A stretch of 64,000 nucleotides of DNA from Jiella sonneratiae. GTDB taxonomy: Bacteria > Pseudomonadota > Alphaproteobacteria > Rhizobiales > Rhizobiaceae. Below are positions 1-64,000 of the stretch, one piece after another. Made by a program: the position numbers and the translations under genes. Below the pieces are notes generated by a model, which had not been told where the DNA came from, ran no database searches, and saw only the letters and a program-made list of their open reading frames with translations. The DNA lies in NCBI RefSeq assembly GCF_017353515.1, contig NZ_JAFMPY010000014.1, forward strand, positions 1-64,000, read 5' to 3'. Each line of letters begins with the position of its first letter. Position 1 is the first letter of the stretch.

Positions 1-181
1 CGAACCCTCCGCTGATCGCGAGGTGAATCGGACCACAAACCGGCGGAATTGGGAATCCGAAATCGCAAGAAACCCGGTGTCAAAACCCAGCTTTCCTGCA
101 AAATCGAAACCTTGCCGAAGCCAAAAATCCAAACCCTATCAAGCCGTCAGCGATACTTCACGGATGACTCTTTTCGTCGGC

Positions 182-225
182 GCATGATCGTTGCCGGAAA
201 CCGGTTCCCGCGCTTCGCAATCATG
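182..225. repeat. Palindromic intergenic repeat, copy A
   Basis: The ends GCATGAT and ATCATGC form an inverted repeat around a core containing CCGGAAACCGGTTCCC. I recognise this as the short element scattered between genes in many Hyphomicrobiales. Two diverged copies lie at 2511-2553 and 36898-36936. This copy overlaps the end of the methyltransferase gene, and the stop codon of that gene lies in its right arm. Confidence 0.65.
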
Positions 226-1042
226 CTCTCGCGACGACGAGGTGGCCCGGCGCCGGCTTTCCCTCCTGCATGCGCACGACGATCGGCTCGAACGCGGCGA
301 CCTCGAGGCCGGCCGATCGCAGCGCCGCGCGGACATGGCCTTCGCCGTGATGGAAGCGATGGTCGCGGCCGACCGCAAAGCCGGCCTCGCCGCCTTCGTC
401 CGGCGCGAGGCTTTCGGTCGAGGCGACGAACACACCACCCGGCGCGAGCCTTGCCGCGACGGCGAGAAAGAGCGGGCAAAGGTCGCCGATATAGGGCACG
501 ACGTCGGCGGCGGTGACGAGATCGAAGGGTTCCGGTTCCTCGAATTCCTGAAGAAAGCCCAGCGCCTCGCCGACATAGAGATGGTCGTACACCCCGGCCT
601 CATAGGCGATCTCGACCATCCGTTCCGAGAGGTCGACGCCGTGCATCTCGTCGACGCGGCCGTCGAGCGCGGCGCCAACGAGCCCGGTGCCGCAGCCGAG
701 ATCGAGCGCTCGGTCGAAGTGGTGATGGCCGAGCCGCGCCAGCGCCTTTGCCATCAGGCCGGGCACCCCGTAAGCGAGCTGGCGGACGAGGATGTCTTCG
801 AAGGCCGCCGCCTGCTGGTCGAACAGCGTCGTCACATAGGCCTCGCCGGCCGAGACGGGCGTCTCGCCGCGACAAAGGGCGGCGAGCCTGAGCATCGCCC
901 CGACGTGGTCCTCAGGGTCGATCGCCAGACAGCGCCGATAGGCCTCGGCCGCCGCGTCGATCCGCCCGGCCTTTTCCGCGGCCAGCGCCTCGCCATAGGC
1001 GGCGTCGAGGGCTGCCTCGTCGAAGGGCGGCGTGCGGGTCAT
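221..1042 (-). CDS. TPR-containing class I SAM-dependent methyltransferase
   Basis: Product of 273 aa. A TPR-like helix pair (about residues 8-45, with the pattern AGRIDAAAEAYRRCLAIDP) precedes a Rossmann methyltransferase domain. The SAM-binding motif is ALDLGCGTGLVG and an acidic VDLSERM follows. Family knowledge suggests a cytosolic methyltransferase; the substrate cannot be told. The start at 1042 is preceded by GAGGATTATCCC, a good ribosome site; a longer reading from 1105 lacks one. The last codons lie inside a dispersed palindromic repeat, so the C-terminus may have been shaped by its insertion. It is followed, 134 bp away and on the same strand, by the upstream peptidase gene. Confidence 0.8.
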   Translation of the reverse strand: MTRTPPFDEAALDAAYGEALAAEKAGRIDAAAEAYRRCLAIDPEDHVGAMLRLAALCRGETPVSAGEAYVTTLFDQQAAAFEDILVRQLAYGVPGLMAKALARLGHHHFDRALDLGCGTGLVGAALDGRVDEMHGVDLSERMVEIAYEAGVYDHLYVGEALGFLQEFEEPEPFDLVTAADVVPYIGDLCPLFLAVAARLAPGGVFVASTESLAPDEGGEAGFAVGRDHRFHHGEGHVRAALRSAGLEVAAFEPIVVRMQEGKPAPGHLVVARA

Positions 1043-1176
1043 GGGATAATCCTCGGGCGGTCTGCAGCGGCATCGGCCCGGATGGCGGGGAGCGATCGTC
1101 CGCAAGCAGGATGGTTGGAATGACGATGTCGGAGCGTCCGTCCTGCGCTCTCGCGGACGCTCGGCGCCGTCGGCCG

Positions 1177-1824
1177 TCAGCCGGCAATCGGGCGCTCGAC
1201 GTCAGTGCCCGCGGTCCCGACCGATTGCAAGAGCGCCAGCGCCGCCGCCTCGAGGGTCGCCATCGGCACACTCATGAACACCTCCGGCAGCGGAAGTTGC
1301 AGGACGAGATCGCCGACCCCCTCGTCGCTGGACGGCAGGTGGAAGAAGCCGAAGCGCTCGACGCCGAGACCGTCGGCGGCGAGCGCCAGGCGGTAGAGCG
1401 TGTCGTTGCAGAGATAGCCGCCGGCATTTGACGACCATTCGAAGTCGATCCCCGCCCGGCGCAGCGCCCCGGCGACGGCGCGCCAGTCGAGCCGGCAGGC
1501 GAGCGTCTCCGGGCCGTCGCCGATCGAGGGACCGGCGGGAAACGCTCCGAGCGCGTCGGGGCGGCCGAGCTCGCGGCGATTGCGGGCGACGAGTTCGACG
1601 CGAAAGCGCTCGGCCCGCAGATGCGCCCCGAACAACAGCACCGAGCGCGGCCGCAGCCGCAGGATCTCGGCCTTCAGCCGTTGAAACGCCTCGTCCCAGG
1701 AGACCGGGAGGACGACGGCGCCCGCCTGCGGCGGCAGGCGATCCGCGATCCGTTCCACGAGGTCCTGCGACGGATTGCGGGCGACGCCGGGGAAGGCGCC
1801 GAAGCCTGCGAGGAGTATCGACAT
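1177..1824 (-). CDS. pcp: Pyrrolidone-carboxylate peptidase (peptidase C15)
   Basis: Product of 215 aa, the usual size for the family. It removes N-terminal pyroglutamate from peptides in the cytosol. The catalytic cysteine lies in SNAGGYLCN, which matches the family SNAGxYLCN signature, the histidine in FFHLPS, and the N-terminus LLAGFGAFPG is typical. The acidic catalytic residue is probably the glutamate in RAERFRVE, where the sequence departs from the common form, so activity is likely but not certain. The start at 1824 was chosen because homology begins there; an upstream ATG at 1884 would add 20 unrelated residues. Confidence 0.85.
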   Translation of the reverse strand: MSILLAGFGAFPGVARNPSQDLVERIADRLPPQAGAVVLPVSWDEAFQRLKAEILRLRPRSVLLFGAHLRAERFRVELVARNRRELGRPDALGAFPAGPSIGDGPETLACRLDWRAVAGALRRAGIDFEWSSNAGGYLCNDTLYRLALAADGLGVERFGFFHLPSSDEGVGDLVLQLPLPEVFMSVPMATLEAAALALLQSVGTAGTDVERPIAG

Positions 1825-2113
1825 TCTGGAAGGATTCCGGACGTTGTTGGCAGAGACAGTACTGGCGCGGCCGCTGTGCCGCAATGAAACGTGAAGCGCG
1901 TCAGAAATCTTTCACTTGCAATGATGCGGGGAAACTAGCATTGTCGAAGCCGTTCGGGCAAATTCGCGAACACGGGTAATGGACGAATTGCGTATCGGGA
2001 GCGCCTCTCCCGGGTGGGCCGTGGGTCCACGATGTGTCGGTTCCTATCCTCGTCAAGACTTGCCTGCCGCCGCCCTGTGGGCGCCCATACATGCCGGGAT
2101 AAGGATTCCGATA

Positions 2114-2326
2114 ATGGCACAGACCGGAACGGTCAAATTCTTCAATACCGAAAAGGGTTTCGGTTTCATCAAGCCGGACAATGGCGGTGCGGACATCTTC
2201 GTCCACATCTCCGCGGTGCAGGCGTCGGGTCTCGCCGGGCTCCAGGAGAACCAGAAGGTCTCCTTCGACACCGAGCCGGACAAGCGCGGCAAGGGCCCGA
2301 AGGCCGTCAATCTGCAGCCGGCCTGA
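2114..2326 (+). CDS. cspA: Cold-shock domain protein
   Basis: Product of 70 aa, a single OB-fold cold-shock domain. RNP1 is KGFGFIKP and RNP2 is DIFVHISAV. Such proteins bind single-stranded RNA and DNA and act as RNA chaperones. The start at 2114 is preceded by AAGGATTCCGATA; a longer in-frame reading from 1979 adds residues foreign to the family. The 289 bp to the previous gene leave room for a long leader with several short GC hairpins, as often found for csp genes, but I cannot demonstrate a thermosensor. Confidence 0.92.
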
Positions 2327-2450
2327 CGGCTCGCGGATAAGGCTGGCGTCGCTTGGCCCGAATCGCCGGGCCTTCCGCTTGCGGCCGAAATCGTCCGAAC
2401 GAATGCGCATCTGCCGATCGATCCGGTCGGTGGGTGCTTCGGCGCGTCTG

Positions 2451-2463
2451 CCCCCCCCCCCCC
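2451..2463. repeat. Homopolymeric C13 tract
   Basis: Thirteen consecutive C bases in non-coding DNA about 125 bp past the cold-shock gene. Such a tract is prone to slippage and to sequencing error. No reading frame of interest crosses it. Confidence 0.85.
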
Positions 2464-2510
2464 ACCGCGGCTGACCGGCGCTTCGCTGCAGCCAGATCCT
2501 GAAACGGCGT

Positions 2511-2553
2511 GATCTCTGAAAGTCGGAACCGGTTCTCGGGAAAGATCATGCGC
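2511..2553. repeat. Palindromic intergenic repeat, copy B (reverse orientation)
   Basis: Read on the minus strand this begins GCATGATCTTTCCCG, continues AGAACCGGTTCCGACTTTC and ends near AGAGATCAC. It is the same element as at 182-225, inverted and diverged. Confidence 0.6.
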
Positions 2554-2555
2554 GC

Positions 2556-2597
2556 AGAAGAGATCGCGCGCTGAGAAGAGATCGCGCGCTGAGAAGA
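2556..2597. repeat. 18-bp tandem repeat, two full units and a partial third
   Basis: The unit AGAAGAGATCGCGCGCTG occurs at 2556-2573 and 2574-2591, followed by a 6-bp start of a third unit. It directly abuts palindromic repeat copy B. There are too few units and no spacers, so it is not a CRISPR array. Confidence 0.75.
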
Positions 2598-3186
2598 CGA
2601 GAGAGCAGGATGACGAGCGAAGCTCGCTTCATCCCCTGTTCGCGACGGGTCGGCCTGAAAGTCACGGCTGGTCTTCGCGTGAGACCGATGCATCGAGCCG
2701 AATTTGCGCAGAGACCATCCTTCGGCCCGCCCGTTGCGAGGCTTCAGCATCCGCTACCGCAGCCGCCGGCACTATCGGCGTCCCGCTCCCGCCTCTGGCA
2801 TGCATCGCCCGCCCCTGCCGAACGAGGCTGACGCCTGAAGCAATCCGCCTCGCGCATGGGAGCGGCGGCGCCTCTGCGCGCGGATTTTTCGGTGACCCGG
2901 AGCCAGCACGGTCGTTCGTCCCCGATCATGCCCCCCGCGGCCGGGGCGGTCACGCGCTTGCCGAACTCCATCGCCACCTCGGTGGGTGGGGATGGCACAA
3001 TGGGCGGTCTCGATCCGCACGCGGCCCGGAAACAGCTTCGTCGCCGCCGCCGTCACGGAGCCGAGCGAGCCCCTGCTGCAGACGAAGAGGTTCTTCGGCA
3101 AAGAGCGCCATTGTCCTTGTGGAGCGGCCGCATGCCGGTCGGGCAGAGCGCCGCGGCCCGGCAGGGCGGCCCGGCGGGGCGCCCTA

Positions 3187-4320
3187 TCACAAGGCAATCC
3201 GGTACGGAGCCAGGCGTCCGAGATCGGGGGCGACGCCGAGGCCCGCGCCCGAAGGAATCGTCATCTCGCCGTCCGCGACCGCCGGAAAGCTGCTGACGAA
3301 TTCGTCCCGCAGCGGGTTGGGATTGGCATCGACCTCGAGCACGCCGGCGCCGCCGGCCGCTGCGAGGTAATGCAGCGAGGCGACGAGGCCGATGCCGCCG
3401 CCGAGCCAGTGCGGGCACAGCGTGACGCCGCGCGACGCGGCATGCCGCGCGACCGCCATGCCGCCCGACAGGCCGCCCCACTTGCCGATGTCCGGCTGCA
3501 GGAAGCCGATCCCGCCGCCCTCCGCCATCGCCGCGAAGGCCGCCTCGCCCCTGAGGTTCTCGCCATTGGCGACCGCCACCGGCGCTGCCTCGGCGAAGCG
3601 CCGCCATTCGGCCACCGCCACGTCGGCACGCATCGGCTCCTCCAGCCATTCCGGCGCGCATTGGGCAAAGGCTTCGGCCATCGACAGCGCCTCGTCGAAG
3701 CCCCAGGCCTGGTTGGCATCCACCATGATCGGCGTCGCCGCCCCGAAGGCCGCGCGCAGCGTCCTCAGATTGCCGACGTCCCGGTCGCGGCCGAAGCCGA
3801 CCTTCACCTTGAAGCGCCGATAGCCTTCGGCATGCTTCGCCTCGGCCAGGCGTTCCGGCGCGTCGGCGTTGAGACCGCTGGCATAGGCAGGCACCGAACG
3901 GCGCTCGCCGCCGCCGAGAAAGCGGTGAAGCGGCTCGCCCGCCCGGCGCGCCAGCATGTCCCAGATGCCGAGGTCGATGCCGGCAGTCGCCTGCGCCAGC
4001 GGCCCTGGCTCGCCGCTCTGGATCGCTAGGACTTCCGTTTGCGCCGTCAGAAACGCGAAGGCGGCCTGCGGCGCCTCGAAGCGCCGGCCGAGAAGCAGCG
4101 GCGCCAGCACCGAGCCGATCAGCCGCGCCCGGTGCTCCGCGCCGACGGCGGGAAAGTTGCACCACACCTCGCCCCAGCCCTCGGCGCCATCGCAGCCGAC
4201 AACCCTGACGAACAGCGCCGGCCGGTCGCGCATCGTGCCGAAGGAGGTGACGACGGGAACCGCGATCGGCACGCGATAGACCTGCGGCTCGATGGCGGCG
4301 ATCTCGAAGCCTCTCGTCAC
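3187..4320 (-). CDS. Mandelate racemase/muconate lactonizing enzyme family protein (probable sugar-acid dehydratase)
   Basis: Product of 377 aa of the enolase superfamily, mandelate racemase (MR) subgroup. The metal ligands fit D201 (VDANQAW), E227 (EWLEEP) and E254 (NGEN). The K171-x-K173 pair (KVKVG) and the D277/H304 dyad (QPDIGKWGG, PHWLG) provide the two acid/base groups. Family members dehydrate aldonic or uronic acids to 2-keto-3-deoxy acids; the exact substrate is unknown. The start is GTG at 4320 with AAAGGACACTCC upstream. It lies 136 bp downstream of the LacI gene on the same strand and probably shares its promoter, which ties it to the divergent sugar operon. Confidence 0.85.
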   Translation of the reverse strand: MTRGFEIAAIEPQVYRVPIAVPVVTSFGTMRDRPALFVRVVGCDGAEGWGEVWCNFPAVGAEHRARLIGSVLAPLLLGRRFEAPQAAFAFLTAQTEVLAIQSGEPGPLAQATAGIDLGIWDMLARRAGEPLHRFLGGGERRSVPAYASGLNADAPERLAEAKHAEGYRRFKVKVGFGRDRDVGNLRTLRAAFGAATPIMVDANQAWGFDEALSMAEAFAQCAPEWLEEPMRADVAVAEWRRFAEAAPVAVANGENLRGEAAFAAMAEGGGIGFLQPDIGKWGGLSGGMAVARHAASRGVTLCPHWLGGGIGLVASLHYLAAAGGAGVLEVDANPNPLRDEFVSSFPAVADGEMTIPSGAGLGVAPDLGRLAPYRIAL

Positions 4321-4456
4321 GGAGTGTCCTTTCCACGGTTGTCTTGCCCCGGCGCCGACGCCAGCCGTACGATCGCGCCTCGTCGCTCCATGGCCGCGAC
4401 GCGGCGTCCGCGGCCCGGCGGCGGCAAGGGGCTGCGGCGGCGCGGCCGGGCAGCGC

Positions 4457-5512
4457 TCACTCTTTCGGCGGCGCGGTCGACTCGCGCACCACCAGCGAAA
4501 AGTCGATCTCGCGATGCGCCATCGTCGGCGCTCCCGCCAGCGTCTGGACGAGGTATTCCCCCGCCCGCACCCAGATCTCGTCGGTCGGCATGTGGATCGT
4601 CGTCAGGCTCGGGCTGAGGTGGCGGCTCCATTCGAGATCGTCGAAGCCGACCACCGAGACGTCGCCCGGCACGGCGAGGCCGAGCTTCAGCGCTTCGAGC
4701 ATAACGCCATAGGCGATCACGTCGTTGCCGCAGACGACGGCGGTGGGGCGATGCGGCTGCGAGAGCAGCGTGCGCGCCGCCTGCCGGGCATCGTCGAGCT
4801 TGTAGTTCACCTGCAGCATCCAGGCCTCGGGCGGGGTCGCGTCATGCTCGCTCAGTTCGGCCAGGATGCCGGCGAGCCGCGCCTGGGCGCGGTCGTTGTT
4901 GCGCTGCATGGCCGCGACGATGCCGACCCTGCGGTGGCCGAGGTCGATCAGGTGGCGGGTGACCCGCCGGCCGGCCCTGGCGTTGTCGACGCCGATCGAC
5001 GGATAGGGCTTGTCGGGCTCGTAGACGCCGACATTGACGAAGGGGATCGCCTGCGCGTCGAGCAGCCGGCGCAGCTCCTCGCTGTGTTTGTCGCCGCGCA
5101 GGATCAGCCCGTCGACGCCGCGGCTGACGAGATTGCGCGCCTGCTGCAGCTCCACCTCGAGATCGTATTCGTTGGTCGCCAGCAGCAGCAGGTAGTCGCG
5201 CTGCGCCAGAAAGGACTGCAGCGCCTGCAGCCCCTGCGCGAACATCGCATTGTCGATGGTCGGCACGATGGCACCGATGGTGCGGGTGCGCCGCGAGGAA
5301 AGCGCCCGCGCCGAGGCGTCCGGGATATAGCCGATCTCCTCGATGATGGCGCTGATCTTGGCCCGAAGCTCCGGGCTGACCGAGGCCGGGTTGTTCAGCG
5401 AGCGAGAGACCGTCGCCGTCGACACGCCGGCCCGCTTGGCGACCGCCCGGATGCCGACCGCCCGCCCCCCTTCTGCAGCGGGGGTTCGCGTATCCTTGTA
5501 AATCGGTTTCAT
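4457..5512 (-). CDS. LacI-family transcriptional regulator
   Basis: Product of 351 aa. The N-terminal helix-turn-helix and hinge are typical (IRAVAKRAGVSTATVSRSLNN, hinge around ASARALSSRRT), followed by a periplasmic-binding-protein-like sugar domain ending with VSVVGFDDLEWSRHLSPSLTTI. It starts 195 bp from, and divergent to, the CUT1 sugar operon. The perfect palindrome TGTAACCGGTTACA at 5631-5644 is its likely operator, so it probably represses both the operon and itself. The inducer is unknown, presumably the transported sugar or an early intermediate. Confidence 0.9.
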   Translation of the reverse strand: MKPIYKDTRTPAAEGGRAVGIRAVAKRAGVSTATVSRSLNNPASVSPELRAKISAIIEEIGYIPDASARALSSRRTRTIGAIVPTIDNAMFAQGLQALQSFLAQRDYLLLLATNEYDLEVELQQARNLVSRGVDGLILRGDKHSEELRRLLDAQAIPFVNVGVYEPDKPYPSIGVDNARAGRRVTRHLIDLGHRRVGIVAAMQRNNDRAQARLAGILAELSEHDATPPEAWMLQVNYKLDDARQAARTLLSQPHRPTAVVCGNDVIAYGVMLEALKLGLAVPGDVSVVGFDDLEWSRHLSPSLTTIHMPTDEIWVRAGEYLVQTLAGAPTMAHREIDFSLVVRESTAPPKE

Positions 5513-5604
5513 TCGGCCTTTCGGTCGTCATCGCGCTTCTACGGGTGGTACAGGCTAGCAGATTGCGGTGAAAACCCGAAACAAAAGATCGGTCGGGGGC
5601 GCGA

Positions 5605-5634
5605 TTGACACTGCCGTTCCTGCGGGTCTATGTA
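5605..5634 (+). promoter_or_regulatory. Sigma70-type promoter of the CUT1 sugar operon
   Basis: TTGACA at 5605-5610 matches the -35 consensus. After 18 bp, TATGTA at 5629-5634 can serve as -10. The -10 overlaps the left end of the palindrome at 5631-5644, so a bound repressor would block it. Confidence 0.6.
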
Positions 5635-5644
5635 ACCGGTTACA
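5631..5644. promoter_or_regulatory. LacI-family operator TGTAACCGGTTACA
   Basis: A perfect 14-bp palindrome centred on CG, as usual for LacI-family operators. It lies between the divergent repressor gene and the CUT1 operon and overlaps the predicted -10 box, 63 bp before the binding-protein start. Confidence 0.75.
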
Positions 5645-5707
5645 AGAAAAAGCCGCGGTCAAGCGGATGGCTCCGAACAACCGGACCGATCTGGGAGGAT
5701 CTGTGAC

Positions 5708-7021
5708 ATGACACTGCCCATCAAGAAGGCCTGCGGCCTGACCGCCGCGCTTCTCGCCTCCGTCGCGCTCGCCTCGGCGGCCAGCGCACAGGGCTTCGAC
5801 TGGATGGCCCACAAGGGCGAGACCATCACCTTCCTGGCGAACAACAACCCCGTCGCCACCGCCATCCTGAAATACAAGGACGACTTCGAGAAAAAGACCG
5901 GCATCACGCTGAAGGTCGACAGCTACCAGGAACAGCAGATGCGCCAGCGCCTGTTGACGGTGCTGAACGCCCATTCCGACGAGGTCGACGTCTTCATGAC
6001 GCTGCCGTCCCGCGAGGGGCGCCAGTTCGCCGCCGCCGGCTGGTACCAGGATCTCAAGCCCTATACCGGCGATCAGACGGTGTCGCCCGACTACGATTTC
6101 GGCGGCCTCGGCAAGGCGCTGGTCGACGCCGCGGTGTTCGACGGCACGCTGACCGGCATTCCGCTCAACATCGAAGGGCCGCTCCTCTACTACCGGACCG
6201 ACCTCTTCGAGAAGTGTGGCGTCGATGCCCCGAAGTCGATCGAGGACATCCAGAAGGCGGCAGAGAAGATCAAGGGCTGCTCGGACGCCTCGAACGTCAC
6301 GCCCTTCGCCTCGCGCGGCCTGAAGCCGGCGCTGCCCTACACCTTCTCGAACTTCCTGCACAACGAAGGCGGGGAATACATGAAGGACGGCAAGTCGGCG
6401 CTCTGCTCGGATGCCGGCAAGAAGGCGCTGTCGACCTATGCCAACCTTCTGAAGGACTACGGCCCTCCGGGCGTCGTCAACTACAGCTTCTACCAGCTCA
6501 CCTCGCTCTATCGCGCCGGCCGGGCGGCGATGTCCTTCCAGTCCTCCAACGAGTTTCCCTCGGTGATGGAGGGCGGCGAGCGGCTGAAGGACACCGGCAT
6601 CATGCCGCTGCCGGCGGGCGCCGGCGGCTCGCATCCGACGACGATCGGCTGGGCGATGGCGGTGTCGAAATATTCCGCCCATCCGGAGACCGCCTGGTAT
6701 TTCGTCCAGTGGGCGACGAGCCCGAAGATGCAGGCGAAGCTCGCCCTCGAAGGCATCGCGCCGCCGCGCGCCGCCGCCGCCGAGGACGCCGACTACAAGG
6801 CATGGCTCGCCGAGGAGCCGGTGCGCCAGAAGTGGCAGGAGGCGCTGCAGACGCTCGCGTCCGACGGCACCTCGGAGGTCGGCTATCCGATCGTCCAGAA
6901 TCCGGAGTCGCGCGAATATATCGGCCAGGCGGTCGACGACATCCTGCTCGGCACCGCCGACGTCGATCAGGCCTGCGCCAATGCCGACCAGCAGCTGAAC
7001 GCGCTGATCGAGCGCGAATAG
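5708..7021 (+). CDS. CUT1 sugar ABC transporter, periplasmic substrate-binding protein
   Basis: Product of 437 aa, extracellular solute-binding protein family 1 (UgpB/MalE type). A signal peptide covers about residues 1-27 (hydrophobic ALLASVALASAASA, cleavage after ASAQ or just before). It captures a sugar or sugar derivative in the periplasm and delivers it to the two permeases encoded downstream. Start ATG 5708 follows GGAGGATCTGTGAC. It is the first gene of the operon and is followed by a 10-bp-stem hairpin at 7030-7060, which should favour its expression over the membrane genes. The known sulfoquinovosyl-glycerol binder SmoF of Agrobacterium is of this transporter class, which allows but does not prove a sulfosugar ligand. 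Confidence 0.9.
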   Translation: MTLPIKKACGLTAALLASVALASAASAQGFDWMAHKGETITFLANNNPVATAILKYKDDFEKKTGITLKVDSYQEQQMRQRLLTVLNAHSDEVDVFMTLPSREGRQFAAAGWYQDLKPYTGDQTVSPDYDFGGLGKALVDAAVFDGTLTGIPLNIEGPLLYYRTDLFEKCGVDAPKSIEDIQKAAEKIKGCSDASNVTPFASRGLKPALPYTFSNFLHNEGGEYMKDGKSALCSDAGKKALSTYANLLKDYGPPGVVNYSFYQLTSLYRAGRAAMSFQSSNEFPSVMEGGERLKDTGIMPLPAGAGGSHPTTIGWAMAVSKYSAHPETAWYFVQWATSPKMQAKLALEGIAPPRAAAAEDADYKAWLAEEPVRQKWQEALQTLASDGTSEVGYPIVQNPESREYIGQAVDDILLGTADVDQACANADQQLNALIERE

Positions 7022-7029
7022 GCTGGCAA

Positions 7030-7060
7030 GAGCCGCCCGACCCTCCCAGCCGGGCGGCTC
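7030..7060 (+). terminator. Intra-operon hairpin after the binding-protein gene
   Basis: GAGCCGCCCG and CGGGCGGCTC form a perfect 10-bp stem with an 11-nt loop, starting 9 bp after the stop codon. There is no T tract. It probably stabilises the upstream message or attenuates transcription into the permease genes. Confidence 0.6.
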
Positions 7061-7080
7061 CCTCCTGTGGTGTGATCCCC

Positions 7081-7818
7081 ATGTCCCATGAGCAGTTTCA
7101 GTTCGCGCCCGGATTTCGCGCGGTCGTGATCGGCGGCCTCGGCGGCATCGGCGCGGCGATCGTCCGGCTTCTCGGCGAACTCGGCGCGCACGTCGCCGCC
7201 ACCGGCGTCGGCGAGGCGGAGATGGCGGCCTGCGGCCTCGTCGCCTCGAAGACGCTTTCGCTGCACGTTCTCGACGTCACCGACGACGCCGCCATGCGCG
7301 GCTTTGCGGCAGGCTTCGACGGCGTCGACCTCCTGGTCAACTGCGCCGGCATCCTGAGGCGCGACGCCGAATTCGACCTCGACGTCTTCCGCAAGGTGAT
7401 CGACGTCAACCTCACCGGCACCTTCAGCGCCTGCCTCGCCTTCCGGGCGGCGCTCGCCAAGAAGCACGGCTCGATCGTCAACATCGCCTCGATGAACGCC
7501 TATTCCGGCCTGCCGCGGATTCCCGCCTATTGCGCCAGCAAGGCCGGCGTCGTGATGCTGACCAAGAGCCTGGCGCTCGCTTGGGCGAACGATCCGATCC
7601 GCGTCAACGCCGTCGCCCCCGGCTTCATCGAGACGCAGATCAACGCCGAAGGCCGCAAGGAGCTCGCCCACTACCAGCGCATCGCCGGCCGCACCGCGCT
7701 CGGCCGCTGGGGCCAGCCGGAGGAGATCGCCGGCACCGTCGCCTTCCTCGCCATGCCCGCCAGCGCCTATGTCACCGGCACCGTCTTCGCCGTCGACGGC
7801 GGCTTCCTGGCCGGTTGA
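7081..7818 (+). CDS. Short-chain dehydrogenase/reductase
   Basis: Product of 245 aa, classical SDR. The cofactor motif GGLGGIG is at residues 18-24, NCAG at 87-90, and the catalytic S137, Y150 and K154 fit the pattern (NIASMNAY, YCASK). It oxidises or reduces a hydroxyl with NAD(P). It lies between the binding-protein gene and the permease genes of the same operon, so its substrate should be the imported sugar or a near derivative. In the pathway proposed here it would be one half of an oxidation-reduction pair with the zinc dehydrogenase encoded downstream. Start ATG 7081; the gene ends 10 bp before the permease start. Confidence 0.88.
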   Translation: MSHEQFQFAPGFRAVVIGGLGGIGAAIVRLLGELGAHVAATGVGEAEMAACGLVASKTLSLHVLDVTDDAAMRGFAAGFDGVDLLVNCAGILRRDAEFDLDVFRKVIDVNLTGTFSACLAFRAALAKKHGSIVNIASMNAYSGLPRIPAYCASKAGVVMLTKSLALAWANDPIRVNAVAPGFIETQINAEGRKELAHYQRIAGRTALGRWGQPEEIAGTVAFLAMPASAYVTGTVFAVDGGFLAG

Positions 7819-7828
7819 GGCGCGCGTG

Positions 7829-8698
7829 ATGGCCAGGACCCTCTCCCCCCGCGGCCAGCTCCTCGGCCTCTCGGCCCCGGCGCTGGTCTTCACAGTCGTG
7901 ATGATCGCCTTCCCGTTCGGCTATACGCTGTGGCTGAGCCTGCAGTCCTTCACCGCGACCGGCATGACGCGGTTCGAGGGCCTCGGCAACTACGGCCGCA
8001 TGGTCTCCGACGGGCAGTTCTGGAACGGCCTGACCGTCACCTTCTACCTCTACTTCCTGTCGCTCGCTTTGCAGCTCTTCTTCGGCACGGTGCTGGCGCT
8101 CCTGCTCTTCCGCGCCAAGAAGCTGCCCGGCATCGTCCGCTCGCTGTTCATCTCGCCCTTCATGATGCCGCCGGTGGTCGCCGGGATGATGTGGCTGGTG
8201 ATCCTCGATCCCTCGCTCGGCGCGGCGAACTTCATCCTCACCTCGCTCGGCCTGCCGCCGTCGACCTGGCTGGCATCGCCCGGCCTCGTGGTGCCGACGC
8301 TGGCGCTGATCGACAGCTGGCAGTGGAGCCCCTATGTCGCGCTCATCGTCCTCGGCGGCCTGCAGGCGCTGCCGCCGAGCGTCTACGAGGCGGCCGAGAT
8401 CGACGGCGCCTCGGGCTGGAAGGTGCTCTGGCGGATCACCCTGCCGCTGCTCCTGCCGACGCTCGCCACCGCGACGATCCTGCGAAGCGTCGACCTCCTG
8501 CGCTTCTTCGATCTCATCTACATCACCACCCAGGGCGGGCCGGCCAACGCCTCCACGACCCTCAACATCTACGGCTTCCGCACCGGCTTCGAGTTCTTCC
8601 AGCTCGGCTATGCGAGCGCGCTGATGGTGACGCTCTCGGTGATCGTGCTCGGCGCGGTGCTCATCCTCAACCGCATGCGCGACGCGGTCGCCTGGTAG
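7829..8698 (+). CDS. CUT1 sugar ABC transporter permease (MalF/UgpA type)
   Basis: Product of 289 aa with about six membrane segments, the first around residues 10-35. The cytoplasmic EAA loop is present (EAAEIDGASGWKVLWRITLPLL), which docks to the ATPase. It forms the channel with the next gene product. Start ATG 7829; an adjacent in-frame GTG at 7826 is possible, and the ribosome site TTGAGG overlaps the preceding stop codon. It belongs to the operon that starts at 5708. Confidence 0.92.
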   Translation: MARTLSPRGQLLGLSAPALVFTVVMIAFPFGYTLWLSLQSFTATGMTRFEGLGNYGRMVSDGQFWNGLTVTFYLYFLSLALQLFFGTVLALLLFRAKKLPGIVRSLFISPFMMPPVVAGMMWLVILDPSLGAANFILTSLGLPPSTWLASPGLVVPTLALIDSWQWSPYVALIVLGGLQALPPSVYEAAEIDGASGWKVLWRITLPLLLPTLATATILRSVDLLRFFDLIYITTQGGPANASTTLNIYGFRTGFEFFQLGYASALMVTLSVIVLGAVLILNRMRDAVAW

Positions 8699-8708
8699 GA
8701 AAGAGACG

Positions 8709-9536
8709 ATGTCCGCGATTGCAAGCTCCGACCGCCTCACGGCGTGGCTCAACGCCGTCCTGCTGTTCTTCGCCGGCTGCGTCGTGATGATCCCGACGCT
8801 GTGGATGGTGCTCTCCTCCTTCAAGCAGTCCTTCGAGGTCACCGCCTATCCGCCGACGCTGTTCTTCACGCCGACGCTCGAGAACTACGTTTCGCTGTCG
8901 GAGACGACGCCGTTCCTCCACTACGCCTTCAACTCGATGGTGGTGACCACCGCCTCGACCCTTCTCGGGCTGATCCTCGGCGCCCCCGCCGCCTTCGTCG
9001 CCTCCTGGACGCGGATCACCTGGCCGGCGGTGGTGACGCTGGTCGCGCGCATGGCGCCCGGCACGCTGTTCCTCCTGCCCTGGTACGTGATGTTTCGGCA
9101 GGTCGACATGATCGGCAGCTACTGGGCGCTGATCCTCACCCATGCGGTGATCACCATGCCGATCGTCATCTGGGTGCTGCTGCCGTTCTTCGACAACATC
9201 CCGCGCAGCGTCTACGAGGCGGCGCAGGTCGACGGCTGCTCGCCCTTCCGGGTGTTCTGGCGGATCGCCCTGCCGCTCGTCACCTCGGGCCTCGCTGTCT
9301 CGGCGATCCTCGCCTTCGTCTTCTCCTGGAACTACTTCCTCTTCGCGCTGGTCCTGTCGAATTCCGACACCAAGACGCTGATCGCCGCCTCCTTCAACTT
9401 CATCGGCGAAGGCTCGACCAACTGGGGCGCCCTGATGGCCGCCGCCACGCTGATCGCTTTGCCGCCCCTCGTCCTCGCCGTCATCGTCCAGCGCTGGCTG
9501 ATCTCCGGCCTGACGCTCGGCGCCGTGAAAGGCTGA
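8709..9536 (+). CDS. CUT1 sugar ABC transporter permease (MalG/UgpE type)
   Basis: Product of 275 aa with six predicted membrane segments and the EAA loop EAAQVDGCSPFRVFWRIALPL. Partner of the upstream permease. The start at 8709 is preceded by AGGAAAGAGACG. The 10-bp gap to the gene before and 6-bp gap to the gene after indicate one transcript. Confidence 0.92.
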   Translation: MSAIASSDRLTAWLNAVLLFFAGCVVMIPTLWMVLSSFKQSFEVTAYPPTLFFTPTLENYVSLSETTPFLHYAFNSMVVTTASTLLGLILGAPAAFVASWTRITWPAVVTLVARMAPGTLFLLPWYVMFRQVDMIGSYWALILTHAVITMPIVIWVLLPFFDNIPRSVYEAAQVDGCSPFRVFWRIALPLVTSGLAVSAILAFVFSWNYFLFALVLSNSDTKTLIAASFNFIGEGSTNWGALMAAATLIALPPLVLAVIVQRWLISGLTLGAVKG

Positions 9537-9542
9537 TCCGCC

Positions 9543-10562
9543 ATGCCGACCGCCGACCCCACCACCCAGCGCCCGCAGATGCGCGCGGCCGCCTTCCACG
9601 GCGAGGACCGCATCAGCGTCGAGACCGTTCCCCTGCCCGAGCCGGGACCCGGCGAGGCGCTGGTGAAGATCCTGCGCACCGCCCTCTGCGGCTCCGACTT
9701 CAAGCTCTGGCACAAGGGCGCCGAGCACATCGCCGGCCACGAGATCTTCGGCCGGGTGGAACAGCCGGGCCATGCGCTGCACGGCCGGCGCTGCGCCGTC
9801 TACATCCCGGTCCATTGCGGGCACTGCGCGGCATGCCGGGCCGGCGACACGCAGATGTGCCTCGAGGTCTCCTCGCTGATCGGCTGGAACCGCGACGGCG
9901 GCTACTGCGAATATGTCGCCGTTCCCAACGACTGCCTGCTGCCGGTGCCCGACGACATTCCCGACGATCTCGGGCCCCTCCTCCTCGACACGATCGGCAC
10001 CTCGGCCCATGCCGTGCGCGAGGCGCAGCGCTTCGTCGCCCGCGACGGCGACCCGGCGGTGCTCGTCACCGGCGCGGGGCCCGTCGGCCTCGGCGTCGTC
10101 CTCGCCCTCAGGGCGCTCGGCTACGGCCGGGTCTTCGTCTCCGACCCGAACCCGGAGCGCCTTTCGATCGCCGTCTCCTTCGGCGCGGCGGCACATCCGG
10201 TCGGCAGCCGCGAGGCCCGTTTCAAGATGATCGTCGAATGCTCCGGCGCCCATGCCGCGCGCAACCTCGCGATCGAGCTGGTCCTGCCGAAGGGCGTCAT
10301 CGTCCTCGTCGGCGAGAACGCCGCGCCCTGGACGATCACCGAGGACAAGGTGTTCCGCCGCAAGGACTTCGCCATGCTGCGCACCTTCTATTTCCCGAAG
10401 GGTGATCTCGACGCCAACGTCGAGCTGCTGCGCGCCAACAAGGAGCGCTACGCCCGGCTGGTGGACGAGCGCTTCGGCCTCGACGCCTTGCCCGAACGCT
10501 TCGCCCGTTTCGCCGAAGGCAAGTCGATCAAGCCGGTCCTCGCCTTCGAGGAGACCCGCTGA
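9543..10562 (+). CDS. Zinc-dependent alcohol dehydrogenase (MDR superfamily)
   Basis: Product of 339 aa. Catalytic zinc ligands fit C49 (ALCGSD) and H66-E67 (AGHE). The structural-zinc lobe is present (C92, C95, C98, C106 in HCGHCAACRAGDTQMC). A Rossmann motif GAGPVG lies at 177-182. Relatives include sorbitol, threonine and galactitol dehydrogenases, so it probably interconverts a polyol and a ketose, or a sugar and a keto-sugar, with NAD(P). It sits between the permease and ATPase genes; its TGA overlaps the next ATG by 1 bp. The pairing with an SDR in an operon that lacks an obvious sugar isomerase is notable. Confidence 0.85.
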   Translation: MPTADPTTQRPQMRAAAFHGEDRISVETVPLPEPGPGEALVKILRTALCGSDFKLWHKGAEHIAGHEIFGRVEQPGHALHGRRCAVYIPVHCGHCAACRAGDTQMCLEVSSLIGWNRDGGYCEYVAVPNDCLLPVPDDIPDDLGPLLLDTIGTSAHAVREAQRFVARDGDPAVLVTGAGPVGLGVVLALRALGYGRVFVSDPNPERLSIAVSFGAAAHPVGSREARFKMIVECSGAHAARNLAIELVLPKGVIVLVGENAAPWTITEDKVFRRKDFAMLRTFYFPKGDLDANVELLRANKERYARLVDERFGLDALPERFARFAEGKSIKPVLAFEETR

Positions 10563-11641
10563 TGGCCTCGCTCTCGATGCGCAAGCTGGTGAAGAAATAC
10601 GGCGACTTCACCGTCATTCCCGATCTCGACCTGGAAATTCCCGACCACGAATTCGTCGTGCTGGTCGGCCCGTCCGGCTGCGGCAAGTCCACCCTCCTGC
10701 GGGTGCTCGCCGGGCTCGAATCGATCAATGGCGGCGACCTGTTCATCGGCGACCAGCGGGTCAACGACGTGCCGGCGGCCAAGCGCGACATCGCCATGGT
10801 TTTCCAGGACTACGCGCTCTATCCGCACATGACGGTGCGCCAGAACATGGCCTTCTCGCTCGAGATGCGCGGCATGACCAGGGAGGAGATCGCCGGGCGG
10901 GTCGAGCGCGCCGCCGGCCTCCTGCACATCGGCGACTTCCTCGACCGGCGGCCGAAGCAGCTCTCCGGCGGCCAGCGCCAGCGCGTCGCCATGGGCCGCG
11001 CCATCGTGCGCAATCCCAAGGTCTTCCTGTTCGACGAGCCGCTGTCGAACCTCGACGCCAAGCTGCGCGCCCAGGTGCGCGCCGAGATCAAGGCGCTGTC
11101 GCAGCAGCTGAGGACGACGATGGTCTTCGTCACCCACGATCAGGTCGAGGCGATGACCATGGCCGACCGGATCGTCGTCATGAAGTCCGGCGTCATCCAG
11201 CAGGTCGGAACGCCGGAGGAGGTCTACGAGACCCCGAACAACCTCTTCGTCGCCGGCTTCATCGGCTCGCCGGCGATGAACTTCCTGCCCGTGACGCTCG
11301 GCGACGGCAGAGCGCGGCTCGCCGACGGCCGCGCGCTGCCGGCCGAAATCCTCGGATCCGGCCTCGCGCCCTCTGCCGGATCCGGCGAAGGGCTGGTCCT
11401 CGGCGTGCGGCCGGAGCATTTCGCCGTCGCGCCAAACGATGCCGACGCGCTGCCCGTCACCGTCGACCTCGTCGAGCCGCTCGGCTCCGACACGCTGGTC
11501 CACTTCAAGCTGGCCGAGACGGATGCGATCGCGCGGGTCTCGCCGGACCTTCGCCCGAAGCCCGGCGACACGCTTCCCCTCATCCCGGTCCGCGGCAAGG
11601 CGCTCCTGTTCGAGCAGGAATCCGGTCGCGCGATCCGCTGA
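10562..11641 (+). CDS. CUT1 sugar ABC transporter ATPase (MalK/UgpC type)
   Basis: Product of 359 aa. Walker A GPSGCGKST at 36-44, signature LSGGQRQRV, Walker B followed by DEPLSNLD, H-loop in FVTHDQVEAM, then a C-terminal TOBE/OB regulatory region from about residue 240. It energises import through the two permeases encoded upstream. Full length for the family. The 1-bp TGATG overlap with the dehydrogenase gene implies translational coupling. Confidence 0.94.
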   Translation: MASLSMRKLVKKYGDFTVIPDLDLEIPDHEFVVLVGPSGCGKSTLLRVLAGLESINGGDLFIGDQRVNDVPAAKRDIAMVFQDYALYPHMTVRQNMAFSLEMRGMTREEIAGRVERAAGLLHIGDFLDRRPKQLSGGQRQRVAMGRAIVRNPKVFLFDEPLSNLDAKLRAQVRAEIKALSQQLRTTMVFVTHDQVEAMTMADRIVVMKSGVIQQVGTPEEVYETPNNLFVAGFIGSPAMNFLPVTLGDGRARLADGRALPAEILGSGLAPSAGSGEGLVLGVRPEHFAVAPNDADALPVTVDLVEPLGSDTLVHFKLAETDAIARVSPDLRPKPGDTLPLIPVRGKALLFEQESGRAIR

Positions 11642-11666
11642 CAGCAAGAAGACAAGGAGTTCCGCC

Positions 11667-13127
11667 ATGGCGATCACCGGCCTCACCGACCCGAGCCTCT
11701 TCACAGAGAGCTGCCTCGTCGCCGGCGAATGGATCGGCGCCGGGACCGGCGCCTCGATCCCCGTCACCGATCCCGCCGACGGCAGCGTCATCGCCGCCGT
11801 GCCGAGCCTCGACACCGCCGCGGTGAGACGCGCGATCGACGCCGCCGAAGCCGCACAGAAGAACTGGGCGAAGCGCTCCGCCAAGGAGCGTGCCGGGCTG
11901 ATCCGCCGCTGGTACGAGCTGATCGTCGCGAATGCCGACGACCTCGCCAGGATCCTCACCGCCGAGCAGGGCAAGCCGCTCGCCGAAGCCAAAGGCGAGA
12001 TCGTCGCCAACGCCGCCTATCTCGAATGGTTCGCGGAGGAGGCCAAGCGCGTCTATGGCGACATCGTGCCGCCGCCGGGTGCCGACCGCCGCATCCTCGT
12101 GATGAAGCAGCCGGTCGGCGTCTGTGCGGCGATCACGCCGTGGAACTTTCCGAACGGCATGATCACCCGCAAGGCCGGGCCGGCGCTGGCGGCGGGCTGC
12201 AGCATCGTCGTCAAGCCGGCCTCCCAGACGCCGCTCTCGGCGCTCTCGCTCGGCGTCCTCGCCGAACGCGCCGGAATTCCCGCCGGCGTCTTCCAGGTCG
12301 TCACCGGCAAGGCCCGCGAGATCGGCACCGAGTTCACCGCCAATCCGAAGGTCGCCAAGATCTCCTTCACCGGCTCGACCGAGGTCGGGCGCTGGCTGAT
12401 GCGCGAGGGCGCCGCGACGATCAAGCGTCTGTCGCTGGAACTCGGCGGCAATGCACCCTTCATCGTCTTCGAGGACGCCGATCTCGACGCAGCGGTCGAG
12501 GGCGCGATGATCGCGAAGTTCCGCAATTCCGGGCAGACCTGCGTCTGCGCCAACCGGATCTACGTCCATGAGAGCCTCGCCGACGCCTTTGCGCAGAAGC
12601 TCGCGGCGGCTGCGGACGGGCTGAAGGTCGGGCGCGGCACCGAGGCGGGCGTCACCCAGGGCCCGCTGATCGACGAGGCCGCCGTCGCCAAGATGGAGGA
12701 GCATCTGAGAAACGCCCTCGACAACGGCGCGCGGCTCGTCACCGGCGGCGGGCGCCACGAACTCGGCGGCACCTTCTTCCAGCCGACGGTCCTCTCCGGC
12801 GTCACGCAGGCGATGAAGCTCGCCCATGAGGAGACCTTCGCGCCGCTCGCGCCGATCATCCCCTTCGCCAGCGAGGCCGACGTCGTCGCGATGGCCAACG
12901 ACACCGAGTTCGGTCTCGCCGCCTATTTCTACACCCGCGACCTCGCCCGCATGTTCCGCGTCGCCGAGGCGCTCGAAAGCGGCATCGTCGGGGTGAATTC
13001 CGGCCTCATCGCCAACGAGATGGCGCCCTTCGGCGGCTACAAGCAGTCGGGTCTCGGCCGCGAGGGATCGAAATACGGGATCGAGGAATATCTCGAGACC
13101 AAATATGTCTGCGTCGCCGGGCTATGA
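11667..13127 (+). CDS. NAD(P)-dependent aldehyde dehydrogenase, GabD-like
   Basis: Product of 486 aa of the aldehyde dehydrogenase superfamily, closest in feel to succinate-semialdehyde dehydrogenases. Catalytic residues fit N160 (TPWNFP), K183, E258 (LELGG) and C292 (GQTCVC). GabD-type enzymes also serve as sulfolactaldehyde dehydrogenase in the sulfo-Entner-Doudoroff pathway, so here it may oxidise the aldehyde released by the aldolase encoded two genes on. The start at 11667 follows AAGGAGTTCCGCC; longer upstream readings overlap the ATPase gene in another frame. Its end overlaps the kinase start by 4 bp (ATGA). Confidence 0.88.
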   Translation: MAITGLTDPSLFTESCLVAGEWIGAGTGASIPVTDPADGSVIAAVPSLDTAAVRRAIDAAEAAQKNWAKRSAKERAGLIRRWYELIVANADDLARILTAEQGKPLAEAKGEIVANAAYLEWFAEEAKRVYGDIVPPPGADRRILVMKQPVGVCAAITPWNFPNGMITRKAGPALAAGCSIVVKPASQTPLSALSLGVLAERAGIPAGVFQVVTGKAREIGTEFTANPKVAKISFTGSTEVGRWLMREGAATIKRLSLELGGNAPFIVFEDADLDAAVEGAMIAKFRNSGQTCVCANRIYVHESLADAFAQKLAAAADGLKVGRGTEAGVTQGPLIDEAAVAKMEEHLRNALDNGARLVTGGGRHELGGTFFQPTVLSGVTQAMKLAHEETFAPLAPIIPFASEADVVAMANDTEFGLAAYFYTRDLARMFRVAEALESGIVGVNSGLIANEMAPFGGYKQSGLGREGSKYGIEEYLETKYVCVAGL

Positions 13128-14056
13128 CCGGTCTCGCGCCGGCCTTCGGCGAGCGCCCGTCCACGGTGATCTGCCTCGGCCTTTCGGCCTTCGACTACAT
13201 CTGGCAGGTCGAGCGGCTGCCCGAGGGCCGCAGCGACAAGGTGCGGGCGCCCGAATTCATGACCAAGGGCGGCGGCATGGCCGCCACCGCGGCGGTGGCG
13301 GTGGCGCGTCTCGGCGGCAAGGCGCACTTCTGGGGCCGGGCCGGCGAGGACCGCGAAGGCGCGGCGATGCGGGACGAACTCGCGGCCGAAGGCGTCGACG
13401 TCTCGGGTTTCCGGCTGTTTGCCGGCGGCCGCTCGTCGATTTCCGGCGTCTTCGTCGACCCGGCGGGCGAACGCCACATCGCGAATTTCCGCGGCGAGAA
13501 GCTTCCCGCCGCGCCGGACTTTCTGCCGCTCGCCGAGATCGCAGCGGCCGGCGCCGTGCTCGCCGATCCGCGCTGGCCGGAGGGGGCCGAGGCCGCCTTT
13601 GCCGCCGCGCGCGAAGCCGGCGTTCCGACGGTTCTCGATGCCGACGTCGCGGACCGGGCGGTGTTCGAGATGCTGCTTCCCCTCACCGACCATGCGGTGT
13701 TCTCGGCGCCGGCCCTGGCGGGCTTTGCCGGAAGGGATGCGGAGGCCGCCCTCGCGGAGGTCGCGGGCTACGGCTGCCGGATCGCGGCGGCGACGCTCGG
13801 CGGCGACGGCGTCCTGTGGCGGGAAGCCGGCGCGACCGCCCGCCGGCCGGCCTTCGCGGTTCCGGTCGTCGACACGACGGGGGCGGGCGACGTCTTCCAC
13901 GGCGCCTATGCGCTCGCCGTCGCACAGGGCGCCGCGACGGGCGATGCGATCGGCTTCGCCAGCGCCGCCGCGGCGCTCAAATGCACCGCGCCCGGCGGCC
14001 GGCGCGGCATCCCGACATTCGATCAGACGATAAAATTCTGGAGAGACAATTCATGA
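13124..14056 (+). CDS. PfkB-family sugar kinase, sulfofructose-kinase-like
   Basis: Product of 310 aa of the ribokinase/PfkB family. The ATP-site motif DTTGAGD is at 250-256 with catalytic D256; the N-terminal GGG-x-AATAAVAVARLGG block is typical. From memory of E. coli YihV (sulfofructose kinase), similarity runs along the whole chain, including the ending ALKCTxPGGRxGIP. YihV residues K27, N109 and R138, which I recall as contacting the sulfonate, align with K39, N121 and R150 here. It would phosphorylate C1 of a ketose; a sulfonated or other C6-modified ketose is inferred. It overlaps both neighbours by 4 bp, which couples it to the aldolase. Confidence 0.82.
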   Translation: MTGLAPAFGERPSTVICLGLSAFDYIWQVERLPEGRSDKVRAPEFMTKGGGMAATAAVAVARLGGKAHFWGRAGEDREGAAMRDELAAEGVDVSGFRLFAGGRSSISGVFVDPAGERHIANFRGEKLPAAPDFLPLAEIAAAGAVLADPRWPEGAEAAFAAAREAGVPTVLDADVADRAVFEMLLPLTDHAVFSAPALAGFAGRDAEAALAEVAGYGCRIAAATLGGDGVLWREAGATARRPAFAVPVVDTTGAGDVFHGAYALAVAQGAATGDAIGFASAAAALKCTAPGGRRGIPTFDQTIKFWRDNS

Positions 14057-15090
14057 CGACGATCGGCAAGAGCCGCGGCCTCGCCCGCCTCGCGGACGCG
14101 GACGGACATTTCACCATGGTGGCGCTCGACCAGCGACCGCCGCTGATCGCCGCCATCGCCAAGGCCAAGGGCGTTTCGGCCGCGGACGTCACCTTCGCCG
14201 ACATGCTCGCGGCGAAGCGCCTCCTGGTGAAGGCGCTCGCCGACGAGGCCTCCTCGATGCTGTTCGATCCGAATTTCGCGATCCCCGCGGCGATCGACAT
14301 CCTGCCGGCCAGGACCGGCCTGATCGTCACTTTGGAGGAGCACCGCTTCGAGGAGACGCCCGGCGGGCGCAAGTCGCGCTCGATCGACAACTGGAGCGTC
14401 GGCAAGATCCGCCGGCTCGGCGGCGACGCGGTCAAGGTGCTCGCCTGGTACCGGCCCGACGCCGCGGCCGAGGTCGTCGCCCACCAGAAGGCCTATGTGC
14501 GCGCCGTCGGCGCCGAATGCCGCCGCCACGACATCCCCTATGTGCTGGAACTCCTGGTCTATCCGTTCCCGGACAGCGCCTCCCACACCACCGACTACGT
14601 GGAATCCCCCGACAAGCGCGCCGAGCTGGTGATCGACAGCGTGCGGGAATTCGCCAGGCCCGAATACGGCGTCGACCTCTTCAAGCTGGAGACGCCGCTT
14701 CCCGGCGCCTCCCTGCCGGAATTCGGTGCCGGCGCGGCGTCGAAAAAGGCCGCGGCCGAGTTCGAGGCGATCGGCGGCATCTGCCGCGAGGCCGGCGTGC
14801 CGTGGGTCATGCTGTCCGGCGGCGTCGCTCCGGATCAGTTCGAGCGGGTGATGACCTATTCCTACGCTGCGGGCGCGCAGGGCTTCCTCGCCGGCCGCAC
14901 GATCTGGCTCGACGCCGTGCAGTCGCACTTCCCGGACGAGGCCGGCGTCCTCGGGGCGCTGAGGGGCGACGGTTTGACGCGGCTGACGTCGCTGAAGACG
15001 CTGACCCGGGCGAAGGGCGTCCCCTTTGTGGCACGCTACGACTTCGCCGGCGTCCGGCGCGAGGGCGACGTCGCGGCCTCCTACGCCTGA
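14053..15090 (+). CDS. Class I aldolase of the LacD/YihT family
   Basis: Product of 345 aa, TIM-barrel Schiff-base aldolase. The lysine in VDLFKLETP (K211) aligns with the Schiff-base lysine of LacD and YihT, where the context is LxKVExP. VALDQR near the N-terminus and WVMLSGGV and AGRTIW near the C-terminus are family marks. LacD splits tagatose 1,6-bisphosphate and YihT splits sulfofructose 1-phosphate; both give dihydroxyacetone phosphate and an aldehyde. Directly after the kinase with an ATGA overlap, it probably cleaves that kinase's product; the aldehyde would go to the aldehyde dehydrogenase. Last gene of the operon, followed by a hairpin at 15132-15160. Confidence 0.85.
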   Translation: MTTIGKSRGLARLADADGHFTMVALDQRPPLIAAIAKAKGVSAADVTFADMLAAKRLLVKALADEASSMLFDPNFAIPAAIDILPARTGLIVTLEEHRFEETPGGRKSRSIDNWSVGKIRRLGGDAVKVLAWYRPDAAAEVVAHQKAYVRAVGAECRRHDIPYVLELLVYPFPDSASHTTDYVESPDKRAELVIDSVREFARPEYGVDLFKLETPLPGASLPEFGAGAASKKAAAEFEAIGGICREAGVPWVMLSGGVAPDQFERVMTYSYAAGAQGFLAGRTIWLDAVQSHFPDEAGVLGALRGDGLTRLTSLKTLTRAKGVPFVARYDFAGVRREGDVAASYA

Positions 15091-15131
15091 GCCCGCCGCC
15101 CCCTTTGGCCCCAGACGGCCCATGAGACGCA

Positions 15132-15160
15132 CCGAGCGGCGGCAAAGCCACGCCGCTCGG
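15132..15160 (+). terminator. Terminator-like hairpin at the end of the CUT1 operon
   Basis: CCGAGCGGCG and CGCCGCTCGG form a perfect 10-bp stem with a 9-nt loop, 41 bp after the aldolase stop. No T tract follows, so it may be a 3-prime stabiliser or a Rho-assisted end. Confidence 0.55.
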
Positions 15161-15216
15161 CGCCGTCCGAGCCCTGGCCCGTCCGGAGGGAAGGGTCCAC
15201 CGGAGGCCGGCCGTAG

Positions 15217-15230
15217 TACAACTTATTGTA
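15217..15230. promoter_or_regulatory. Inverted repeat TACAA-CTTA-TTGTA upstream of the GGDEF gene
   Basis: Perfect 5-bp arms in an AT-rich patch within a very GC-rich region. A related palindrome follows at 15339-15351. Both could bind a regulator of the diguanylate cyclase gene; the protein is not known. Confidence 0.35.
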
Positions 15231-15338
15231 GAATTCCCAGGGCGCCAGGACGAAACCCACGCGCGTCCCTCCCGCGCGCCGCCGCGCGAAATTGATTTAT
15301 AAGCTTATCTTTGTCGAGCCACGCCGCTAACCAATTAT

Positions 15339-15351
15339 AATACAATGTATT
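15339..15351. promoter_or_regulatory. Palindrome AATACA-A-TGTATT in the GGDEF gene promoter region
   Basis: A perfect 13-bp palindrome 25 bp before the first possible start codon. It overlaps TATAAT (15336-15341), a likely -10 box, so a protein bound here could control transcription. Confidence 0.45.
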
Positions 15352-15375
15352 CTAGCAAGGGATGGGTCCAGGTGC

Positions 15376-16842
15376 TTGGAGCGTCCCGTGCAGAAGCGGA
15401 TGCCACGGTTGACCGCTGTGCTGTTTCTACCAGTGATTGGCTTGTTGCTTGTCACGGGCGGATTCGTTGCATTTGCGATCCATTGGTCCGCCAGCCAGAC
15501 CGACGCGCAGTCGGTCCGCCGCGAGACCACCCTGGTGCACAAGCTGATGGACCAGCGGATCGCCCAGATCACCAAGAACCAGCAGACCACGACGTCGTGG
15601 GACGATGCGCTGCGGCAGGTGCTCGGCCGCCGCGATCCCGTATGGTTCGACGAAAATCTCGGGATCTGGATGTATAATTATTTCGGCATCGACCGCACCT
15701 TCATCCTCGACGGGGCGGATCATGCCGTCTACGCGATGATCGACGGCCGCCGCGACGAGCCGGGCAGCTATTTCACCCAGGCCTCGGCGGTCGCGCCGGT
15801 CGTCGCGGAACTCCGGCAGCGCCGGAGGAAGGCCGGGGCCTCCGAGGACGCGCCGACGGCGGTGAAACGCTACGTCATCCTGGAGAACCGGCCTGCCGTG
15901 GCCAGTGCCGCCGCGATCCTCTCCGATACCGGGCAAATCGAGCAGGTCGCGGGAGAAGAGGCGGTGCATATCGCCGTCCAGTTCCTCGACGGACGTTTCC
16001 TCGCCCAGCTCGACGCCGACTTCCTGATCGACCATCCGCGCTTTTCCTGGACCGGCCATCTGGGTCCTCACGAGGCGGCCTTCCCCCTGAATGCCGACGG
16101 CGCGGAACTCGGCTATCTGGTCTGGACGGTGCAGCAGCCCGGGACGAAGATCCTCAAACAGATGGTGCCGACGCTCGCCGCGGCCGGCGCCGTCATCGTG
16201 CTGCTCGCCGGCGTCCTTCTCTTCCGGGTCCACCAGACGACGCGCAAGCTCGCCGTTTCGCAGCGGCAGATCGAGTTCATGGCGCATCACGACTCGCTGA
16301 CGGGCCTTGCCAACCGCTTCACCTTCCAGTGCCACCTCGACGAGCGGATGCGGGAGTTCGACCGCACGTGTCGGGGTTTCGCGGTTCTCTATCTCGATCT
16401 CGACCGGTTCAAGACGGTCAACGACACGCTCGGCCACCAGGCCGGCGACGAACTTCTCCGGCAGACCGGAGAGCGCATCACGGCGCTGGTCGCGGCGCAC
16501 GACATGGTGGCGCGTCTCGGCGGCGACGAATTCGCCGTCCTGTGCGACGATGTCCGCGATCGCTCCGAGGTCGAGACCCTGTCGCGGAACATCGTCGAAG
16601 CCGTCCAGAATCCGTTCGAGATCGCGGGGGAGCCGGTGTTCGTCGGCGTGTCGATCGGTGCCGCGATGGCCTCGCGCGAGATGGCGGACGAGGCCGATCT
16701 CGTCCGCCGCGCCGACGTCGCGCTCTACCGCGTGAAGAATTCCGGCCGCAACGGCTACGTCGTCTTCGGGGAGAACGACGGCGTGCCGGAGGCCGGACGC
16801 AAGGGCGCCCACCTCGGCGTGGCCCGGCTCGCCTATGGCTGA
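15376..16842 (+). CDS. Diguanylate cyclase with CHASE4-type sensor
   Basis: Product of up to 488 aa. A membrane segment (about 11-36) is followed by a periplasmic CHASE4-like domain (about 45-240, with DQRIAQITKNQQTTTSWDDA), a second membrane segment (about 260-280) and a GGDEF domain (about 295-465). The active-site motif GGDEF is intact, so it should make cyclic di-GMP from GTP. The product-inhibition site RxxD just before it reads AAHD, so feedback inhibition is probably missing. Start is uncertain: TTG 15376, GTG 15388 or ATG 15400 are in frame and none has a strong ribosome site. Transcribed alone and convergent with the next gene. Confidence 0.9.
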   Translation: MERPVQKRMPRLTAVLFLPVIGLLLVTGGFVAFAIHWSASQTDAQSVRRETTLVHKLMDQRIAQITKNQQTTTSWDDALRQVLGRRDPVWFDENLGIWMYNYFGIDRTFILDGADHAVYAMIDGRRDEPGSYFTQASAVAPVVAELRQRRRKAGASEDAPTAVKRYVILENRPAVASAAAILSDTGQIEQVAGEEAVHIAVQFLDGRFLAQLDADFLIDHPRFSWTGHLGPHEAAFPLNADGAELGYLVWTVQQPGTKILKQMVPTLAAAGAVIVLLAGVLLFRVHQTTRKLAVSQRQIEFMAHHDSLTGLANRFTFQCHLDERMREFDRTCRGFAVLYLDLDRFKTVNDTLGHQAGDELLRQTGERITALVAAHDMVARLGGDEFAVLCDDVRDRSEVETLSRNIVEAVQNPFEIAGEPVFVGVSIGAAMASREMADEADLVRRADVALYRVKNSGRNGYVVFGENDGVPEAGRKGAHLGVARLAYG

Positions 16843-16879
16843 GGCAGGATAAGCCGGCAAAGCAACCCGTCGCCGGCGA

Positions 16880-17842
16880 TCACGCCTCGCCTTCCGCACG
16901 CCGCTTGTGGGCGGCGAGCGCCATCAGCCGCCGGTCGCGCCAGGCGGTGCGCTGTCTCAGCCCGTCGCGCGGCAGGCTCTCGCGCCGCTCCGCCTCGACG
17001 CGGGCGATCAGCGCCTCGCTCCATGGCTGCGGATCGGTGCGCTCCCTGGCGATGGCGAGATAGAGGCCGCCCAGGCGCTCGGCATAGTCGCGGACGCCGC
17101 CGGGGGCGTTGAGGTCGATGGTCTCGAACGGCCCCATGAACGACCAGCGCAGGCCGAGGCCCTTCGAGACCGTCGCATCGATGTCCTCCAGCGAGCAGTA
17201 GCCCTCCTCGTAGAGCGCCCAGGCCTCGCGCAGCAGCGCACCCTGCAGCCGGTTGAGCACGAAGCCCTCGATCTCGCGGGCGACGCGGATCGGATGCTGC
17301 CCGACGCGGGACATCAGCCCGTGCACCGCCTCCAGCGCCCCCGGTTCCGTCCATTCGGCCGGCACCAGTTCGACGACGGGCGCAAGATAGGGCGGATTGA
17401 CCGGATGCGCGATCAGGCATCGCGGCGCGATCGAAAGCCCGGCCGTGAAGGCCGAGGACGGGATTCCCGACGACGACGAGCCGACGATCGCATCGGCGCC
17501 GAGACAGCTCTCCAGCCGCTCGTAGAGCTCCCGCTTGACGTCCGTCCGCTCGAAGACCGACTCCTGGACGTAGTCGACCCCGGCCACCGCCTGCCCGAGA
17601 TCGGCGACGGTGGTGACGCGCGCTGCCACCGCCTCCGGCCGCTCCTCGATCAGCCCGGCTTCCAGGAGATCGGTCAGCGAGGCCAGAAGCCGTTCCGGCA
17701 CCTCGGCGAGCCGGCCGGCGTCGCCGTCGTGGACCCGCACCGGAAGTCCCGCCCGCGCGAAGACGATCGCCCAGCCGAGGCCGACAAGGCCGGCGCCGAC
17801 CACCGCGATGCCGGCGGAGCCGAACTCCTTCCCGCCGCTCAC
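16880..17842 (-). CDS. 3-hydroxyacyl-CoA dehydrogenase family protein, L-gulonate 3-dehydrogenase-like
   Basis: Product of 320 aa. The NAD-binding motif GAGLVG is at residues 16-21; HPVNPPYLAPVVELVP matches the signature of lambda-crystallin / L-gulonate 3-dehydrogenase rather than that of fatty-acid enzymes. It should oxidise a 3-hydroxy acid to a 3-oxo acid with NAD. The start is GTG 17842, overlapping the upstream hydrolase stop by 4 bp (GTGA), so the two are co-translated. It is the last gene of the 26787-16880 series. The natural substrate is unknown; L-carnitine dehydrogenases are also relatives. Confidence 0.82.
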   Translation of the reverse strand: MSGGKEFGSAGIAVVGAGLVGLGWAIVFARAGLPVRVHDGDAGRLAEVPERLLASLTDLLEAGLIEERPEAVAARVTTVADLGQAVAGVDYVQESVFERTDVKRELYERLESCLGADAIVGSSSSGIPSSAFTAGLSIAPRCLIAHPVNPPYLAPVVELVPAEWTEPGALEAVHGLMSRVGQHPIRVAREIEGFVLNRLQGALLREAWALYEEGYCSLEDIDATVSKGLGLRWSFMGPFETIDLNAPGGVRDYAERLGGLYLAIARERTDPQPWSEALIARVEAERRESLPRDGLRQRTAWRDRRLMALAAHKRRAEGEA

Positions 17843-18726
17843 GCGACCACCGAGGCGCTGCCGTCGGCGAGGCAGATCTCGCTGATCCGGAGCTTCTCTC
17901 CGGTGATGCGCGAGGGGAAGCGATCGGCGAGCCCCTCCTCGTGGATCGGAATGACCCGGCGGTCGTCGTAGCCGACCTGCTTCATCATCTCCTCGGTCGC
18001 CAGAAGCAGATTCATCTGGCTGCCGAGCGCGAGACCCACCGGCGTATACATGGTGTCGACGCCGACGACGGAGCCGTCGTTCTTCAGATTGGTGAACTGG
18101 TAGACGAGGTCGCCGGCGAGCACCCAGACGTCTTCGGACGTCGCCTTGCCGTCGTTGCGCACCGTCACCCACATCGAGCCGAAGGTGTGGCTGTCCTTGG
18201 CGAGATGGAGATCGATCCCCGGCAACACGTCTTCCAGCGAGCCGTCGACGGTGCGCAGCCGCCCTTCGGCGGCAAGCCCCACCCCGCGCAGGATGTCGCT
18301 CGGATCGACGGCGATCATCATCCAGCGCAGTCGGTCGGGCAGCGACATCGCCCAGACCCATTTCTCGATCTCCTCGCGCTGGATGTAGAAGGTCGCGTTG
18401 GGAAAGTCCTCGACGCTGCCGAAATGATCGAAATGGGCGTGGCTGATGAACACCGTGTCGACGTCTTCCGGCGTCAGCCCCATCTCGGCGAGCACGACCT
18501 TCGGCGAGCGCCAGTTCTCGACGCCGAACTTGTCGGCGAGATGCTTGCCGTAGTCCTTGTGATTGTAGCCGACGTCGACCAGCGCCACGTGGCCGCGGCC
18601 CTTGATGAGCACGTAGCAGTAGGGCAGCTTCACATAGCCCTGATTGTGGGCGCCGTAGAGCACGCCGCTCTTGTGGTATTTCGGCACGTAGCTGTATTCC
18701 AGAACGTGGATCGAATAGTCGGCCAT
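17839..18726 (-). CDS. MBL-fold metallo-hydrolase (N-acyl-homoserine-lactonase-like)
   Basis: Product of 295 aa, metallo-beta-lactamase fold. The metal motif HxHxDH is at residues 96-101 (HAHFDH), with further ligands expected at H around KDSHTFGSM and D in VLAGD. Family members open lactones or hydrolyse phospho- and thioesters. In this operon a sugar-lactone lactonase role would fit, feeding the acid to the 3-dehydrogenase encoded next; this is inference. The start at 18726 follows GGGAGGAGACACC. It lies 28 bp after an unknown gene and overlaps the next gene by 4 bp. Confidence 0.85.
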   Translation of the reverse strand: MADYSIHVLEYSYVPKYHKSGVLYGAHNQGYVKLPYCYVLIKGRGHVALVDVGYNHKDYGKHLADKFGVENWRSPKVVLAEMGLTPEDVDTVFISHAHFDHFGSVEDFPNATFYIQREEIEKWVWAMSLPDRLRWMMIAVDPSDILRGVGLAAEGRLRTVDGSLEDVLPGIDLHLAKDSHTFGSMWVTVRNDGKATSEDVWVLAGDLVYQFTNLKNDGSVVGVDTMYTPVGLALGSQMNLLLATEEMMKQVGYDDRRVIPIHEEGLADRFPSRITGEKLRISEICLADGSASVVA

Positions 18727-18754
18727 GGTGTCTCCTCCCACTTGGCGAATGTCG

Positions 18755-19312
18755 TTACCGGGCGGCCTTCAGCCGGACGGCGCTGCCGCAGCTGCAGCAG
18801 GCATGCGAGAAGTCGATCGGGGTGATGCCGGCATCGGGCTCGGCGGCGGCGATCAGCAGCCCCTGGGCGGCGTGAAGCTGGCGCAGGACGCCGCGCTTGC
18901 CGTCTTCGTCCGGCGCGGCGCCGCGGCTCGCGGCGAGGCGGTCCATCGCCTGCGCCGCAGCGGCGAGATGGCCGGCCATCAACGACAGCGCCGCGTGATG
19001 GCGCGTCGCCGCCGCCGGCACGGCCAGCGCCCGGAGATCGTCGCGGCCGGCGGCCAGCTGGTCGCAGGCGACGCCGAACATCGGATGATCGAGCTGCAGC
19101 GCCCGGCCGCCCCCGGTCAGCCGCAGGAGAAACAGCCCGGAAAGCTGCGCCATCACCCGGGCGAGCGTCTCGTAGACCGGGCGCACGCCGCTGCGGTATC
19201 GCTGCATCGCCTCGTCGCCCGGCTCGACATGCGCGAGCCGCGCATCGGCTTCGGGCGGCGGCGGCAGATCCCAGACGTCGCAGTGGCTGGCATGGAATGG
19301 CGTGCGGCTCAT
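18755..19312 (-). CDS. Conserved-looking protein of unknown function in a sugar operon
   Basis: Product of 185 aa that I do not recognise. It looks mostly alpha-helical, with an alanine- and leucine-rich middle, many histidines, and a C-terminal CCSCGSA cluster that could bind a metal. There is no signal peptide or membrane segment. Its start overlaps the LacI-family stop by 4 bp (ATGA) and it lies 28 bp before the MBL hydrolase gene, so it is co-expressed with both. Coding is supported by these overlaps and by the absence of an alternative gene. Confidence 0.7.
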   Translation of the reverse strand: MSRTPFHASHCDVWDLPPPPEADARLAHVEPGDEAMQRYRSGVRPVYETLARVMAQLSGLFLLRLTGGGRALQLDHPMFGVACDQLAAGRDDLRALAVPAAATRHHAALSLMAGHLAAAAQAMDRLAASRGAAPDEDGKRGVLRQLHAAQGLLIAAAEPDAGITPIDFSHACCSCGSAVRLKAAR

Positions 19313-20346
19313 GGGCGAAGCGTCTCCGGCAGGCGCGCCGACCCGCGGATCATCAGCCGCCCCGGCAGGAAATGCTGTTCGGGCCTGCCGGGCTCGCGCT
19401 TCTGCAGGCGGGTGATCTCGGCAATGGTGCGATCGATCATCGCGTTCATCGGCTGGCGGACGGTCGTCAGGTCGTGCGAGGGCCACGCCGCCATGGCGAT
19501 GTCGTCGAAGCCGACGATCGAGACGTCCTCGGGAATGCGCAGGCCGAGCTCGCAGCGGGCGGCGTCCATTGCGCCGATCGCGACGATGTCGTTGCCGCAG
19601 AACACGGCGTCGGTCGAGGGAGCGCGCGCGAACAGCGCCTTCATCCCGTCGTAGCCGGCCTCGTAGGTGAAGTCGCCGCCGGAGGCGGCGTCCGGCGTCG
19701 GCAGGCCCGCCGCCTCGCAGCCGCCGAGGAATCCGCGCATCCGGTCGACGTTGGTGCTCGCGGTGGCGAGGCCCTGGATATAGGCCGGGCGCCGGTGGCC
19801 CGCCGCGGCGAGCCGCGCCGCGACGAGGGCCCCGCCGGCCTCGTTGTCGCAGCACACGACGCTCGCCCGCGCCCCCGTCACGTAGCGATTGAACAGGATG
19901 ATCGGCGTCTCGCTTTCCTGGAAGTGCTTCAGGAAGTCGGGGGTCATCGTCGCGGCGAGGACCACCACCATGTCCGGGGCGATCTGGCGCAGCGCCGGCA
20001 GCGAGTGCTCGACGGAATCCTCCCACGAAATGAGCATCGTGTGGAGGTTCATCTCCTGCAGGCGGCGGGTCAGCTTGACCGTCACCTCCGGGTAGAAGGG
20101 ATTGGTGATGTTGTTGGCGAGCAGCGCGACGATGCCGCTCTTCCTGGTGATCAGCCCGCGGGCGAAGAGATTGGGCGCATATCCCATCTCCTTGGCCTTT
20201 TCGAGCACCCGCTCGCGGGTTTCCCGGGCGATCGTCGGATCGTCGCTCAGGGCCCGCGACACGGTGGCGACGGAGACCTTGGCCTCGCGCGCCACGTCCC
20301 TGACGGTGATCCGGCCGCGACCGGCGCGGCCGCCCGCCGGCGCCAT
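19309..20346 (-). CDS. LacI-family transcriptional regulator
   Basis: Product of 345 aa. The helix-turn-helix is ITVRDVAREAKVSVATVSRALS, followed by a sugar-binding effector domain ending with VSIVGFDDIAMAAWPSHDLTTV. It is encoded within the operon it probably controls, 46 bp after the HisD-like gene. The palindrome TGGAAACGTTTCCA, found before both the transporter ATPase gene (26863-26876) and the binding-protein gene (23163-23176), is the likely target. The start at 20346 was chosen because homology begins just after it; a longer reading to 20430 would overlap hisD-like coding sequence. Confidence 0.88.
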   Translation of the reverse strand: MAPAGGRAGRGRITVRDVAREAKVSVATVSRALSDDPTIARETRERVLEKAKEMGYAPNLFARGLITRKSGIVALLANNITNPFYPEVTVKLTRRLQEMNLHTMLISWEDSVEHSLPALRQIAPDMVVVLAATMTPDFLKHFQESETPIILFNRYVTGARASVVCCDNEAGGALVAARLAAAGHRRPAYIQGLATASTNVDRMRGFLGGCEAAGLPTPDAASGGDFTYEAGYDGMKALFARAPSTDAVFCGNDIVAIGAMDAARCELGLRIPEDVSIVGFDDIAMAAWPSHDLTTVRQPMNAMIDRTIAEITRLQKREPGRPEQHFLPGRLMIRGSARLPETLRP

Positions 20347-20392
20347 CACCCCGTCTTTTCCGGCATCGTCCACCGCTCGCCTCACCGCGCCG

Positions 20393-21721
20393 TCACTCTG
20401 CGGCGTCCATCGCCGGCGCGCCCTCGCCATAGGGCACGTTGATCCGGCCGTAGCGCCTCACCCGGATGTTGCACTGTTCGGCGTGGCCGACGAAACCCTC
20501 GAGGATGCAGAGCCGCGAGCCGTACTGGCCGATCAGGCTCGCCGCCTCGTCGGTCAGGACCTTCTGATAGCTGTGGGTCTTGAGGAACTTGCCGACCCAC
20601 AGCCCGCCGGTGTAGCGGCCGGCCTTCTTGGTCGGCAGCGTGTGGTTCGTGCCGATCACCTTGTCGCCGTTCGCGACGTTGGTGCGCGGCCCGAGGAAGA
20701 GCGCGCCGTAGGAATGCATGTTCTCGAGAAACCAGTCGTCGCGATCGGTCATCACCTGGACGTGCTCCGAGGCGATGTCGTTGGCCGCGGCGAGCATCTC
20801 CTCGTAACTGTCGCAGAGGATCACCTCGCCATAGTCCTGCCAGCTCCTGCCCGCCGTCTCGGCGGTGGGCAGGATCTCGAGGATCCGGCCGATCTCCTCC
20901 ATCGTCGCTTCGGCGAGCCTGCGCGAATTGGTGATCAGCACCGCCGGCGAATTGTAGCCGTGCTCGGCCTGGCCGAGGAGGTCCGTCGCGCAGAGCTCGG
21001 CGTCCACCGTCTCGTCGGCGATCACCATCGTCTCGGTCGGGCCGGCGAAGAGGTCGATGCCGACCCGGCCGTAGAGCTGGCGCTTGGCCTCGGCGACGAA
21101 GGCGTTTCCGGGGCCGACCAGCATGTGCACCGGCTCGATCGTCTCGGTCCCCAGCGCCATGGCGCCGATCGCCTGGATACCGCCAAGTACGTAGATCTCG
21201 TGGGCGCCGCCGAAATGCATGGCGGCGATGACGCCGGGGTTGGGGCGGCCCTTGAAGGGCGGCGTCGCGGCGACGATGCGCGGCACGCCGGCCACCGCGG
21301 CGGTGACGACCGACATGTGGGCGCTCGCCACCATCGGGAACTTGCCGCCCGGGACGTAGCAGCCGACCGACTGCACCGGAATGTTGCGATGCCCGAGGAT
21401 CACCCCCGGCAGGGTCTCGACCTCGAGGTCGAGCATGGTCTCGCGCTGGGCCCTGGCGAAGTTGCGGACCTGCTCCTGCGCGAACTTGATGTCGGCGATC
21501 TCGCGCGGCGTCAGTTCGCCGATCAGCGCCTCGATCTCCTCGGGCGACAGGCGGAAGGCGGCGGGGCTGTAGCCGTCGAATTTCTCCGAAAGCGCGCGGA
21601 TGGCCGCGTCGCCCCGCGCCTCGATGTCCTTCAGCGTTTGCTCGACGATCTGCCGGACCTTGGAATCTTCTTCGTTGCGCTCGGACTCGGACTTGCCGCG
21701 CTTGAGATGTTCGATCGCCAT
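20393..21721 (-). CDS. Histidinol-dehydrogenase-like NAD-dependent alcohol dehydrogenase (catabolic type)
   Basis: Product of 442 aa of the HisD family. Zinc ligands fit Q251, H254 (QAEHG), D353 and H413; the general base pair E319-H320 (ASEHVQV) and H360 (GTNH) are also kept, so four-electron oxidation of an alcohol to an acid is chemically possible. No other histidine gene is nearby; the gene sits among sugar transport and dehydrogenase genes. That points to a paralogue such as sulfopropanediol 3-dehydrogenase (HpsN), with which it shares the block QAEHGYNSP as I recall it. The real substrate is unknown. The start at 21721 follows AAAGGATATTGAAA. Confidence 0.85.
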
Positions 21722-21790
21722 TTTCAATATCCTTTGTCATCGGCCGGGATCGCTTCGACCCACGCGCCGCAGATCAGCCAAACCAATGGC

Positions 21791-21821
21791 AGGACGCCGC
21801 CGCTTCAAGGGGCGGCGTCCT
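21791..21821 (-). terminator. Hairpin after the CUT2 binding-protein gene
   Basis: AGGACGCCGCC and GGCGGCGTCCT form a perfect 11-bp stem with a 9-nt loop, starting 15 bp past the binding-protein stop and before the HisD-like gene. No T tract. It probably sets a higher level of binding-protein message. Confidence 0.6.
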
Positions 21822-21835
21822 CTCTGCGACGGCGA

Positions 21836-23089
21836 TCAGGGCTTCACCGTCGGCTCGACCTTGGTGAGGGAGTAGATGTCTTCCGGCGCCTCGCACTGGC
21901 GGCAGTTGATACCGGGCGCATCCGGCGCCTTCTCCACCGCGTCGGCCGGCAGCGGCTGGATCGTCGCGTCCGCCGTCGGCTTGCCGTCGAGGGCCGAGGC
22001 CAGCGACAGTTCCGGCAGCAGTTCAGGGTTGAACACCTCCGTCACGAAGGAGCTCGGCACCTTGCCCTCGGGAAAGGTGTTGCAGCCGTCCTCGAAGGTG
22101 TCGCCCTTGCAGAGCTGGACCTTGTCGGCGGGCACCCAGGGCAGCGGATATTGGATGTTGCGCTCGCCCTCGGCCAGCGGCTCGCGCTTGCCTTCGAGGA
22201 TCTCCATCATCAGCTTGAACGCAAAGCCCGACTGGGCCGGCGGCGAACCGGCGGAAACGCCGGCCAGCCCCTTCGCCTGGTAGTCGGGATTGGCGAGGGC
22301 GAGACGGAAGCCGTTGGAATTTTCGCCCGTCACCGGCACCAGGCGGTCCGGATTGGCCTGCATCAGCGCCTGGATCGCGCCGAACTCGCCGGCCTGGGCC
22401 CAGATGCCGTCGACGTCGGGATGCGCGGCGAGCGCCTTGGCGGTCTCCTGCTGGGTCGTGCGGTCGTCCCAGTAGCTGTAGTACTCCGCGGCGATCTCGA
22501 TGCCGGGATACTGCTTGAACACATGCATCGCACCGCTGGTGTGACGCTCGTCGACGGAGTTGCCGGGCACGCCGCGCGACAGGAAGATCTTGCCCTTGCC
22601 GCCGAGCGCGTTGACCAGCGCCTGCGCCGAGTTCTCGCCGAAGCCCGACGTGATGTAGCTGATGTTGTAGGCGCAGGGCTCCGTCACCGTGGCGTCGTAC
22701 ATGAAGAACAGCGTGCCCTGCTGGCAGCCGCGATGGACGGTCCGGTTGAGGGCGGTCGACGAGATTGGGAAGCTGACGATCCCGTCCGCGCCGTTGGCGA
22801 TCATGCTCTCGTAGTCGGAGATCTGTGCCTGCGGGTCGGTGCCGGAGATGACTTCCGTCAGTTCCACCGTCTTGTCGAAGGGCGGCGTCTTGGCCAGCGC
22901 CTTGACGATGTTGGCGGCCTCGCTCTGCCAGGAATTGCCGGAATAGCTGAGCGACAGATAGATCCGCCACTTGCCGTCCTTGGTCTTGGCCTCCGCCGGC
23001 TGCATGCCGCCGGCAAGGAGGGCCGTGCCGAGAAGCGCCGCGAGCGACACACCCCATTTTCTCCTCCATGCGGTCCTTCTCAGTCCCAT
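21836..23089 (-). CDS. CUT2-type ABC transporter, periplasmic substrate-binding protein
   Basis: Product of 417 aa, type I periplasmic binding fold, longer than ribose-binding proteins. A signal peptide covers about residues 1-34 (LAALLGTALLAGGMQPAEA). The C-terminal part carries extra cysteines, including CRQC near residue 400, and LCKGDTFEDGC, which may form disulfides. It serves the permeases and ATPase encoded upstream. It has its own operator at 23163-23176. Start ATG 23089 follows GGGAGGAAGACG. The ligand is unknown; related proteins are annotated as sugar or TorT-like binding proteins. Confidence 0.85.
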   Translation of the reverse strand: MGLRRTAWRRKWGVSLAALLGTALLAGGMQPAEAKTKDGKWRIYLSLSYSGNSWQSEAANIVKALAKTPPFDKTVELTEVISGTDPQAQISDYESMIANGADGIVSFPISSTALNRTVHRGCQQGTLFFMYDATVTEPCAYNISYITSGFGENSAQALVNALGGKGKIFLSRGVPGNSVDERHTSGAMHVFKQYPGIEIAAEYYSYWDDRTTQQETAKALAAHPDVDGIWAQAGEFGAIQALMQANPDRLVPVTGENSNGFRLALANPDYQAKGLAGVSAGSPPAQSGFAFKLMMEILEGKREPLAEGERNIQYPLPWVPADKVQLCKGDTFEDGCNTFPEGKVPSSFVTEVFNPELLPELSLASALDGKPTADATIQPLPADAVEKAPDAPGINCRQCEAPEDIYSLTKVEPTVKP

Positions 23090-23162
23090 CGTCTTCCTCC
23101 CTTTTTCTGGTCGAGAACGGTGCCCTTCTCTCCATTGGCGGGATTCGCACCGAAACCCCGCC

Positions 23163-23176
23163 TGGAAACGTTTCCA
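23163..23176. promoter_or_regulatory. LacI-family operator TGGAAACGTTTCCA before the binding-protein gene
   Basis: A perfect 14-bp palindrome identical to the one at 26863-26876. It lies 74 bp before the binding-protein start and shows that this gene has its own regulated promoter although it lies downstream of the permease genes. Confidence 0.75.
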
Positions 23177-23216
23177 AAATTGGGCGCGGGAGACGCGTCC
23201 GACATGCCTCCCGCCC

Positions 23217-24251
23217 TCAGCCCTTCTTCAGGCCGCGCAGCCCCGCCTGCAGCGCGTCGAACACCTGCTCGCGCAGCACGATCAGCGCGACGAGGATCAC
23301 CAGGCCTTCGAGGATCGTCTTCCAGCCCTGACCGATGCCGAGCGCGCTCAGGATGGTGGCGAGCGTCGTCAGGAGCAGCGCGCCGCCCACCGTGCCGAGG
23401 AAGCTGCCCCGGCCGCCGAGGATCGACGAGCCGCCGACCACCACGGCGGCGATGGAGGGCAGCAGATAGTCGTCCCCCATCCGCAGCGTCGCACCGTTGG
23501 CATAGGCGGCAAGCAGGATGCCGGTCAGCCCGGCGCAGGCGGCCGAGACGGCATAGGCCGAGATCGTCAGGGTGCGCGCCGAGAGGCCGGCGACATAGGC
23601 GGCCTCGGGATTGTTGCCGACCGCGTTCAGCTTCCGCCCGAAGGCCGAATAGCCCTGCAGCACCGTCCCGACGGCGACGAAGGCGAGGAGCAGCCAGATC
23701 GGCGCCGGTATGGCGAGGAGGCGCGCCTGCATGAGGTCGCGCAGGAGCGGCGAGGGAAAGCCGCGCGGCGTGCCCTGGGTGAAGCCGAGGCAGAGGCTGT
23801 AGACGATGATGCCGACGGCCATCGTCATGATGAAGGGCGGGATGGCGAAGAAAGTGACGCCGATGCCGCTGACGACGCCGATCAGCGCGCAGGCGAGCAG
23901 GATCGCCGGCAGGATGTAGAACAGGCCGTCGTTCGATCCGGCCATCAGCGCCGTCGAGAGGACGCCGCCGAGGGTGATCAGCGAGGCGATCGAAAGGTCG
24001 AGCCCGCGCACCAGGATGACCAGCCCCTGGCCGAAAGCGCAGAAGACCAGGAAGGCGGCGAGATAGAAGATGGTCTCGACCTGCGACAGGCCGCCGAAGG
24101 CCGGGCTGACCGCCCGCGACAGCAGGATCATGGCGACGACGAGGCCGTAGATCGCGATCACCGCGACGGAGGTGCTGCTGAGGCGCTGTGCCCGCCGGGT
24201 GTCCTGCGGCGTCGTCGCCGGCCCGTCCATCGTTTCGCTGGACTGGGTCAT
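23217..24251 (-). CDS. CUT2 sugar ABC transporter permease (RbsC type)
   Basis: Product of 344 aa with eight to ten membrane segments. It contains the RbsC-type GRGSFLGTVGGALLL region and the FGQGLVILVRGLDLSIAS block typical of ribose-type permeases. It pairs with the permease encoded just upstream. The start at 24251 overlaps that gene by 4 bp (ATGA). It is the last of the ATPase-permease-permease unit that begins at 26787. Confidence 0.92.
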   Translation of the reverse strand: MTQSSETMDGPATTPQDTRRAQRLSSTSVAVIAIYGLVVAMILLSRAVSPAFGGLSQVETIFYLAAFLVFCAFGQGLVILVRGLDLSIASLITLGGVLSTALMAGSNDGLFYILPAILLACALIGVVSGIGVTFFAIPPFIMTMAVGIIVYSLCLGFTQGTPRGFPSPLLRDLMQARLLAIPAPIWLLLAFVAVGTVLQGYSAFGRKLNAVGNNPEAAYVAGLSARTLTISAYAVSAACAGLTGILLAAYANGATLRMGDDYLLPSIAAVVVGGSSILGGRGSFLGTVGGALLLTTLATILSALGIGQGWKTILEGLVILVALIVLREQVFDALQAGLRGLKKG

Positions 24252-25249
24252 GGCCGCTTCCCCGAGCGTATGGCGAGTTGCACACCGGCTGCGAACAGGA
24301 CGGCGAGGATCATGATCAGGCCCTGGATCACGCCGGTGTAGAAGGAGGAGACGCCGAGGGCGAACATGACCTTCTGCATGAGCATCAGCGTCGCCGCGCC
24401 GAACAGCGAGGCGGTGACGCTGCCGCGCCCGCCGCCGAAGGCGGTGCCCCCGAGCGCCACCGCGGCGAAGGTCAGGAGCAGGAAGGGCTCGCCGGCGTTG
24501 GGGCTGCCCGTCGAGGTCTGCGCCGCGAGCATGTAGGCCGCGAGGGCATAGTAGGCGCCGGCCCAGACGAAGGAGAAGAATTCCGTGCGCGCGACGTCGA
24601 TGCCCGACAGCGCCGCCGCCTTGCGGTCCTGGCCGACGGCGAGGAGGTTCCGCCCGGCGTCGGTGCGCCGGTAGACGCTCCACAGCGCGACGCCGGCCAG
24701 CGCGATCCAGAGCGCCAGCGGCACGCCGAGGACGGAGCCCGTCAGCTCGTAGGCCATGAAGTCGGAGACGTAGCCTCCCGGCGCCCCGAGGACGAGGAGC
24801 GCGGCACCCTGGCAGACGATCATCGTCGCCAGCGTCGCCGCGATGGCCTGGATCTTCAGCCCGGCGACGATCAGGCCGTTGACGGCGCCGACGCCCATCC
24901 CGATGAGAAGCGCGATCGCGAGGAGCCCGAGCGCACCCAGCGGCCCTTCGAGCGGGGTGACGGCGACGACCACGTTGACGAGCGAGATGACGCCCGCCAC
25001 CGACAGGTCGAACCCGCCCTGCAGGATCACGAAGGTGGCGCCGGCGGCCGCCAGCATCAGCGGCAGGGAATTGTTGAACAGCGACTCGATCGAATAGGCC
25101 GAGAGCGCCGAAGGCTGCACAGAGACGTAGATCGCGCCCATGATCAGATAGATCGTCGCGATCAGCAGGGCGCTTTCGGCAAGCGCGCGCAGGCTCGGGC
25201 CGCGCGCGGCGAAGCTCGAAGAGGAGATGCCGGTGTCGCTCATGCTCAC
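24248..25249 (-). CDS. CUT2 sugar ABC transporter permease (RbsC type)
   Basis: Product of 333 aa with multiple membrane segments, containing FVILQGGFDLSVAGVISL and the conserved FGGGRGSVTASLFGA region. It forms a likely heterodimer with the next permease. Two starts are possible: GTG 25249, overlapping the ATPase stop by 4 bp, or ATG 25243; I give the first because the overlap pattern is repeated in the operon. Confidence 0.92.
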   Translation of the reverse strand: MSMSDTGISSSSFAARGPSLRALAESALLIATIYLIMGAIYVSVQPSALSAYSIESLFNNSLPLMLAAAGATFVILQGGFDLSVAGVISLVNVVVAVTPLEGPLGALGLLAIALLIGMGVGAVNGLIVAGLKIQAIAATLATMIVCQGAALLVLGAPGGYVSDFMAYELTGSVLGVPLALWIALAGVALWSVYRRTDAGRNLLAVGQDRKAAALSGIDVARTEFFSFVWAGAYYALAAYMLAAQTSTGSPNAGEPFLLLTFAAVALGGTAFGGGRGSVTASLFGAATLMLMQKVMFALGVSSFYTGVIQGLIMILAVLFAAGVQLAIRSGKRP

Positions 25250-26787
25250 CCCGCCATCCGCATGCCGTTGCCCGCCCGGCCTGCCGCCGGCGCTTCGCCG
25301 GCACCGTGGGCGGCGGCGAGCAGCCGCTCCTCGGACATCGCCTGCCGCGGCACTTCGGCCGCGATCCGCCCGTCATAGAGGACGAGGCAGCGGGTGCTGA
25401 GCTGCACCAGTTCGGACAGTTCCGAGGAATAGAACAGGATGGCGCCGCCCTGGGCGGCGAAGCGCTGCATCATCGCGTAGATCGACTGCTTGGTGCCGAC
25501 GTCGACGCCGCGGGCGGGATCGAACAGCACGAGGATCTGCGCGCGGGTCATCAGCGCCCGGGCGAGCAGCACCTTCTGCTGGTTGCCGCCGGAAAGGTTG
25601 GCGACCTCGAAGTCGAGATAGCGCGGGGCAAGGGAGACCCGTTCGGCCGGTTCGGCGGACAGCCGGCGCTCGACCCGGCCGTTGACGAGCCGGGCCCAGC
25701 CGCGGTTGGCGAATTCCGGCAAGGCGATGTTGGCCGCCGCCGTCAGATTGCCGAAGATGCCCTCGGTCTTGCGCTCCTCCGGCACGAAGGCGATGCCGGG
25801 CGGCGTGCGCTGGGCCCGCAGCGGCGAGCCGAGGGCGGCGCGCTGGCCGCCGACGCGGATCTCGCCGCTGCCGAGGCGCGAGGCGCCGCCGAGAATACGG
25901 AAGAGTTCGTGCTGGCCCTGGCCCTCGAGCCCCGCGACGCCGATGATCTCGCCGGCACGCAGCGTCAGGTCGACGCCGCGCAAGAGCCCGCCCTTCAGGC
26001 CGCGCGCCTCGATCATCACCCTGCCGTCGGCCGGCGGGTCCGTGCGCGTCCGCCTTTCGTTCGCCGGGCCGCGGCCGACCATCATCGCGAAGATGCCGTT
26101 GTCGTCGACCCCTTCGAGATCGACCGTGCCGATGCTCTCGCCGTTGCGCAGCACCGTCGCCCGCTCGCAGATCTCGCGCACTTCGCTGAGGCGGTGCGAG
26201 ATGTAGAGGACGCCGACGCCCTCCGCCGTCACGCGGCGGATCTGCGCGAACAGCCATGTCGTATCGGGGAGCGCGGCCGTCGGCTCGTCGAGGATCAAAA
26301 GCCGGCTTGCATGGCCGAGGGCGCGGGCGATCTCGACGCGCTGGCGCTGGGCGAGCGTCAGGTCGGCGACGATGGCGGCGGGCCTGATGTCGGCGACGCC
26401 CCAGCGGTCGAGGATCGCCTGGGCGCGGCGCATGATGGCGGAGCGGCGCTCCGGCCAGTACCAGCGGCTCGACACCGCCGGCAGCAGCAGATTCTCCGCG
26501 ACGGTCAGCCGCGGCACGAGGCTGAGTTCCTGGAAGGCGGTCGACACGCCGGCCGCGCGCGCCTGGCCGATGGAGGTCGGCGCATAGTCGGCGCCGTCGA
26601 TCGCCCGCCGCCCCTCGTCGGGCCGGGCGACGCCGGACAGGAGCTTGACGAGGGTCGACTTCCCGGCGCCGTTTTCGCCGAGGACGGCATGGACCTCGCC
26701 GGGGCGGATCGCCATGCGCACGCCGCTGAGCGCGACGGTCGCTCCGTAGCGCTTGGTCAGGCCGTCGATCGACAGAAGTTCCGTCAC
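25246..26787 (-). CDS. CUT2 sugar ABC transporter ATPase (RbsA/MglA type, two nucleotide-binding domains)
   Basis: Product of 513 aa with two fused ABC domains. The N-terminal one has Walker A GENGAGKST and DEPTAALP, but its signature reads LTLAQRQRV rather than LSGGQ. The C-terminal one has a good signature (LSGGNQQKV), a degenerate Walker A (GLEGQGQHE) and a Walker B ending FDPARG in place of DEP. Asymmetry of this kind is normal in the family, though loss of the second glutamate is stronger than usual. First gene of the unit, with two operators at 26842-26876. Confidence 0.92.
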   Translation of the reverse strand: MTELLSIDGLTKRYGATVALSGVRMAIRPGEVHAVLGENGAGKSTLVKLLSGVARPDEGRRAIDGADYAPTSIGQARAAGVSTAFQELSLVPRLTVAENLLLPAVSSRWYWPERRSAIMRRAQAILDRWGVADIRPAAIVADLTLAQRQRVEIARALGHASRLLILDEPTAALPDTTWLFAQIRRVTAEGVGVLYISHRLSEVREICERATVLRNGESIGTVDLEGVDDNGIFAMMVGRGPANERRTRTDPPADGRVMIEARGLKGGLLRGVDLTLRAGEIIGVAGLEGQGQHELFRILGGASRLGSGEIRVGGQRAALGSPLRAQRTPPGIAFVPEERKTEGIFGNLTAAANIALPEFANRGWARLVNGRVERRLSAEPAERVSLAPRYLDFEVANLSGGNQQKVLLARALMTRAQILVLFDPARGVDVGTKQSIYAMMQRFAAQGGAILFYSSELSELVQLSTRCLVLYDGRIAAEVPRQAMSEERLLAAAHGAGEAPAAGRAGNGMRMAG

Positions 26788-26841
26788 CTGAGCCTCCCTT
26801 CTCAGACAACAGCCATCGCCCTTTTTCGGCGATGCTTGGGA

Positions 26842-26856
26842 TTAAAACGTTTCCAA
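26842..26856. promoter_or_regulatory. Secondary, imperfect LacI-family operator
   Basis: TTAAAACGTTTCCAA keeps the central AAACGTTT and the outer TT/AA of the perfect operator 21 bp away, with two mismatched pairs. The spacing of two helical turns centre to centre suggests cooperative binding. Confidence 0.5.
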
Positions 26857-26862
26857 GCGGAT

Positions 26863-26876
26863 TGGAAACGTTTCCA
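26863..26876. promoter_or_regulatory. LacI-family operator TGGAAACGTTTCCA before the ATPase gene
   Basis: A perfect 14-bp palindrome, same as at 23163-23176, 76 bp before the ATPase start. The regulator encoded at 19309-20346 is the probable binder. Confidence 0.75.
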
Positions 26877-27056
26877 CACCATACTGAAGCCGCCCCGATC
26901 GCCCTGTCAAGATCGCAGGAGTGGTGCTTGGAAAATTCGCGCGGCGACCGCCTGACCACCGCCGGAGGCGGCCGAAGCCCGCCTCCCCCGTCCATCCGGG
27001 GTCGGCTTCCGTTGGAGCTTGTCGCCGCCCCCCCGGGCCGACCCGCAGGCGGCGCC

Positions 27057-27833
27057 TCAGCCGGCCCCGGTGCCCGCCCGGTAACGCGCCAGCCAGCCGA
27101 GGCCGGCCTCCGTCGTCCCCCGCGGCCGGTATTCCGCCCCGAAGGCGGCGTCGTAGCCGAGCCCCGCGAGCGCCGGCAGCAGCCGGTCGTAGGCGACCTC
27201 GCCCTCGTCGGGCTCGGCGCGCGACGGCACCGCGGCGAACTGCACATGGCCGACCATCGCGCGATGGGCCTTGAAGCGTTCGATGAGATCGCCGCCGGTG
27301 ATCTGCAGGTGGTAGCAGTCGAACATGATCTTCAGCTCGGGCCGGCCGAGCCGCTCCACCGTCGCCGCCGCCTTGTCGAGGCCGATCAGGAAATAGCCCG
27401 GGGCGTCGCGCGGGTTGAGCGGCTCGATCAGCACGGTCATGTCCGCGTCGCGGGCAAGGTCGCAGGCATAGGTCAGATTGGCGTCGAAGACCTCGGCGGC
27501 GCGCGGATCGGCGGTCTTGCCGGCCATCACGTGCACGGCCCTCGCCCCGATCGCCGCGCCGTAGTCGAAGGCCTCGTCGATCGCCGCCCGCGCCTCGGCC
27601 TCGCGCCCCGGCACCGCGGCGAGGCCGAAGTCGCCCGGCTGCGATCCCTTGCGCGTGTTGAGACCGAGCATCGGCAGGCCGGTCTCGGCCAGGGCGCCCC
27701 GCACCGCCTCGCGGTCCTCGCCGTAGGGCCAGTGGCATTCGACGGCGTCGAACCCCGCCGCCTTGGCGCGGCGGATCGCTTCGGCGAGCGGCATTTGCGT
27801 CCAGAGAAAGCCGAGATTGGCGGAAAACCGCAT
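27057..27833 (-). CDS. otnI: 2-oxo-tetronate isomerase (hydroxypyruvate isomerase family)
   Basis: Product of 258 aa, TIM barrel of the hydroxypyruvate isomerase / AP endonuclease 2 family. Typical blocks are MRFSANLGFLW, NTRKG, HVMAGK, IEPLN and MFDCYHLQ; the glutamates in IEPLN and AEYRP are expected metal ligands. Family knowledge: OtnI isomerises 2-oxo-tetronate to 3-oxo-tetronate, the substrate of OtnK. The gene is 3 bp after the otnC-like gene and two genes after the otnK-like gene, which favours this role over plain hydroxypyruvate isomerase. A decarboxylase of the D-apionate pathway belongs to a related fold and cannot be excluded. Confidence 0.78.
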   Translation of the reverse strand: MRFSANLGFLWTQMPLAEAIRRAKAAGFDAVECHWPYGEDREAVRGALAETGLPMLGLNTRKGSQPGDFGLAAVPGREAEARAAIDEAFDYGAAIGARAVHVMAGKTADPRAAEVFDANLTYACDLARDADMTVLIEPLNPRDAPGYFLIGLDKAAATVERLGRPELKIMFDCYHLQITGGDLIERFKAHRAMVGHVQFAAVPSRAEPDEGEVAYDRLLPALAGLGYDAAFGAEYRPRGTTEAGLGWLARYRAGTGAG

Positions 27834-27836
27834 GGT

Positions 27837-28484
27837 TCACTCCCATTCCACGTCGAATTTCTTGACCACCCGGCCGATTTCCTCGGCCGAGAGCAGGCGC
27901 GGCCCGAGGCCCCGCGTCAACAGCGCCAGCCGCGCCGTCGCCTCGAGTTCCTCGACGGCGTTGACCGCCGAGACGAGATCCTTGCCCGCGACCACCGGCC
28001 CGTGATTGGCCAGCATCACCGCCGAGCGCTTGCCCGCCAGCCCGCGGATCGCCTCCCCCATCGCCGGATCGCCGGGCACGAAGAACGGCAGGAGCTTGAC
28101 CCTGCCGAGCTGCATGATCGCGTAAGGGGTCAGCGGCGGCAGCATGTCGTCGGGATCGACGTCCGGCATCATCGACAGGGCGACCGAATGGGCCGAGTGG
28201 AGATGGACGACGGCGCCGGCCGTCGAGCGCGTCTCGTAGAAGGCCCGGTGCAGCGGCACTTCCTTGGTCGGTCTGTCGCCCTCGACCAGCCTACCCGCCG
28301 CGTCGAGCCGGCTCAGCCTTGCGGGATCGAGATTGCCGAAGGACGATCCCGTCGGCGTCACCAGCGCGCCGCCGTCCTCGAGGCGCACCGAGACGTTGCC
28401 GGTCGAGCCGTGGGTGAGGCCGCGCTCGAAGAGCGAGCGGGCGAATTCGCAGATCGCCTCGCGCAGACGCGTCGTTTCGCTCAT
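27837..28484 (-). CDS. otnC: 3-oxo-tetronate 4-phosphate decarboxylase (class II aldolase/adducin fold)
   Basis: Product of 215 aa of the class II aldolase/adducin family. Metal-binding histidines are in VHLHSAHS and further on NHGPV; a phosphate-binding pattern HGSTGNVSVR is at the N-terminus, with the acidic residue in TKEVPLH. OtnC-type enzymes decarboxylate 3-oxo-tetronate 4-phosphate to dihydroxyacetone phosphate and CO2. The start overlaps the kinase stop by 4 bp (ATGA), so kinase and decarboxylase are translated together. Fuculose-phosphate aldolases are close relatives; context decides for OtnC. Confidence 0.8.
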   Translation of the reverse strand: MSETTRLREAICEFARSLFERGLTHGSTGNVSVRLEDGGALVTPTGSSFGNLDPARLSRLDAAGRLVEGDRPTKEVPLHRAFYETRSTAGAVVHLHSAHSVALSMMPDVDPDDMLPPLTPYAIMQLGRVKLLPFFVPGDPAMGEAIRGLAGKRSAVMLANHGPVVAGKDLVSAVNAVEELEATARLALLTRGLGPRLLSAEEIGRVVKKFDVEWE

Positions 28485-29743
28485 TCGGGCCTCCGCTTCA
28501 GGACGGCGAGCGCCTCGGCGAAGAAGGTCTCGGTGCCGAAGTTCCCGGATTTCAAAGTCAGCCACAGCGGCCGGTCGCTGGCCTTGAGGGCAGGCACGCC
28601 CGGCGCGATCTCCGGGCCGATCTGCAGCGCCTCGAGGCCGAGGCCCTCGACCACGGCGCCGGAGGTCTCGCCGCCGGCGACGACGAGGCGGGTGACGCCG
28701 GCCTCCGTCAGGAGCCGCGCGGTCTCGGCGAAGAAGCCCTCCACCGCGGCGGCGACGCGCTCCTTGCCGTGCCGCTGCTGCGCCGCCTTCACCCGTTCCG
28801 GATCGGCGGAGGAATAGATCAGCGGCGCGGCCTTCGAGGCCGCGGACGCTGCCCAGTCGGCGACCTCCGCGGGCGTCTCGTCGCCGGCAAGCAGCCGGTC
28901 GGCGTCGATCTCCAGGGCCGGATGGTCGGCCCGGTAGCGCTCGACCTGGGCGCGGGTCATCGTCGAGCAGGAGCCGGAGAGGATCGCCGCCAGCCCGCCG
29001 TCGCCGCACCATGCGGTCTTTCGCCCGGCGAGCGTCTCGCGGTCGAGGAAGTTCGCCGGCAGGCCGAGCGCGATGCCCGAGCCGCCGGTGACGAGCGCGA
29101 GATCGCGCACCGCCGCCCCGATCGCCAGGAGATCCTCGTCGCGGATCGCGTCGACGACGACGACCGGCCGCCCGGCCTCCGCCTCGCGGGCGATGCCGGC
29201 GCGGATCGCCTCGGCACCGGAAAACACCGTTTCGGCCGCGACGTGGCCGACCCCCTGGCGCGTCTGCGGCGCCAGCCAGCGGCGCAGGTCCGCGTCGGTC
29301 ATCGGCGTCAGCGGATGGTTCTCCATGCCGCTTTCGCTGAGCAGCCTGTCCTTCACGAAGAGATGGCCCTGGTAGATGCTGCGGCCGGTGGCGGGAAACG
29401 CCGGACAGACGATCGTCGCGGCGGCGCCGAGGCGGTGCATCAGGGCGTCGATGACCGGGCCGATGTTGCCGTCCGGCGTCGAATCGAAGGTCGAGCAATA
29501 TTTGAACAGGAACTGCCGGCAGCCCTCAGCGACCAGCCAGTCGAGGGCCTGCAGCGATTTCGCCACGGCGTCCGCGACCGGGATCGTCCGGGATTTCAGC
29601 GCGACGACCCCGGCCTCCACCTGCGGGTCACAGGGTCCGTGCGGGACCCCGCAATACTGGACCACCCGCATTCCGCCCTTGGCGAGGGTGTTGGCGAGAT
29701 CCGACGAGCCGGTGAAATCGTCGCCGATGCAGCCGAGAAGCAT
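28481..29743 (-). CDS. otnK: 3-oxo-tetronate kinase (DUF1537 / four-carbon acid sugar kinase family)
   Basis: Product of 420 aa of the four-carbon acid sugar kinase family. The N-terminal domain begins LLGCIGDDFTGSSDLANTL, and the C-terminal nucleotide domain carries VAGGETSGAVVE and GPEIAPGVP, both family hallmarks. It phosphorylates a four-carbon (or branched) keto-acid with ATP. The start at 29743 follows CAGGAGGTGGTC. OtnK and the 3-oxo-isoapionate kinase OiaK are paralogues; the lactonase-like gene upstream makes the second possible. Confidence 0.82.
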   Translation of the reverse strand: MLLGCIGDDFTGSSDLANTLAKGGMRVVQYCGVPHGPCDPQVEAGVVALKSRTIPVADAVAKSLQALDWLVAEGCRQFLFKYCSTFDSTPDGNIGPVIDALMHRLGAAATIVCPAFPATGRSIYQGHLFVKDRLLSESGMENHPLTPMTDADLRRWLAPQTRQGVGHVAAETVFSGAEAIRAGIAREAEAGRPVVVVDAIRDEDLLAIGAAVRDLALVTGGSGIALGLPANFLDRETLAGRKTAWCGDGGLAAILSGSCSTMTRAQVERYRADHPALEIDADRLLAGDETPAEVADWAASAASKAAPLIYSSADPERVKAAQQRHGKERVAAAVEGFFAETARLLTEAGVTRLVVAGGETSGAVVEGLGLEALQIGPEIAPGVPALKASDRPLWLTLKSGNFGTETFFAEALAVLKRRPE

Positions 29744-29774
29744 GACCACCTCCTGCGGTTCCTTTCGAGTGTCC

Positions 29775-31721
29775 TCACCCCGGCGATTGTAGGAACAGCC
29801 GGGCGACGGCGTAGGCGCCGAGCGAGAGTTCCGTGCCCGAGGCGGGTGCGAGCCCGTCGAGGAAGGCGGGATCGCCGCATGCCGCGACGAAGCCCTCCGC
29901 ATCGAGCTGCTTCGCCGCGACGAGCTTTGCCGGCAAACCGACCGTCTGGGCCTGCGGCGTGAGATTGGCGATCAGCATCTCGATGCCGTCTGGCCCCGCC
30001 GCCGCGACGGCGAGGACGCGCGCCGGGTCGTCGACGCCGACGGCATGGAGCCGGCGGCCGGCGAGCCGGGCGAGCGCCCGCTCCACGTGGAACACCGGGA
30101 AGACCCCGCCCGCCGCGTCGAAATGCGGCTGCGGCCAGTCCTGCGGCGTCGCGACGACGCCCTGGGCGCCCGTCGTCCCACCGAAGGCCACCGCTTCGAG
30201 GCCCTCTTCGGCCATGACGGCATAATAGCCAAGGGTGAAGGCGACGCCGATCAGGCCGCGCTGGCGCGGATCGTTGCGGTTCATCGCCTGGCGGATGTTG
30301 CCGGGGTTCTCCATCGGCGCGGCGCCATAGGGGTTGAGCCGCATGCCGATGGCGCTCGGCCCCGCCACGACCGGCCTGTCCCCTGCGATCGCCCGGGCGC
30401 TGCGGGCGACGTAGGGCAAGGCTTCGAGGCTCTCGAACACCGTCCGGTCGTCGCCGGCGTGGACGATCGCCGCGGTGGTGAAGCCGACGAGGTCGAGATC
30501 GTCCAGCGGCGGCCGCTTGCGGTTCAGTTCGGTGAAGAAGGAGAACATCCCGCCGCCGATCCGCGCCTTGGGAAAGGCCGAACGCGCCGCGCGGTAGAGC
30601 GCGTCGAGGGGCGCTGCCGGCGGCCAGGGGCTGCCGGGCAGCGTTCCCTTCATGTCGGCGGCGGGCGACACCCGCACCACCGCGAAGGGATCGCCGATCT
30701 CCGCCGCCTGCCGGCCGATGCCGGCGAGCTCCCCGGCGAAGTCCTCCACCTCGGCGACCACCAGGTCGAGCCAGGCCTCGGCGCCGATCCGCCGGGCGAT
30801 GTCCGCCGCGGCCGCGAGTTCGGCGGCGCCGCAGGCGCGCGGATCGTGGTGATAGACGAGAAAGGCCGGCTGCAGCGTCGCCAGCGTCTCGACGACGCCT
30901 TCGGTCGCCGCGATCTCGCCCGCCTGAAGGCCGATCCCGAGCCGCGGCGCAGGCCCCGCCTCGCCGTCGAGCGCAATCCGGACCGGGCCGGCGGCCCCGC
31001 CCGAGGCGGTGCTCTCGGCCTCGCCTTCGATGCCGATCGTCACCGTCTGGTCGAGGACGTCGGCCGGCGTCAGCCTGTAGGGCCACGGCAAGCCGAGGGG
31101 GCGGACATAGGTCTTGTAGGAGGCGTCGGTCCAGTTCCTCTGGTCTTCCATCTCGAAGGTGTCGCCCTCCATCCGGCAGACGACCTTGAGACCCGGCACC
31201 GGCTCGTGGGTGAGCGCGCGAAGATCCATCATCGGCTGCAGGGGATCGATGATCTCGGGAAACCGCCCATCCTCGATGCTGCCGTCGACATGCTCGATGG
31301 TCACCTTCGATCCGGCGACGCCCTTGACGGGGTGGAGGACGACGAAGCCGGTGCGGTTGGTGACGAACGCGCCCTCCGCGCTGCCCCTGCCGCGAAACGT
31401 CACGGAGCGCGGCGTCCCGACGATCTCGGCGCGATAGCGAAAGCCCCGGCCCGGTTCGCCCGCCCTCGCCTCGTAGCGCACGGCGAAGGTCTCGCCGTCC
31501 TCCTCGACCGAAAGATCGGTGATCGAGGCGTTGTAGGTGCCCCAGTTCTCGTCGCGGACGATGAAGGACACCGCCCGGATGATCTCGATGCCGTCATGGC
31601 GGATGGCGCGCAGATTGCCGGCGTCGAGTTCGGCCGAGAGCCTGCCGGCGCGCAGCAGGCGCGGCGGGGCGACGATCTCCTCGGTGCCGGTCAGCCGCAC
31701 CGCAAGGCTCGGTTCCTGCAT
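29775..31721 (-). CDS. apnL: D-apionate-lactonase-like protein (ApnL family)
   Basis: Product of 648 aa without signal peptide. A beta-rich N-terminal half contains NRTGFVVLHP and GDTFEMEDQRNWTDASYKTY, which I recognise as conserved in the D-apionate lactonase (ApnL) family; the second half (about 270-640) looks like a TIM barrel (YHHDPR, GGGMFSFFTELNR, HAGDDRTVFESLEALPYV). ApnL opens D-apiono-lactone to D-apionate. Here it heads the oxo-tetronate genes and follows the CUT2 importer, so a plant-derived sugar lactone is a sensible substrate. The apionate oxidoisomerase expected for a full apiose route is not seen in the window. Start ATG 31721 follows GAGGACATC. Confidence 0.65.
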   Translation of the reverse strand: MQEPSLAVRLTGTEEIVAPPRLLRAGRLSAELDAGNLRAIRHDGIEIIRAVSFIVRDENWGTYNASITDLSVEEDGETFAVRYEARAGEPGRGFRYRAEIVGTPRSVTFRGRGSAEGAFVTNRTGFVVLHPVKGVAGSKVTIEHVDGSIEDGRFPEIIDPLQPMMDLRALTHEPVPGLKVVCRMEGDTFEMEDQRNWTDASYKTYVRPLGLPWPYRLTPADVLDQTVTIGIEGEAESTASGGAAGPVRIALDGEAGPAPRLGIGLQAGEIAATEGVVETLATLQPAFLVYHHDPRACGAAELAAAADIARRIGAEAWLDLVVAEVEDFAGELAGIGRQAAEIGDPFAVVRVSPAADMKGTLPGSPWPPAAPLDALYRAARSAFPKARIGGGMFSFFTELNRKRPPLDDLDLVGFTTAAIVHAGDDRTVFESLEALPYVARSARAIAGDRPVVAGPSAIGMRLNPYGAAPMENPGNIRQAMNRNDPRQRGLIGVAFTLGYYAVMAEEGLEAVAFGGTTGAQGVVATPQDWPQPHFDAAGGVFPVFHVERALARLAGRRLHAVGVDDPARVLAVAAAGPDGIEMLIANLTPQAQTVGLPAKLVAAKQLDAEGFVAACGDPAFLDGLAPASGTELSLGAYAVARLFLQSPG

Positions 31722-31751
31722 GATGTCCTCCCGTCGTCGTTCTTCGTCGCG

Positions 31752-32765
31752 TCAGCGGTCGGTGCGGCTGCTCACCAGCCGTTCCACCAGGAGCGCCAGG
31801 ATGATGATCGAGCCGATCGCCGAGCCCTGCCAGAACGGCGAGACGCCCATGAGATTGAGCCCGTTGCGGATCATCACCATGATCAGGACGCCGATCAGCG
31901 TGCCGATGATCGAGCCGCGGCCGCCGTAGAGGCTGGCGCCGCCGATGACGACGGCGGCGATCGCGTCGAGTTCCATGAGGTTGCCCGCCAGCGGATCGGC
32001 CGAGAGGATCTGGGCGATCGAGAAGGTGATCGCCACCGCCGAGAATGCCCCCGAGACGACGTAGGGCAGGATCGAATAGAACAGGACGTTCAGCCCGGCG
32101 GCGCGCGCCGCCTCCTTGTTCGAGCCGATCGCGTAGATCGTCCGTCCGCCCTTGGTGTAGGTGAGGTAGAGCCAGGCGAGGAGATACATCACGCCGAGGA
32201 AGAAGACGTTCGACGGAATGCCGAGGATCGAGGCGTAGACGATGTCGGAGAGGTTCGACGGGATGCCGGAGATCGCCGTCTGGCCGGACAGGATGTAGGC
32301 GAGGCTTCGTCCGATCGCCATGACGCCGAGGGTCACCACGAAGGCGGCGAGGCCGAAATAGGCGACGAGGATGCCGGAGATCAGCCCGATGCCCGCGCCG
32401 GCGAGGACGGCGGTGAGGATCGCCACCGGGATCGGATAGTCCTTCAGCGTCAGCCCCAGCACGATGCCGGTGAGGCCGGCCACCGAGCCGACCGACAGGT
32501 CGATGCCGCCGGTGAGGATGACGAAGGTCATGCCGATGGCGACGAGGCCGATCACCACCGACTGGTCGAGGATGTTGAAGACGTTGGTCTTGGTCAGGAA
32601 GTAGGGCGAGGCGAGCGACAGCGCGACGGCGATCAGGAGCGCCAGACCCAGCATCCGGAACTCCAGCCGCGTGAAGATCCGCGTTGCGATCGACGCGGCA
32701 CCGTTCGGCGCGGCGCGCGACGGGCTCTGCTCGGCCATGGTGGCCGGTTTGGCTCGTTCAAGCAT
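31752..32765 (-). CDS. CUT2 sugar ABC transporter permease (RbsC type)
   Basis: Product of up to 337 aa with eight or more membrane segments, including FVILTGGIDLSVGSVAGL and GGASLYGGRGSIIGT, both standard for ribose-type permeases. The only permease gene of this locus, so it probably forms a homodimer. The first start (32765) overlaps the ATPase gene by 8 bp; ATG 32738 is an alternative that trims nine residues. Confidence 0.92.
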   Translation of the reverse strand: MLERAKPATMAEQSPSRAAPNGAASIATRIFTRLEFRMLGLALLIAVALSLASPYFLTKTNVFNILDQSVVIGLVAIGMTFVILTGGIDLSVGSVAGLTGIVLGLTLKDYPIPVAILTAVLAGAGIGLISGILVAYFGLAAFVVTLGVMAIGRSLAYILSGQTAISGIPSNLSDIVYASILGIPSNVFFLGVMYLLAWLYLTYTKGGRTIYAIGSNKEAARAAGLNVLFYSILPYVVSGAFSAVAITFSIAQILSADPLAGNLMELDAIAAVVIGGASLYGGRGSIIGTLIGVLIMVMIRNGLNLMGVSPFWQGSAIGSIIILALLVERLVSSRTDR

Positions 32766-34668
32766 TGAGACCCTCGATGCGTTGTCTGATCTCTTCGGCC
32801 GACCGCCCCTCGGCGCGGCCGGGCACCGTCAGGCCGACCCAGCCCAGATCGTGGCCCCGGTGGCTGCGGATGGGCACGACGAGGGTCGAGCGGCTGCCGT
32901 CGGTTTCGGTGACGAAACCCTGCCCCCGTGCCGCGAGCCCGGCGGGAATGGCGCTTTCTTCGATGCGCACGGCGTCGCCGGCGGCAAAGCCGGGCGATGC
33001 GTCCGGCGCCGCGACGACGCTGTTGAGGCAGATGAGGCGGTCCTCGTCGATCAGCGCCCAGAAGCCGGCGCCGCCGCAGTCCGAGGCGAGCGCGCCGAGG
33101 AGCTCGGTGTTGCGGCGCATCGAGGTGCGCGGCGCGGCATGCAGCGTCAGCTTCTCCTCGTCGAGCGCCGAGCTCGGCAGATCGGCGATCGACCGGCCGT
33201 CGCTGATCACGACGATCCGCGCCGAAAGGCCGAGCAGTTCCTCGAAGTCGGAGGAGATGACCACGACGGCGGTGCCCTCGCCGGCAATCCGCTGCAGCAG
33301 CTCGTAGATCGCCTGCCGCGTCCCGATGTCGACGCCCTTGGTCGGCTCGTCGAGGATCAGCACCTTCGGTTCGAGCAGCAGCCAGCGGGCGATGATGATC
33401 TTCTGCTGCATGCCGCCGGAAAAATTCAGCATCGAGGCGTCGAGCAGCCGGTGGCCCGGCAGGTTCAGGAGCTGCAGCAGCTCGTCGATCTTCGCCTGCC
33501 GCGCCGCATAGCCGAGGCCGAAGCCGCGATGCGCCCCGAGATGGGCGAGCAGCAGGTTCTCCTTCACCGACAGGTCGGGAACGATGTTCTGGACCCGGCG
33601 GTCCTCGGGCACGAAGCCGAGGCCGGCCCTGACCGCCTGGGCCGGACGGCGGAAGGCCACCTTCCGGCCGTCGAGCCACATCTCGCCGCCCGATCGCGGC
33701 CGCAGGCCGAAGATCGCCTCGGCGGTTTCCGAGCGCCCCGCCCCGACGAGCCCGCCGAGGCCGAGGATCTCGCCGCTGCGGACCGCGAAGCTGACGTCGC
33801 GCACCGCCGGCGGCGCCGCGAGGTTCTTCACCTCGAAGACCACGGGCCGCTCCGCACCGTCGCGCGCGGCCTGCCGTTCGGCGTAGATCGCGCCGATCTC
33901 CCGGCCGACCATCAGCCGGATGATCTCGCCCTGGGTCAGCGACCGCGTCTCCAGCCCGGCGGCGACGGTCGCCCCCTCGCGCATGACGGTCACCCGGTCG
34001 GTGATCGCGAGCACTTCCTCCAGCCGGTGCGAGACGAAGATCAGCGAGCGGCCGCCCTCCTTGAGCCGGGCCATCACGTCGAACAGACGCTCGACCTCGC
34101 CGGCGCTGAGCGAGGCGGTCGGCTCGTCGAAGATGATCAGTTCGGCGTCGAGGGCGAGCGCCTTGGCGATCTCCACCAGCTGCCGCTGGGCCGCGGAGAG
34201 CCGCGCGACTTCGGTGTCGAGCGACAGCGCGCCGGCCTGGCCGAGATCGTCGAGGATCTGGGCCGCGCGGCGGCGCATCTTCGCGCGCGAGAGAAAGCCG
34301 CTGGTGCCGAGTTCCGGCAGGAAGACGTTTTCGAGGACGCTGAGATCCGCCGCGAGCGTCGTCTCCTGCATGACGATCGCAATGCCCGCCGAAAGCGCGT
34401 CGCGCGTCGAGCGCAGCTGCAGCGGCCGGCCCTTGAAGAGTAGCTCGCCCGCATCGGCCCGGACGTGGCCGGAAATCACCTTGGAGAGCGTCGACTTGCC
34501 GGCGCCGTTGGCGCCGAGCAAAGCATGGATCTCGCCCTCGCGGAGTTCGAAGGACGCCCCGGCGAGCGCCCGCGTGCGGCCGAACGTCTTTTCGACGCCG
34601 GTCGCCTTCAGGAGGGTCGCCGGGCCGCCCTTGGCGGGGCGCGCCCTTGAATGCGATGGAGCGGTCAT
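32758..34668 (-). CDS. CUT2 sugar ABC transporter ATPase with an extra C-terminal domain
   Basis: Product of 636 aa. Two ABC domains fill about residues 20-510: Walker A GANGAGKST (52-60), DEPTASLS; then FSGGMQQKI and DEPTKGVDIG. Unlike the other three ATPases of this fold in the window, a further ~115 residues follow, containing ELLGALASDCGGAGFWALID, a mixed alpha/beta stretch and STLVVPI, which looks like a GAF-type sensor domain. That would let a small molecule or another protein tune transport; this is inference. Start ATG 34668; a TTG at 34683 is a weaker choice. Confidence 0.88.
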   Translation of the reverse strand: MTAPSHSRARPAKGGPATLLKATGVEKTFGRTRALAGASFELREGEIHALLGANGAGKSTLSKVISGHVRADAGELLFKGRPLQLRSTRDALSAGIAIVMQETTLAADLSVLENVFLPELGTSGFLSRAKMRRRAAQILDDLGQAGALSLDTEVARLSAAQRQLVEIAKALALDAELIIFDEPTASLSAGEVERLFDVMARLKEGGRSLIFVSHRLEEVLAITDRVTVMREGATVAAGLETRSLTQGEIIRLMVGREIGAIYAERQAARDGAERPVVFEVKNLAAPPAVRDVSFAVRSGEILGLGGLVGAGRSETAEAIFGLRPRSGGEMWLDGRKVAFRRPAQAVRAGLGFVPEDRRVQNIVPDLSVKENLLLAHLGAHRGFGLGYAARQAKIDELLQLLNLPGHRLLDASMLNFSGGMQQKIIIARWLLLEPKVLILDEPTKGVDIGTRQAIYELLQRIAGEGTAVVVISSDFEELLGLSARIVVISDGRSIADLPSSALDEEKLTLHAAPRTSMRRNTELLGALASDCGGAGFWALIDEDRLICLNSVVAAPDASPGFAAGDAVRIEESAIPAGLAARGQGFVTETDGSRSTLVVPIRSHRGHDLGWVGLTVPGRAEGRSAEEIRQRIEGLNA

Positions 34669-34733
34669 AGAGATCTGGTCCAAACCCCGGCCGGCGGCGG
34701 GACGCGCCGCAGGCCGGCACTCTCGGCCACGGG

Positions 34734-34756
34734 CCCGGCCGGCGGCGCCGGCCGGG
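34734..34756 (-). terminator. Hairpin after the binding-protein gene of the Otn locus
   Basis: CCCGGCCGG and CCGGCCGGG form a perfect 9-bp stem with a 5-nt loop, 19 bp past the binding-protein stop and before the ATPase gene. No T tract. Confidence 0.58.
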
Positions 34757-34774
34757 TGCTTCGAAGCGGTCGGA

Positions 34775-35761
34775 TCACTTCATTTCGTTGGCGAAGACGG
34801 TTTCCTTCACGGTCGGGAGCACCTCCTCGATGTTCTTCGAGGTGACGACCAGGATCGGCACGGTGATCTCCTTTTCCGGCGTGCCGCCGTTCAGGTGCTC
34901 GAACATCGCCTCGGCCGACTTCTGCCCCATCAGATAGGGCTGCTGCATGCCGCTCGCGACGATGTCGCCGGACTTCAAGAGATCGACGAATTCGGGAATG
35001 CCGTCGAAGGCGGCGAGCAGGACCTCGCCCTGGCGCCGTGCGGCGCGGATCGCCCTGAGCGCGCCGACCGCCGGCTGGTCGGTCTGGATGAACAGGCCGC
35101 GCATCTCGGGATTGGCGGTCAGCATGTCCTGGACGAACTTGAAGGTCTCGTCGGCGGTGTAGGACTGCATCTGCTGCAGGCCCGCCTCCTTGCCGGTGAC
35201 GCCGCCCTCCTTCAGCCCGTCGCGGAAGCCCTTGGTCCGGGCCTGGCCGTTCTTGCGGGCCTGCGAGATGGTGACGAGGCCGACCGAGCCGTCCTCCCAG
35301 CCCTTCTCCTTCAGCGCGGCGGCGAGCGCCTCGCCGACGCCCTTGGCGCCCTCGTAGTTGTCGGAGATGATGAAGGAGACGTAGTCGCCCTCGTTGGTGC
35401 CGATGTCGGCGATGACCACCGGGATGTCGCGCTGCTTGGCGAGCTGCAGGACGCTCGGCGCCGTGGAGGAATCGGTCGGCGAGATGACGATGCCGGCAAC
35501 GCCGCGCGCGATCGCGTCCTGGGCATTCTGGAGCTGGGTCTGGGCGTTGTTGCGCGAATCCAGCGCCTGGAAACCGTAGCCGTTCTTCGTGGCGACGGAT
35601 TCGACCCCCTTCGAGAGATAGCGCCAGAACGGCAGGTCGAGACCGGGCGTCAGATAGACGATCTCCTTCGACGCCGCCGCGGCCGGCGCCGAACCGGCAA
35701 GGCCGAGACCCGCCGCGAAGGCCAGCGCGACGGCCGCCTTCAGGACATTGCGTTTCAACAT
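34775..35761 (-). CDS. CUT2-type ABC transporter, periplasmic substrate-binding protein
   Basis: Product of 328 aa, ribose-binding-protein fold. A signal peptide covers about residues 1-30 (VALAFAAGLGLAGSAPAAAA). The N-terminal strand IVYLTPGLDLPFWRYLSKGV and the IVISPTDSSTAPSVLQLAK block are typical. First transport gene after the regulator, followed by a hairpin, the ATPase and a permease. The ligand should feed the lactonase/Otn genes downstream. Start ATG 35761 follows GGGAGGAAAGAC. Confidence 0.92.
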   Translation of the reverse strand: MLKRNVLKAAVALAFAAGLGLAGSAPAAAASKEIVYLTPGLDLPFWRYLSKGVESVATKNGYGFQALDSRNNAQTQLQNAQDAIARGVAGIVISPTDSSTAPSVLQLAKQRDIPVVIADIGTNEGDYVSFIISDNYEGAKGVGEALAAALKEKGWEDGSVGLVTISQARKNGQARTKGFRDGLKEGGVTGKEAGLQQMQSYTADETFKFVQDMLTANPEMRGLFIQTDQPAVGALRAIRAARRQGEVLLAAFDGIPEFVDLLKSGDIVASGMQQPYLMGQKSAEAMFEHLNGGTPEKEITVPILVVTSKNIEEVLPTVKETVFANEMK

Positions 35762-35811
35762 GTCTTTCCTCCCTTTCAACACGGTTCCTCGAGCCGGGAA
35801 CCCACGGCGGA

Positions 35812-36612
35812 TCAGCAGCCTCCCGCCGGCGATCCGCCGGCCGGAAGCGCCGAGGCGTCCTGGCCGGCGGTTCCTCCCGCGCCGGCCAGAATCGTCATGG
35901 TCGTGTGATAGATGCGGTCGAGATGCACCTCGAAGGCGCGGACCGTTTGCGCGACGTCGCGCGAGCGCAGGGCCGCGACGATCGCCCGGTGGTCCCGGTA
36001 GCTGCTCTCGATGGCACCGGGCTTGGCGACCGCGCGGTGCCGGTGCTCCATCATGAAGCCGTAGAGGTCGCCGACGAAGTCGGCGAGCACGGCGTTGCCG
36101 CAGCAGCGATAGACCGCGAGATGGAACTCCCGGTCGATGATCAGGAAGCGGACCGGATCGTCCGTCGCCTTGCGCTGCGCCTTCAGCGACTCTTCCAGAA
36201 AGGCGAGCGTCGCGTCGTCGATGCGGGCGGCGGCGTCCGCCACCACCCGGCGTTCCACCAGCCAGCGCGAGGCGTGGATGTCCCCGATGTCGTAGCCGTT
36301 GATCCGCCTCGCCTCGCGCAGGCCGACGAAATCCGGATCGACGTCGTCGCTGACGACCTTGGTCCGCGCCCCGTGGACCACTGCAAGGAGGCCCTTGGCG
36401 GCGAGGATCTGGATGCCGCCGCGGACCGTTTCCCGGCTCACCTGCAGGGCGGCGGCGAGTTCGCGCTCGCTCGGCAGCGCGTCGCCCACCTTCAGGAGGC
36501 CCGAGGCGACGAGCGCGGCGAGCTTCGCGGCCACCACGTCGCGGACGTTGTGGCGCAGGATCGCCTCGCGCAGCTGCGGCGCATTTTCGAGGACGTATTC
36601 CGTCGACGACAT
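35812..36612 (-). CDS. GntR-family regulator, FadR subfamily
   Basis: Product of 266 aa. A winged helix (PSERELAAALQVSRETVRGGIQIL) is followed by an all-helical FCD effector domain with metal-site-like residues (DREFHLAVYRCCGN, HRAIVAAL, HL). It is the first gene of the series 36612-27057 and lies 50 bp before the binding-protein gene. TGGTCCGACCA at 36638-36648, 26 bp before its start, fits the FadR-type consensus TNGTNNNACNA, so it probably represses its own operon until an acid or lactone intermediate binds. Confidence 0.9.
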   Translation of the reverse strand: MSSTEYVLENAPQLREAILRHNVRDVVAAKLAALVASGLLKVGDALPSERELAAALQVSRETVRGGIQILAAKGLLAVVHGARTKVVSDDVDPDFVGLREARRINGYDIGDIHASRWLVERRVVADAAARIDDATLAFLEESLKAQRKATDDPVRFLIIDREFHLAVYRCCGNAVLADFVGDLYGFMMEHRHRAVAKPGAIESSYRDHRAIVAALRSRDVAQTVRAFEVHLDRIYHTTMTILAGAGGTAGQDASALPAGGSPAGGC

Positions 36613-36636
36613 GGGCAAGGGCGGACGCTTGATCTT

Positions 36637-36657
36637 CTGGTCCGACCACCGGACCAG
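36637..36657. promoter_or_regulatory. FadR-type operator with nested inverted repeats
   Basis: CTGGTCCG-ACCAC-CGGACCAG is a perfect inverted repeat with 8-bp arms. Nested inside, TGGTCCGACCA (36638-36648) fits the consensus of FadR-subfamily operators. It precedes the GntR gene by about 25 bp. Confidence 0.7.
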
Positions 36658-36897
36658 TCGGCCGACTATCGATCGGCCGCGCATGGCTGTCAATCGGACT
36701 CTGCGGGGCGGGCTTTGGCGGGGCGGGGTCCGGGGGAGGAACCCGCCGGAATGAACTTTGCGCCGGCGAACTGCGGGCGCGACGTGCATGGAGGAGTGCC
36801 ACCCGGGTCCTGGAGCCGTCCGGCCGAAACGGCCCTTCGAGCCTGGAGCGGGATGGGATGACTTTCGCCCGTCATCCCGGACTTTTTCCTCTGTGCA

Positions 36898-36936
36898 CAT
36901 GATCTTTTGCGGAAACCGTTCCCGCTCTTCGCGATC
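36898..36936. repeat. Palindromic intergenic repeat, copy C
   Basis: ACATGATCTTTTGCGGAAACC continues with GTTCCCGCTCTTCGCGATC. Same element as at 182-225 and 2511-2553, with a changed right end. It lies just past the aldo-keto reductase gene. Confidence 0.6.
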
Positions 36937-36941
36937 CCGCC

Positions 36942-37982
36942 CTATGCGCCGAGCAGCCCGTCAGCCGGGCCGAAGCGCGGGCGCGCGAACTGGTCCTGAT
37001 GCCAGTGCGGATAGATCAGCGGCGGCCGGCTCACCGCGTCGAGCCGCTGCAGCTCGGCCTGCGACAGCGTGAGGTCGAGGGCGCGGAAATTCGCCTCGAA
37101 CTGCTCGACGCTCCGCCCGCCGACGATCAGCGAGGCGACGGCGGGCCGGGTCAGCGTCCAGGCGAGCGCCACCTGCGCCGCCTCGACGCCGTGGTCGCCG
37201 GCAATGGCGAGGAGTTCGTCGACGATCCGCCAAAGCCGCTCCATGTCGCGCACCGGCGGTTCGGTCCAGCCCTTCTCCTGGCGGCTTCCCGGCGCCACCG
37301 GCCGGTCGCGCCGATGCTTGCCGGAGAGCAGGCCCGCGGCGAGCGGGCTCCAGACCGTGACGCCGATGCCCTGGTCGACGGAGATCGGCAGGAGCTCGTA
37401 TTCGGCCTCCCGCGCCTCCAGCGTATAGTGGATCTGCTGGGTGACGAAGCGGGCGAGGCCGTGGCGTTCGGAGGCCATCAGCGACTTCATCAGCTGCCAG
37501 CCGGTATAGTTCGAGCAGCCGGCATAGCGGATCTTGCCCTGGCCGATCAGCGTGTCGAGCGCCGCCATCGTCTCCTCGACCGGGGTCGAGCCGTCCCATT
37601 CGTGGATGTGATAGACGTCGATGTGGTCGGTCTTCAGCCGCTTCAGGCTGCGATCGCATTCGCGGATCAGGTGCCAGCGGCTGGCGCCTTCGTCGTTCGG
37701 CCCGTCGCCGATCCGCATGCGCGCCTTGGAGGAGAGCACCACGCGGTCGCGCCGGCCCTCCAGCGCCTCGCCGACGATCTCCTCGGCAAGGCCGGTCGAA
37801 TACATGTTGGCCGTGTCGACGAAGTTGACGCCGTGGTCGAGGCAGCAGTCGATCAGCCGGCGGGCATCGGCGACGCCGTGCTCGCCGACCATGGCGAAGG
37901 GCCCCTTTCCGCCGAAGGTGAAGGTGCCCATGGCGAGGGCCGAGACCTTGAGGCCGCTGCGACCGAGCGAACGATACTGCAT
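36942..37982 (-). CDS. Aldo/keto reductase
   Basis: Product of 346 aa, (beta/alpha)8 aldo-keto reductase. The catalytic tetrad fits D and Y in VDTANMYS, K in SSKARM and H in YHIHEWD. It should interconvert an aldehyde or ketone and an alcohol with NADP(H). Last gene of the DhaKL locus; it starts 45 bp after the DhaL gene, with GAGGAATCAATC as ribosome site. In context it may make or remove the triose- or tetrulose-like substrate of the kinase. Confidence 0.88.
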   Translation of the reverse strand: MQYRSLGRSGLKVSALAMGTFTFGGKGPFAMVGEHGVADARRLIDCCLDHGVNFVDTANMYSTGLAEEIVGEALEGRRDRVVLSSKARMRIGDGPNDEGASRWHLIRECDRSLKRLKTDHIDVYHIHEWDGSTPVEETMAALDTLIGQGKIRYAGCSNYTGWQLMKSLMASERHGLARFVTQQIHYTLEAREAEYELLPISVDQGIGVTVWSPLAAGLLSGKHRRDRPVAPGSRQEKGWTEPPVRDMERLWRIVDELLAIAGDHGVEAAQVALAWTLTRPAVASLIVGGRSVEQFEANFRALDLTLSQAELQRLDAVSRPPLIYPHWHQDQFARPRFGPADGLLGA

Positions 37983-38027
37983 GATTGATTCCTCGAATTT
38001 TCGTCTTTGGCGGGATCGCCGGGCCGG

Positions 38028-38660
38028 TCAGCCGGCCTCGGCGAAGGCCGCGTGAAAGGCTTCGGCGAGAATCAGCGCCGCCGTGCCGCCGGCATCGGGG
38101 AGCCCGCGCGACTTTTCCTGGAAGGCCGCGGCCTTGCCGTGCTGGGCGACGAGGTCCCGCGTCTTTTCCAGCCCGTCGCGTGCCGCCTCGACGGCATGGG
38201 CGAGAGCAGGTTCCGGCGCCGTGCCCCGGGCGGCCTCCGCCTCGAGCGCCGCGGCGATCGGATCGAGGACGTCGAGAACCGTCTTGTCGCCCAGCTTGGC
38301 GCGGCCGCGCTGGGCGATGCCGTCGCGAAAGGCGGCGAAGAAGGCCGCAAGTTCCGCCGTGCCGACGGACTCGGCGGTCTCGATCGCCTTCGATCCGCGC
38401 AGGAAGCCGGTGCCCATCAGCGTGCCCATGGTCGAGGGCGCCGCCTTGGCGATCGCCGCGCCCGCATGCTTCGCCTGGGCGGCCGGGCTCGCCGCGCCGA
38501 GCGCCGAGACCGCGTCGCGGGCGGCGGCAAAGCCCTTCGCCATGGTGATGCCGAGATCGCTGTCGCCCACCTTGCCGTCGAGGGCGATCAGTTCGTCGCG
38601 CTTTTCCTCGAAGGCTCTGGCGAGCCGCTCGAACAGCGGCCTGAGATCGTGAAGGCTCAT
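38028..38660 (-). CDS. dhaL: Dihydroxyacetone kinase subunit DhaL (ADP/ATP-binding subunit)
   Basis: Product of 210 aa, all-helical DhaL domain that holds the nucleotide. Asp residues in LDGKVGDSDLGITMAKG bind the two magnesium ions. Together with the DhaK subunit encoded 17 bp upstream it phosphorylates dihydroxyacetone or a related ketose. No DhaM (phosphotransferase-system) gene is present, so ATP is probably the donor, as in two-subunit erythrulose kinases. The start at 38660 has AAGGGGTC upstream. Confidence 0.87.
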   Translation of the reverse strand: MSLHDLRPLFERLARAFEEKRDELIALDGKVGDSDLGITMAKGFAAARDAVSALGAASPAAQAKHAGAAIAKAAPSTMGTLMGTGFLRGSKAIETAESVGTAELAAFFAAFRDGIAQRGRAKLGDKTVLDVLDPIAAALEAEAARGTAPEPALAHAVEAARDGLEKTRDLVAQHGKAAAFQEKSRGLPDAGGTAALILAEAFHAAFAEAG

Positions 38661-38677
38661 GGCGCAGACCCCTTACG

Positions 38678-39679
38678 TCACCGCGCGACGTGCTTGAAGA
38701 ACGGCGTGTCGGCGGAAGCGGCGATCAGCGGCTCGAGCTCGGCGTCGAGGCGCAGCACCGAGATCGACGCACCGGCCATCTCCATCGAGGTCGCGAACTC
38801 GCCGAGCCAGACGTTCCGCACGGCGGCGCCCGCCTCCTCGAAGCGCTGCGAGACGCGGCGGAAGAGGATGTATAGCTCTTCCAGCGGGGTGGCGCCGAGG
38901 CCGTTCACCAGCACCGCCACCGCGTCGCCCGCGCCGAAGCTCTCTTCGGCGAAGATGCGGTCGAGCATCTGGTCGACGACGGCGTCGGCCGGCGCCAGCT
39001 TGCTGCGGGAGATGCCCGGCTCGCCATGGATGCCCATGCCGATCTCCATCTCGTCCGCACCGATCTCGAAACCCGGCTTGCCGACCTCCGGCACGATGCA
39101 GGGCGACAGCGCGACGCCCATGGTGCGGGTGTTCGCCCGCGCCTTCTCTGCGATCCGGGCGACTTCGTCCAGCGGCATCATCTGCGCGGCGGCCGCGCCG
39201 GCGGCCTTGTAGAGGAAGAAGATGCCGGCGACGCCACGCCGCTTGTGCTCCTCGCCGACGATGGAGGAGGCGACGTCGTCGTTGCCGATCACCGTCCTGA
39301 CGGCGATGTCCTCCATCTCCGCCAGTTCGCCGGCCATGTCGAAGTTCATGATGTCGCCGGTGTAGTTGCCGTAGATGTAGAGGACGCCGGCACCCTGTTC
39401 GACGTATTTCGTCACCTCCAGGATCTGGTCGGAACTCGGCGACTGGAAGACGCCGCCGACGGCCGCGCCGTCCAGCATGTTCTCGCCGACATAGCCGAGG
39501 AACAGCGGCAGATGCCCCGAGCCGCCGCCGGTGACGATGCCGACCTTGCCGGGTCTCGGATGCGCGGTCACGTAGCAGCGCAGGTCGTCTGCCGTCTTCG
39601 TCACCTGCGGATGGGCGCGATAGATGCCCTCGAGCATCTCGTCGACGAAATCTTCGGGGCGGTTCAGAAACTTCTTCAT
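38678..39679 (-). CDS. dhaK: Dihydroxyacetone kinase subunit DhaK (substrate-binding subunit)
   Basis: Product of 333 aa. The N-terminal KKFLNRPEDFVDEMLEGI and VTGGGSGHLPLF are standard; the histidine in MGIHGEPG forms the covalent hemiaminal with the substrate carbonyl. It accepts dihydroxyacetone or, in paralogues, erythrulose. I chose ATG 39679, the usual N-terminus; an in-frame GTG at 39688 would overlap the permease stop by 4 bp and is also possible. The link to a CUT2 importer suggests an imported short sugar or polyol rather than glycerol metabolism. Confidence 0.88.
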   Translation of the reverse strand: MKKFLNRPEDFVDEMLEGIYRAHPQVTKTADDLRCYVTAHPRPGKVGIVTGGGSGHLPLFLGYVGENMLDGAAVGGVFQSPSSDQILEVTKYVEQGAGVLYIYGNYTGDIMNFDMAGELAEMEDIAVRTVIGNDDVASSIVGEEHKRRGVAGIFFLYKAAGAAAAQMMPLDEVARIAEKARANTRTMGVALSPCIVPEVGKPGFEIGADEMEIGMGIHGEPGISRSKLAPADAVVDQMLDRIFAEESFGAGDAVAVLVNGLGATPLEELYILFRRVSQRFEEAGAAVRNVWLGEFATSMEMAGASISVLRLDAELEPLIAASADTPFFKHVAR

Positions 39680-39684
39680 GGCGC

Positions 39685-40749
39685 TCACTTGATGCTCTCG
39701 GAGTGGAACTGGCGCTGCCGGGTGACGAAGAACGCGGCGGCAAGCAGGATGAAGGAGCCGACGACGACGCGCTGCCAGGTGCTCGGAATGCCGACGAGGA
39801 CGAGCACGTTGTTGACGACCGTGATGAGCAGGACGCCGACGACGGTCCCGAACACCGAGCCGGTGCCCCCGGTGATCCGCGCCCCGCCGAGCACCACGGC
39901 GGCGATCACCGGGATCTCGGAGCCGACGAGGTCGAAGGGATTGGCCATGCGGTTGGCGCTGACGTGGACGATGCCGGCGAGCCCGGCCAGCGCTCCGGCG
40001 TAGGCGAAGACGAAGACATGGACGAGGCGCTGGTCGTAGCCGAGCCGCGCCGCCACCTCGGCATTGCCGCCGGTGGCGAAGATCGCCCGTCCCATGAGCG
40101 TCCTCTGGAACAAGAGCCAGGTGAGGATCGCCGCCGCCGGAAACACCAGGAAATAGACCGGCAGGGTAATGATCGCGCCGTTTGCGGTCTCGAAGTCGAA
40201 CAGCGAGGCCTTGCCGAAGGCGACCATCTGGGGCGGCAGTTCCATCAGCCAGACGGTGCCGATGAAGGCGAGGAGAATGCCGCGGAAGAGGTACTGAGTG
40301 CCGATCGTGACGATCAGCGAGGGCACGCCGAGGCCGTAGACGAGAAGGCCGTTGATCGCCCCGAGGATCGCGCCCGAGACGATGCTAAGGACGAGGATCA
40401 GCGACATCGGCATCCACGGCGCCACCGTGAGAACCATCAGCGTCAGGGAATACATCGTCAGGGCGGCGATGGCGGTGAAGGAGACGTCGATGCCGCCGGC
40501 CGCGAGGATCGCGAAGACGCCGAGGGCGAAAAGGCCGGTCACCACGCTCGCCCGGCCCATGTCGACCAGCGAGGAGGCCTGCAGGAAGGCCGGGTTGACG
40601 ACGGCGACCGCAATGCAGATCGCCACGAGGAGGAACAGGCTGGCGAGTTCCGGCCGCCGCTGCAGAAGGTCGGTCGCGGCCGGGCGCCGCGCGGGGGCGG
40701 CCTGCGAGGCGGCGGTCTTCAGGTCCATGTCGTCGTGGAGCGTGGTCAT
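39685..40749 (-). CDS. CUT2 sugar ABC transporter permease (RbsC type)
   Basis: Product of 354 aa with about ten membrane segments, with FAILAAGGIDVSFTAIAAL and GGTGSVFGTVVGVLL. One of two permeases of this locus; the other is encoded at 43581-44594 beyond the ATPase and binding-protein genes. The start at 40749 overlaps the ATPase stop by 4 bp (ATGA). Confidence 0.92.
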   Translation of the reverse strand: MTTLHDDMDLKTAASQAAPARRPAATDLLQRRPELASLFLLVAICIAVAVVNPAFLQASSLVDMGRASVVTGLFALGVFAILAAGGIDVSFTAIAALTMYSLTLMVLTVAPWMPMSLILVLSIVSGAILGAINGLLVYGLGVPSLIVTIGTQYLFRGILLAFIGTVWLMELPPQMVAFGKASLFDFETANGAIITLPVYFLVFPAAAILTWLLFQRTLMGRAIFATGGNAEVAARLGYDQRLVHVFVFAYAGALAGLAGIVHVSANRMANPFDLVGSEIPVIAAVVLGGARITGGTGSVFGTVVGVLLITVVNNVLVLVGIPSTWQRVVVGSFILLAAAFFVTRQRQFHSESIK

Positions 40750-42293
40750 TCGGCAGCATCCCGTTCGGAGGCGACCATCGTCTGGTAGAGCCGGTCCTCG
40801 TCGGCGCCCTCGGCCCTCAGCTCGTCGACGATCCGCCCGCCGTTCATCACCGCGATGCGGTCGCAGTTCTGCAGGAGTTCCGGCAGGTCGTCCGAGACGA
40901 TGATCAGGCCGATGCCGCGTTCCGACATGGCCTGGATCGCCCGGTAGATCGTATCCTTCGAGCCGACGTCGACGCCCACCGTCGGACCGTGCAGGATCAG
41001 GAGCTTCGGCTCGATGCTGAGCCAGCGGCCGATGAGGACGCGCTGCTGGTTGCCTCCCGACAGCGCCCCGACCGGCAGGTCGATGTCGTCGGTGTTGAGC
41101 TGCATCTCGGCCGAGATGCGCCGCGCCTCCGCACGGCCCTTGCGGTCGTCGAGGAGACCGAGGAAGCCGGCGATCCGATCGAGGATCAGCGGCGTCTCGT
41201 TGGCGTAGATCGACTTTTCCAGGAACAGCCCCTCACTCAGGCGGTCTTCCGGCACGTAGCCGATGCCGAGCGCGATGGCGTCGGCGGGCCGGGCGATGCG
41301 GACCTTCTCGCCGGCAATCGTCAACTCGCCGGCGGTCAGGGGCAGATGCCCGGCAAGGGCCAGGGAAAGCTCGTTGCGGCCGGAATCCGACAGGCCGGTG
41401 ATGCCGAGGATCTCGCCGCGCCGCAGCGTGATGTCGACATCCTCGAAATGCCGGCCGGCGGAAAGGCCCCGCGCCCGGAACAGGATCTCCGGCTGCGGCG
41501 CGGCGCGGCGATAGCGCTGGGCCTCGATCGGCCGGCCGGTCATCAGCTCGGCGAGCCGGCTGCGGCTGAAGCTGTCGATCGGCGCCTGCGCCACCGACTG
41601 GCCGTCGCGGAAGACGATCGCCTGGCCGCCGATGCGGTAGCACTCCTCGAGCTTGTGGGTGACGAAGAGCACGGCGACGTTCTGCGCCCGAAGCCGGCCC
41701 ACCACCTCGATCAGCGTCTCGACCTCGTGCCTTGTGAGCGACGTCGTCGGTTCGTCCATGATGACCAGCCGCGCCTCGCAGGCGATGGCCCGGGCGATCG
41801 CGACGCGCTGGCGGATGGCGAGCGGCAGGTCGGCGACCTTGGTGCGCATCAGCGCCGGCGTCGGATCGAGGCCCACCTCGGTGAGCGCCCGCCGGGCGGT
41901 CTCGACCAGCCGGCGCCGGTCGAGGCCGCGGAGCAGGCGGCCCTTGCCGCCGACCAGCTGTTCCCCGAGCGCGACGTTCTCCTCGACCGTCAGGTTGGGG
42001 AGCAGCGAGAGATCCTGATAGACCGTCTCGATCCCCGCCTCCATCGCCATCAGCGGCGTCAGCGCGCGGCGGCTGCGGCCGTCGAGTACGATCTCGCCGT
42101 CGCTCGGCTCGTAGGCCCCGGAGATGATCTTGATGGCGGTGCTCTTGCCGCAGCCGTTCTCGCCGAGGAGGTGGTAGGCCTCGCCGGTGCGGATCGTCAG
42201 ATCGACGCCGCGCAGGGCGTGCACGCCGCCGAAGCGCTTGTGGATTCCCCGCAATTGGAGGAACGGCTCGTCCGATCCTGGCAGTTTCGACAC
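40746..42293 (-). CDS. CUT2 sugar ABC transporter ATPase with altered second Walker B
   Basis: Product of 515 aa with two ABC domains. The first has Walker A GENGCGKST and MDEPTTSLT, but its signature is LPLAIRQRV. The second has LSGGNQQRV, while its Walker B reads LLILHGPTVGVDVG, with H and G in place of the catalytic D and E (codons at 40983-40991). Hydrolysis at one composite site may therefore be lost. The start is GTG 42293, preceded by GGAGATTGTCGAGC; longer upstream readings lack homology. Confidence 0.88.
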   Translation of the reverse strand: MSKLPGSDEPFLQLRGIHKRFGGVHALRGVDLTIRTGEAYHLLGENGCGKSTAIKIISGAYEPSDGEIVLDGRSRRALTPLMAMEAGIETVYQDLSLLPNLTVEENVALGEQLVGGKGRLLRGLDRRRLVETARRALTEVGLDPTPALMRTKVADLPLAIRQRVAIARAIACEARLVIMDEPTTSLTRHEVETLIEVVGRLRAQNVAVLFVTHKLEECYRIGGQAIVFRDGQSVAQAPIDSFSRSRLAELMTGRPIEAQRYRRAAPQPEILFRARGLSAGRHFEDVDITLRRGEILGITGLSDSGRNELSLALAGHLPLTAGELTIAGEKVRIARPADAIALGIGYVPEDRLSEGLFLEKSIYANETPLILDRIAGFLGLLDDRKGRAEARRISAEMQLNTDDIDLPVGALSGGNQQRVLIGRWLSIEPKLLILHGPTVGVDVGSKDTIYRAIQAMSERGIGLIIVSDDLPELLQNCDRIAVMNGGRIVDELRAEGADEDRLYQTMVASERDAAE

Positions 42294-42482
42294 GCTCGAC
42301 AATCTCCGGCAAGTATCGCCGCGCCTCTCCAGCCGCCGATCGTCCGGCAAAAAGGCAGAAGGAGGCGAGCGCAGGCACGCTTCATCGGGGCTCGGCGCCC
42401 CGGCATCGGCGCCCGGCGGCCATCGCCGCCGCGGCGCGCGGCCGGAAAGGGGCGCTGCCGCCCCCTCCCGTGACCCTACCCC

Positions 42483-42514
42483 CGGCGGCGAAGGCCCGGA
42501 AGGCCCCGCCGCCG
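42483..42514 (-). terminator. Hairpin after the binding-protein gene of the DhaKL locus
   Basis: CGGCGGCG and CGCCGCCG form an 8-bp outer stem around an inner GGCC/GGCC pair, 17 bp past the binding-protein stop and before the ATPase gene. A second small hairpin (GGGGCG-CTGC-CGCCCC) lies at 42449-42464. No T tract. Confidence 0.5.
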
Positions 42515-42530
42515 ACAGCGGAAGCTGCCT

Positions 42531-43541
42531 TCAGAAGAGGTATTCCTTGTAGTTGTCCTTGTCGGCGAGGACCATGCCGTTGCCGATCACCAGCTGGCCC
42601 TTGCCGGCGCCCTGCTTGACCGACACCTTCTCGTAGCCCGGAACGCCGAGATCCATGCCGTCCTCGACCGACTTGCCCTCGAGCAGCAGCTTGGCGACGG
42701 CGTTCATCGCCATGCCGGCCTTCTGCGGATCCCAGAAGCCGATCGCCGTGATGGCGCCGGAGTCGAGATAGGCAGCGGAGGGGTTCGGAAGGCCCGTCCC
42801 GACCAGGCAGACCTTGCCGGTCAGGCCGGCTTCCTCGATCGCCCGCCCGACGCCGAGCACGTCGTTGCCGGCCGAGGTCTGGAAGCCCTTGATGTCGGGA
42901 TGCTTGCGCAGGATCTCCTTGGCCTTCTCGTAGGTGGCGTTGGCGTCGTCGAAGGATTCGTTGTTCGGGTCGACGAGTTCCATGTCGGCATGCTTGGACT
43001 TGGCGTTCTCCTCGCCGGCGCCGACCCACTGCATGTGGGTGCGGCTGCCGAGCGAGCCGACGAAGGTCGTCCACTTGCCCTTGCCGCCCATGCATTCGGC
43101 GAGCCGCTCGTTCAGCGCGGCGCCGTAGGCGTCGTTGTCGAAGGCCTCGACGTCGACCATCGTGTTCTTCTGATTGTCGGCCTCGTGGGTCACGACGATC
43201 GTGCCGCGGTCCATCGCCCGCTTGAAGATGCCCTCGAGGATCGACGGGTCCATCGGGACCACGGCGAGGGCGTCGGTGCCCTTGGCGACGAGATCCTGGA
43301 CGATCTGCAGCTGCTGGGCGGAATCGGCGGTGGCCGGACCGACCTGGGTGATGGCCATGTCGGGATTTTCGTTGGCGAACTTCTCGACGCCGGTCTTCAT
43401 CCGGTCGAACCAGGGAATGCCGCTGATCTTGACGACGGTGGTGATCGACTTCTCCTGCGCCAGCGCGGCTTCAGGCGCGAAGGCGACGGCGGAGACCATG
43501 AGGGCCGTAACAAGGCCGATGTGGACGGATAGTTTCTTCAC
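42531..43541 (-). CDS. CUT2-type ABC transporter, periplasmic substrate-binding protein (LsrB/RhaS-like)
   Basis: Product of 336 aa, type I periplasmic binding fold. A signal peptide covers about residues 1-28 (LVTALMVSAVAFAPEAALA). Features such as ISGIPWFDRMKTGVEKFA and VVPMDPSILEGIFKRA resemble autoinducer-2 and rhamnose binding proteins; the ligand is probably a short sugar. The start is GTG 43541 behind GGAGGAAAGCAGC. It lies between the first permease and the ATPase gene and is followed by hairpins. Confidence 0.9.
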   Translation of the reverse strand: MKKLSVHIGLVTALMVSAVAFAPEAALAQEKSITTVVKISGIPWFDRMKTGVEKFANENPDMAITQVGPATADSAQQLQIVQDLVAKGTDALAVVPMDPSILEGIFKRAMDRGTIVVTHEADNQKNTMVDVEAFDNDAYGAALNERLAECMGGKGKWTTFVGSLGSRTHMQWVGAGEENAKSKHADMELVDPNNESFDDANATYEKAKEILRKHPDIKGFQTSAGNDVLGVGRAIEEAGLTGKVCLVGTGLPNPSAAYLDSGAITAIGFWDPQKAGMAMNAVAKLLLEGKSVEDGMDLGVPGYEKVSVKQGAGKGQLVIGNGMVLADKDNYKEYLF

Positions 43542-43580
43542 GCTGCTTTCCTCCCTGGAAACGTGAGGCCCTCGATGACG

Positions 43581-44594
43581 TCAGACCCTTGAAGCGCGAG
43601 GGCGGCGCTTCAGGGCGAAGATCGACGCGAACTGTTCGATGAGGGCGAAGCGCCCGACGGCGAGGAAGCCGAGGAGCAGCGCACCCCATGCGAAATCCCG
43701 CACGAAGTTGGACAGGCCGACGAAGTTGAGCAGGCTCGACAGGAGCTGCAGCACGACGGCCGACAGGACGACGCAGACGACGCGGCCGTAGCCGCCCTGG
43801 GGCCGCACCCCGGCCATCACCGCGATCAGGATGGCGATCAGGAGGTAGGACGTGCCGTAGTCCCACTTCACGTTGACGTTGCGCGCAGCGATGATCACCC
43901 CGGCGATTCCCGCGAGGGTTCCGGAGATGGTGTAGGTGGTGGCGATGATCCGGCGCTTCGGAAAGCCGCTGTAGTCGGCCGCCTTCGGATTGGCGCCGGT
44001 GAGCATCAGCTGCAGGCCGTAGGGGGTGTAGCGGAGCACCGCGCTCAAAAGCGCCGCGACGGCGCAGAAGATCAGGAAGCTCGTCGGCACCTGGAACAGC
44101 AGGCCGTTGCCGATCTCGTAGAGCGGATCGGGCGAGCCGACGGTGACGGAGCGCCCGTCCGAGAGCACGACGGCGAGGCCGGTATAGAGCATCTGGGTGC
44201 CCAGCGTGCACAGGATCGGCGTGATGCCGAAGCGCGAGATGATCCAGCCGTTGAGGAAGCCGCCGGCGACCCCGACCAGCACCGCGCCGGCGGCGAAGGT
44301 GACCGTGAACAGCATCGGCGCGTCGTCGGCGGAGAACAGCGACAGCGCCAAGAGGCCCGAGGCGACGCCGGCGAGATTGGCGAGCGCGATCCCCGACAGG
44401 TCGATGCCGCCGTTGCCGGCGCACATGGCGAGCATCACGCCGATGGCGAGCAGCCCGATCTCCGGCACCTGCATGGCCATCGACTGGAGATTGTAGAGGG
44501 AGAGATAGGTTCCATCGGAAGCCGCGCCCCCGACGACGAGGAGCACGACGACGAGCACCGACAGCACGACCAGATGGCCGTCGAGTTTACGCAA
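43581..44594 (-). CDS. CUT2 sugar ABC transporter permease (RbsC/LsrC type)
   Basis: Product of 337 aa with about ten membrane segments, with MLAMCAGNGGIDLSGIALAN and GVRPQGGYGRVVCVVLSA. First gene of the DhaKL operon. The start is TTG 44594 with a very strong ribosome site (GGGAGGAGGGA) close upstream; no ATG fits. An operator-like GTTTAGTAAAC lies 16 bp before the start. Confidence 0.9.
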   Translation of the reverse strand: MRKLDGHLVVLSVLVVVLLVVGGAASDGTYLSLYNLQSMAMQVPEIGLLAIGVMLAMCAGNGGIDLSGIALANLAGVASGLLALSLFSADDAPMLFTVTFAAGAVLVGVAGGFLNGWIISRFGITPILCTLGTQMLYTGLAVVLSDGRSVTVGSPDPLYEIGNGLLFQVPTSFLIFCAVAALLSAVLRYTPYGLQLMLTGANPKAADYSGFPKRRIIATTYTISGTLAGIAGVIIAARNVNVKWDYGTSYLLIAILIAVMAGVRPQGGYGRVVCVVLSAVVLQLLSSLLNFVGLSNFVRDFAWGALLLGFLAVGRFALIEQFASIFALKRRPRASRV

Positions 44595-44609
44595 TCCCTC
44601 CTCCCAAAG

Positions 44610-44620
44610 GTTTAGTAAAC
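44610..44620. promoter_or_regulatory. Operator-like palindrome GTTTAGTAAAC
   Basis: An 11-bp palindrome with a central base, next to the permease start. A degenerate neighbour (TTTAGTGAAT) follows at 44631-44640. The same arms recur at 44901-44911. Confidence 0.6.
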
Positions 44621-44900
44621 AAAAACTCGATTTAGTGAATTGCTAGCAGACATCGCCGGGCTTCACAACAGGGTCGCGGGCCGATCCCGACCTTCCGCCG
44701 CCGTCCGGGCGTCACGATCTCCCCGGTCCAGGCGCCCGAAAGGCGCCTGCCCGGCCCCCTCCGACATGGGCCAGCGCCGCCCGATTCAGGCTCAAATATC
44801 GGAATTCCATACGCTTTTCGCCTCAGCCGTCGCATCCGCCGGCTTGCGGCAGCCAATGTCGAATGGCCGCACCGCTCCCCTAGCGAGCCGCGGCAAATCA

Positions 44901-44911
44901 GTTTACTAAAC
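44901..44911. promoter_or_regulatory. Operator-like palindrome GTTTACTAAAC
   Basis: The same 11-bp palindrome as at 44610-44620 (central base complemented), 55 bp before the LacI-family gene. Two sites 291 bp apart could be bridged by a tetrameric repressor, closing both promoters. Confidence 0.6.
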
Positions 44912-44965
44912 ATCCACGATGGCGGGCCGCGAGCTCGAGCCCGCCGCAACAGCAGGAAGCAATCA

Positions 44966-46033
44966 TTGAAGCGGTCGGTGACGCTGCGCCAAGTGGCTGA
45001 ACATGCCAGGGTTTCGGCCTCCACGGCCTCGTTGGTCCTGAACGGCAAGGGCGACATATCGGAAGCGACGCGCCAGCGGGTCATGCGCGCGGTCAGCGAG
45101 ATGAACTACGTCCCGCGTGCCGGCCGCGCCCGGCCGGAGGCCGGCAACACCATCTCCTTCCTGAAGATCGCCAAGCATGGCCACACGGTGAACCGCGACC
45201 ACAACCACTTCATCTCGGACTATATCGACGGCATGTCCTTCGAGGCGACGCGGCGGGACTATTCGCTGCACGTCGTCAGCATCGAGGGCAGCAATCTGCG
45301 CCCGGCCTTCGACGCGCTTTCCAACGGCGATCTCAGCGGCGTCGTCGTGCTCGGCACCGAACTCGCGCAGGAGGACGTGCAGAGCTTCCAGCGCGAGGGC
45401 CTGCCGATGGTCTTCATCGACACCTTCTTCCCGCAGCTCGACGCCAACTTCGTCGACATGGACAACGCGCAGTCGATCCACCAGGCGATCGAGCATCTGA
45501 AGGACCGCGGCCTCACCCGCATCGGCCTCGTCGGCAGCTATTCGGCGGTCACCAATTTCAGCCTGCGCCAGCAGGCCTTCTCGAGCGGTCTCGCGGCGCT
45601 CGGACTGTCCGCCCGAAGCGACGCGATCCTCTCGGTCGACTCGACCCTCGACGGCGCCTATCAGGACGGGTTGCGCCTCCTGAAACAGGGCGCCGCGGTC
45701 GCCGAGGCCTATTGCTGCGTCAACGACATCGTCGCCCTCGGCTTCATGCGGGCCCTGAAGGAATGCGGCTACCGGGTGCCGGAGGACGTCTCGCTCATCG
45801 GCTTCGACAACCTGCCGATGAGCGCCATCGTCGACCCGCCGCTGACGACCATCGAGGTGCCGAAACAGCGGATCGGGGCGATGGCCATCCGCCTGCTCGA
45901 CGATCTGATCGTCGCGGAGGCGCCGCAGCCCGCCGTCAAGGCGCTCGTCAGCGGGCGGCTGGTGCTGCGCGACAGCGTCGCCGAAAGCGTCTCGGCCGGC
46001 TCCCGTGTCCGGCGGGCCGCCGGCGTTTCCTGA
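44966..46033 (+). CDS. LacI-family transcriptional regulator
   Basis: Product of 355 aa. The helix-turn-helix is VTLRQVAEHARVSASTASLVLNG, followed by a sugar-binding domain with CVNDIVALGFMRAL and VSLIGFDNLPMSAIVDPPLTTI. It diverges from the DhaKL transport operon and very likely controls it through GTTTASTAAAC sites. The start is TTG 44966 behind AGGAAGCAATCA. The inducer is probably the imported sugar. Confidence 0.9.
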   Translation: MKRSVTLRQVAEHARVSASTASLVLNGKGDISEATRQRVMRAVSEMNYVPRAGRARPEAGNTISFLKIAKHGHTVNRDHNHFISDYIDGMSFEATRRDYSLHVVSIEGSNLRPAFDALSNGDLSGVVVLGTELAQEDVQSFQREGLPMVFIDTFFPQLDANFVDMDNAQSIHQAIEHLKDRGLTRIGLVGSYSAVTNFSLRQQAFSSGLAALGLSARSDAILSVDSTLDGAYQDGLRLLKQGAAVAEAYCCVNDIVALGFMRALKECGYRVPEDVSLIGFDNLPMSAIVDPPLTTIEVPKQRIGAMAIRLLDDLIVAEAPQPAVKALVSGRLVLRDSVAESVSAGSRVRRAAGVS

Positions 46034-46562
46034 AACCATCGGGCCGGCCGGCGATGCGAGGCCGATCGCTGCAGAAGCCGGATGTTCCAGACCATCCCCA
46101 AACCTGCATGACGGGCCGGAAGCGCCATGCCGGAAGCGCATGGCAGTCCTGTCCCTGGGCCGGCTTCTTAAGAGAATGTTTCCCGTTTATGTGCACTGCA
46201 TCATAACGACGAAAAAATCCGGACTGGAGTTCCAACCATGCACCGCTCGCGCCTCACGGCCATCGCCATGGATCACGTCGTGACCGCCCGCCTGACCGGC
46301 CGCTCGGCCACCAACGGCGAGGGCATGCGGCGCCCGCCCGTCTCGGTGATGAAGACCCTCGGCATCGACACGCCGTTCATGATGCGGGCGCGCTGACAGC
46401 CGCAGGCTCCTTTGGGCGCGGGTCGGGCGCGGCAGGCCGCAAGCCCGCCCCCGGCGACCCCGATCCACGGCCGCGGGCTTTGCCCCGGCCGTTCCCCCCG
46501 GCGAACGGCCGGCTGCCCTGGTCCGCACGCGCGGTGAGGCGCCGGCGAACGGCGCGACACCG
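46034..46562. other. Stretch with one possible small gene
   Basis: 529 bp between the LacI gene and a small secreted-protein gene. The only candidate is the 52-codon frame at 46238-46396. Nothing else is seen. Confidence 0.5.
46238..46396 (+). CDS. Possible small protein of 52 aa
   Basis: An ATG behind CTGGAG opens a 52-codon frame with a basic, methionine-rich product (MHRSRLTAIAMDHVV at the start, TPFMMRAR at the end). No family is recognised. Codon positions look biased to G/C at the third base, in line with coding, but in such GC-rich DNA that is weak evidence. Confidence 0.3.
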   Translation: MHRSRLTAIAMDHVVTARLTGRSATNGEGMRRPPVSVMKTLGIDTPFMMRAR

Positions 46563-46907
46563 TCACCAGGCGCAGATCTTGGTCACCGTCTCGGGATTCG
46601 ACCAGCAGGCCGGCTGGTCGCGCTCGCGCACATACATGCCGGGCAGGGCGACGTTCCGCCCGGTGCCGTAATCGGCATAGGCCGAGGCGAAGCCCGGCCG
46701 GTCGACGAGAAGCGAGAAGGTCGGCTTGCCCGGCGCCGAGATCTCGAAGCTGCCCGCCGCATCGGTTCCCTGGAAGTTGCAGGAATAGTAGCCGTCGTCG
46801 GTGGTGAAGCACCGTGCGGGCTTGGCGGCGGCCCCGTCGGCGAAGAGCACCACGGCGGCAGCCGCAGCGGCGGCCATGGCAAGACGTCTGTTCAGCGTGT
46901 TCGGCAT
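46563..46907 (-). CDS. Small secreted protein of unknown function
   Basis: Product of 114 aa. A clear signal peptide covers about residues 1-28 (AMAAAAAAAVVLFADGAAA, cleavage before KPARC). The mature part has four cysteines (CFTTDDGYYSC, CW, CAW at the end), which could make two disulfides, and aromatic beta-strand-like segments. No family is recognised. It lies alone, downstream of EttA and on the same strand. Confidence 0.65.
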   Translation of the reverse strand: MPNTLNRRLAMAAAAAAAVVLFADGAAAKPARCFTTDDGYYSCNFQGTDAAGSFEISAPGKPTFSLLVDRPGFASAYADYGTGRNVALPGMYVRERDQPACWSNPETVTKICAW

Positions 46908-47005
46908 CGATGTTCAACTCCCGCGAACGCCCCGCGACACCCTACGCCATCGCGCCGTCCGGCGGCAGGCCCTCGGGAGCGACGCGGCGCCGCGGCCGCG
47001 GCCAA

Positions 47006-47030
47006 GCGCGGCGGCGTCCGCCCGCCGCGC
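47006..47030 (-). terminator. Terminator-like hairpin after ettA
   Basis: GCGCGGCGG and CCGCCGCGC form a perfect 9-bp stem with a 7-nt loop, 15 bp past the ettA stop. No T tract. Confidence 0.5.
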
Positions 47031-47045
47031 CGATGCCGTGCCTTC

Positions 47046-48695
47046 TCAGCGGGTCAGGCGCTTGTAGGTCGGGCGCTTGGGATTGACCGATTCCGGGCCG
47101 AGCCGGCGGATCTTGTCCTGCTCGTAATCCTCGAAGTTGCCCTCGAACCATTCGACGTGGCTGTCGCCCTCGAAGGCGAGGATGTGGGTGGCCAGCCGGT
47201 CGAGGAACATGCGGTCGTGGCTGATGACGACGGCGCAGCCGGCATATTCCTCCAGCGCGTCCTCGAGCGCCGTCAGCGTCTCGGTGTCGAGGTCGTTGGT
47301 CGGCTCGTCGAGCAGGATGACGTTGGCGCCGGACTTCAGCATCTTGGCGAGATGCACGCGATTGCGCTGGCCGCCGGAAAGCGTGCCGACCTTCTGCTGC
47401 TGGTTCGGGCCCTTGAAGTTGAAGTTGCCGACATAGGCCCGGCTGTTCATCTCGTATTTGCCGAGCTTCATGATGTCGACGCCGCCGGAGATCTCCTCCC
47501 AGACGTTGTGGTTGGGGTTCAGATCGTCGCGGCTCTGGTCGACATAGCCGAGATCGACCGTCTCGCCGACGGTGATCGTGCCGGAATCGGGCTTCTCCTG
47601 GCCGGTGATCATCTTGAACAGCGTCGACTTGCCGGCGCCGTTCGGGCCGATGATGCCGACGATGCCGCCGGCTGGCAGCTTGAAGGAGAGGTTCTCGATC
47701 AGCACCCGGTCGCCGAAGCTCTTGGTCAGGTTCTCGACCTCGATCACCCGGTTGCCGAGCCGCTCGCCGGTCGGGATGACGATCTTGCCGTCGGCGGGCT
47801 TTCTGTTTTCGGCGGCCTCGACCAGTTCGTGATAGGCCTTGATGCGGGCCTTCGACTTGGTCTGGCGGGCCTTGGCGCCCTGGCTGATCCACTCGCGCTC
47901 GCGGTTGATCGCCCGCATGCGGGCGTCGTCCTCGCGGCCCTCCTGGGCCATGCGCTTGGCCTTCTTCTCCAGATAGATCGAGTAGTTGCCCTCGTAGGGC
48001 ACGCCATGGCCGCGATCGAGCTCGAGGATCCAGCCGGTGACGTTGTCGAGGAAGTAGCGGTCGTGGGTGACCATCAGCACCGAGCCCTCATACTCGCGCA
48101 GGTGCTTTTCGAGCCAGAGGATGGTCTCGGCGTCGAGATGGTTGGTCGGCTCGTCGAGGAGCAGGATGTCGGGCTTCGACAGGAGCAGCTTGCAGAGCGC
48201 GACGCGGCGCTTCTCGCCGCCGGAGAGCGGCTCGATCTCGGCGTCGGCCGGCGGACAGCGCAGCGCGTCCATCGCCATCTCGACCTGGTTCTCGAGGTCC
48301 CAGAGGTTCTGCGCGTCGATGACGTCCTGGAGCTTCGCCCCCTCCTCCGCCGTCTCGTCGGAGTAGTTCATCATCAGTTCGTTGTAGCGGTCGAGGATCG
48401 CCTGCTTGTCGGCAACGCCCTCCATGACGTTCTCGAACACCGTCTTGTCGGGGTTGAGGTGCGGCTCCTGCGGCAGGTAGCCGACGGTCGCGCCCTCGGC
48501 GGCCCAGGCCTCGCCGGTGAATTCGGTGTCGACGCCAGCCATGATCTTCAGAAGCGTCGACTTGCCGGCGCCGTTCGGGCCGAGAATGCCGATCTTGGCG
48601 TCCGGATAGAAGGAGAGGTGGATGTTCTCCAGGACCTTCTTGTTGCCATAGGCCTTGGTGAGGCCCGACATGTGATAGATGAACTGGCGTGCCAT
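47046..48695 (-). CDS. ettA: Energy-dependent translational throttle protein EttA (ABC-F ATPase)
   Basis: Product of 549 aa, soluble ABC-F protein with two ABC domains. Walker A GPNGAGKST occurs twice; signatures are LSGGEKRRV and LSGGQRNRV; Walker B ends DEPTNHLD and DEPTNDLD. The arm motif and the linker rich in charged residues (EKKAKRMAQEGREDDARMRAINREREWI) are those of EttA. It binds the ribosomal E site and gates the first elongation steps according to the ATP/ADP ratio. Start ATG 48695; upstream codons back to 48851 are unrelated. Confidence 0.95.
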   Translation of the reverse strand: MARQFIYHMSGLTKAYGNKKVLENIHLSFYPDAKIGILGPNGAGKSTLLKIMAGVDTEFTGEAWAAEGATVGYLPQEPHLNPDKTVFENVMEGVADKQAILDRYNELMMNYSDETAEEGAKLQDVIDAQNLWDLENQVEMAMDALRCPPADAEIEPLSGGEKRRVALCKLLLSKPDILLLDEPTNHLDAETILWLEKHLREYEGSVLMVTHDRYFLDNVTGWILELDRGHGVPYEGNYSIYLEKKAKRMAQEGREDDARMRAINREREWISQGAKARQTKSKARIKAYHELVEAAENRKPADGKIVIPTGERLGNRVIEVENLTKSFGDRVLIENLSFKLPAGGIVGIIGPNGAGKSTLFKMITGQEKPDSGTITVGETVDLGYVDQSRDDLNPNHNVWEEISGGVDIMKLGKYEMNSRAYVGNFNFKGPNQQQKVGTLSGGQRNRVHLAKMLKSGANVILLDEPTNDLDTETLTALEDALEEYAGCAVVISHDRMFLDRLATHILAFEGDSHVEWFEGNFEDYEQDKIRRLGPESVNPKRPTYKRLTR

Positions 48696-49298
48696 GGGGC
48701 GCTGCCTCTTTCCTGTCGAAGACTGTGCGTGAAATTGCGCCGTGTCTAAGCCATCGGGCGAGAGGCCGCAACGGGAGAAACGGACCGCCGCCGCGAGCGC
48801 TCCGGGGATGCGCGGGGACGCGCGGGCCGGCGGAAGAGCTTCCTTAACCACGGCGCCAACTCCCCGCAGCGGAATTCGCCGCGCAACGCGCCCGGAACGC
48901 TCCCCCGGTTAACCAATCGAGGGCCCTTCGACCCGCAAAAGCCGCCGGATCGACGCCGCGGAGGCCGGCATCGCGGCGGCGAAGGCCCTGCCTCGCGCGG
49001 CTTCGGCATCTTCGGTCCACCCCTCTCCTTGCCCGGCGAAGCGGGCCGGAAAGCCGGCACTTCGCCGCATGGCGAGCCCGACCGAACTCAGAAGAGCGCC
49101 GACGCCGGAACCGCCCGGCGGCCGTCATGCTTTTCAAGTCGTGAATCCGGCGATGGCAATTTGCCGAACACGCGCCATCTTTCGCAAAGTATATCTTCTC
49201 GCCAAATTACGTCGAATTTGAATTTAATTGCCACTCCGCGTTTTTTCGCGAAGTAAAAGCCGTCTGCCATTCTCGCCTCAACGACGGGGAGAATGACA
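48696..49298. other. Intergenic region between ettA and a cysteine peptidase gene
   Basis: 603 bp with no convincing gene. The last 120 bp are unusually AT-rich for the window (around 49185-49245) and probably hold the promoter of the next gene. Confidence 0.55.
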
Positions 49299-49904
49299 AT
49301 GAAAAAGATCAACAAGCATTTCGGACTGGCCGTTGCGGCGATCGCGCTGATGATGTCGACGTCGATGGCGGCCGCCGGGGCCTCCTCGCCGATGCCGACG
49401 ACCAGCTACACGTCGCAGCCGATCGGCCATTACGAATTCTGCAAGCGCTATCCCACGACCTGCCGTGCCAACGCCACGGCGGCGGCGGTCAAGCTCTCGC
49501 CGCAGGTCTGGGCGCGCGTCGTCGACGTCAACAGCGTCGTCAACACCAACATCTTCCCCCGCACGGACCAGGAAGTCTACGGCGTTCCGGAATACTGGGC
49601 CTATCCGACGACCGAGGGCGACTGCGAGGATTTCGCCCTGCTCAAGCAGTACATGCTGGAGCGCGAGGGCATTCCCGCCTCGGCGCTTCTGGTCACGGTG
49701 GTCAAGCAGACCAACGGCGACGGCCATGCGGTGCTGACGCTCCGCACCGACCAGGGCGACTTCGTCCTCGACAATCTCGACAACCGCGTCCTGCCCTGGG
49801 AGGCGACGAGCTACACCTATCTGAAGCGCCAGGCCGCCGACAACGCCGGCAAGTGGGTCGGCATCGTCGACGACCGCAACCTCCTGGTCGGCAGCGTCCG
49901 CTGA
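49299..49904 (+). CDS. Transglutaminase-like cysteine peptidase (BTLCP family)
   Basis: Product of 201 aa. A signal peptide covers about residues 1-25 (AAIALMMSTSMAAAG). The catalytic triad fits C in GDCEDFAL, H in GHAVLTL and D in VLDNLD, as in bacterial transglutaminase-like cysteine proteases. Related LapG-type enzymes cut surface adhesins, but this shorter periplasmic form is common in Hyphomicrobiales with unknown substrate. The start at 49299 is preferred because GGGGAG stands 7 bp before it; ATG 49293 is too close. Confidence 0.88.
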   Translation: MKKINKHFGLAVAAIALMMSTSMAAAGASSPMPTTSYTSQPIGHYEFCKRYPTTCRANATAAAVKLSPQVWARVVDVNSVVNTNIFPRTDQEVYGVPEYWAYPTTEGDCEDFALLKQYMLEREGIPASALLVTVVKQTNGDGHAVLTLRTDQGDFVLDNLDNRVLPWEATSYTYLKRQAADNAGKWVGIVDDRNLLVGSVR

Positions 49905-49915
49905 TCGCCGGGCCG

Positions 49916-49937
49916 GGCGGACCGAGACGGGTCCGCC
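49916..49937 (+). terminator. Terminator-like hairpin after the cysteine peptidase gene
   Basis: GGCGGACC and GGTCCGCC form a perfect 8-bp stem with a 6-nt loop, 11 bp past the stop codon. Confidence 0.5.
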
Positions 49938-50145
49938 GGCGGGAATGGTCACACGAGGAGCATCGGGGGCGACCCGTCCCGCCCCCGGCCGCCGGGACCG
50001 GACGTCATCGAGAGACGGCCGGTCCCGGTCCTCGTCTGCCGGGCTTTACGCCGGGCATCGTTCGAAACTGCGCCGCGGTTCTCGCGATCCGCGGCTTTCG
50101 CCTGTTCGGCGCTCTGCGCCTCCCGCGCCCTTGCCGGGCGCCCGC

Positions 50146-50355
50146 CTATTCGAGGTCGATGTCGAGGATCGTCATCGTCAGGTGGTAGGAGAGTTCGCCC
50201 TCGTCGGTGTCCTTGTCGATCAGTCCGGCGAACTCGCCGTTGACGTAGACTTCCGCGGAGTCGGCTTTGCGAGGCAGACCGCGCACTGACAGATCGACGC
50301 CCTTGAAGGTCTTTTTCAGATAGGCTTCGAGCTTTCGGATTTCGGCGGGGCTCAA
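50146..50355 (-). CDS. DUF3126 family protein
   Basis: Product of 69 aa, matching the small DUF3126 family found next to cysE in alphaproteobacteria (IRKLEAYLKKTF at the start, AEVYVNGEFAG, ending DEGELSYHLTMTILDIDLE). Function unknown. The start is TTG 50355 behind GAGGAGAAACC; no ATG is available. Same strand as cysE, 259 bp downstream of its end. Confidence 0.85.
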   Translation of the reverse strand: MSPAEIRKLEAYLKKTFKGVDLSVRGLPRKADSAEVYVNGEFAGLIDKDTDEGELSYHLTMTILDIDLE

Positions 50356-50614
50356 AGGTTTCTCCTCGCTGCTGTGGGAGGTCGTTAGCTAGGGTGCGGC
50401 CGCGCGAAATCGATGGCAGCGCCGGGCCGCGGGTCACGCACGCCGGACTTGGAGATGTGCGCGCCTGTCCGGAACACGCCGTCTCGTGCCTGCGACGACC
50501 CGCCGGCTGCCGCTCCCCCGTCGCGCGGTCGCGGCAGCAAACGCGGCAAGGCCTGTCCCGCAAAGACGCGCCGGCAGGCAGGCAGGCGGCACGAATGTCC
50601 GGCGGCTTCGCCCG

Positions 50615-51436
50615 TCAGTCGGTGCGGTCGAAGCTCTGGTCCATCTCCCGCGCCGGCTGGTCGCAGCGGGTCTCGCCGATGACCTTGGCGGGAACGCCGG
50701 CCACCGTCGTCTGCGGCGGTACCTCCTTCAGCACCACCGAGCCGGCGGCGATCTTGGCGCAGTGGCCGATGCGGATGTTGCCGAGCACCTTCGCCCCGGC
50801 GCCGATCAGCACGCCGGAACCGACCTTCGGATGCCGGTCGCCGAACTCCTTGCCGGTGCCGCCGAGGGTGACGCCCTGGAGGATCGAGACGTTGTCGCCG
50901 ATCGCCGCCGTCATGCCGACGACGATGCCGGTGGCATGGTCGAAGAAGATGCCGCGCCCCATCCGGCTCGCCGGATGGATGTCGGTCTGGAACACCGCCG
51001 AGGAGCGCGACTGCAGATAGAGCGCGAAGTCGCGCCGGCCGGTGTCCCACAGCCAGTGCGCCAGACGGTGGGTCTGGATGGCGTGGAAGCCTTTGAAGTA
51101 GAGGAGCGCGTCGAGATAGCGCTCGCAGGCGGGATCCCGGTCATAGACCGCCTGGATGTCGGTACGCACCGTCTCGGCAAATTCCGGATCGGCCTCGATC
51201 ATGTCGCCGAAGGCCTGGGAGATCAGCACGGCCGGCACGTCCGGGTGGTCCAGCCGCTGCGAAATCCGGTGGACCAGCGCCGCCTCGAAGCTCGACTGGT
51301 TGAGCACGGTGGCGTGGATGAAGCTTGCCAGCACCGGCTCGTTGGCCGCAACCTCCATCGCTTCGCTGCGGATTGCGGCGAAGATCGGATCGACGGCCTG
51401 GATCCGCTCGTGGCTCTTGGTGCTCGCGACGCTCAT
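50615..51436 (-). CDS. cysE: Serine O-acetyltransferase
   Basis: Product of 273 aa. The N-terminal helical domain is followed by a left-handed beta-helix of hexapeptide repeats (about 160-245, with FFDHATGIVVGMTAAIGDNVSI and HPKVGSGVLIGAGAKVLG). The catalytic histidines and aspartate of the family are present around FFDHATG and DRHPK. It acetylates serine with acetyl-CoA, the first step of cysteine synthesis. Start ATG 51436. Confidence 0.95.
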   Translation of the reverse strand: MSVASTKSHERIQAVDPIFAAIRSEAMEVAANEPVLASFIHATVLNQSSFEAALVHRISQRLDHPDVPAVLISQAFGDMIEADPEFAETVRTDIQAVYDRDPACERYLDALLYFKGFHAIQTHRLAHWLWDTGRRDFALYLQSRSSAVFQTDIHPASRMGRGIFFDHATGIVVGMTAAIGDNVSILQGVTLGGTGKEFGDRHPKVGSGVLIGAGAKVLGNIRIGHCAKIAAGSVVLKEVPPQTTVAGVPAKVIGETRCDQPAREMDQSFDRTD

Positions 51437-51650
51437 GGCGCTCTCCCGCAGACGTCTTCGCCGGCATGCCGGATGCGGCAACGGCCGGCGTTCGTTTGGC
51501 GGGATATGTAAACCCGCCGGGCAGCGGCGTGAAGGGCCGGCCCCTTCAACTCTGCATGCGGGGGTTTCGGCATCGCAGGGCCGGATCGGGTCGCAGGCTG
51601 CCGCGGCGGCGCCGGACGGGCGCCGAACCGGCATCCGCGGGCCGATGAAC

Positions 51651-52409
51651 TCAGGCGCCGAGAAAATCCAGGACCCGCCGCTTGAACCGCCGGTCGCCGA
51701 CCGAGAGCATGTGGTCCCGCCCCTCGATGGCGAAGACCTCGGCATTCGGCAGCAGCGCCGCCAGCGGCTCCGGTGCGCCGGCAATCTCGTCCGCGGTCCC
51801 GACGCCGATGAGGACCGGCTGGGCGATCCGCCCGACATCCTCGCGCGTCACCTCGTCCCGCGAGGTCTCGATGCAGGCGGCGAGCGCCAGCCGGTCGCTC
51901 TTCGTGCGGTCGGCAAAGGCCCGGAACATCCGCCCCCGCGGATCGGTGACGTCGTCGAGCGACGGCGCCCGCAGGGCCGCGGCGATGGGATCCCAGTCGC
52001 CGACGCCGGTCACGAGGCCGATGCCGAGACCGCCGAGGATCAGCCGCTCGACCCGCGCCGGCGCCTGCAGCGCCGCGAAGGCCGAGACCCGCGCCCCCAT
52101 CGAATAGCCGAAGAAGGTCGCCGCAGGAACCTCCAGCCGGTCGAGCAGCGCGACGCAGTCGGAGACCATCTTCCTCGGCGTATAGGCCGACGATTCCCGC
52201 GGCTTGTCGCTCTCGCCATGGCCGCGGTGGTCGAAGGCGAGCACCCGGAAGCCGGCCTCGGCAAGGGTCGTCACCCAGCCCGGCTCGATCCAGTTCACCC
52301 GCATCGAGGAGGCAAAGCCGTGGACGAGGAGGACCGCCGGCGCCCCGCGCTCGCCCTCGTCGAGAAAGGCGAAGCGCAGCCCGTCGTTTTCGAAATGGCC
52401 CCGCGTCAT
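51651..52409 (-). CDS. Alpha/beta hydrolase
   Basis: Product of 252 aa. The nucleophile is the serine in GYSMGA, the oxyanion region is LVHGFASS, and the histidine is in GRDHMLSV; an aspartate in GTADEIAG fits the third residue. Esterase or peptidase-like activity; substrate unknown. The start at 52409 follows GGAAGGATCATCG; an upstream ATG at 52439 has no comparable site. It lies next to cysE, an arrangement that I recall from other Hyphomicrobiales. Confidence 0.87.
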   Translation of the reverse strand: MTRGHFENDGLRFAFLDEGERGAPAVLLVHGFASSMRVNWIEPGWVTTLAEAGFRVLAFDHRGHGESDKPRESSAYTPRKMVSDCVALLDRLEVPAATFFGYSMGARVSAFAALQAPARVERLILGGLGIGLVTGVGDWDPIAAALRAPSLDDVTDPRGRMFRAFADRTKSDRLALAACIETSRDEVTREDVGRIAQPVLIGVGTADEIAGAPEPLAALLPNAEVFAIEGRDHMLSVGDRRFKRRVLDFLGA

Positions 52410-52557
52410 CGATGATCCTTCCGGAATTCGCTGGTTCATGCCGTGTGGTCGATAGCGCGGCGCGGCCGCCCTGACACCCCCTGTTCTTTTCGCGGCGGGG
52501 GAACTATGGTCCGGCCGCATCGAAGGCAGGACGATTTTCGCAAGGTTGCACGCAGAC

Positions 52558-52800
52558 ATGGCCGGTCATCCGATCCCGCATTTTTCCAACGACGCCGGGC
52601 ACGCCACGATCTCGGTCGGCGTCAAGGAGTTCATGTGCTGCGGGGCCAATCCGCCGCACGACCATCCGCACGTCTTCCTCGACATGGGCGACGAGCCGGA
52701 GATCGTCTGCAGCTACTGCTCGACGCTCTATCGCTACGATCCGGCACTGAAGGCCGACGAGACGCGGCCGGAAGGCTGCCTGTTTCCGGAAGCGGCCTGA
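52558..52800 (+). CDS. Zinc-finger domain-containing protein (NDUFS6-like)
   Basis: Product of 80 aa. The zinc ligands are likely the cysteine pair FMCCG, a histidine in PHDHPHVFLDMG, and the pair CSYCSTLYRYD, as in the bacterial zf-CHCC / NDUFS6-like family, whose mitochondrial relative is a complex I subunit. The start at 52558 was chosen over TTG 52546, which sits directly on the AAGG ribosome site. It diverges from the hydrolase gene and precedes the monooxygenase gene. Confidence 0.85.
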   Translation: MAGHPIPHFSNDAGHATISVGVKEFMCCGANPPHDHPHVFLDMGDEPEIVCSYCSTLYRYDPALKADETRPEGCLFPEAA

Positions 52801-52910
52801 GAAGGCACCCGCCGTGTCGCCGCGCGTTTCGTGCGGCGGACAGTCCGGCCGCCTGAGCGACGCCGCTCCGCGCCCGTCCGCGACGACGCGTTCCTGCCGG
52901 GCCTGACCAG

Positions 52911-54128
52911 ATGACCAGCCCGAAGATGACCCCCCGCATCGCGATCGCCGGCGCCGGCATCGCCGGCCTGACGGCCGCGCTGTGCCTATCCCGCCTCGGC
53001 ATCGCCTCGAGCGTCCTCGAACGTTCGGAAACGCTCGACGAGGTGGGCGCCGGCCTGCAGCTTTCGCCGAACGCCCTGTCGGTCCTCGACGAACTCGATC
53101 TCCTGCCGCCGCTGCGTGCGGCCGGCGTCGCGGCGGACCTCGTCGAGCTCCGCAGCGGCCGGAGCGGCCGGACGATCGCCGAGGTCCCCGTGCGCTCGAA
53201 GGACGGCACGCCCTACCTCTCGATCCACCGCGCCGACCTGCAGGCGGTGCTCGTCGCGGCGGTCAAGAGCGATCCGAAGATCACGCTGCGGCTCGGCGCG
53301 GAGGTCGCCACGGTCGCGACCGTCGCCGGCGGCCTCGACATCGGCCTTGCAGCCGGCGAGACGATCGGGGCGGCGCTTCTCGTCGGCGCCGACGGCGTCC
53401 GATCCGCCGTCGCCCGGCGCTTCGGCCTCGCGCCGGCGCAGCCGACCGGCACCACCGCCTGGCGCACCACCGTCGCCGCCGATCCGAAAGGGCCCGGCCC
53501 GGCCGGGTCGGGCACAGGGCGCGAGGCCGGCACGCCGCCGGCCCGGATCACTGCCTGGCTCGGCCCGCGGCGGCATGCCGTCGCCTATCCGGTCCGCGCC
53601 GGCACGCTGCGCAATCTCGTCCTCGTCACCCGCAGCGGCGACGGCCCAAAGGACGCCGCGGCCCTCCTCGGCGGCTTCGCGCTCGGGGGCTTCGCGCACT
53701 GGGACCCGCGGCTCGTGCGGCTGATCGGCGCGGCGGCCCCGCCGACCCCCTGGCCGCTGTTTTCGGCGCCGGCCGCGCGGCCCTTCGTCCTCGGCGACGG
53801 GCGTGTCGTGCTGATCGGCGACGCCGCCCACGCGATGGCTCCCTATGCCGCGCAAGGCGCCGGCATGGCGATCGAAGACGCCGCCGTGCTTGCCGCCGCG
53901 CTCGCCACGGAAGCCTCGCCCGCCGCCGCAGCGCGGCGCTACGAGGCCGCGCGGCGACCGCGCATCGACAGGGTCCGCCGGCGGGTCGGCTTCCACCGCC
54001 TGGTCTACCACCTGCCGCCGCCGTTTTCGCTCGGCCGAAACGCCGTCCTCGGCCTGCGTCCGGCGGAGGCGCTGCGCGCCGATCTCGCCTGGCTCTACGA
54101 CTGGCGAAGCCCGAAGCTGCGTCCCTGA
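52911..54128 (+). CDS. FAD-dependent monooxygenase (salicylate hydroxylase-like)
   Basis: Product of 405 aa, class A flavoprotein monooxygenase. The FAD-binding GAGIAGL is near residue 14, the LVGADGVRSAV block about 155, and the GDAAHAMAPYAAQG block about 300. Such enzymes hydroxylate aromatic rings with NAD(P)H and O2. It follows the zinc-finger gene by 110 bp; the association of the two is recalled from other Hyphomicrobiales. Substrate unknown. Confidence 0.9.
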   Translation: MTSPKMTPRIAIAGAGIAGLTAALCLSRLGIASSVLERSETLDEVGAGLQLSPNALSVLDELDLLPPLRAAGVAADLVELRSGRSGRTIAEVPVRSKDGTPYLSIHRADLQAVLVAAVKSDPKITLRLGAEVATVATVAGGLDIGLAAGETIGAALLVGADGVRSAVARRFGLAPAQPTGTTAWRTTVAADPKGPGPAGSGTGREAGTPPARITAWLGPRRHAVAYPVRAGTLRNLVLVTRSGDGPKDAAALLGGFALGGFAHWDPRLVRLIGAAAPPTPWPLFSAPAARPFVLGDGRVVLIGDAAHAMAPYAAQGAGMAIEDAAVLAAALATEASPAAAARRYEAARRPRIDRVRRRVGFHRLVYHLPPPFSLGRNAVLGLRPAEALRADLAWLYDWRSPKLRP

Positions 54129-54318
54129 CAGCCTCCGCCGGCAGTGCCTCCGGACGCGCTTTCGGCGCGGCGGAGGGAACACCTCGCCCGGCCCGGTCGT
54201 TTGACGTCACCCCATCGTTTCAAAGGACGGTGCGAAAACAGCGGCGCCTCCGGCTGCCGCGCGGGCATCGCGACGCGAGGGGACGTTGCAAGGGACGAAA
54301 CGCGAAGGTCAGTTCTTC

Positions 54319-56628
54319 ATGTCGAACATCAAACGCGGCGGCAAGCTCATCGGCGTTGCCGCCCTGGCCGCCTCGACGGCGCTTTCGGGGCCGGTCACCA
54401 CCACGGCCTATGCCGGCCCGGTGGCGGGCGTCGCCTCCTACGACACCGCGCTGGTCAGATCCGCCCCGGCGTCCGACGGTTCGTTCCGGATCGCCCAGGC
54501 CGACGCGGCGCCGGGCGACGCGCCCGAGGAGCGCAAGCGCCGCCGCAAGCAGGCGGGAGACGAGGCGCCCAGCAAGGGAGCCGGCGGCGAGGAAGGTCGC
54601 GGCGGCGCCCGCAAGGGCGCAGCGGCCGGCGACGAGGCGCCGCGCCAGCGCCGCGGCAAGGCGGATGCCGCCGGGGACGGCGGCGCCGATGCGGCGCCGA
54701 AGGCGCGTCAGGCGGACGACGCGCCGCAGCCCAAGCGCAAGCCGAAGGCCGCCGGGACCGCCGACGCCCCCGCTGCGAAGGGCGACGCCGAGGCTCCGGC
54801 AAAAAAGCGGCAGGCGGCTGAGGAAAAGCGCCGGGAGAAGCCGGCCGACCGGGAGCCGGCCGCGAAAGCCGCCGCAAAGGGCGGCGAGGCCCCGGACGGC
54901 GCCGACACGCAGAAGCCGAAGAAGCCCGGCCGCCGGCAGCAGCCCGAGGCGACCGAGGCCGGCAGCGCGAAGGACGGCGGCGGATCCACCGCCGAAGCGC
55001 CGAAGAAGAAGGCGGCGCCCCAGCCCGAGGCACGGCCGTCGAACGAGCCCGTGCCGGAAAAGAAGCCCGGCAAGGCCGAGCCCGATGCGCCGGTGCCGGC
55101 AGCCTCGCCGAACAAGCGCAAGCCCGCCGAGGACACCCAGGCAGGCGCAGGCGACGCCGGAGCGAGGGACAAGGCCGGCAACCGCAAGGGCCGCGGCGAT
55201 GCGGCCGCCTCCGACGAAGCTGCGGGGCAGCGTCCGGGCGAGCGCCGCGACCGCAAGCCCGCAGGGGCCGAAGCGGCGGGTGACCAGCCTGATGGCCGGG
55301 ATGCCCCCGGCAAGGCTCGGCCCGCCCGCCAGGCGGGCGAACCGGTCGATCCCAATGCCGGGCCGGCCAATCCGGACCTCCTGAAGCAGCGCCAGGACGA
55401 GGACGGCCAGCGCCGCAATGCCGAGAAACCCCGCGAAAAGCCGGCCGAGAAGCCCCAGCCGGTGCCGGCCGCGACCCAGAACCAGCCGGTCGAGGCGGGC
55501 AAGATCAATGCCAGCGACGCCCGCGTCCAGAAGCTGCGTGAGCCGGTGAAGATCACGCCCATCACCGAGGAACAGGGCGAGCGCATCCAGCCGCCCGCCC
55601 GCGGTGATCGCCGGGCCGATCGCGACCGCAGCCGCCGCGGCGAGAACGGCCGCGGCGACAGGGAGCGTCGCGGCGAGCGCGGCGACCGGGACAACTTCGA
55701 TCCGTCGCGCGGCGAGCTGCCGCCGAATGTCGAGGTCGTGAAGCGCGACGACGACGGCCGGCAGATCCTGTCGATCGTCGGCGCGGCGGCAGCGGGTGCC
55801 GCCGCGGGGGCTGCAGCCGCCTATTTCATCAAGGGCGACGACGAGCAGCGCCTGTCGCGCAATGCCGACGACACCTATTACGAGCGCCTGCCCCGCGGCC
55901 GGACGCGCCAGGTGATCGTCCGCGAGAACGGCGTCAAGGTGATCACCGTCACCAACCGTTACGGCGACATCGTGCGCCGCTCGCGGGTGCTGCCGAACGG
56001 GCGCGAGGTGGTGCTGTTCTACGACCCGTATTCGTCCGACGACGAGCGGCCGACCTACGAGCGCGACCCCGGGCGCGATCTGCCGCCGATCCAGGTCGGC
56101 ATCCCGCGCGACGAATACATCGTCGACGTCGACCGGCCTGACGAGCAACTGTACTACAAAACCCTCGTCGCGCCGCCGGTCGAAACGGTCGAGCGGATCT
56201 ATTCGGTGGACGAGGTGGTGCGTTCGGAGCGCATCCGCGACAAGGTCCGCCGGATCGACCTCAACACCATCAACTTCGACTTCGGCTCCGACTCCATCGG
56301 CCAGGACCAGGTCGGCAATCTCGAAGCGCTGGCAAAGGCGATCCAGGAAGTCGTCGACAAGAACCCGTCGGAGACATTCCTGATCGAAGGTCACACCGAC
56401 GCCGTCGGCAGCGAAGTCGCCAATCTGGCGCTTTCCGACCGCCGCGCCGAGTCCGTCGCTTCGGCCCTGACGCAGTATTTCGACGTGCCGCCCGAAAACC
56501 TCGTCACCCAGGGCTACGGCGAGGCGGACCTCAAGGTGAATACCGAGGAGGCCAACCGGGAGAACCGCAGGGTGACGGTCCGCCGCATCACACCGCTGGT
56601 CAAGCCGGTGCAGACGTCGGGGAACTGA
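54319..56628 (+). CDS. OmpA-family protein with long disordered region
   Basis: Product of 769 aa. A signal peptide (about 1-35, with VAALAASTALSGPVTTTAYA) precedes some 400 residues rich in A, K, P, E and D that look disordered. A glycine-alanine hydrophobic stretch (GAAAAGAAAGAAAAYF, about 490) follows, and the C-terminal OmpA domain (about 650-760) carries the peptidoglycan-binding LIEGHTDAVGSEVANLALSDRRAESV and the closing NRRVTVRR. It probably anchors the cell envelope to peptidoglycan. The start at 54319 fits the signal peptide; TTG 54286 would add 11 residues. Followed by a hairpin. Confidence 0.87.
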   Translation: MSNIKRGGKLIGVAALAASTALSGPVTTTAYAGPVAGVASYDTALVRSAPASDGSFRIAQADAAPGDAPEERKRRRKQAGDEAPSKGAGGEEGRGGARKGAAAGDEAPRQRRGKADAAGDGGADAAPKARQADDAPQPKRKPKAAGTADAPAAKGDAEAPAKKRQAAEEKRREKPADREPAAKAAAKGGEAPDGADTQKPKKPGRRQQPEATEAGSAKDGGGSTAEAPKKKAAPQPEARPSNEPVPEKKPGKAEPDAPVPAASPNKRKPAEDTQAGAGDAGARDKAGNRKGRGDAAASDEAAGQRPGERRDRKPAGAEAAGDQPDGRDAPGKARPARQAGEPVDPNAGPANPDLLKQRQDEDGQRRNAEKPREKPAEKPQPVPAATQNQPVEAGKINASDARVQKLREPVKITPITEEQGERIQPPARGDRRADRDRSRRGENGRGDRERRGERGDRDNFDPSRGELPPNVEVVKRDDDGRQILSIVGAAAAGAAAGAAAAYFIKGDDEQRLSRNADDTYYERLPRGRTRQVIVRENGVKVITVTNRYGDIVRRSRVLPNGREVVLFYDPYSSDDERPTYERDPGRDLPPIQVGIPRDEYIVDVDRPDEQLYYKTLVAPPVETVERIYSVDEVVRSERIRDKVRRIDLNTINFDFGSDSIGQDQVGNLEALAKAIQEVVDKNPSETFLIEGHTDAVGSEVANLALSDRRAESVASALTQYFDVPPENLVTQGYGEADLKVNTEEANRENRRVTVRRITPLVKPVQTSGN

Positions 56629-56643
56629 CGCGCCCGTAATACG

Positions 56644-56676
56644 GTTTCCGGCAGATCACTTCGTGATGCCGGAAAC
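56644..56676 (+). terminator. Terminator-like hairpin after the OmpA-family gene
   Basis: GTTTCCGGCA-ga-TCAC, loop TTCG, GTGATGCCGGAAAC: a 14-bp stem with a 2-nt bulge and a stable UUCG-type loop, 15 bp past the stop. Confidence 0.6.
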
Positions 56677-56879
56677 AGCGACGCTCATTCGCCGCGCGGG
56701 CTTGATACGCGCCCGCTGTGATCAAGCGGATCTCGCACAAAAGGCGCGGCCGGCTGCCGTAACGTCCCGTTCCGGCAGTCGTTCGACAGGGCAGAGAAAG
56801 GCCGCTCGGGCCGACGCCGTTACCGCGGCGCCGGCCCGACGCATTTTCAGCCGTCACATGCGAGAAGGGACCTGCGCCC

Positions 56880-57617
<738 letters not shown>

Positions 57618-57640
57618 CCGGGCAGCGGGCCGCCGCCCGG
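57618..57640. terminator. Possible bidirectional hairpin between convergent genes
   Basis: CCGGGC and GCCCGG form a 6-bp stem with an 11-nt loop in the 59 bp between the SDR and AI-2E transporter genes. Confidence 0.35.
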
Positions 57641-57676
57641 CCCGGTGCCGGGGACGGCGCGGTCGGCGCGGTCAGC

Positions 57677-58867
57677 TCAATCGTCGTCCTCGTCGGCGTG
57701 TCGCGGCTGCTCGACGGAGAGGAAGTCCCCAAGCGCGGTCAGCGGCTCGACATAGGTCGCGAAGACCTTGATGCAGACCATCAGCGGGACGGCGAGGAAC
57801 ATGCCGACGACGCCCCAGATCCAGCCCCAGAAGGCGACGGCGAGAAACACGGCTGCGGCATTCATCTCCAACCGCCGCCCGACGATCATCGGCGTCAGGA
57901 ACTGCCCCTCGACGGTCGTGCAGGCGAGATAGAGGAGTACGGGCACCGCGGCGCCGGTCAGATTGCCGAATTCGGTGAGGGCGATGAGCCCGACGAGCCC
58001 CATTCCCATCAGCGAGCCGAGATAGGGAATGTAGTTGAGCAGCGTCGCGAGCGCGCCGAAGACCATCGGCGTCGGCATGCCGACCCACCACAGGCACAGG
58101 CCGACGGCGATGCCGAGGCAGATGTTGATCAGCGTGATGGTGAACAGGTAGCGCGACAGTTCGCGCTCGATGTCGTGGGCGATGTGCAGCGCGCGCTTCT
58201 TGTCCGACAGCGTCGGCATGGTGCGCACCAGCTTCTGGTAGAACAGGTCTCCCGACGATAAAAGGAAGAAGAGGAAGATCAGCGTGAAGCCGATCGATGC
58301 GAGGATCTGCGGCACGAACTGGGTGGCGTTGTCGAGGAGGCTCGGATTCTTGACCACCACCTCCTGGGGCTTGCCGTCATTGCCCTTCGACCCGTCGGCG
58401 CTCCCGTCCGCCGCAACGTCCTGGGCCTGCTGCTGGGCGCTCTGGAAGCGGTCGAGCCGGTCGCGGACCTCCTTCATCTGGGTGTCGACGGCGCGGATGT
58501 AGCGCGGCGCGTCGTTGACGAGATTGGTGATCGGGTCGCTCAGCATGTAGAAGCCGAGGATCAGGGTCGCCAGCGAGCCGATGACGAGGACGAGGGCCGA
58601 CACCGATTCCCAGATGCCGAGCCTGCGCCGCAGGAAGCGCACGATCGGGCTCATCACCAGGGCGAAGATCACGGCGAGGATGACCGGGAGCAGGAAGCTC
58701 GCCGTCAGATACAACGCCCCGAAGAACAGGATGAAGAAGGTCCCGATGACGGCCCAGCGCGGACCGCTTTCGAAGTTCTGCGTGTTCACGAGGCCGATCG
58801 TGGGGGAGATGGTCGTGGAGCGCTGTTCGCCCCGCCGGCTAGACTCGCGATCCGACGACAATGCCAC
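57677..58867 (-). CDS. AI-2E family transporter (membrane permease)
   Basis: Product of up to 396 aa with about eight membrane segments in the family pattern: pairs at about 40-75 and 85-110, a long soluble loop (about 120-195), then five or more segments including LLNYIPYLGSLMGMG and the closing GMFLAVPLM. Family members export autoinducer-2 or other small molecules, or act as sodium/proton antiporters; the role here is open. The start is uncertain: GTG 58867 is the longest, GTG 58789 (V-NTQNFE) is possible, and neither has a strong ribosome site. Confidence 0.85.
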   Translation of the reverse strand: MALSSDRESSRRGEQRSTTISPTIGLVNTQNFESGPRWAVIGTFFILFFGALYLTASFLLPVILAVIFALVMSPIVRFLRRRLGIWESVSALVLVIGSLATLILGFYMLSDPITNLVNDAPRYIRAVDTQMKEVRDRLDRFQSAQQQAQDVAADGSADGSKGNDGKPQEVVVKNPSLLDNATQFVPQILASIGFTLIFLFFLLSSGDLFYQKLVRTMPTLSDKKRALHIAHDIERELSRYLFTITLINICLGIAVGLCLWWVGMPTPMVFGALATLLNYIPYLGSLMGMGLVGLIALTEFGNLTGAAVPVLLYLACTTVEGQFLTPMIVGRRLEMNAAAVFLAVAFWGWIWGVVGMFLAVPLMVCIKVFATYVEPLTALGDFLSVEQPRHADEDDD

Positions 58868-59009
58868 CCCCGACGACCATTCGGCCGATAACGGCCGAGC
58901 GGCCCGCTGGTTCCGCGCGGCAGGTCGCCGCCCGGGAGGCGCGATGCGCCGGCGGCCGGGCGCCGACGCGCCGTCGACAGGGCGGCTCCCGCAGGGCGCG
59001 CGCCACGTC

Positions 59010-61997
59010 TCATGGGGCGACCGGCACCGCGCCGGACGTCACCATCTCGAGCTTCCAGTCCGCCGCCGCCGTGCCCGCGAGATCGAGCTTGCTCGTCAGA
59101 TAGGCGAGCCGGTCCCGGTCGGTGCCTTTCGCCGTGCAGAAGCGATCCTGCAGGTAGAAGGGCGGGATCGCCTGATAGAAGAGCCGCGCCTCGACGCTCG
59201 CGACCGGACGCTCGAGGGCCTGAAGGTCGATCTCGTAGCGGATCGTGTCGCCGCCGCCGCTCGCATAGTCGGGGTCGTCCCCGACCGCGAAGGCCCCGGT
59301 GTCGGCCGCCAGCGCGTCGCCCTTCGAGCCGAGCGCGTTGGCGATCTTCACCCGTTCGTCGAACGGCAGATATCCTGAGGGAAGGATGCGGTTGTCCTTC
59401 ACCGGGCTGCAGATCGACAGGAAGCTGGTGGTGAGTTCGCCCTTCGCCTCGCTGGCATGGCCGCAGCGCGGCGCGCCGGAGGGCGCCGGCGTCGACACGA
59501 GCTCCTGGTAGATCTGCGCCTCGTCCTCGGCGGTGATCGTCTGGTAGTGCGGCTGGTGAAGCCGCGAGAGCGGCGCGATGGGGGCCGAGCAGTCGGGCTC
59601 CCACCACAATTCTCCCTCGATCGGCTGGCCGTCTCCGTCGACGATGACGCCGGCGGCATTGGTGCCGCCGGAGGTCCACAGCGCCCTGCCCTCGGCGTCG
59701 AGCGCGCGGAACTCGACGAAGGCCCGGCGGAAGCCCACCCCCGAGGGGAACTTGTGGCCGACGTGGGAATCCACCCGCACCGTCGCGGCGAGCCGGCCGG
59801 CCGTCTGGGAAACCTGCGTGACGGCGATCGACGCGGAGAGCTTTGAGGCGTTCTCCAGCATCTTCGCCCGGGTGGTGACGATGTTGTCGATCCCCTTCGC
59901 GACCAGCATCGGGTCCTGGACGGCGATGCCGAGGAAGTCGGGGAACTGGTCGGCCATCTCGATCAGGAAGACGTTGAGCCCGACCAGGGTGTGGAGGGCG
60001 AATTCCACCCGGCGATCGAGGTCGATGGCGTCGGGCCCGAGGCCGTTCTCCACCTCGGGGAAGTTGCTGTGCTCCTGGATGCCGGCGATCTTCGAGACGA
60101 TCGGCGCGCCGGCCTCGTCATGGGTCTTCATGTGGCAGCCCTGGCAGCTCGCGGCCTTCGGCCCGGCGCCGCCCGGAAGCGTGCCATTCGCCGTCACGCC
60201 GGTGCGATAGTCGCTGAAGGCCCATTCCGGATAGGTCGTCTGCTCGAAGGTGAAGCCGAGCAACCGGCCGTCGTCGAGGATCGGCAGATGCACCGTGTGG
60301 CAGCTGCCGCACAGGTCCGACTTCAGGAAGGTCTCGTCGTGGAGCGGCGTGATGCCGAGGGCGTTCTTCATCGGCGTCTGCCGGGGATTCTCGAACGGTC
60401 CCTTCAGTTCGTCGGCCGCGCCGACGAAGTAGCTGCCGGTGAAGGTGCGGGCGAAGCCCTCGGCGAGGCTCTGCGGGTTGAGCTGGTCCTGGCGGGCGAC
60501 GATGCAGCGGTTGGCCGGATCCGACCTCGCCTTCGCGACGTCGGCGTCCTTGAAGATCGCGTGGTGGCAGGCCGTGCAGGAGATGCCGTCGCGGGCGAGA
60601 GCCCCGAAGGAGGCGTGCTTCGCCGTCGGGTTGCCCGGCGGATAGGGCACGGCGTCGAGCATCGAACGCTCGAACTGCGGGCAGGCCTCCTGCGTCGTCG
60701 CGCCGTCGAGCTGGAACTGCCGCTGGCCCTGGATGCCGTGGCAGCCGAGGCAGATCGTCTGCACCTCGCGCGAGACGTCCGGATGGAAGGTCTGGGTTTC
60801 GCTGGCAAGCTGCGAGAAGAAGATCGGGTCGCGACCGGCAAGACCCATCGGCGAGGTCCGCCAGGTGCCGTAGGGCGACATGTTGATCAGCTTGCTGCCG
60901 TCCGGATTGTGCACCGGATCGAGCGGCGCCGGCTTCGTCATGTCGAACTGAAGCCCGGTGCCGCCCGCGTCGTGGCAGCCGACGCACTGGTCGGAGGTGA
61001 GGTACTGGCTCTTTTCCGTGGTCTTGCGATGCTCCTCGACCCAGACGTTGTCGTAGCTCGCCGAGGGCATCTGCAGCGCCGCGACGTCTTCCGGCAGCGC
61101 CGCGAAGACGTAGTCGTAGAGCGCCGCGACGTCGGGATTGAGCGCCTTGGCGGAAGGCTTCGGCGCGTCGACGGCGGCCGGAAGTTCGGTGACCGCCTCG
61201 TGATGCGAGCGGGGCGCGAGGTCGAGGGCGAAATCCTGCGACAGGAAGGTGATCGGCCGGCCGGCCTCGCCCGCGATGTTCGACAGGCTGGAAAAGGTCG
61301 AGTTGCCCGCGGCCGAGGCGTGGCAGTTCAGGCAATACTGGCCGAAGCCCTGATAGGGCAGCCCGTTGGAGGGGCGCGGCGGCCAGTCGATATTGGCCTT
61401 CGGATCGTCGCTCCAGCCGTACCAGCCCCAGTACCAGCCGTCGTGGGAGGCCGCCGTCGCCCGCACCATGAAGGCCGCGCCGCTGGTCGGCTTCAGCATC
61501 AGCGGATCCTCCCCGGCGCAGAGCGCCGCGGGGGCCGGATACATCTCCTTGACGATCATCGCGCCGTCCGGCACCGGCGGCTCCTCGGCCGGGCGCTGCG
61601 CCGCGTCGGCGGGCCGGGCCTTCTTCAGCCATTCGAAGAACTTCGGCGAATACCATATGACGACGGGGGCGTGGGTGCCGCGGTCGGCGCCGATCCAGGC
61701 GCCGTTGACGAGGCTCGCGACATAGGGGCCGGTGTCGCGCACGAATTTGTCGCGCTTCCAGCCGGCCGCCGTGTCGCGGTGGCAGAAGTTCGAGAAATAG
61801 TCGTTCAGCGCCGCTTCGTAGTCGTTCAGCGGCAGGGCGGCGGGATTCTCGACCACGGGCTCGAGCTTGTGGCAGAGGGAGAGATCCTTCGGCAGCTGCG
61901 GCGCATCCTGCAGCGCGTCGCAGGTCGCAGAAGCCGATGTCGCGAGGCCGAGGACGGCCGCCGCCGCGACCAGCACGCGCAGAAGATTGCCGCCCAC
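59010..61997 (-). CDS. Secreted multihaem cytochrome c protein with P460-like N-terminal domain
   Basis: Product of 995 aa. A signal peptide covers about residues 1-24 (LVAAAAVLGLATSASA). Six CxxCH haem sites lie at about residues 222, 338, 416, 474, 563 and 618. Before the first, a region with VIWYSPKFFEWLKK and MIVKEMYP resembles cytochrome P460-type domains. The last ~350 residues have no haem site and look beta-rich. It is probably periplasmic and carries electrons for some oxidoreductase activity; the partner is unknown. The start is GTG 61997 behind GGGAGGAGTTGGGTC. Such a large multihaem protein is unusual in this group of bacteria. Confidence 0.85.
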   Translation of the reverse strand: MGGNLLRVLVAAAAVLGLATSASATCDALQDAPQLPKDLSLCHKLEPVVENPAALPLNDYEAALNDYFSNFCHRDTAAGWKRDKFVRDTGPYVASLVNGAWIGADRGTHAPVVIWYSPKFFEWLKKARPADAAQRPAEEPPVPDGAMIVKEMYPAPAALCAGEDPLMLKPTSGAAFMVRATAASHDGWYWGWYGWSDDPKANIDWPPRPSNGLPYQGFGQYCLNCHASAAGNSTFSSLSNIAGEAGRPITFLSQDFALDLAPRSHHEAVTELPAAVDAPKPSAKALNPDVAALYDYVFAALPEDVAALQMPSASYDNVWVEEHRKTTEKSQYLTSDQCVGCHDAGGTGLQFDMTKPAPLDPVHNPDGSKLINMSPYGTWRTSPMGLAGRDPIFFSQLASETQTFHPDVSREVQTICLGCHGIQGQRQFQLDGATTQEACPQFERSMLDAVPYPPGNPTAKHASFGALARDGISCTACHHAIFKDADVAKARSDPANRCIVARQDQLNPQSLAEGFARTFTGSYFVGAADELKGPFENPRQTPMKNALGITPLHDETFLKSDLCGSCHTVHLPILDDGRLLGFTFEQTTYPEWAFSDYRTGVTANGTLPGGAGPKAASCQGCHMKTHDEAGAPIVSKIAGIQEHSNFPEVENGLGPDAIDLDRRVEFALHTLVGLNVFLIEMADQFPDFLGIAVQDPMLVAKGIDNIVTTRAKMLENASKLSASIAVTQVSQTAGRLAATVRVDSHVGHKFPSGVGFRRAFVEFRALDAEGRALWTSGGTNAAGVIVDGDGQPIEGELWWEPDCSAPIAPLSRLHQPHYQTITAEDEAQIYQELVSTPAPSGAPRCGHASEAKGELTTSFLSICSPVKDNRILPSGYLPFDERVKIANALGSKGDALAADTGAFAVGDDPDYASGGGDTIRYEIDLQALERPVASVEARLFYQAIPPFYLQDRFCTAKGTDRDRLAYLTSKLDLAGTAAADWKLEMVTSGAVPVAP

Positions 61998-62305
61998 GAC
62001 CCAACTCCTCCCGTGCGAATCGTCCGGGGGCCAAGGCTACAGTAATTTTGAATTATTAGAAGTTGAAACTCTGCCGGCCTTCCGGCGTGATGACCGGAAG
62101 GTTACGGCGGCGGCGCGGATTGCCGCGAACCCGACGCTCCGCCGCGGCGACACGCCCTGTCGGTCGCCGGTGCCGCCGCGCCTTTCTTGCAAGCTTGGCC
62201 AGCAGGCCGCCCCGCCGGCGGGCGGAGCGGGCCGCCGGGACCGCGAATGCCGCGGGGGCGCACGCCGCGACGGCGCGTGCCTCAGCCCGGCCGCGGCGCG
62301 TCGTC
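61998..62305. other. Intergenic region between the multihaem cytochrome and aapP
   Basis: 308 bp with no gene. An AT-rich patch at about 62038-62070 directly before the cytochrome gene probably holds its promoter; the rest is GC-rich. Confidence 0.55.
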
Positions 62306-63100
62306 TCAGTGCAGGATCTGCGACAGGAACAGCTTGGTGCGTTCGTGCTGCGGGTTGGTGAAGAAGGCGTGCGGCTCGTTCTGCTCGACGATCTGCCCGG
62401 CATCCATGAAGATCACGCGGTTCGCCACCTGCCGGGCAAAACCCATCTCGTGGGTGACGCAGAGCATCGTCATGCCCTCCTCGGCGAGGCCGACCATGAC
62501 GTCGAGCACCTCCTTGATCATTTCCGGATCGAGCGCCGAGGTCGGCTCGTCGAACAGCATGACCTTGGGATTCATGCAGAGCGAGCGGGCGATCGCCACG
62601 CGCTGCTGCTGGCCGCCGGAGAGCTGGCCGGGATATTTGTTGGCCTGTTCGGGGATCTTGACGCGCGACAGATAGTGCATCGCGATCTCCTCGGCCTTCT
62701 TCTTCGGCATCTTGCGCACCCAGATCGGCGCCAGCGTGCAGTTCTCGAGGATGGTCAGATGCGGGAAGAGGTTGAAGTGCTGGAACACCATGCCGACCTC
62801 GCGGCGCACCTCATCGATCTTCTTCAGATCGTCGGTGAGCTCGATCCCGTCGACGAGGATCTTGCCCTTCTGGTGGCTCTCCAGACGGTTGATGCAGCGA
62901 ATCGTCGTCGACTTGCCGGAACCGGAAGGTCCGCAGATGACGATGCGTTCGCCGCGCCGGACGGTGAGGTTGATGTCGCGAAGGACGTGGAACTCACCGT
63001 ACCACTTGTTGACGCCGATCATCTCGACGGCGATCTCGTCGGAGATGGTCATCTTCTTCGGCGCGGCGGGCCGGGCGGCGGCTTCGGTCTGAAGGCTCAT
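62306..63100 (-). CDS. aapP: General L-amino acid ABC transporter ATPase
   Basis: Product of 264 aa of the GlnQ/AapP type. Walker [10 protein letters not shown], signature LSGGQQQRV, Walker B ending [10 protein letters not shown], and the typical [14 protein letters not shown]. It drives import of polar amino acids through the AapQ/AapM permeases. It lies 23 bp after the permease gene, as in the aapJQMP order of rhizobia. Confidence 0.93.
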
Positions 63101-63123
63101 GTCAGGAATCCTCGAAAACCATC

Positions 63124-64000
63124 TTATCGTTTGTGTCCCGTGTCGAGCCGCCGTTCGGTGTAGATCGAGTAGCGCGACATGGAGAAGCAGAACAGCCAGT
63201 AGACGAAGGCCGCGAAGACGAGCCCGGTCGCCGGCGTCGAGGGGGTGATCCAGGACGGATCGTTGAAGCCGCGCCGGACGGTGCCGAGAAGATCGGCGAG
63301 ACCGATGATGTAGACGAGGCTCGTATCCTTGAAGAGGCCGATGAAGGTGTTGACGATGCCGGGGATCACCAGCTTCAGCGCCTGCGGCAGGATGATCATC
63401 CGCATCTTCTGCCAGTAGGTGAGCGCCATCGCGTCGGCACCCTCGTACTGCCCCTTGGGGATCGCCTGCAGGCCGCCGCGGATCACCTCCGCCATGTAGG
63501 CGGCCGAGAACAGCGCGACGCCGACACAGGCCCTGAGCAGCTGGTTGAAGTTCACGCCCTCCGGCATGAACAGCGGCAGCATGAAGTTTGCCATGAACAG
63601 GACGGTGATCAGCGGCACGCCGCGCCAGAACTCGATGAAGATCACCGAGAGCAGCTTGACCGCCGGCATGTCAGAGCGCCGGCCGAGGGCGAGCAGGATG
63701 CCGAGCGGCAGCGACGCGGCGATGCCCGACAGCGCGACCACGAGGGTCAGCATCAGCCCGCCCCACAGATTGGTCGGCACGTGGGTGAGGCCGAAATCCG
63801 TGGTCATCAGCACGATGAACAGGATCACCGCGATCGTCGGGTAGAACATCCGCAGGACGCCGTCGCCGCCGCGGCGCGCGGCAAAGCCCGCGAACAGCAC
63901 CGCCCCCAGCGCGACGAGCGCCGCGAGGAAGGAGACGAGGGTGAGCGGCGAGAAGCGGAAGTCGAGGAACTCCACCGAGCGGGCCGTGACGACCGTCGAG
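63124..64000 (-). CDS. aapM: General L-amino acid ABC transporter permease (5-prime part beyond the window)
   Basis: The last 291 or so residues of an AapM-type permease. The frame stays open to the window edge ([10 protein letters not shown]), so the gene begins outside. Several membrane segments and the conserved [23 protein letters not shown] block of amino-acid permeases are seen. The GTG at 63975 is not taken as the start because coding continues upstream. Confidence 0.9.

Follow-up and report, generated by a model that had tools for sequence, protein, structure and literature searches.

A candidate isomerase-free sulfoglycolytic operon with two dehydrogenases in Jiella sonneratiae

Results

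We analysed a 64,000-nucleotide stretch of DNA from Jiella sonneratiae (the window) and favour, with moderate confidence, the reading that it holds a LacI-controlled operon for an isomerase-free variant of the sulfo-EMP pathway. This variant would use two dehydrogenases and act on a sulfonated sugar or sugar derivative, X. X is probably a sulfosugar other than sulfoquinovose (SQ), the sulfosugar common in plants. The link between the operon and sulfonate metabolism is well supported. We found no pathway of this kind in the open-access literature searched.

An earlier note on this DNA had listed an importer, two dehydrogenases, a GabD-like enzyme, a kinase and an aldolase, and we found every gene on the forward strand between 5708 and 15090. 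The first is a CUT1 solute-binding protein (SBP; 5708–7021; PDB relatives 5iai and 4rya, with SmoF further). It is followed by an SDR dehydrogenase (7060–7818, start at 7060 or 7072; Pfam PF13561) and two CUT1 permeases, A (7829–8698; UgpA/GlcT-like) and B (8709–9536; MalG/UgpE-like). Next are a Zn-dependent alcohol dehydrogenase (ADH) of the threonine-dehydrogenase/sorbitol-dehydrogenase type (9543–10562; PF08240/PF00107 and PDB relatives) and a UgpC/MsmX-type ABC ATPase (10562–11641; NF008653 above cut-off). The last three genes encode a GabD-type aldehyde dehydrogenase, the proposed sulfolactaldehyde (SLA) dehydrogenase (about 11664–13127), a YihV-like PfkB kinase, the proposed sulfoketose 1-kinase (13124–14056), and a LacD-type class I aldolase, the proposed sulfoketose-1-phosphate aldolase (14053–15090). 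The GabD gene precedes the kinase gene as the note had said, overlapping it by 4 bp (13124–13127), and the 4-bp kinase/aldolase overlap that the note reported lies at 14053–14056. The unit extends beyond the stretch described there. Its divergent side (3187–5512), on the reverse strand, comprises a LacI-family regulator (4457–5512; NCBIfam matches, all below cut-off) and an enolase-superfamily MR/MLE enzyme (3187–4320; PF13378/PF02746).

Homologous gene sets were found in 86 further loci, giving a set of 87 with the window (two entries, L003 and L084, represent a single record). The kinase was present in 86 loci, the ADH in 84, the SBP in 83 and the SDR in 82, and GabD in only 20 (hand-set identity cut-offs, within fetched stretches of at most 10 kb on each side, some contigs being shorter). 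The regulator cluster covered 83 of 89 loci. Because the gene set is shared across the 87 loci, the grouping is not due to chance. Genes were called by a codon-usage script, and one locus that gave no genes (L133) was read by tblastn only; genus lists, lineages and the table of MR/MLE adjacency were compiled by hand. Operon bearers were found among Alpha- and Betaproteobacteria, including Bradyrhizobium, Shinella, Sinorhizobium medicae plasmids, Paracoccus, Aurantimonas and Variovorax. In Xaviernesmea (L024), kinase, aldolase and MR/MLE genes lie immediately downstream of an SsuA/TauC-like importer (matches below cut-offs).

The best PDB match of the kinase was YihV (7ag6, 1.9e-63, 43% identity). 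In agreement with the earlier note, K39, N121 and R150 aligned with YihV K27, N109 and R138, which we take to be the sulfonate-binding residues. Nearly all operon kinases keep them (K39 in 87/87 rows of the kinase cluster, N121 and R150 in 86/87 each). The odd row has the letters of a distant Devosia kinase (L009) and was taken to be that kinase. In a kinase tree, E. coli YihV grouped with the operon and isomerase-linked kinases (SH-aLRT 82, no star), away from RbsK and KdgK; this tree and the aldolase tree were built by a quick method without bootstraps. Clustering with non-sulfo ketose kinases, which the earlier note had named as refuting its proposal, was thus not observed in the quick tree. 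The placement of LacC was dropped, since it fell inside the group on a branch of length 10, which makes its position meaningless. Three of the 12 isomerase-linked kinases have S, G and G in place of N121, and neither N nor R is kept in three related kinase/aldolase pairs of the Devosia type. The kinase pocket is therefore not strictly conserved, and the family is not confined to sulfo substrates. By its sequence, the window kinase is predicted to be a YihV-type sulfofructose kinase.

The earlier note had called the aldolase YihT/LacD-like, and a likeness to YihT in particular was not supported. In a PDB search the best LacD chain scored 6e-38 and YihT 1e-15, so we rejected membership of the YihT aldolase family. 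We observed that K211, highlighted in the note, is invariant along with K128 and E166 in all seven operon aldolases aligned; K211 is presumably the Schiff-base lysine. K128 and E166 were matched by motif to LacD Lys126 and Glu164 (LacD residues as given in the available text of PMC9007349). The catalytic Lys and Glu positions of this putative sulfofructose-1-phosphate aldolase are kept, and the isomerase-linked aldolases are near relatives, yet the enzyme is nearer LacD than YihT. The best PDB match was 8tnf, named there 'DUF2090 domain-containing protein'. Its aligned letters are identical to the aldolase of Paracoccus wurundjeri Merri over 324 residues.

The nearest solved relative of GabD was RlGabD (8c54, 4.5e-235), described as a verified SLA dehydrogenase in the available text of PMC10599462. 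An alignment read by eye showed that GabD keeps the WNF motif, both proposed sulfonate-binding Arg and the Cys. Both Arg occur in human SSADH too, so these residues do not discriminate GabD from SSADH. These data are consistent with a predicted SLA dehydrogenase, encoded in 20 of the 87 loci. For the SBP, the sequence search ranked 5iai and 4rya first; a polyol-specific assignment was rejected, as the fold search did not separate the SBP from SmoF or maltose binders. Its AlphaFold model (pLDDT 85.8) fits CUT1 SBPs generally, SmoF included.

An SQ isomerase of the YihS or SqvD/SftI type was found in 0 of 87 loci. The Jiella genome gave no match to either type with one query each and no positive control. 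GH31 or GFO genes like those of isomerase clusters were absent from the 87 loci at hand-set cut-offs. Among distant aldolase relatives (40–52% identity; 19 of 26 genomes fetched), 14 of 19 loci had an isomerase-family gene adjoining the aldolase gene, and 13 of those 14 also had the kinase. The isomerase family was confirmed by NCBIfam in two loci and by Pfam in one more, and two scanned isomerases matched NF048012 (SQ isomerase) below its cut-off. SuyB, SuyA and SlcC homologues occurred in 5 of the 14 isomerase-linked loci, all five fetched because SuyB was near. In Deinococcus (L151), genes for an annotated L-fucose isomerase, PfkB, LacD, a TIM-barrel protein and SSADH adjoin one another. 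Hybrid sulfo-EMP clusters with an SqvD/SftI-type isomerase are mentioned in the available text of PMC12890257 and PMC10599462.

Six window-type loci from four lineages (Nitratireductor, Pararhizobium, a Burkholderiales MAG and three Paracoccus) carry a gene for a SuyB-type sulfolactate lyase no more than 15 kb from the operon. The crude probability of this proximity by chance is 1e-6, assuming random gene placement, which catabolic genes do not follow. The names SuyA, SuyB, SlcC and ComC were our own assignments, based on gene size and order, Pfam class and the Merri paper; neither SuyB nor SuyA was confirmed by a library model. The Jiella genome carries a SuyB homologue (85%) beside SuyA, SlcC and ComC homologues, on a contig other than that of the operon. 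Among 397 genomes of the order, 34 had the aldolase, 83 had SuyB and 20 had both (Fisher p = 4e-7; by genera 15/18 versus 30/123, p = 2e-6). This association rests on the isomerase-linked branch, where SuyB accompanied 18 of 26 aldolases. For window-type aldolases the figure was 2 of 8 (p = 0.42), six of these eight being from Bradyrhizobium. We also sampled 50 of the 80 genomes behind the loci (37 non-Bradyrhizobium and 13 of 43 Bradyrhizobium), less L012, leaving 49 operon genomes, several of them MAGs. Twenty-nine of these 49 gave no SuyB match, including 13 of 13 tested Bradyrhizobium.

TauE-type genes occurred in 20 of 87 loci; Pfam confirmed the family assignment in two loci (L002 and L088). 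The seven TauE matches in the Jiella genome were set aside as uninformative because all 14 control genomes match too. The best PDB match of a HisD-like gene at 20393–21727 was HpsN, a DHPS dehydrogenase with a G-R-Y-A/S-H motif and a sulfonate-binding His (available text of PMC11382572). The motif position reads G-K-F-P-M, and we rejected it as HpsN.

The MR/MLE enzyme keeps K171-x-K173, D201, E228, E254, D277 and H304, which we take to be the mandelate-racemase-type catalytic residues and which were invariant in 19 of 19 aligned sequences. Its nearest solved chain is 3ddm (49% identity, no function given). The gene lay within 15 kb of the aldolase gene in 38 of 49 operon genomes: in 27 of 29 without a SuyB match versus 11 of 20 with one (Fisher p = 0.004), and in 9/9 versus 6/13 hand-made lineages (p = 0.017). 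Both MR/MLE and SuyB are present in the Jiella genome and in Paracoccus, and 13 of the 29 SuyB-less genomes are Bradyrhizobium. A relative of the enzyme (E up to 1e-50) was present somewhere in 47 of 49 operon genomes, so we rejected a plain replacement of SuyAB and kept just the weaker statement on adjacency. A TauE/TSUP-family gene comes immediately after the MR/MLE gene in three annotated Rhizobiaceae loci (L002, L003 and L007).

An orthologous operon occurs in strain Merri (SBP 69%, SDR 68%, ADH 69%, kinase 62%, aldolase 73%, MR/MLE 46% identity). Three of five Paracoccus loci have the operon flanked by ComC-type genes on one side and the sulfofucose operon on the other. According to the available text of PMC12421959, the proven Merri pathway is of the neighbouring Entner-Doudoroff type (SfcH, SfcD, SfcF, SfcE). 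On sulfofucose, neither the kinase nor the aldolase increased significantly, and the ADH was raised yet did not oxidise SLA. The authors noted the kinase, aldolase and ADH and weighed an EMP-like sulfofucose route, and that text leaves the operon without an assignment. It also reports that Merri did not grow on SQ, which together with the lack of an isomerase match disfavours SQ as the substrate. SfcF plus SfcH homologues were found in 3 of 87 loci (Paracoccus) and SfcE homologues in 6.

Discussion

Our data suggest the following route. X would be imported by the CUT1 ABC importer, and the Zn-ADH and SDR may jointly convert it into a 6-sulfo-ketohexose in place of an SQ isomerase. Homology and conserved residues suggest that the YihV-like kinase would phosphorylate C1. 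The LacD-type aldolase, through a Schiff base on K211, would yield DHAP and 3-sulfolactaldehyde, which GabD, by homology to RlGabD, would oxidise to sulfolactate. The SlcC/ComC and SuyAB homologues present in the genome may then release pyruvate and sulfite. Several findings weigh against this route: the Merri kinase and aldolase did not increase significantly on sulfofucose, the Merri ADH did not oxidise SLA, the order-wide SuyB association rests on the isomerase-linked branch, 29 of 49 operon genomes gave no SuyB match, GabD occurs in only 20 of 87 loci with residues shared by SSADH, and the kinase pocket is not strictly conserved. The earlier proposal that a sulfosugar or other C6-modified ketose is turned into DHAP and an oxidised aldehyde survives in its wider wording, as homology and context argue for the kinase/aldolase/GabD module; SQ itself is disfavoured.

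An extension of this route seems unlikely. Here, besides the two dehydrogenases replacing the isomerase, the operon would have its own C–S cleaving enzyme, with MR/MLE as an enolase-superfamily sulfolactate sulfo-lyase and the TauE-type protein exporting sulfite. The enzyme would take the proton from C2 of sulfolactate and expel sulfite from C3, in the way that acid-sugar dehydratases remove water. The TauE/TSUP-family gene behind MR/MLE and the more frequent proximity of MR/MLE to the aldolase gene in genomes without a SuyB match speak for this extension; the co-occurrence of MR/MLE and SuyB in Jiella and Paracoccus, the share of Bradyrhizobium and the wide presence of MR/MLE relatives limit that support.

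MR/MLE dehydratases are common, and the proximity of this gene to the aldolase gene in 38 of 49 operon genomes also fits the breakdown of a plain sugar by a De Ley-Doudoroff-like route. In it, a dehydrogenase would form an aldonic acid, MR/MLE would dehydrate it, and the PfkB and LacD-type enzymes would be a KDG-type kinase and a KDPG-type aldolase. L024 groups a transporter, kinase, aldolase, MR/MLE and GFO/IDH oxidoreductase as one set. We consider this route improbable, however: the kinase groups with YihV and the isomerase-linked kinases, KdgK is distant (23% identity), GabD is left without a role, and the SuyB, TauE and sulfonate-type transporter neighbours are unexplained. A C6-sulfonate would also lack the C6-OH for phosphorylation.

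Similarly improbable, in our judgement, is a carboxylate in place of the sulfonate at C6, of the kind found in 5-keto-aldonates or in the 2-deoxy-5-keto-gluconate formed during inositol breakdown. The ADH and SDR presumably resemble a keto-aldonate dehydrogenase pair, the anion pocket could take a carboxylate, and GabD-like enzymes accept semialdehydes. The same enzyme logic, a kinase with a LacD-related domain (IolC-DUF2090) yielding DHAP and a semialdehyde, is proposed in the available text of PMC9007349. Against this reading, the IolC N-terminal model scored 63 bits versus a cut-off of 300, YihV is nearer than other solved kinases, and the gene neighbours point to sulfonates. Ordinary sulfo-EMP breakdown of SQ, freed by an unlinked glycosidase and isomerised by SDR and ADH to sulfofructose via sulfo-sorbitol, is very improbable: SQ is the abundant natural sulfosugar and the kinases and aldolases of the isomerase-linked loci are closely related, but operon-bearing Merri did not grow on SQ (available text of PMC12421959) and the 87 loci hold no GH31/GFO gene like those of isomerase clusters at hand-set cut-offs.

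If the isomerase-free reading is true, an operon common to many Alpha- and Betaproteobacteria degrades a sulfosugar other than SQ, which would imply that the environment holds a pool of a sulfosugar still to be named. It would add an isomerase-free entry into sulfoglycolysis, perhaps another type of sulfolactate lyase, and a function for PDB entry 8tnf.

The operon shares with the E. coli sulfo-EMP pathway (YihS, YihV, YihT, YihU) a YihV-type kinase with K/N/R, a PF01791-family class I aldolase and the expected products DHAP and sulfolactaldehyde. It differs in that no YihS-type gene was found in the loci or the Jiella genome and no GH31 gene in the loci, the aldolase is nearer LacD, oxidative GabD replaces YihU, and an ABC importer, two dehydrogenases and MR/MLE are added. 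The hybrid isomerase clusters (14 loci, from genomes of the taxonomic order to which Jiella belongs) have a closely related kinase (39–46%) and aldolase (40–52%), and SuyB-type genes recur in them. They differ in carrying an isomerase, with a GFO/IDH or GH31 gene in 13 of 14, and no SDR+ADH+MR/MLE set (hand cut-offs). The host of RlGabD, the nearest solved relative of the window GabD, uses a sulfo-ED pathway. Merri cluster 2 contains the orthologous operon, including the aldolase matched by 8tnf. The window SDR and MR/MLE share 31% and 26% identity with the genes taken for Merri SfcH and SfcF, and we rejected them as enzymes of the sulfofucose Entner-Doudoroff pathway.

Operon architecture and distribution

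The operon (window 5708-15090) is real and widespread. Its gene order and sequence features, as described in the earlier note, were borne out upon re-examination of the window, and the unit exceeds the stretch described there: on its left, and divergent from it, are genes for an MR/MLE-superfamily enzyme (3187-4320) and for a LacI regulator (4457-5512). Three gene junctions overlap by coordinates (ADH/ATPase, 1 bp; GabD/kinase and kinase/aldolase, 4 bp each). Scanning species genomes with the aldolase alignment gave 121 pattern matches, 100 of them confirmed. Across the window and 86 further loci, which include the best 80 of those 100 (two of the loci, L003 and L084, being the same record), we observed the aldolase in 87, the kinase in 86, the ADH in 84, the SBP in 83 and the SDR in 82. 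The MR/MLE enzyme (55), GabD (20) and a TauE-type gene (20; Rhizobiaceae and kin, Comamonadaceae; Pfam-checked in loci L002 and L088) were less frequent. The closest locus among the matches listed was that of Aurantimonas sp. VKM B-3413 (aldolase 86%, kinase 81% identity); Jiella mangrovi has one too (L021), and homologous operons are present on Rhizobiaceae and Variovorax plasmids. We met no functional assignment of the operon in the accessible literature.

A CHASE4-GGDEF diguanylate cyclase lies directly downstream (15433-16842, + strand). A second catabolic unit (19309-29749, − strand) carries a LacI regulator, a HisD-like dehydrogenase and a Peripla_BP_4 binding protein, next to ORFs resembling its transporter. 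PF01261, PF00596 and PF07005/PF17042 proteins follow, which we take to be OtnI, OtnC and OtnK from the breakdown of four-carbon acid sugars. The HisD-like enzyme is nearest to HpsN, yet its motif is GKFPM; its substrate may be a C4 sugar or polyol, which it would oxidise. At 38028-44594 (− strand), ORFs with sugar-transporter-like starts adjoin Dak1 and Dak2 kinase subunits; a LacI-like ORF is nearby (44966-46033).

Kinase, aldolase and GabD

In PDB searches, the kinase matched YihV first (1.9e-63), followed by 2rbc, an uncharacterised sugar kinase, and then ribokinases. The top match of GabD was RlGabD, a verified sulfolactaldehyde dehydrogenase according to PMC10599462. The aldolase had been called YihT/LacD-like: it is closer to LacD-type tagatose-bisphosphate aldolases (6e-38 and weaker) than to YihT (1e-15). 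Its best match was 8tnf (3e-171), which agrees at 100% of 324 residues with the aldolase that strain Merri of Paracoccus onubensis encodes.

Residues K39, N121 and R150, singled out earlier in the kinase, are kept in 87, 86 and 86 of 87 aligned operon-type rows. Kinases encoded beside a sulfoquinovose-isomerase-family gene keep the N in 9 of 12 cases; related kinases have lost N alone (L137, L141, L143) or both N and R (now G and S; L009, L146, L153). Given these losses, the pocket is a marker of the operon and not proof of a sulfonate. The pairs of L009, L146 and L153 probably form a non-sulfo branch; the L009 pair (Devosia) sits among Edd, FBPase, an aldose epimerase and amino-acid-type transporters. 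Overall, there is good evidence for a kinase/aldolase core of the sulfosugar type.

Sulfonate genes and the MR/MLE enzyme

Order-wide, 83 of 397 genomes had a SuyB homologue; among the 34 that carry the aldolase the count was 20 (P = 4e-7, Fisher); by genus, in 15/18 aldolase-positive versus 30/123 others (P = 2e-6). This enrichment stems from the distant, largely isomerase-linked branch (18/26), and genomes with a window-type aldolase were not enriched (2/8). The homologue's Pfam class is the galactarate/altronate dehydratase type, with a score far below the NCBIfam cut-off for that model. We named it SuyB because of this class, the genes around it and a comparison with strain Merri: that genome has a 79% relative at ~10 kb from the aldolase, and the SuyB that PMC12421959 names by locus tag is likewise ~10 kb from the Merri aldolase. 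No model matched the SuyA homologue.

For window-type operons the sulfonate evidence is one of adjacency: SuyB lies within 10 kb in Nitratireductor and Pararhizobium as well as in a Burkholderiales MAG, and 10-15 kb away in three Paracoccus genomes. In Nitratireductor, the neighbours comprise SuyB and SuyA homologues, ComC-type and SlcC-type dehydrogenases, TctA/TctB and a YeiH-type exporter. The window genome groups SuyA, SuyB (85%), SlcC and ComC homologues on contig C8. Xaviernesmea has an SsuA/TauC-like importer, then a kinase-aldolase-MR/MLE module. Sulfatase-family genes adjoin the operon in L003, L004 and L023, and the first two of these loci also have a formylglycine-generating-enzyme or sulfatase-modifying-factor gene. 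Sulfate esters may thus be a further feature of the imported compound.

SuyB had no match in 29 of 49 operon-bearing genomes searched. Of the 49, 38 had the MR/MLE gene no more than 15 kb from the aldolase: 27/29 without a SuyB match versus 11/20 with one (P = 0.004). Mandelate-racemase-type catalytic residues are kept in 19/19 aligned sequences, and the closest solved relative, by sequence and by AlphaFold-model fold (pLDDT 89.1), is 3ddm, whose function is not stated. On these data the enzyme may be a lyase or a racemase of sulfolactate, or may act before the kinase on an acid intermediate. The gene matches as two separate pieces in Rhizobium sp. CC-CFT758 (L003:15877-16996) and may be broken there.

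Substrate of the operon

The Merri operon contains no GabD gene. PMC12421959, which calls the strain P. wurundjeri, reports growth on sulfofucose and none on SQ; on sulfofucose the kinase and aldolase were not significantly increased and the ADH was increased. That ADH did not oxidise SLA. We infer from order and family that tags MDP0926266/268/269 are the ADH, kinase and aldolase. These growth and expression data speak against SQ and suggest that the operon probably serves a third sulfonated substrate.

Comparison with isomerase-linked clusters

Among the 34 aldolase-positive genomes, 8 were window-type (68-100% identity) and 26 distant (40-52%). Besides the window itself, the window type comprised one congener and six genomes of a single genus, probably Bradyrhizobium by coordinates shared with L033. 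A sulfoquinovose-isomerase-family gene adjoined the aldolase in 14 of 19 distant loci examined, 13 with the kinase and 13 with a GFO/IDH oxidoreductase or GH31 gene; two isomerases scored 248 and 268 bits to NF048012, below its cut-off of 700. SuyB, SuyA and SlcC homologues occurred in 5/19 (ComC in four), these five chosen because order-wide match lists placed SuyB nearby. Loci L129-L133 all carry an SftI/SqvD-type isomerase, YihV-like kinase, LacD-type aldolase and SlcC, SuyA and SuyB homologues (ComC 4/5, GabD 3/5), apparently complete sulfoquinovose mineralisation clusters, each in a single genome. In a quick-method aldolase tree with long outgroup branches, isomerase-linked rows fell within one group of 23 (support 100), separate from 20 window-type rows.

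The isomerase was found in 0 of 87 window-type loci (best 80 of 100 scan loci included). In the plainest reading, the SDR and ADH would occupy its place, and there is fair evidence for a putative isomerase-free route. A Deinococcus peraridilitoris plasmid (L151:1490-12214) encodes an annotated L-fucose isomerase, PfkB, LacD-type aldolase, GH31-like TIM-barrel protein and SSADH, the same architecture as the isomerase-linked loci, and is likely a sulfo-EMP cluster outside Proteobacteria. Since the isomerase defines sulfo-EMP, we do not file the window operon as canonical sulfo-EMP; by architecture, it is a new variant of that kind.
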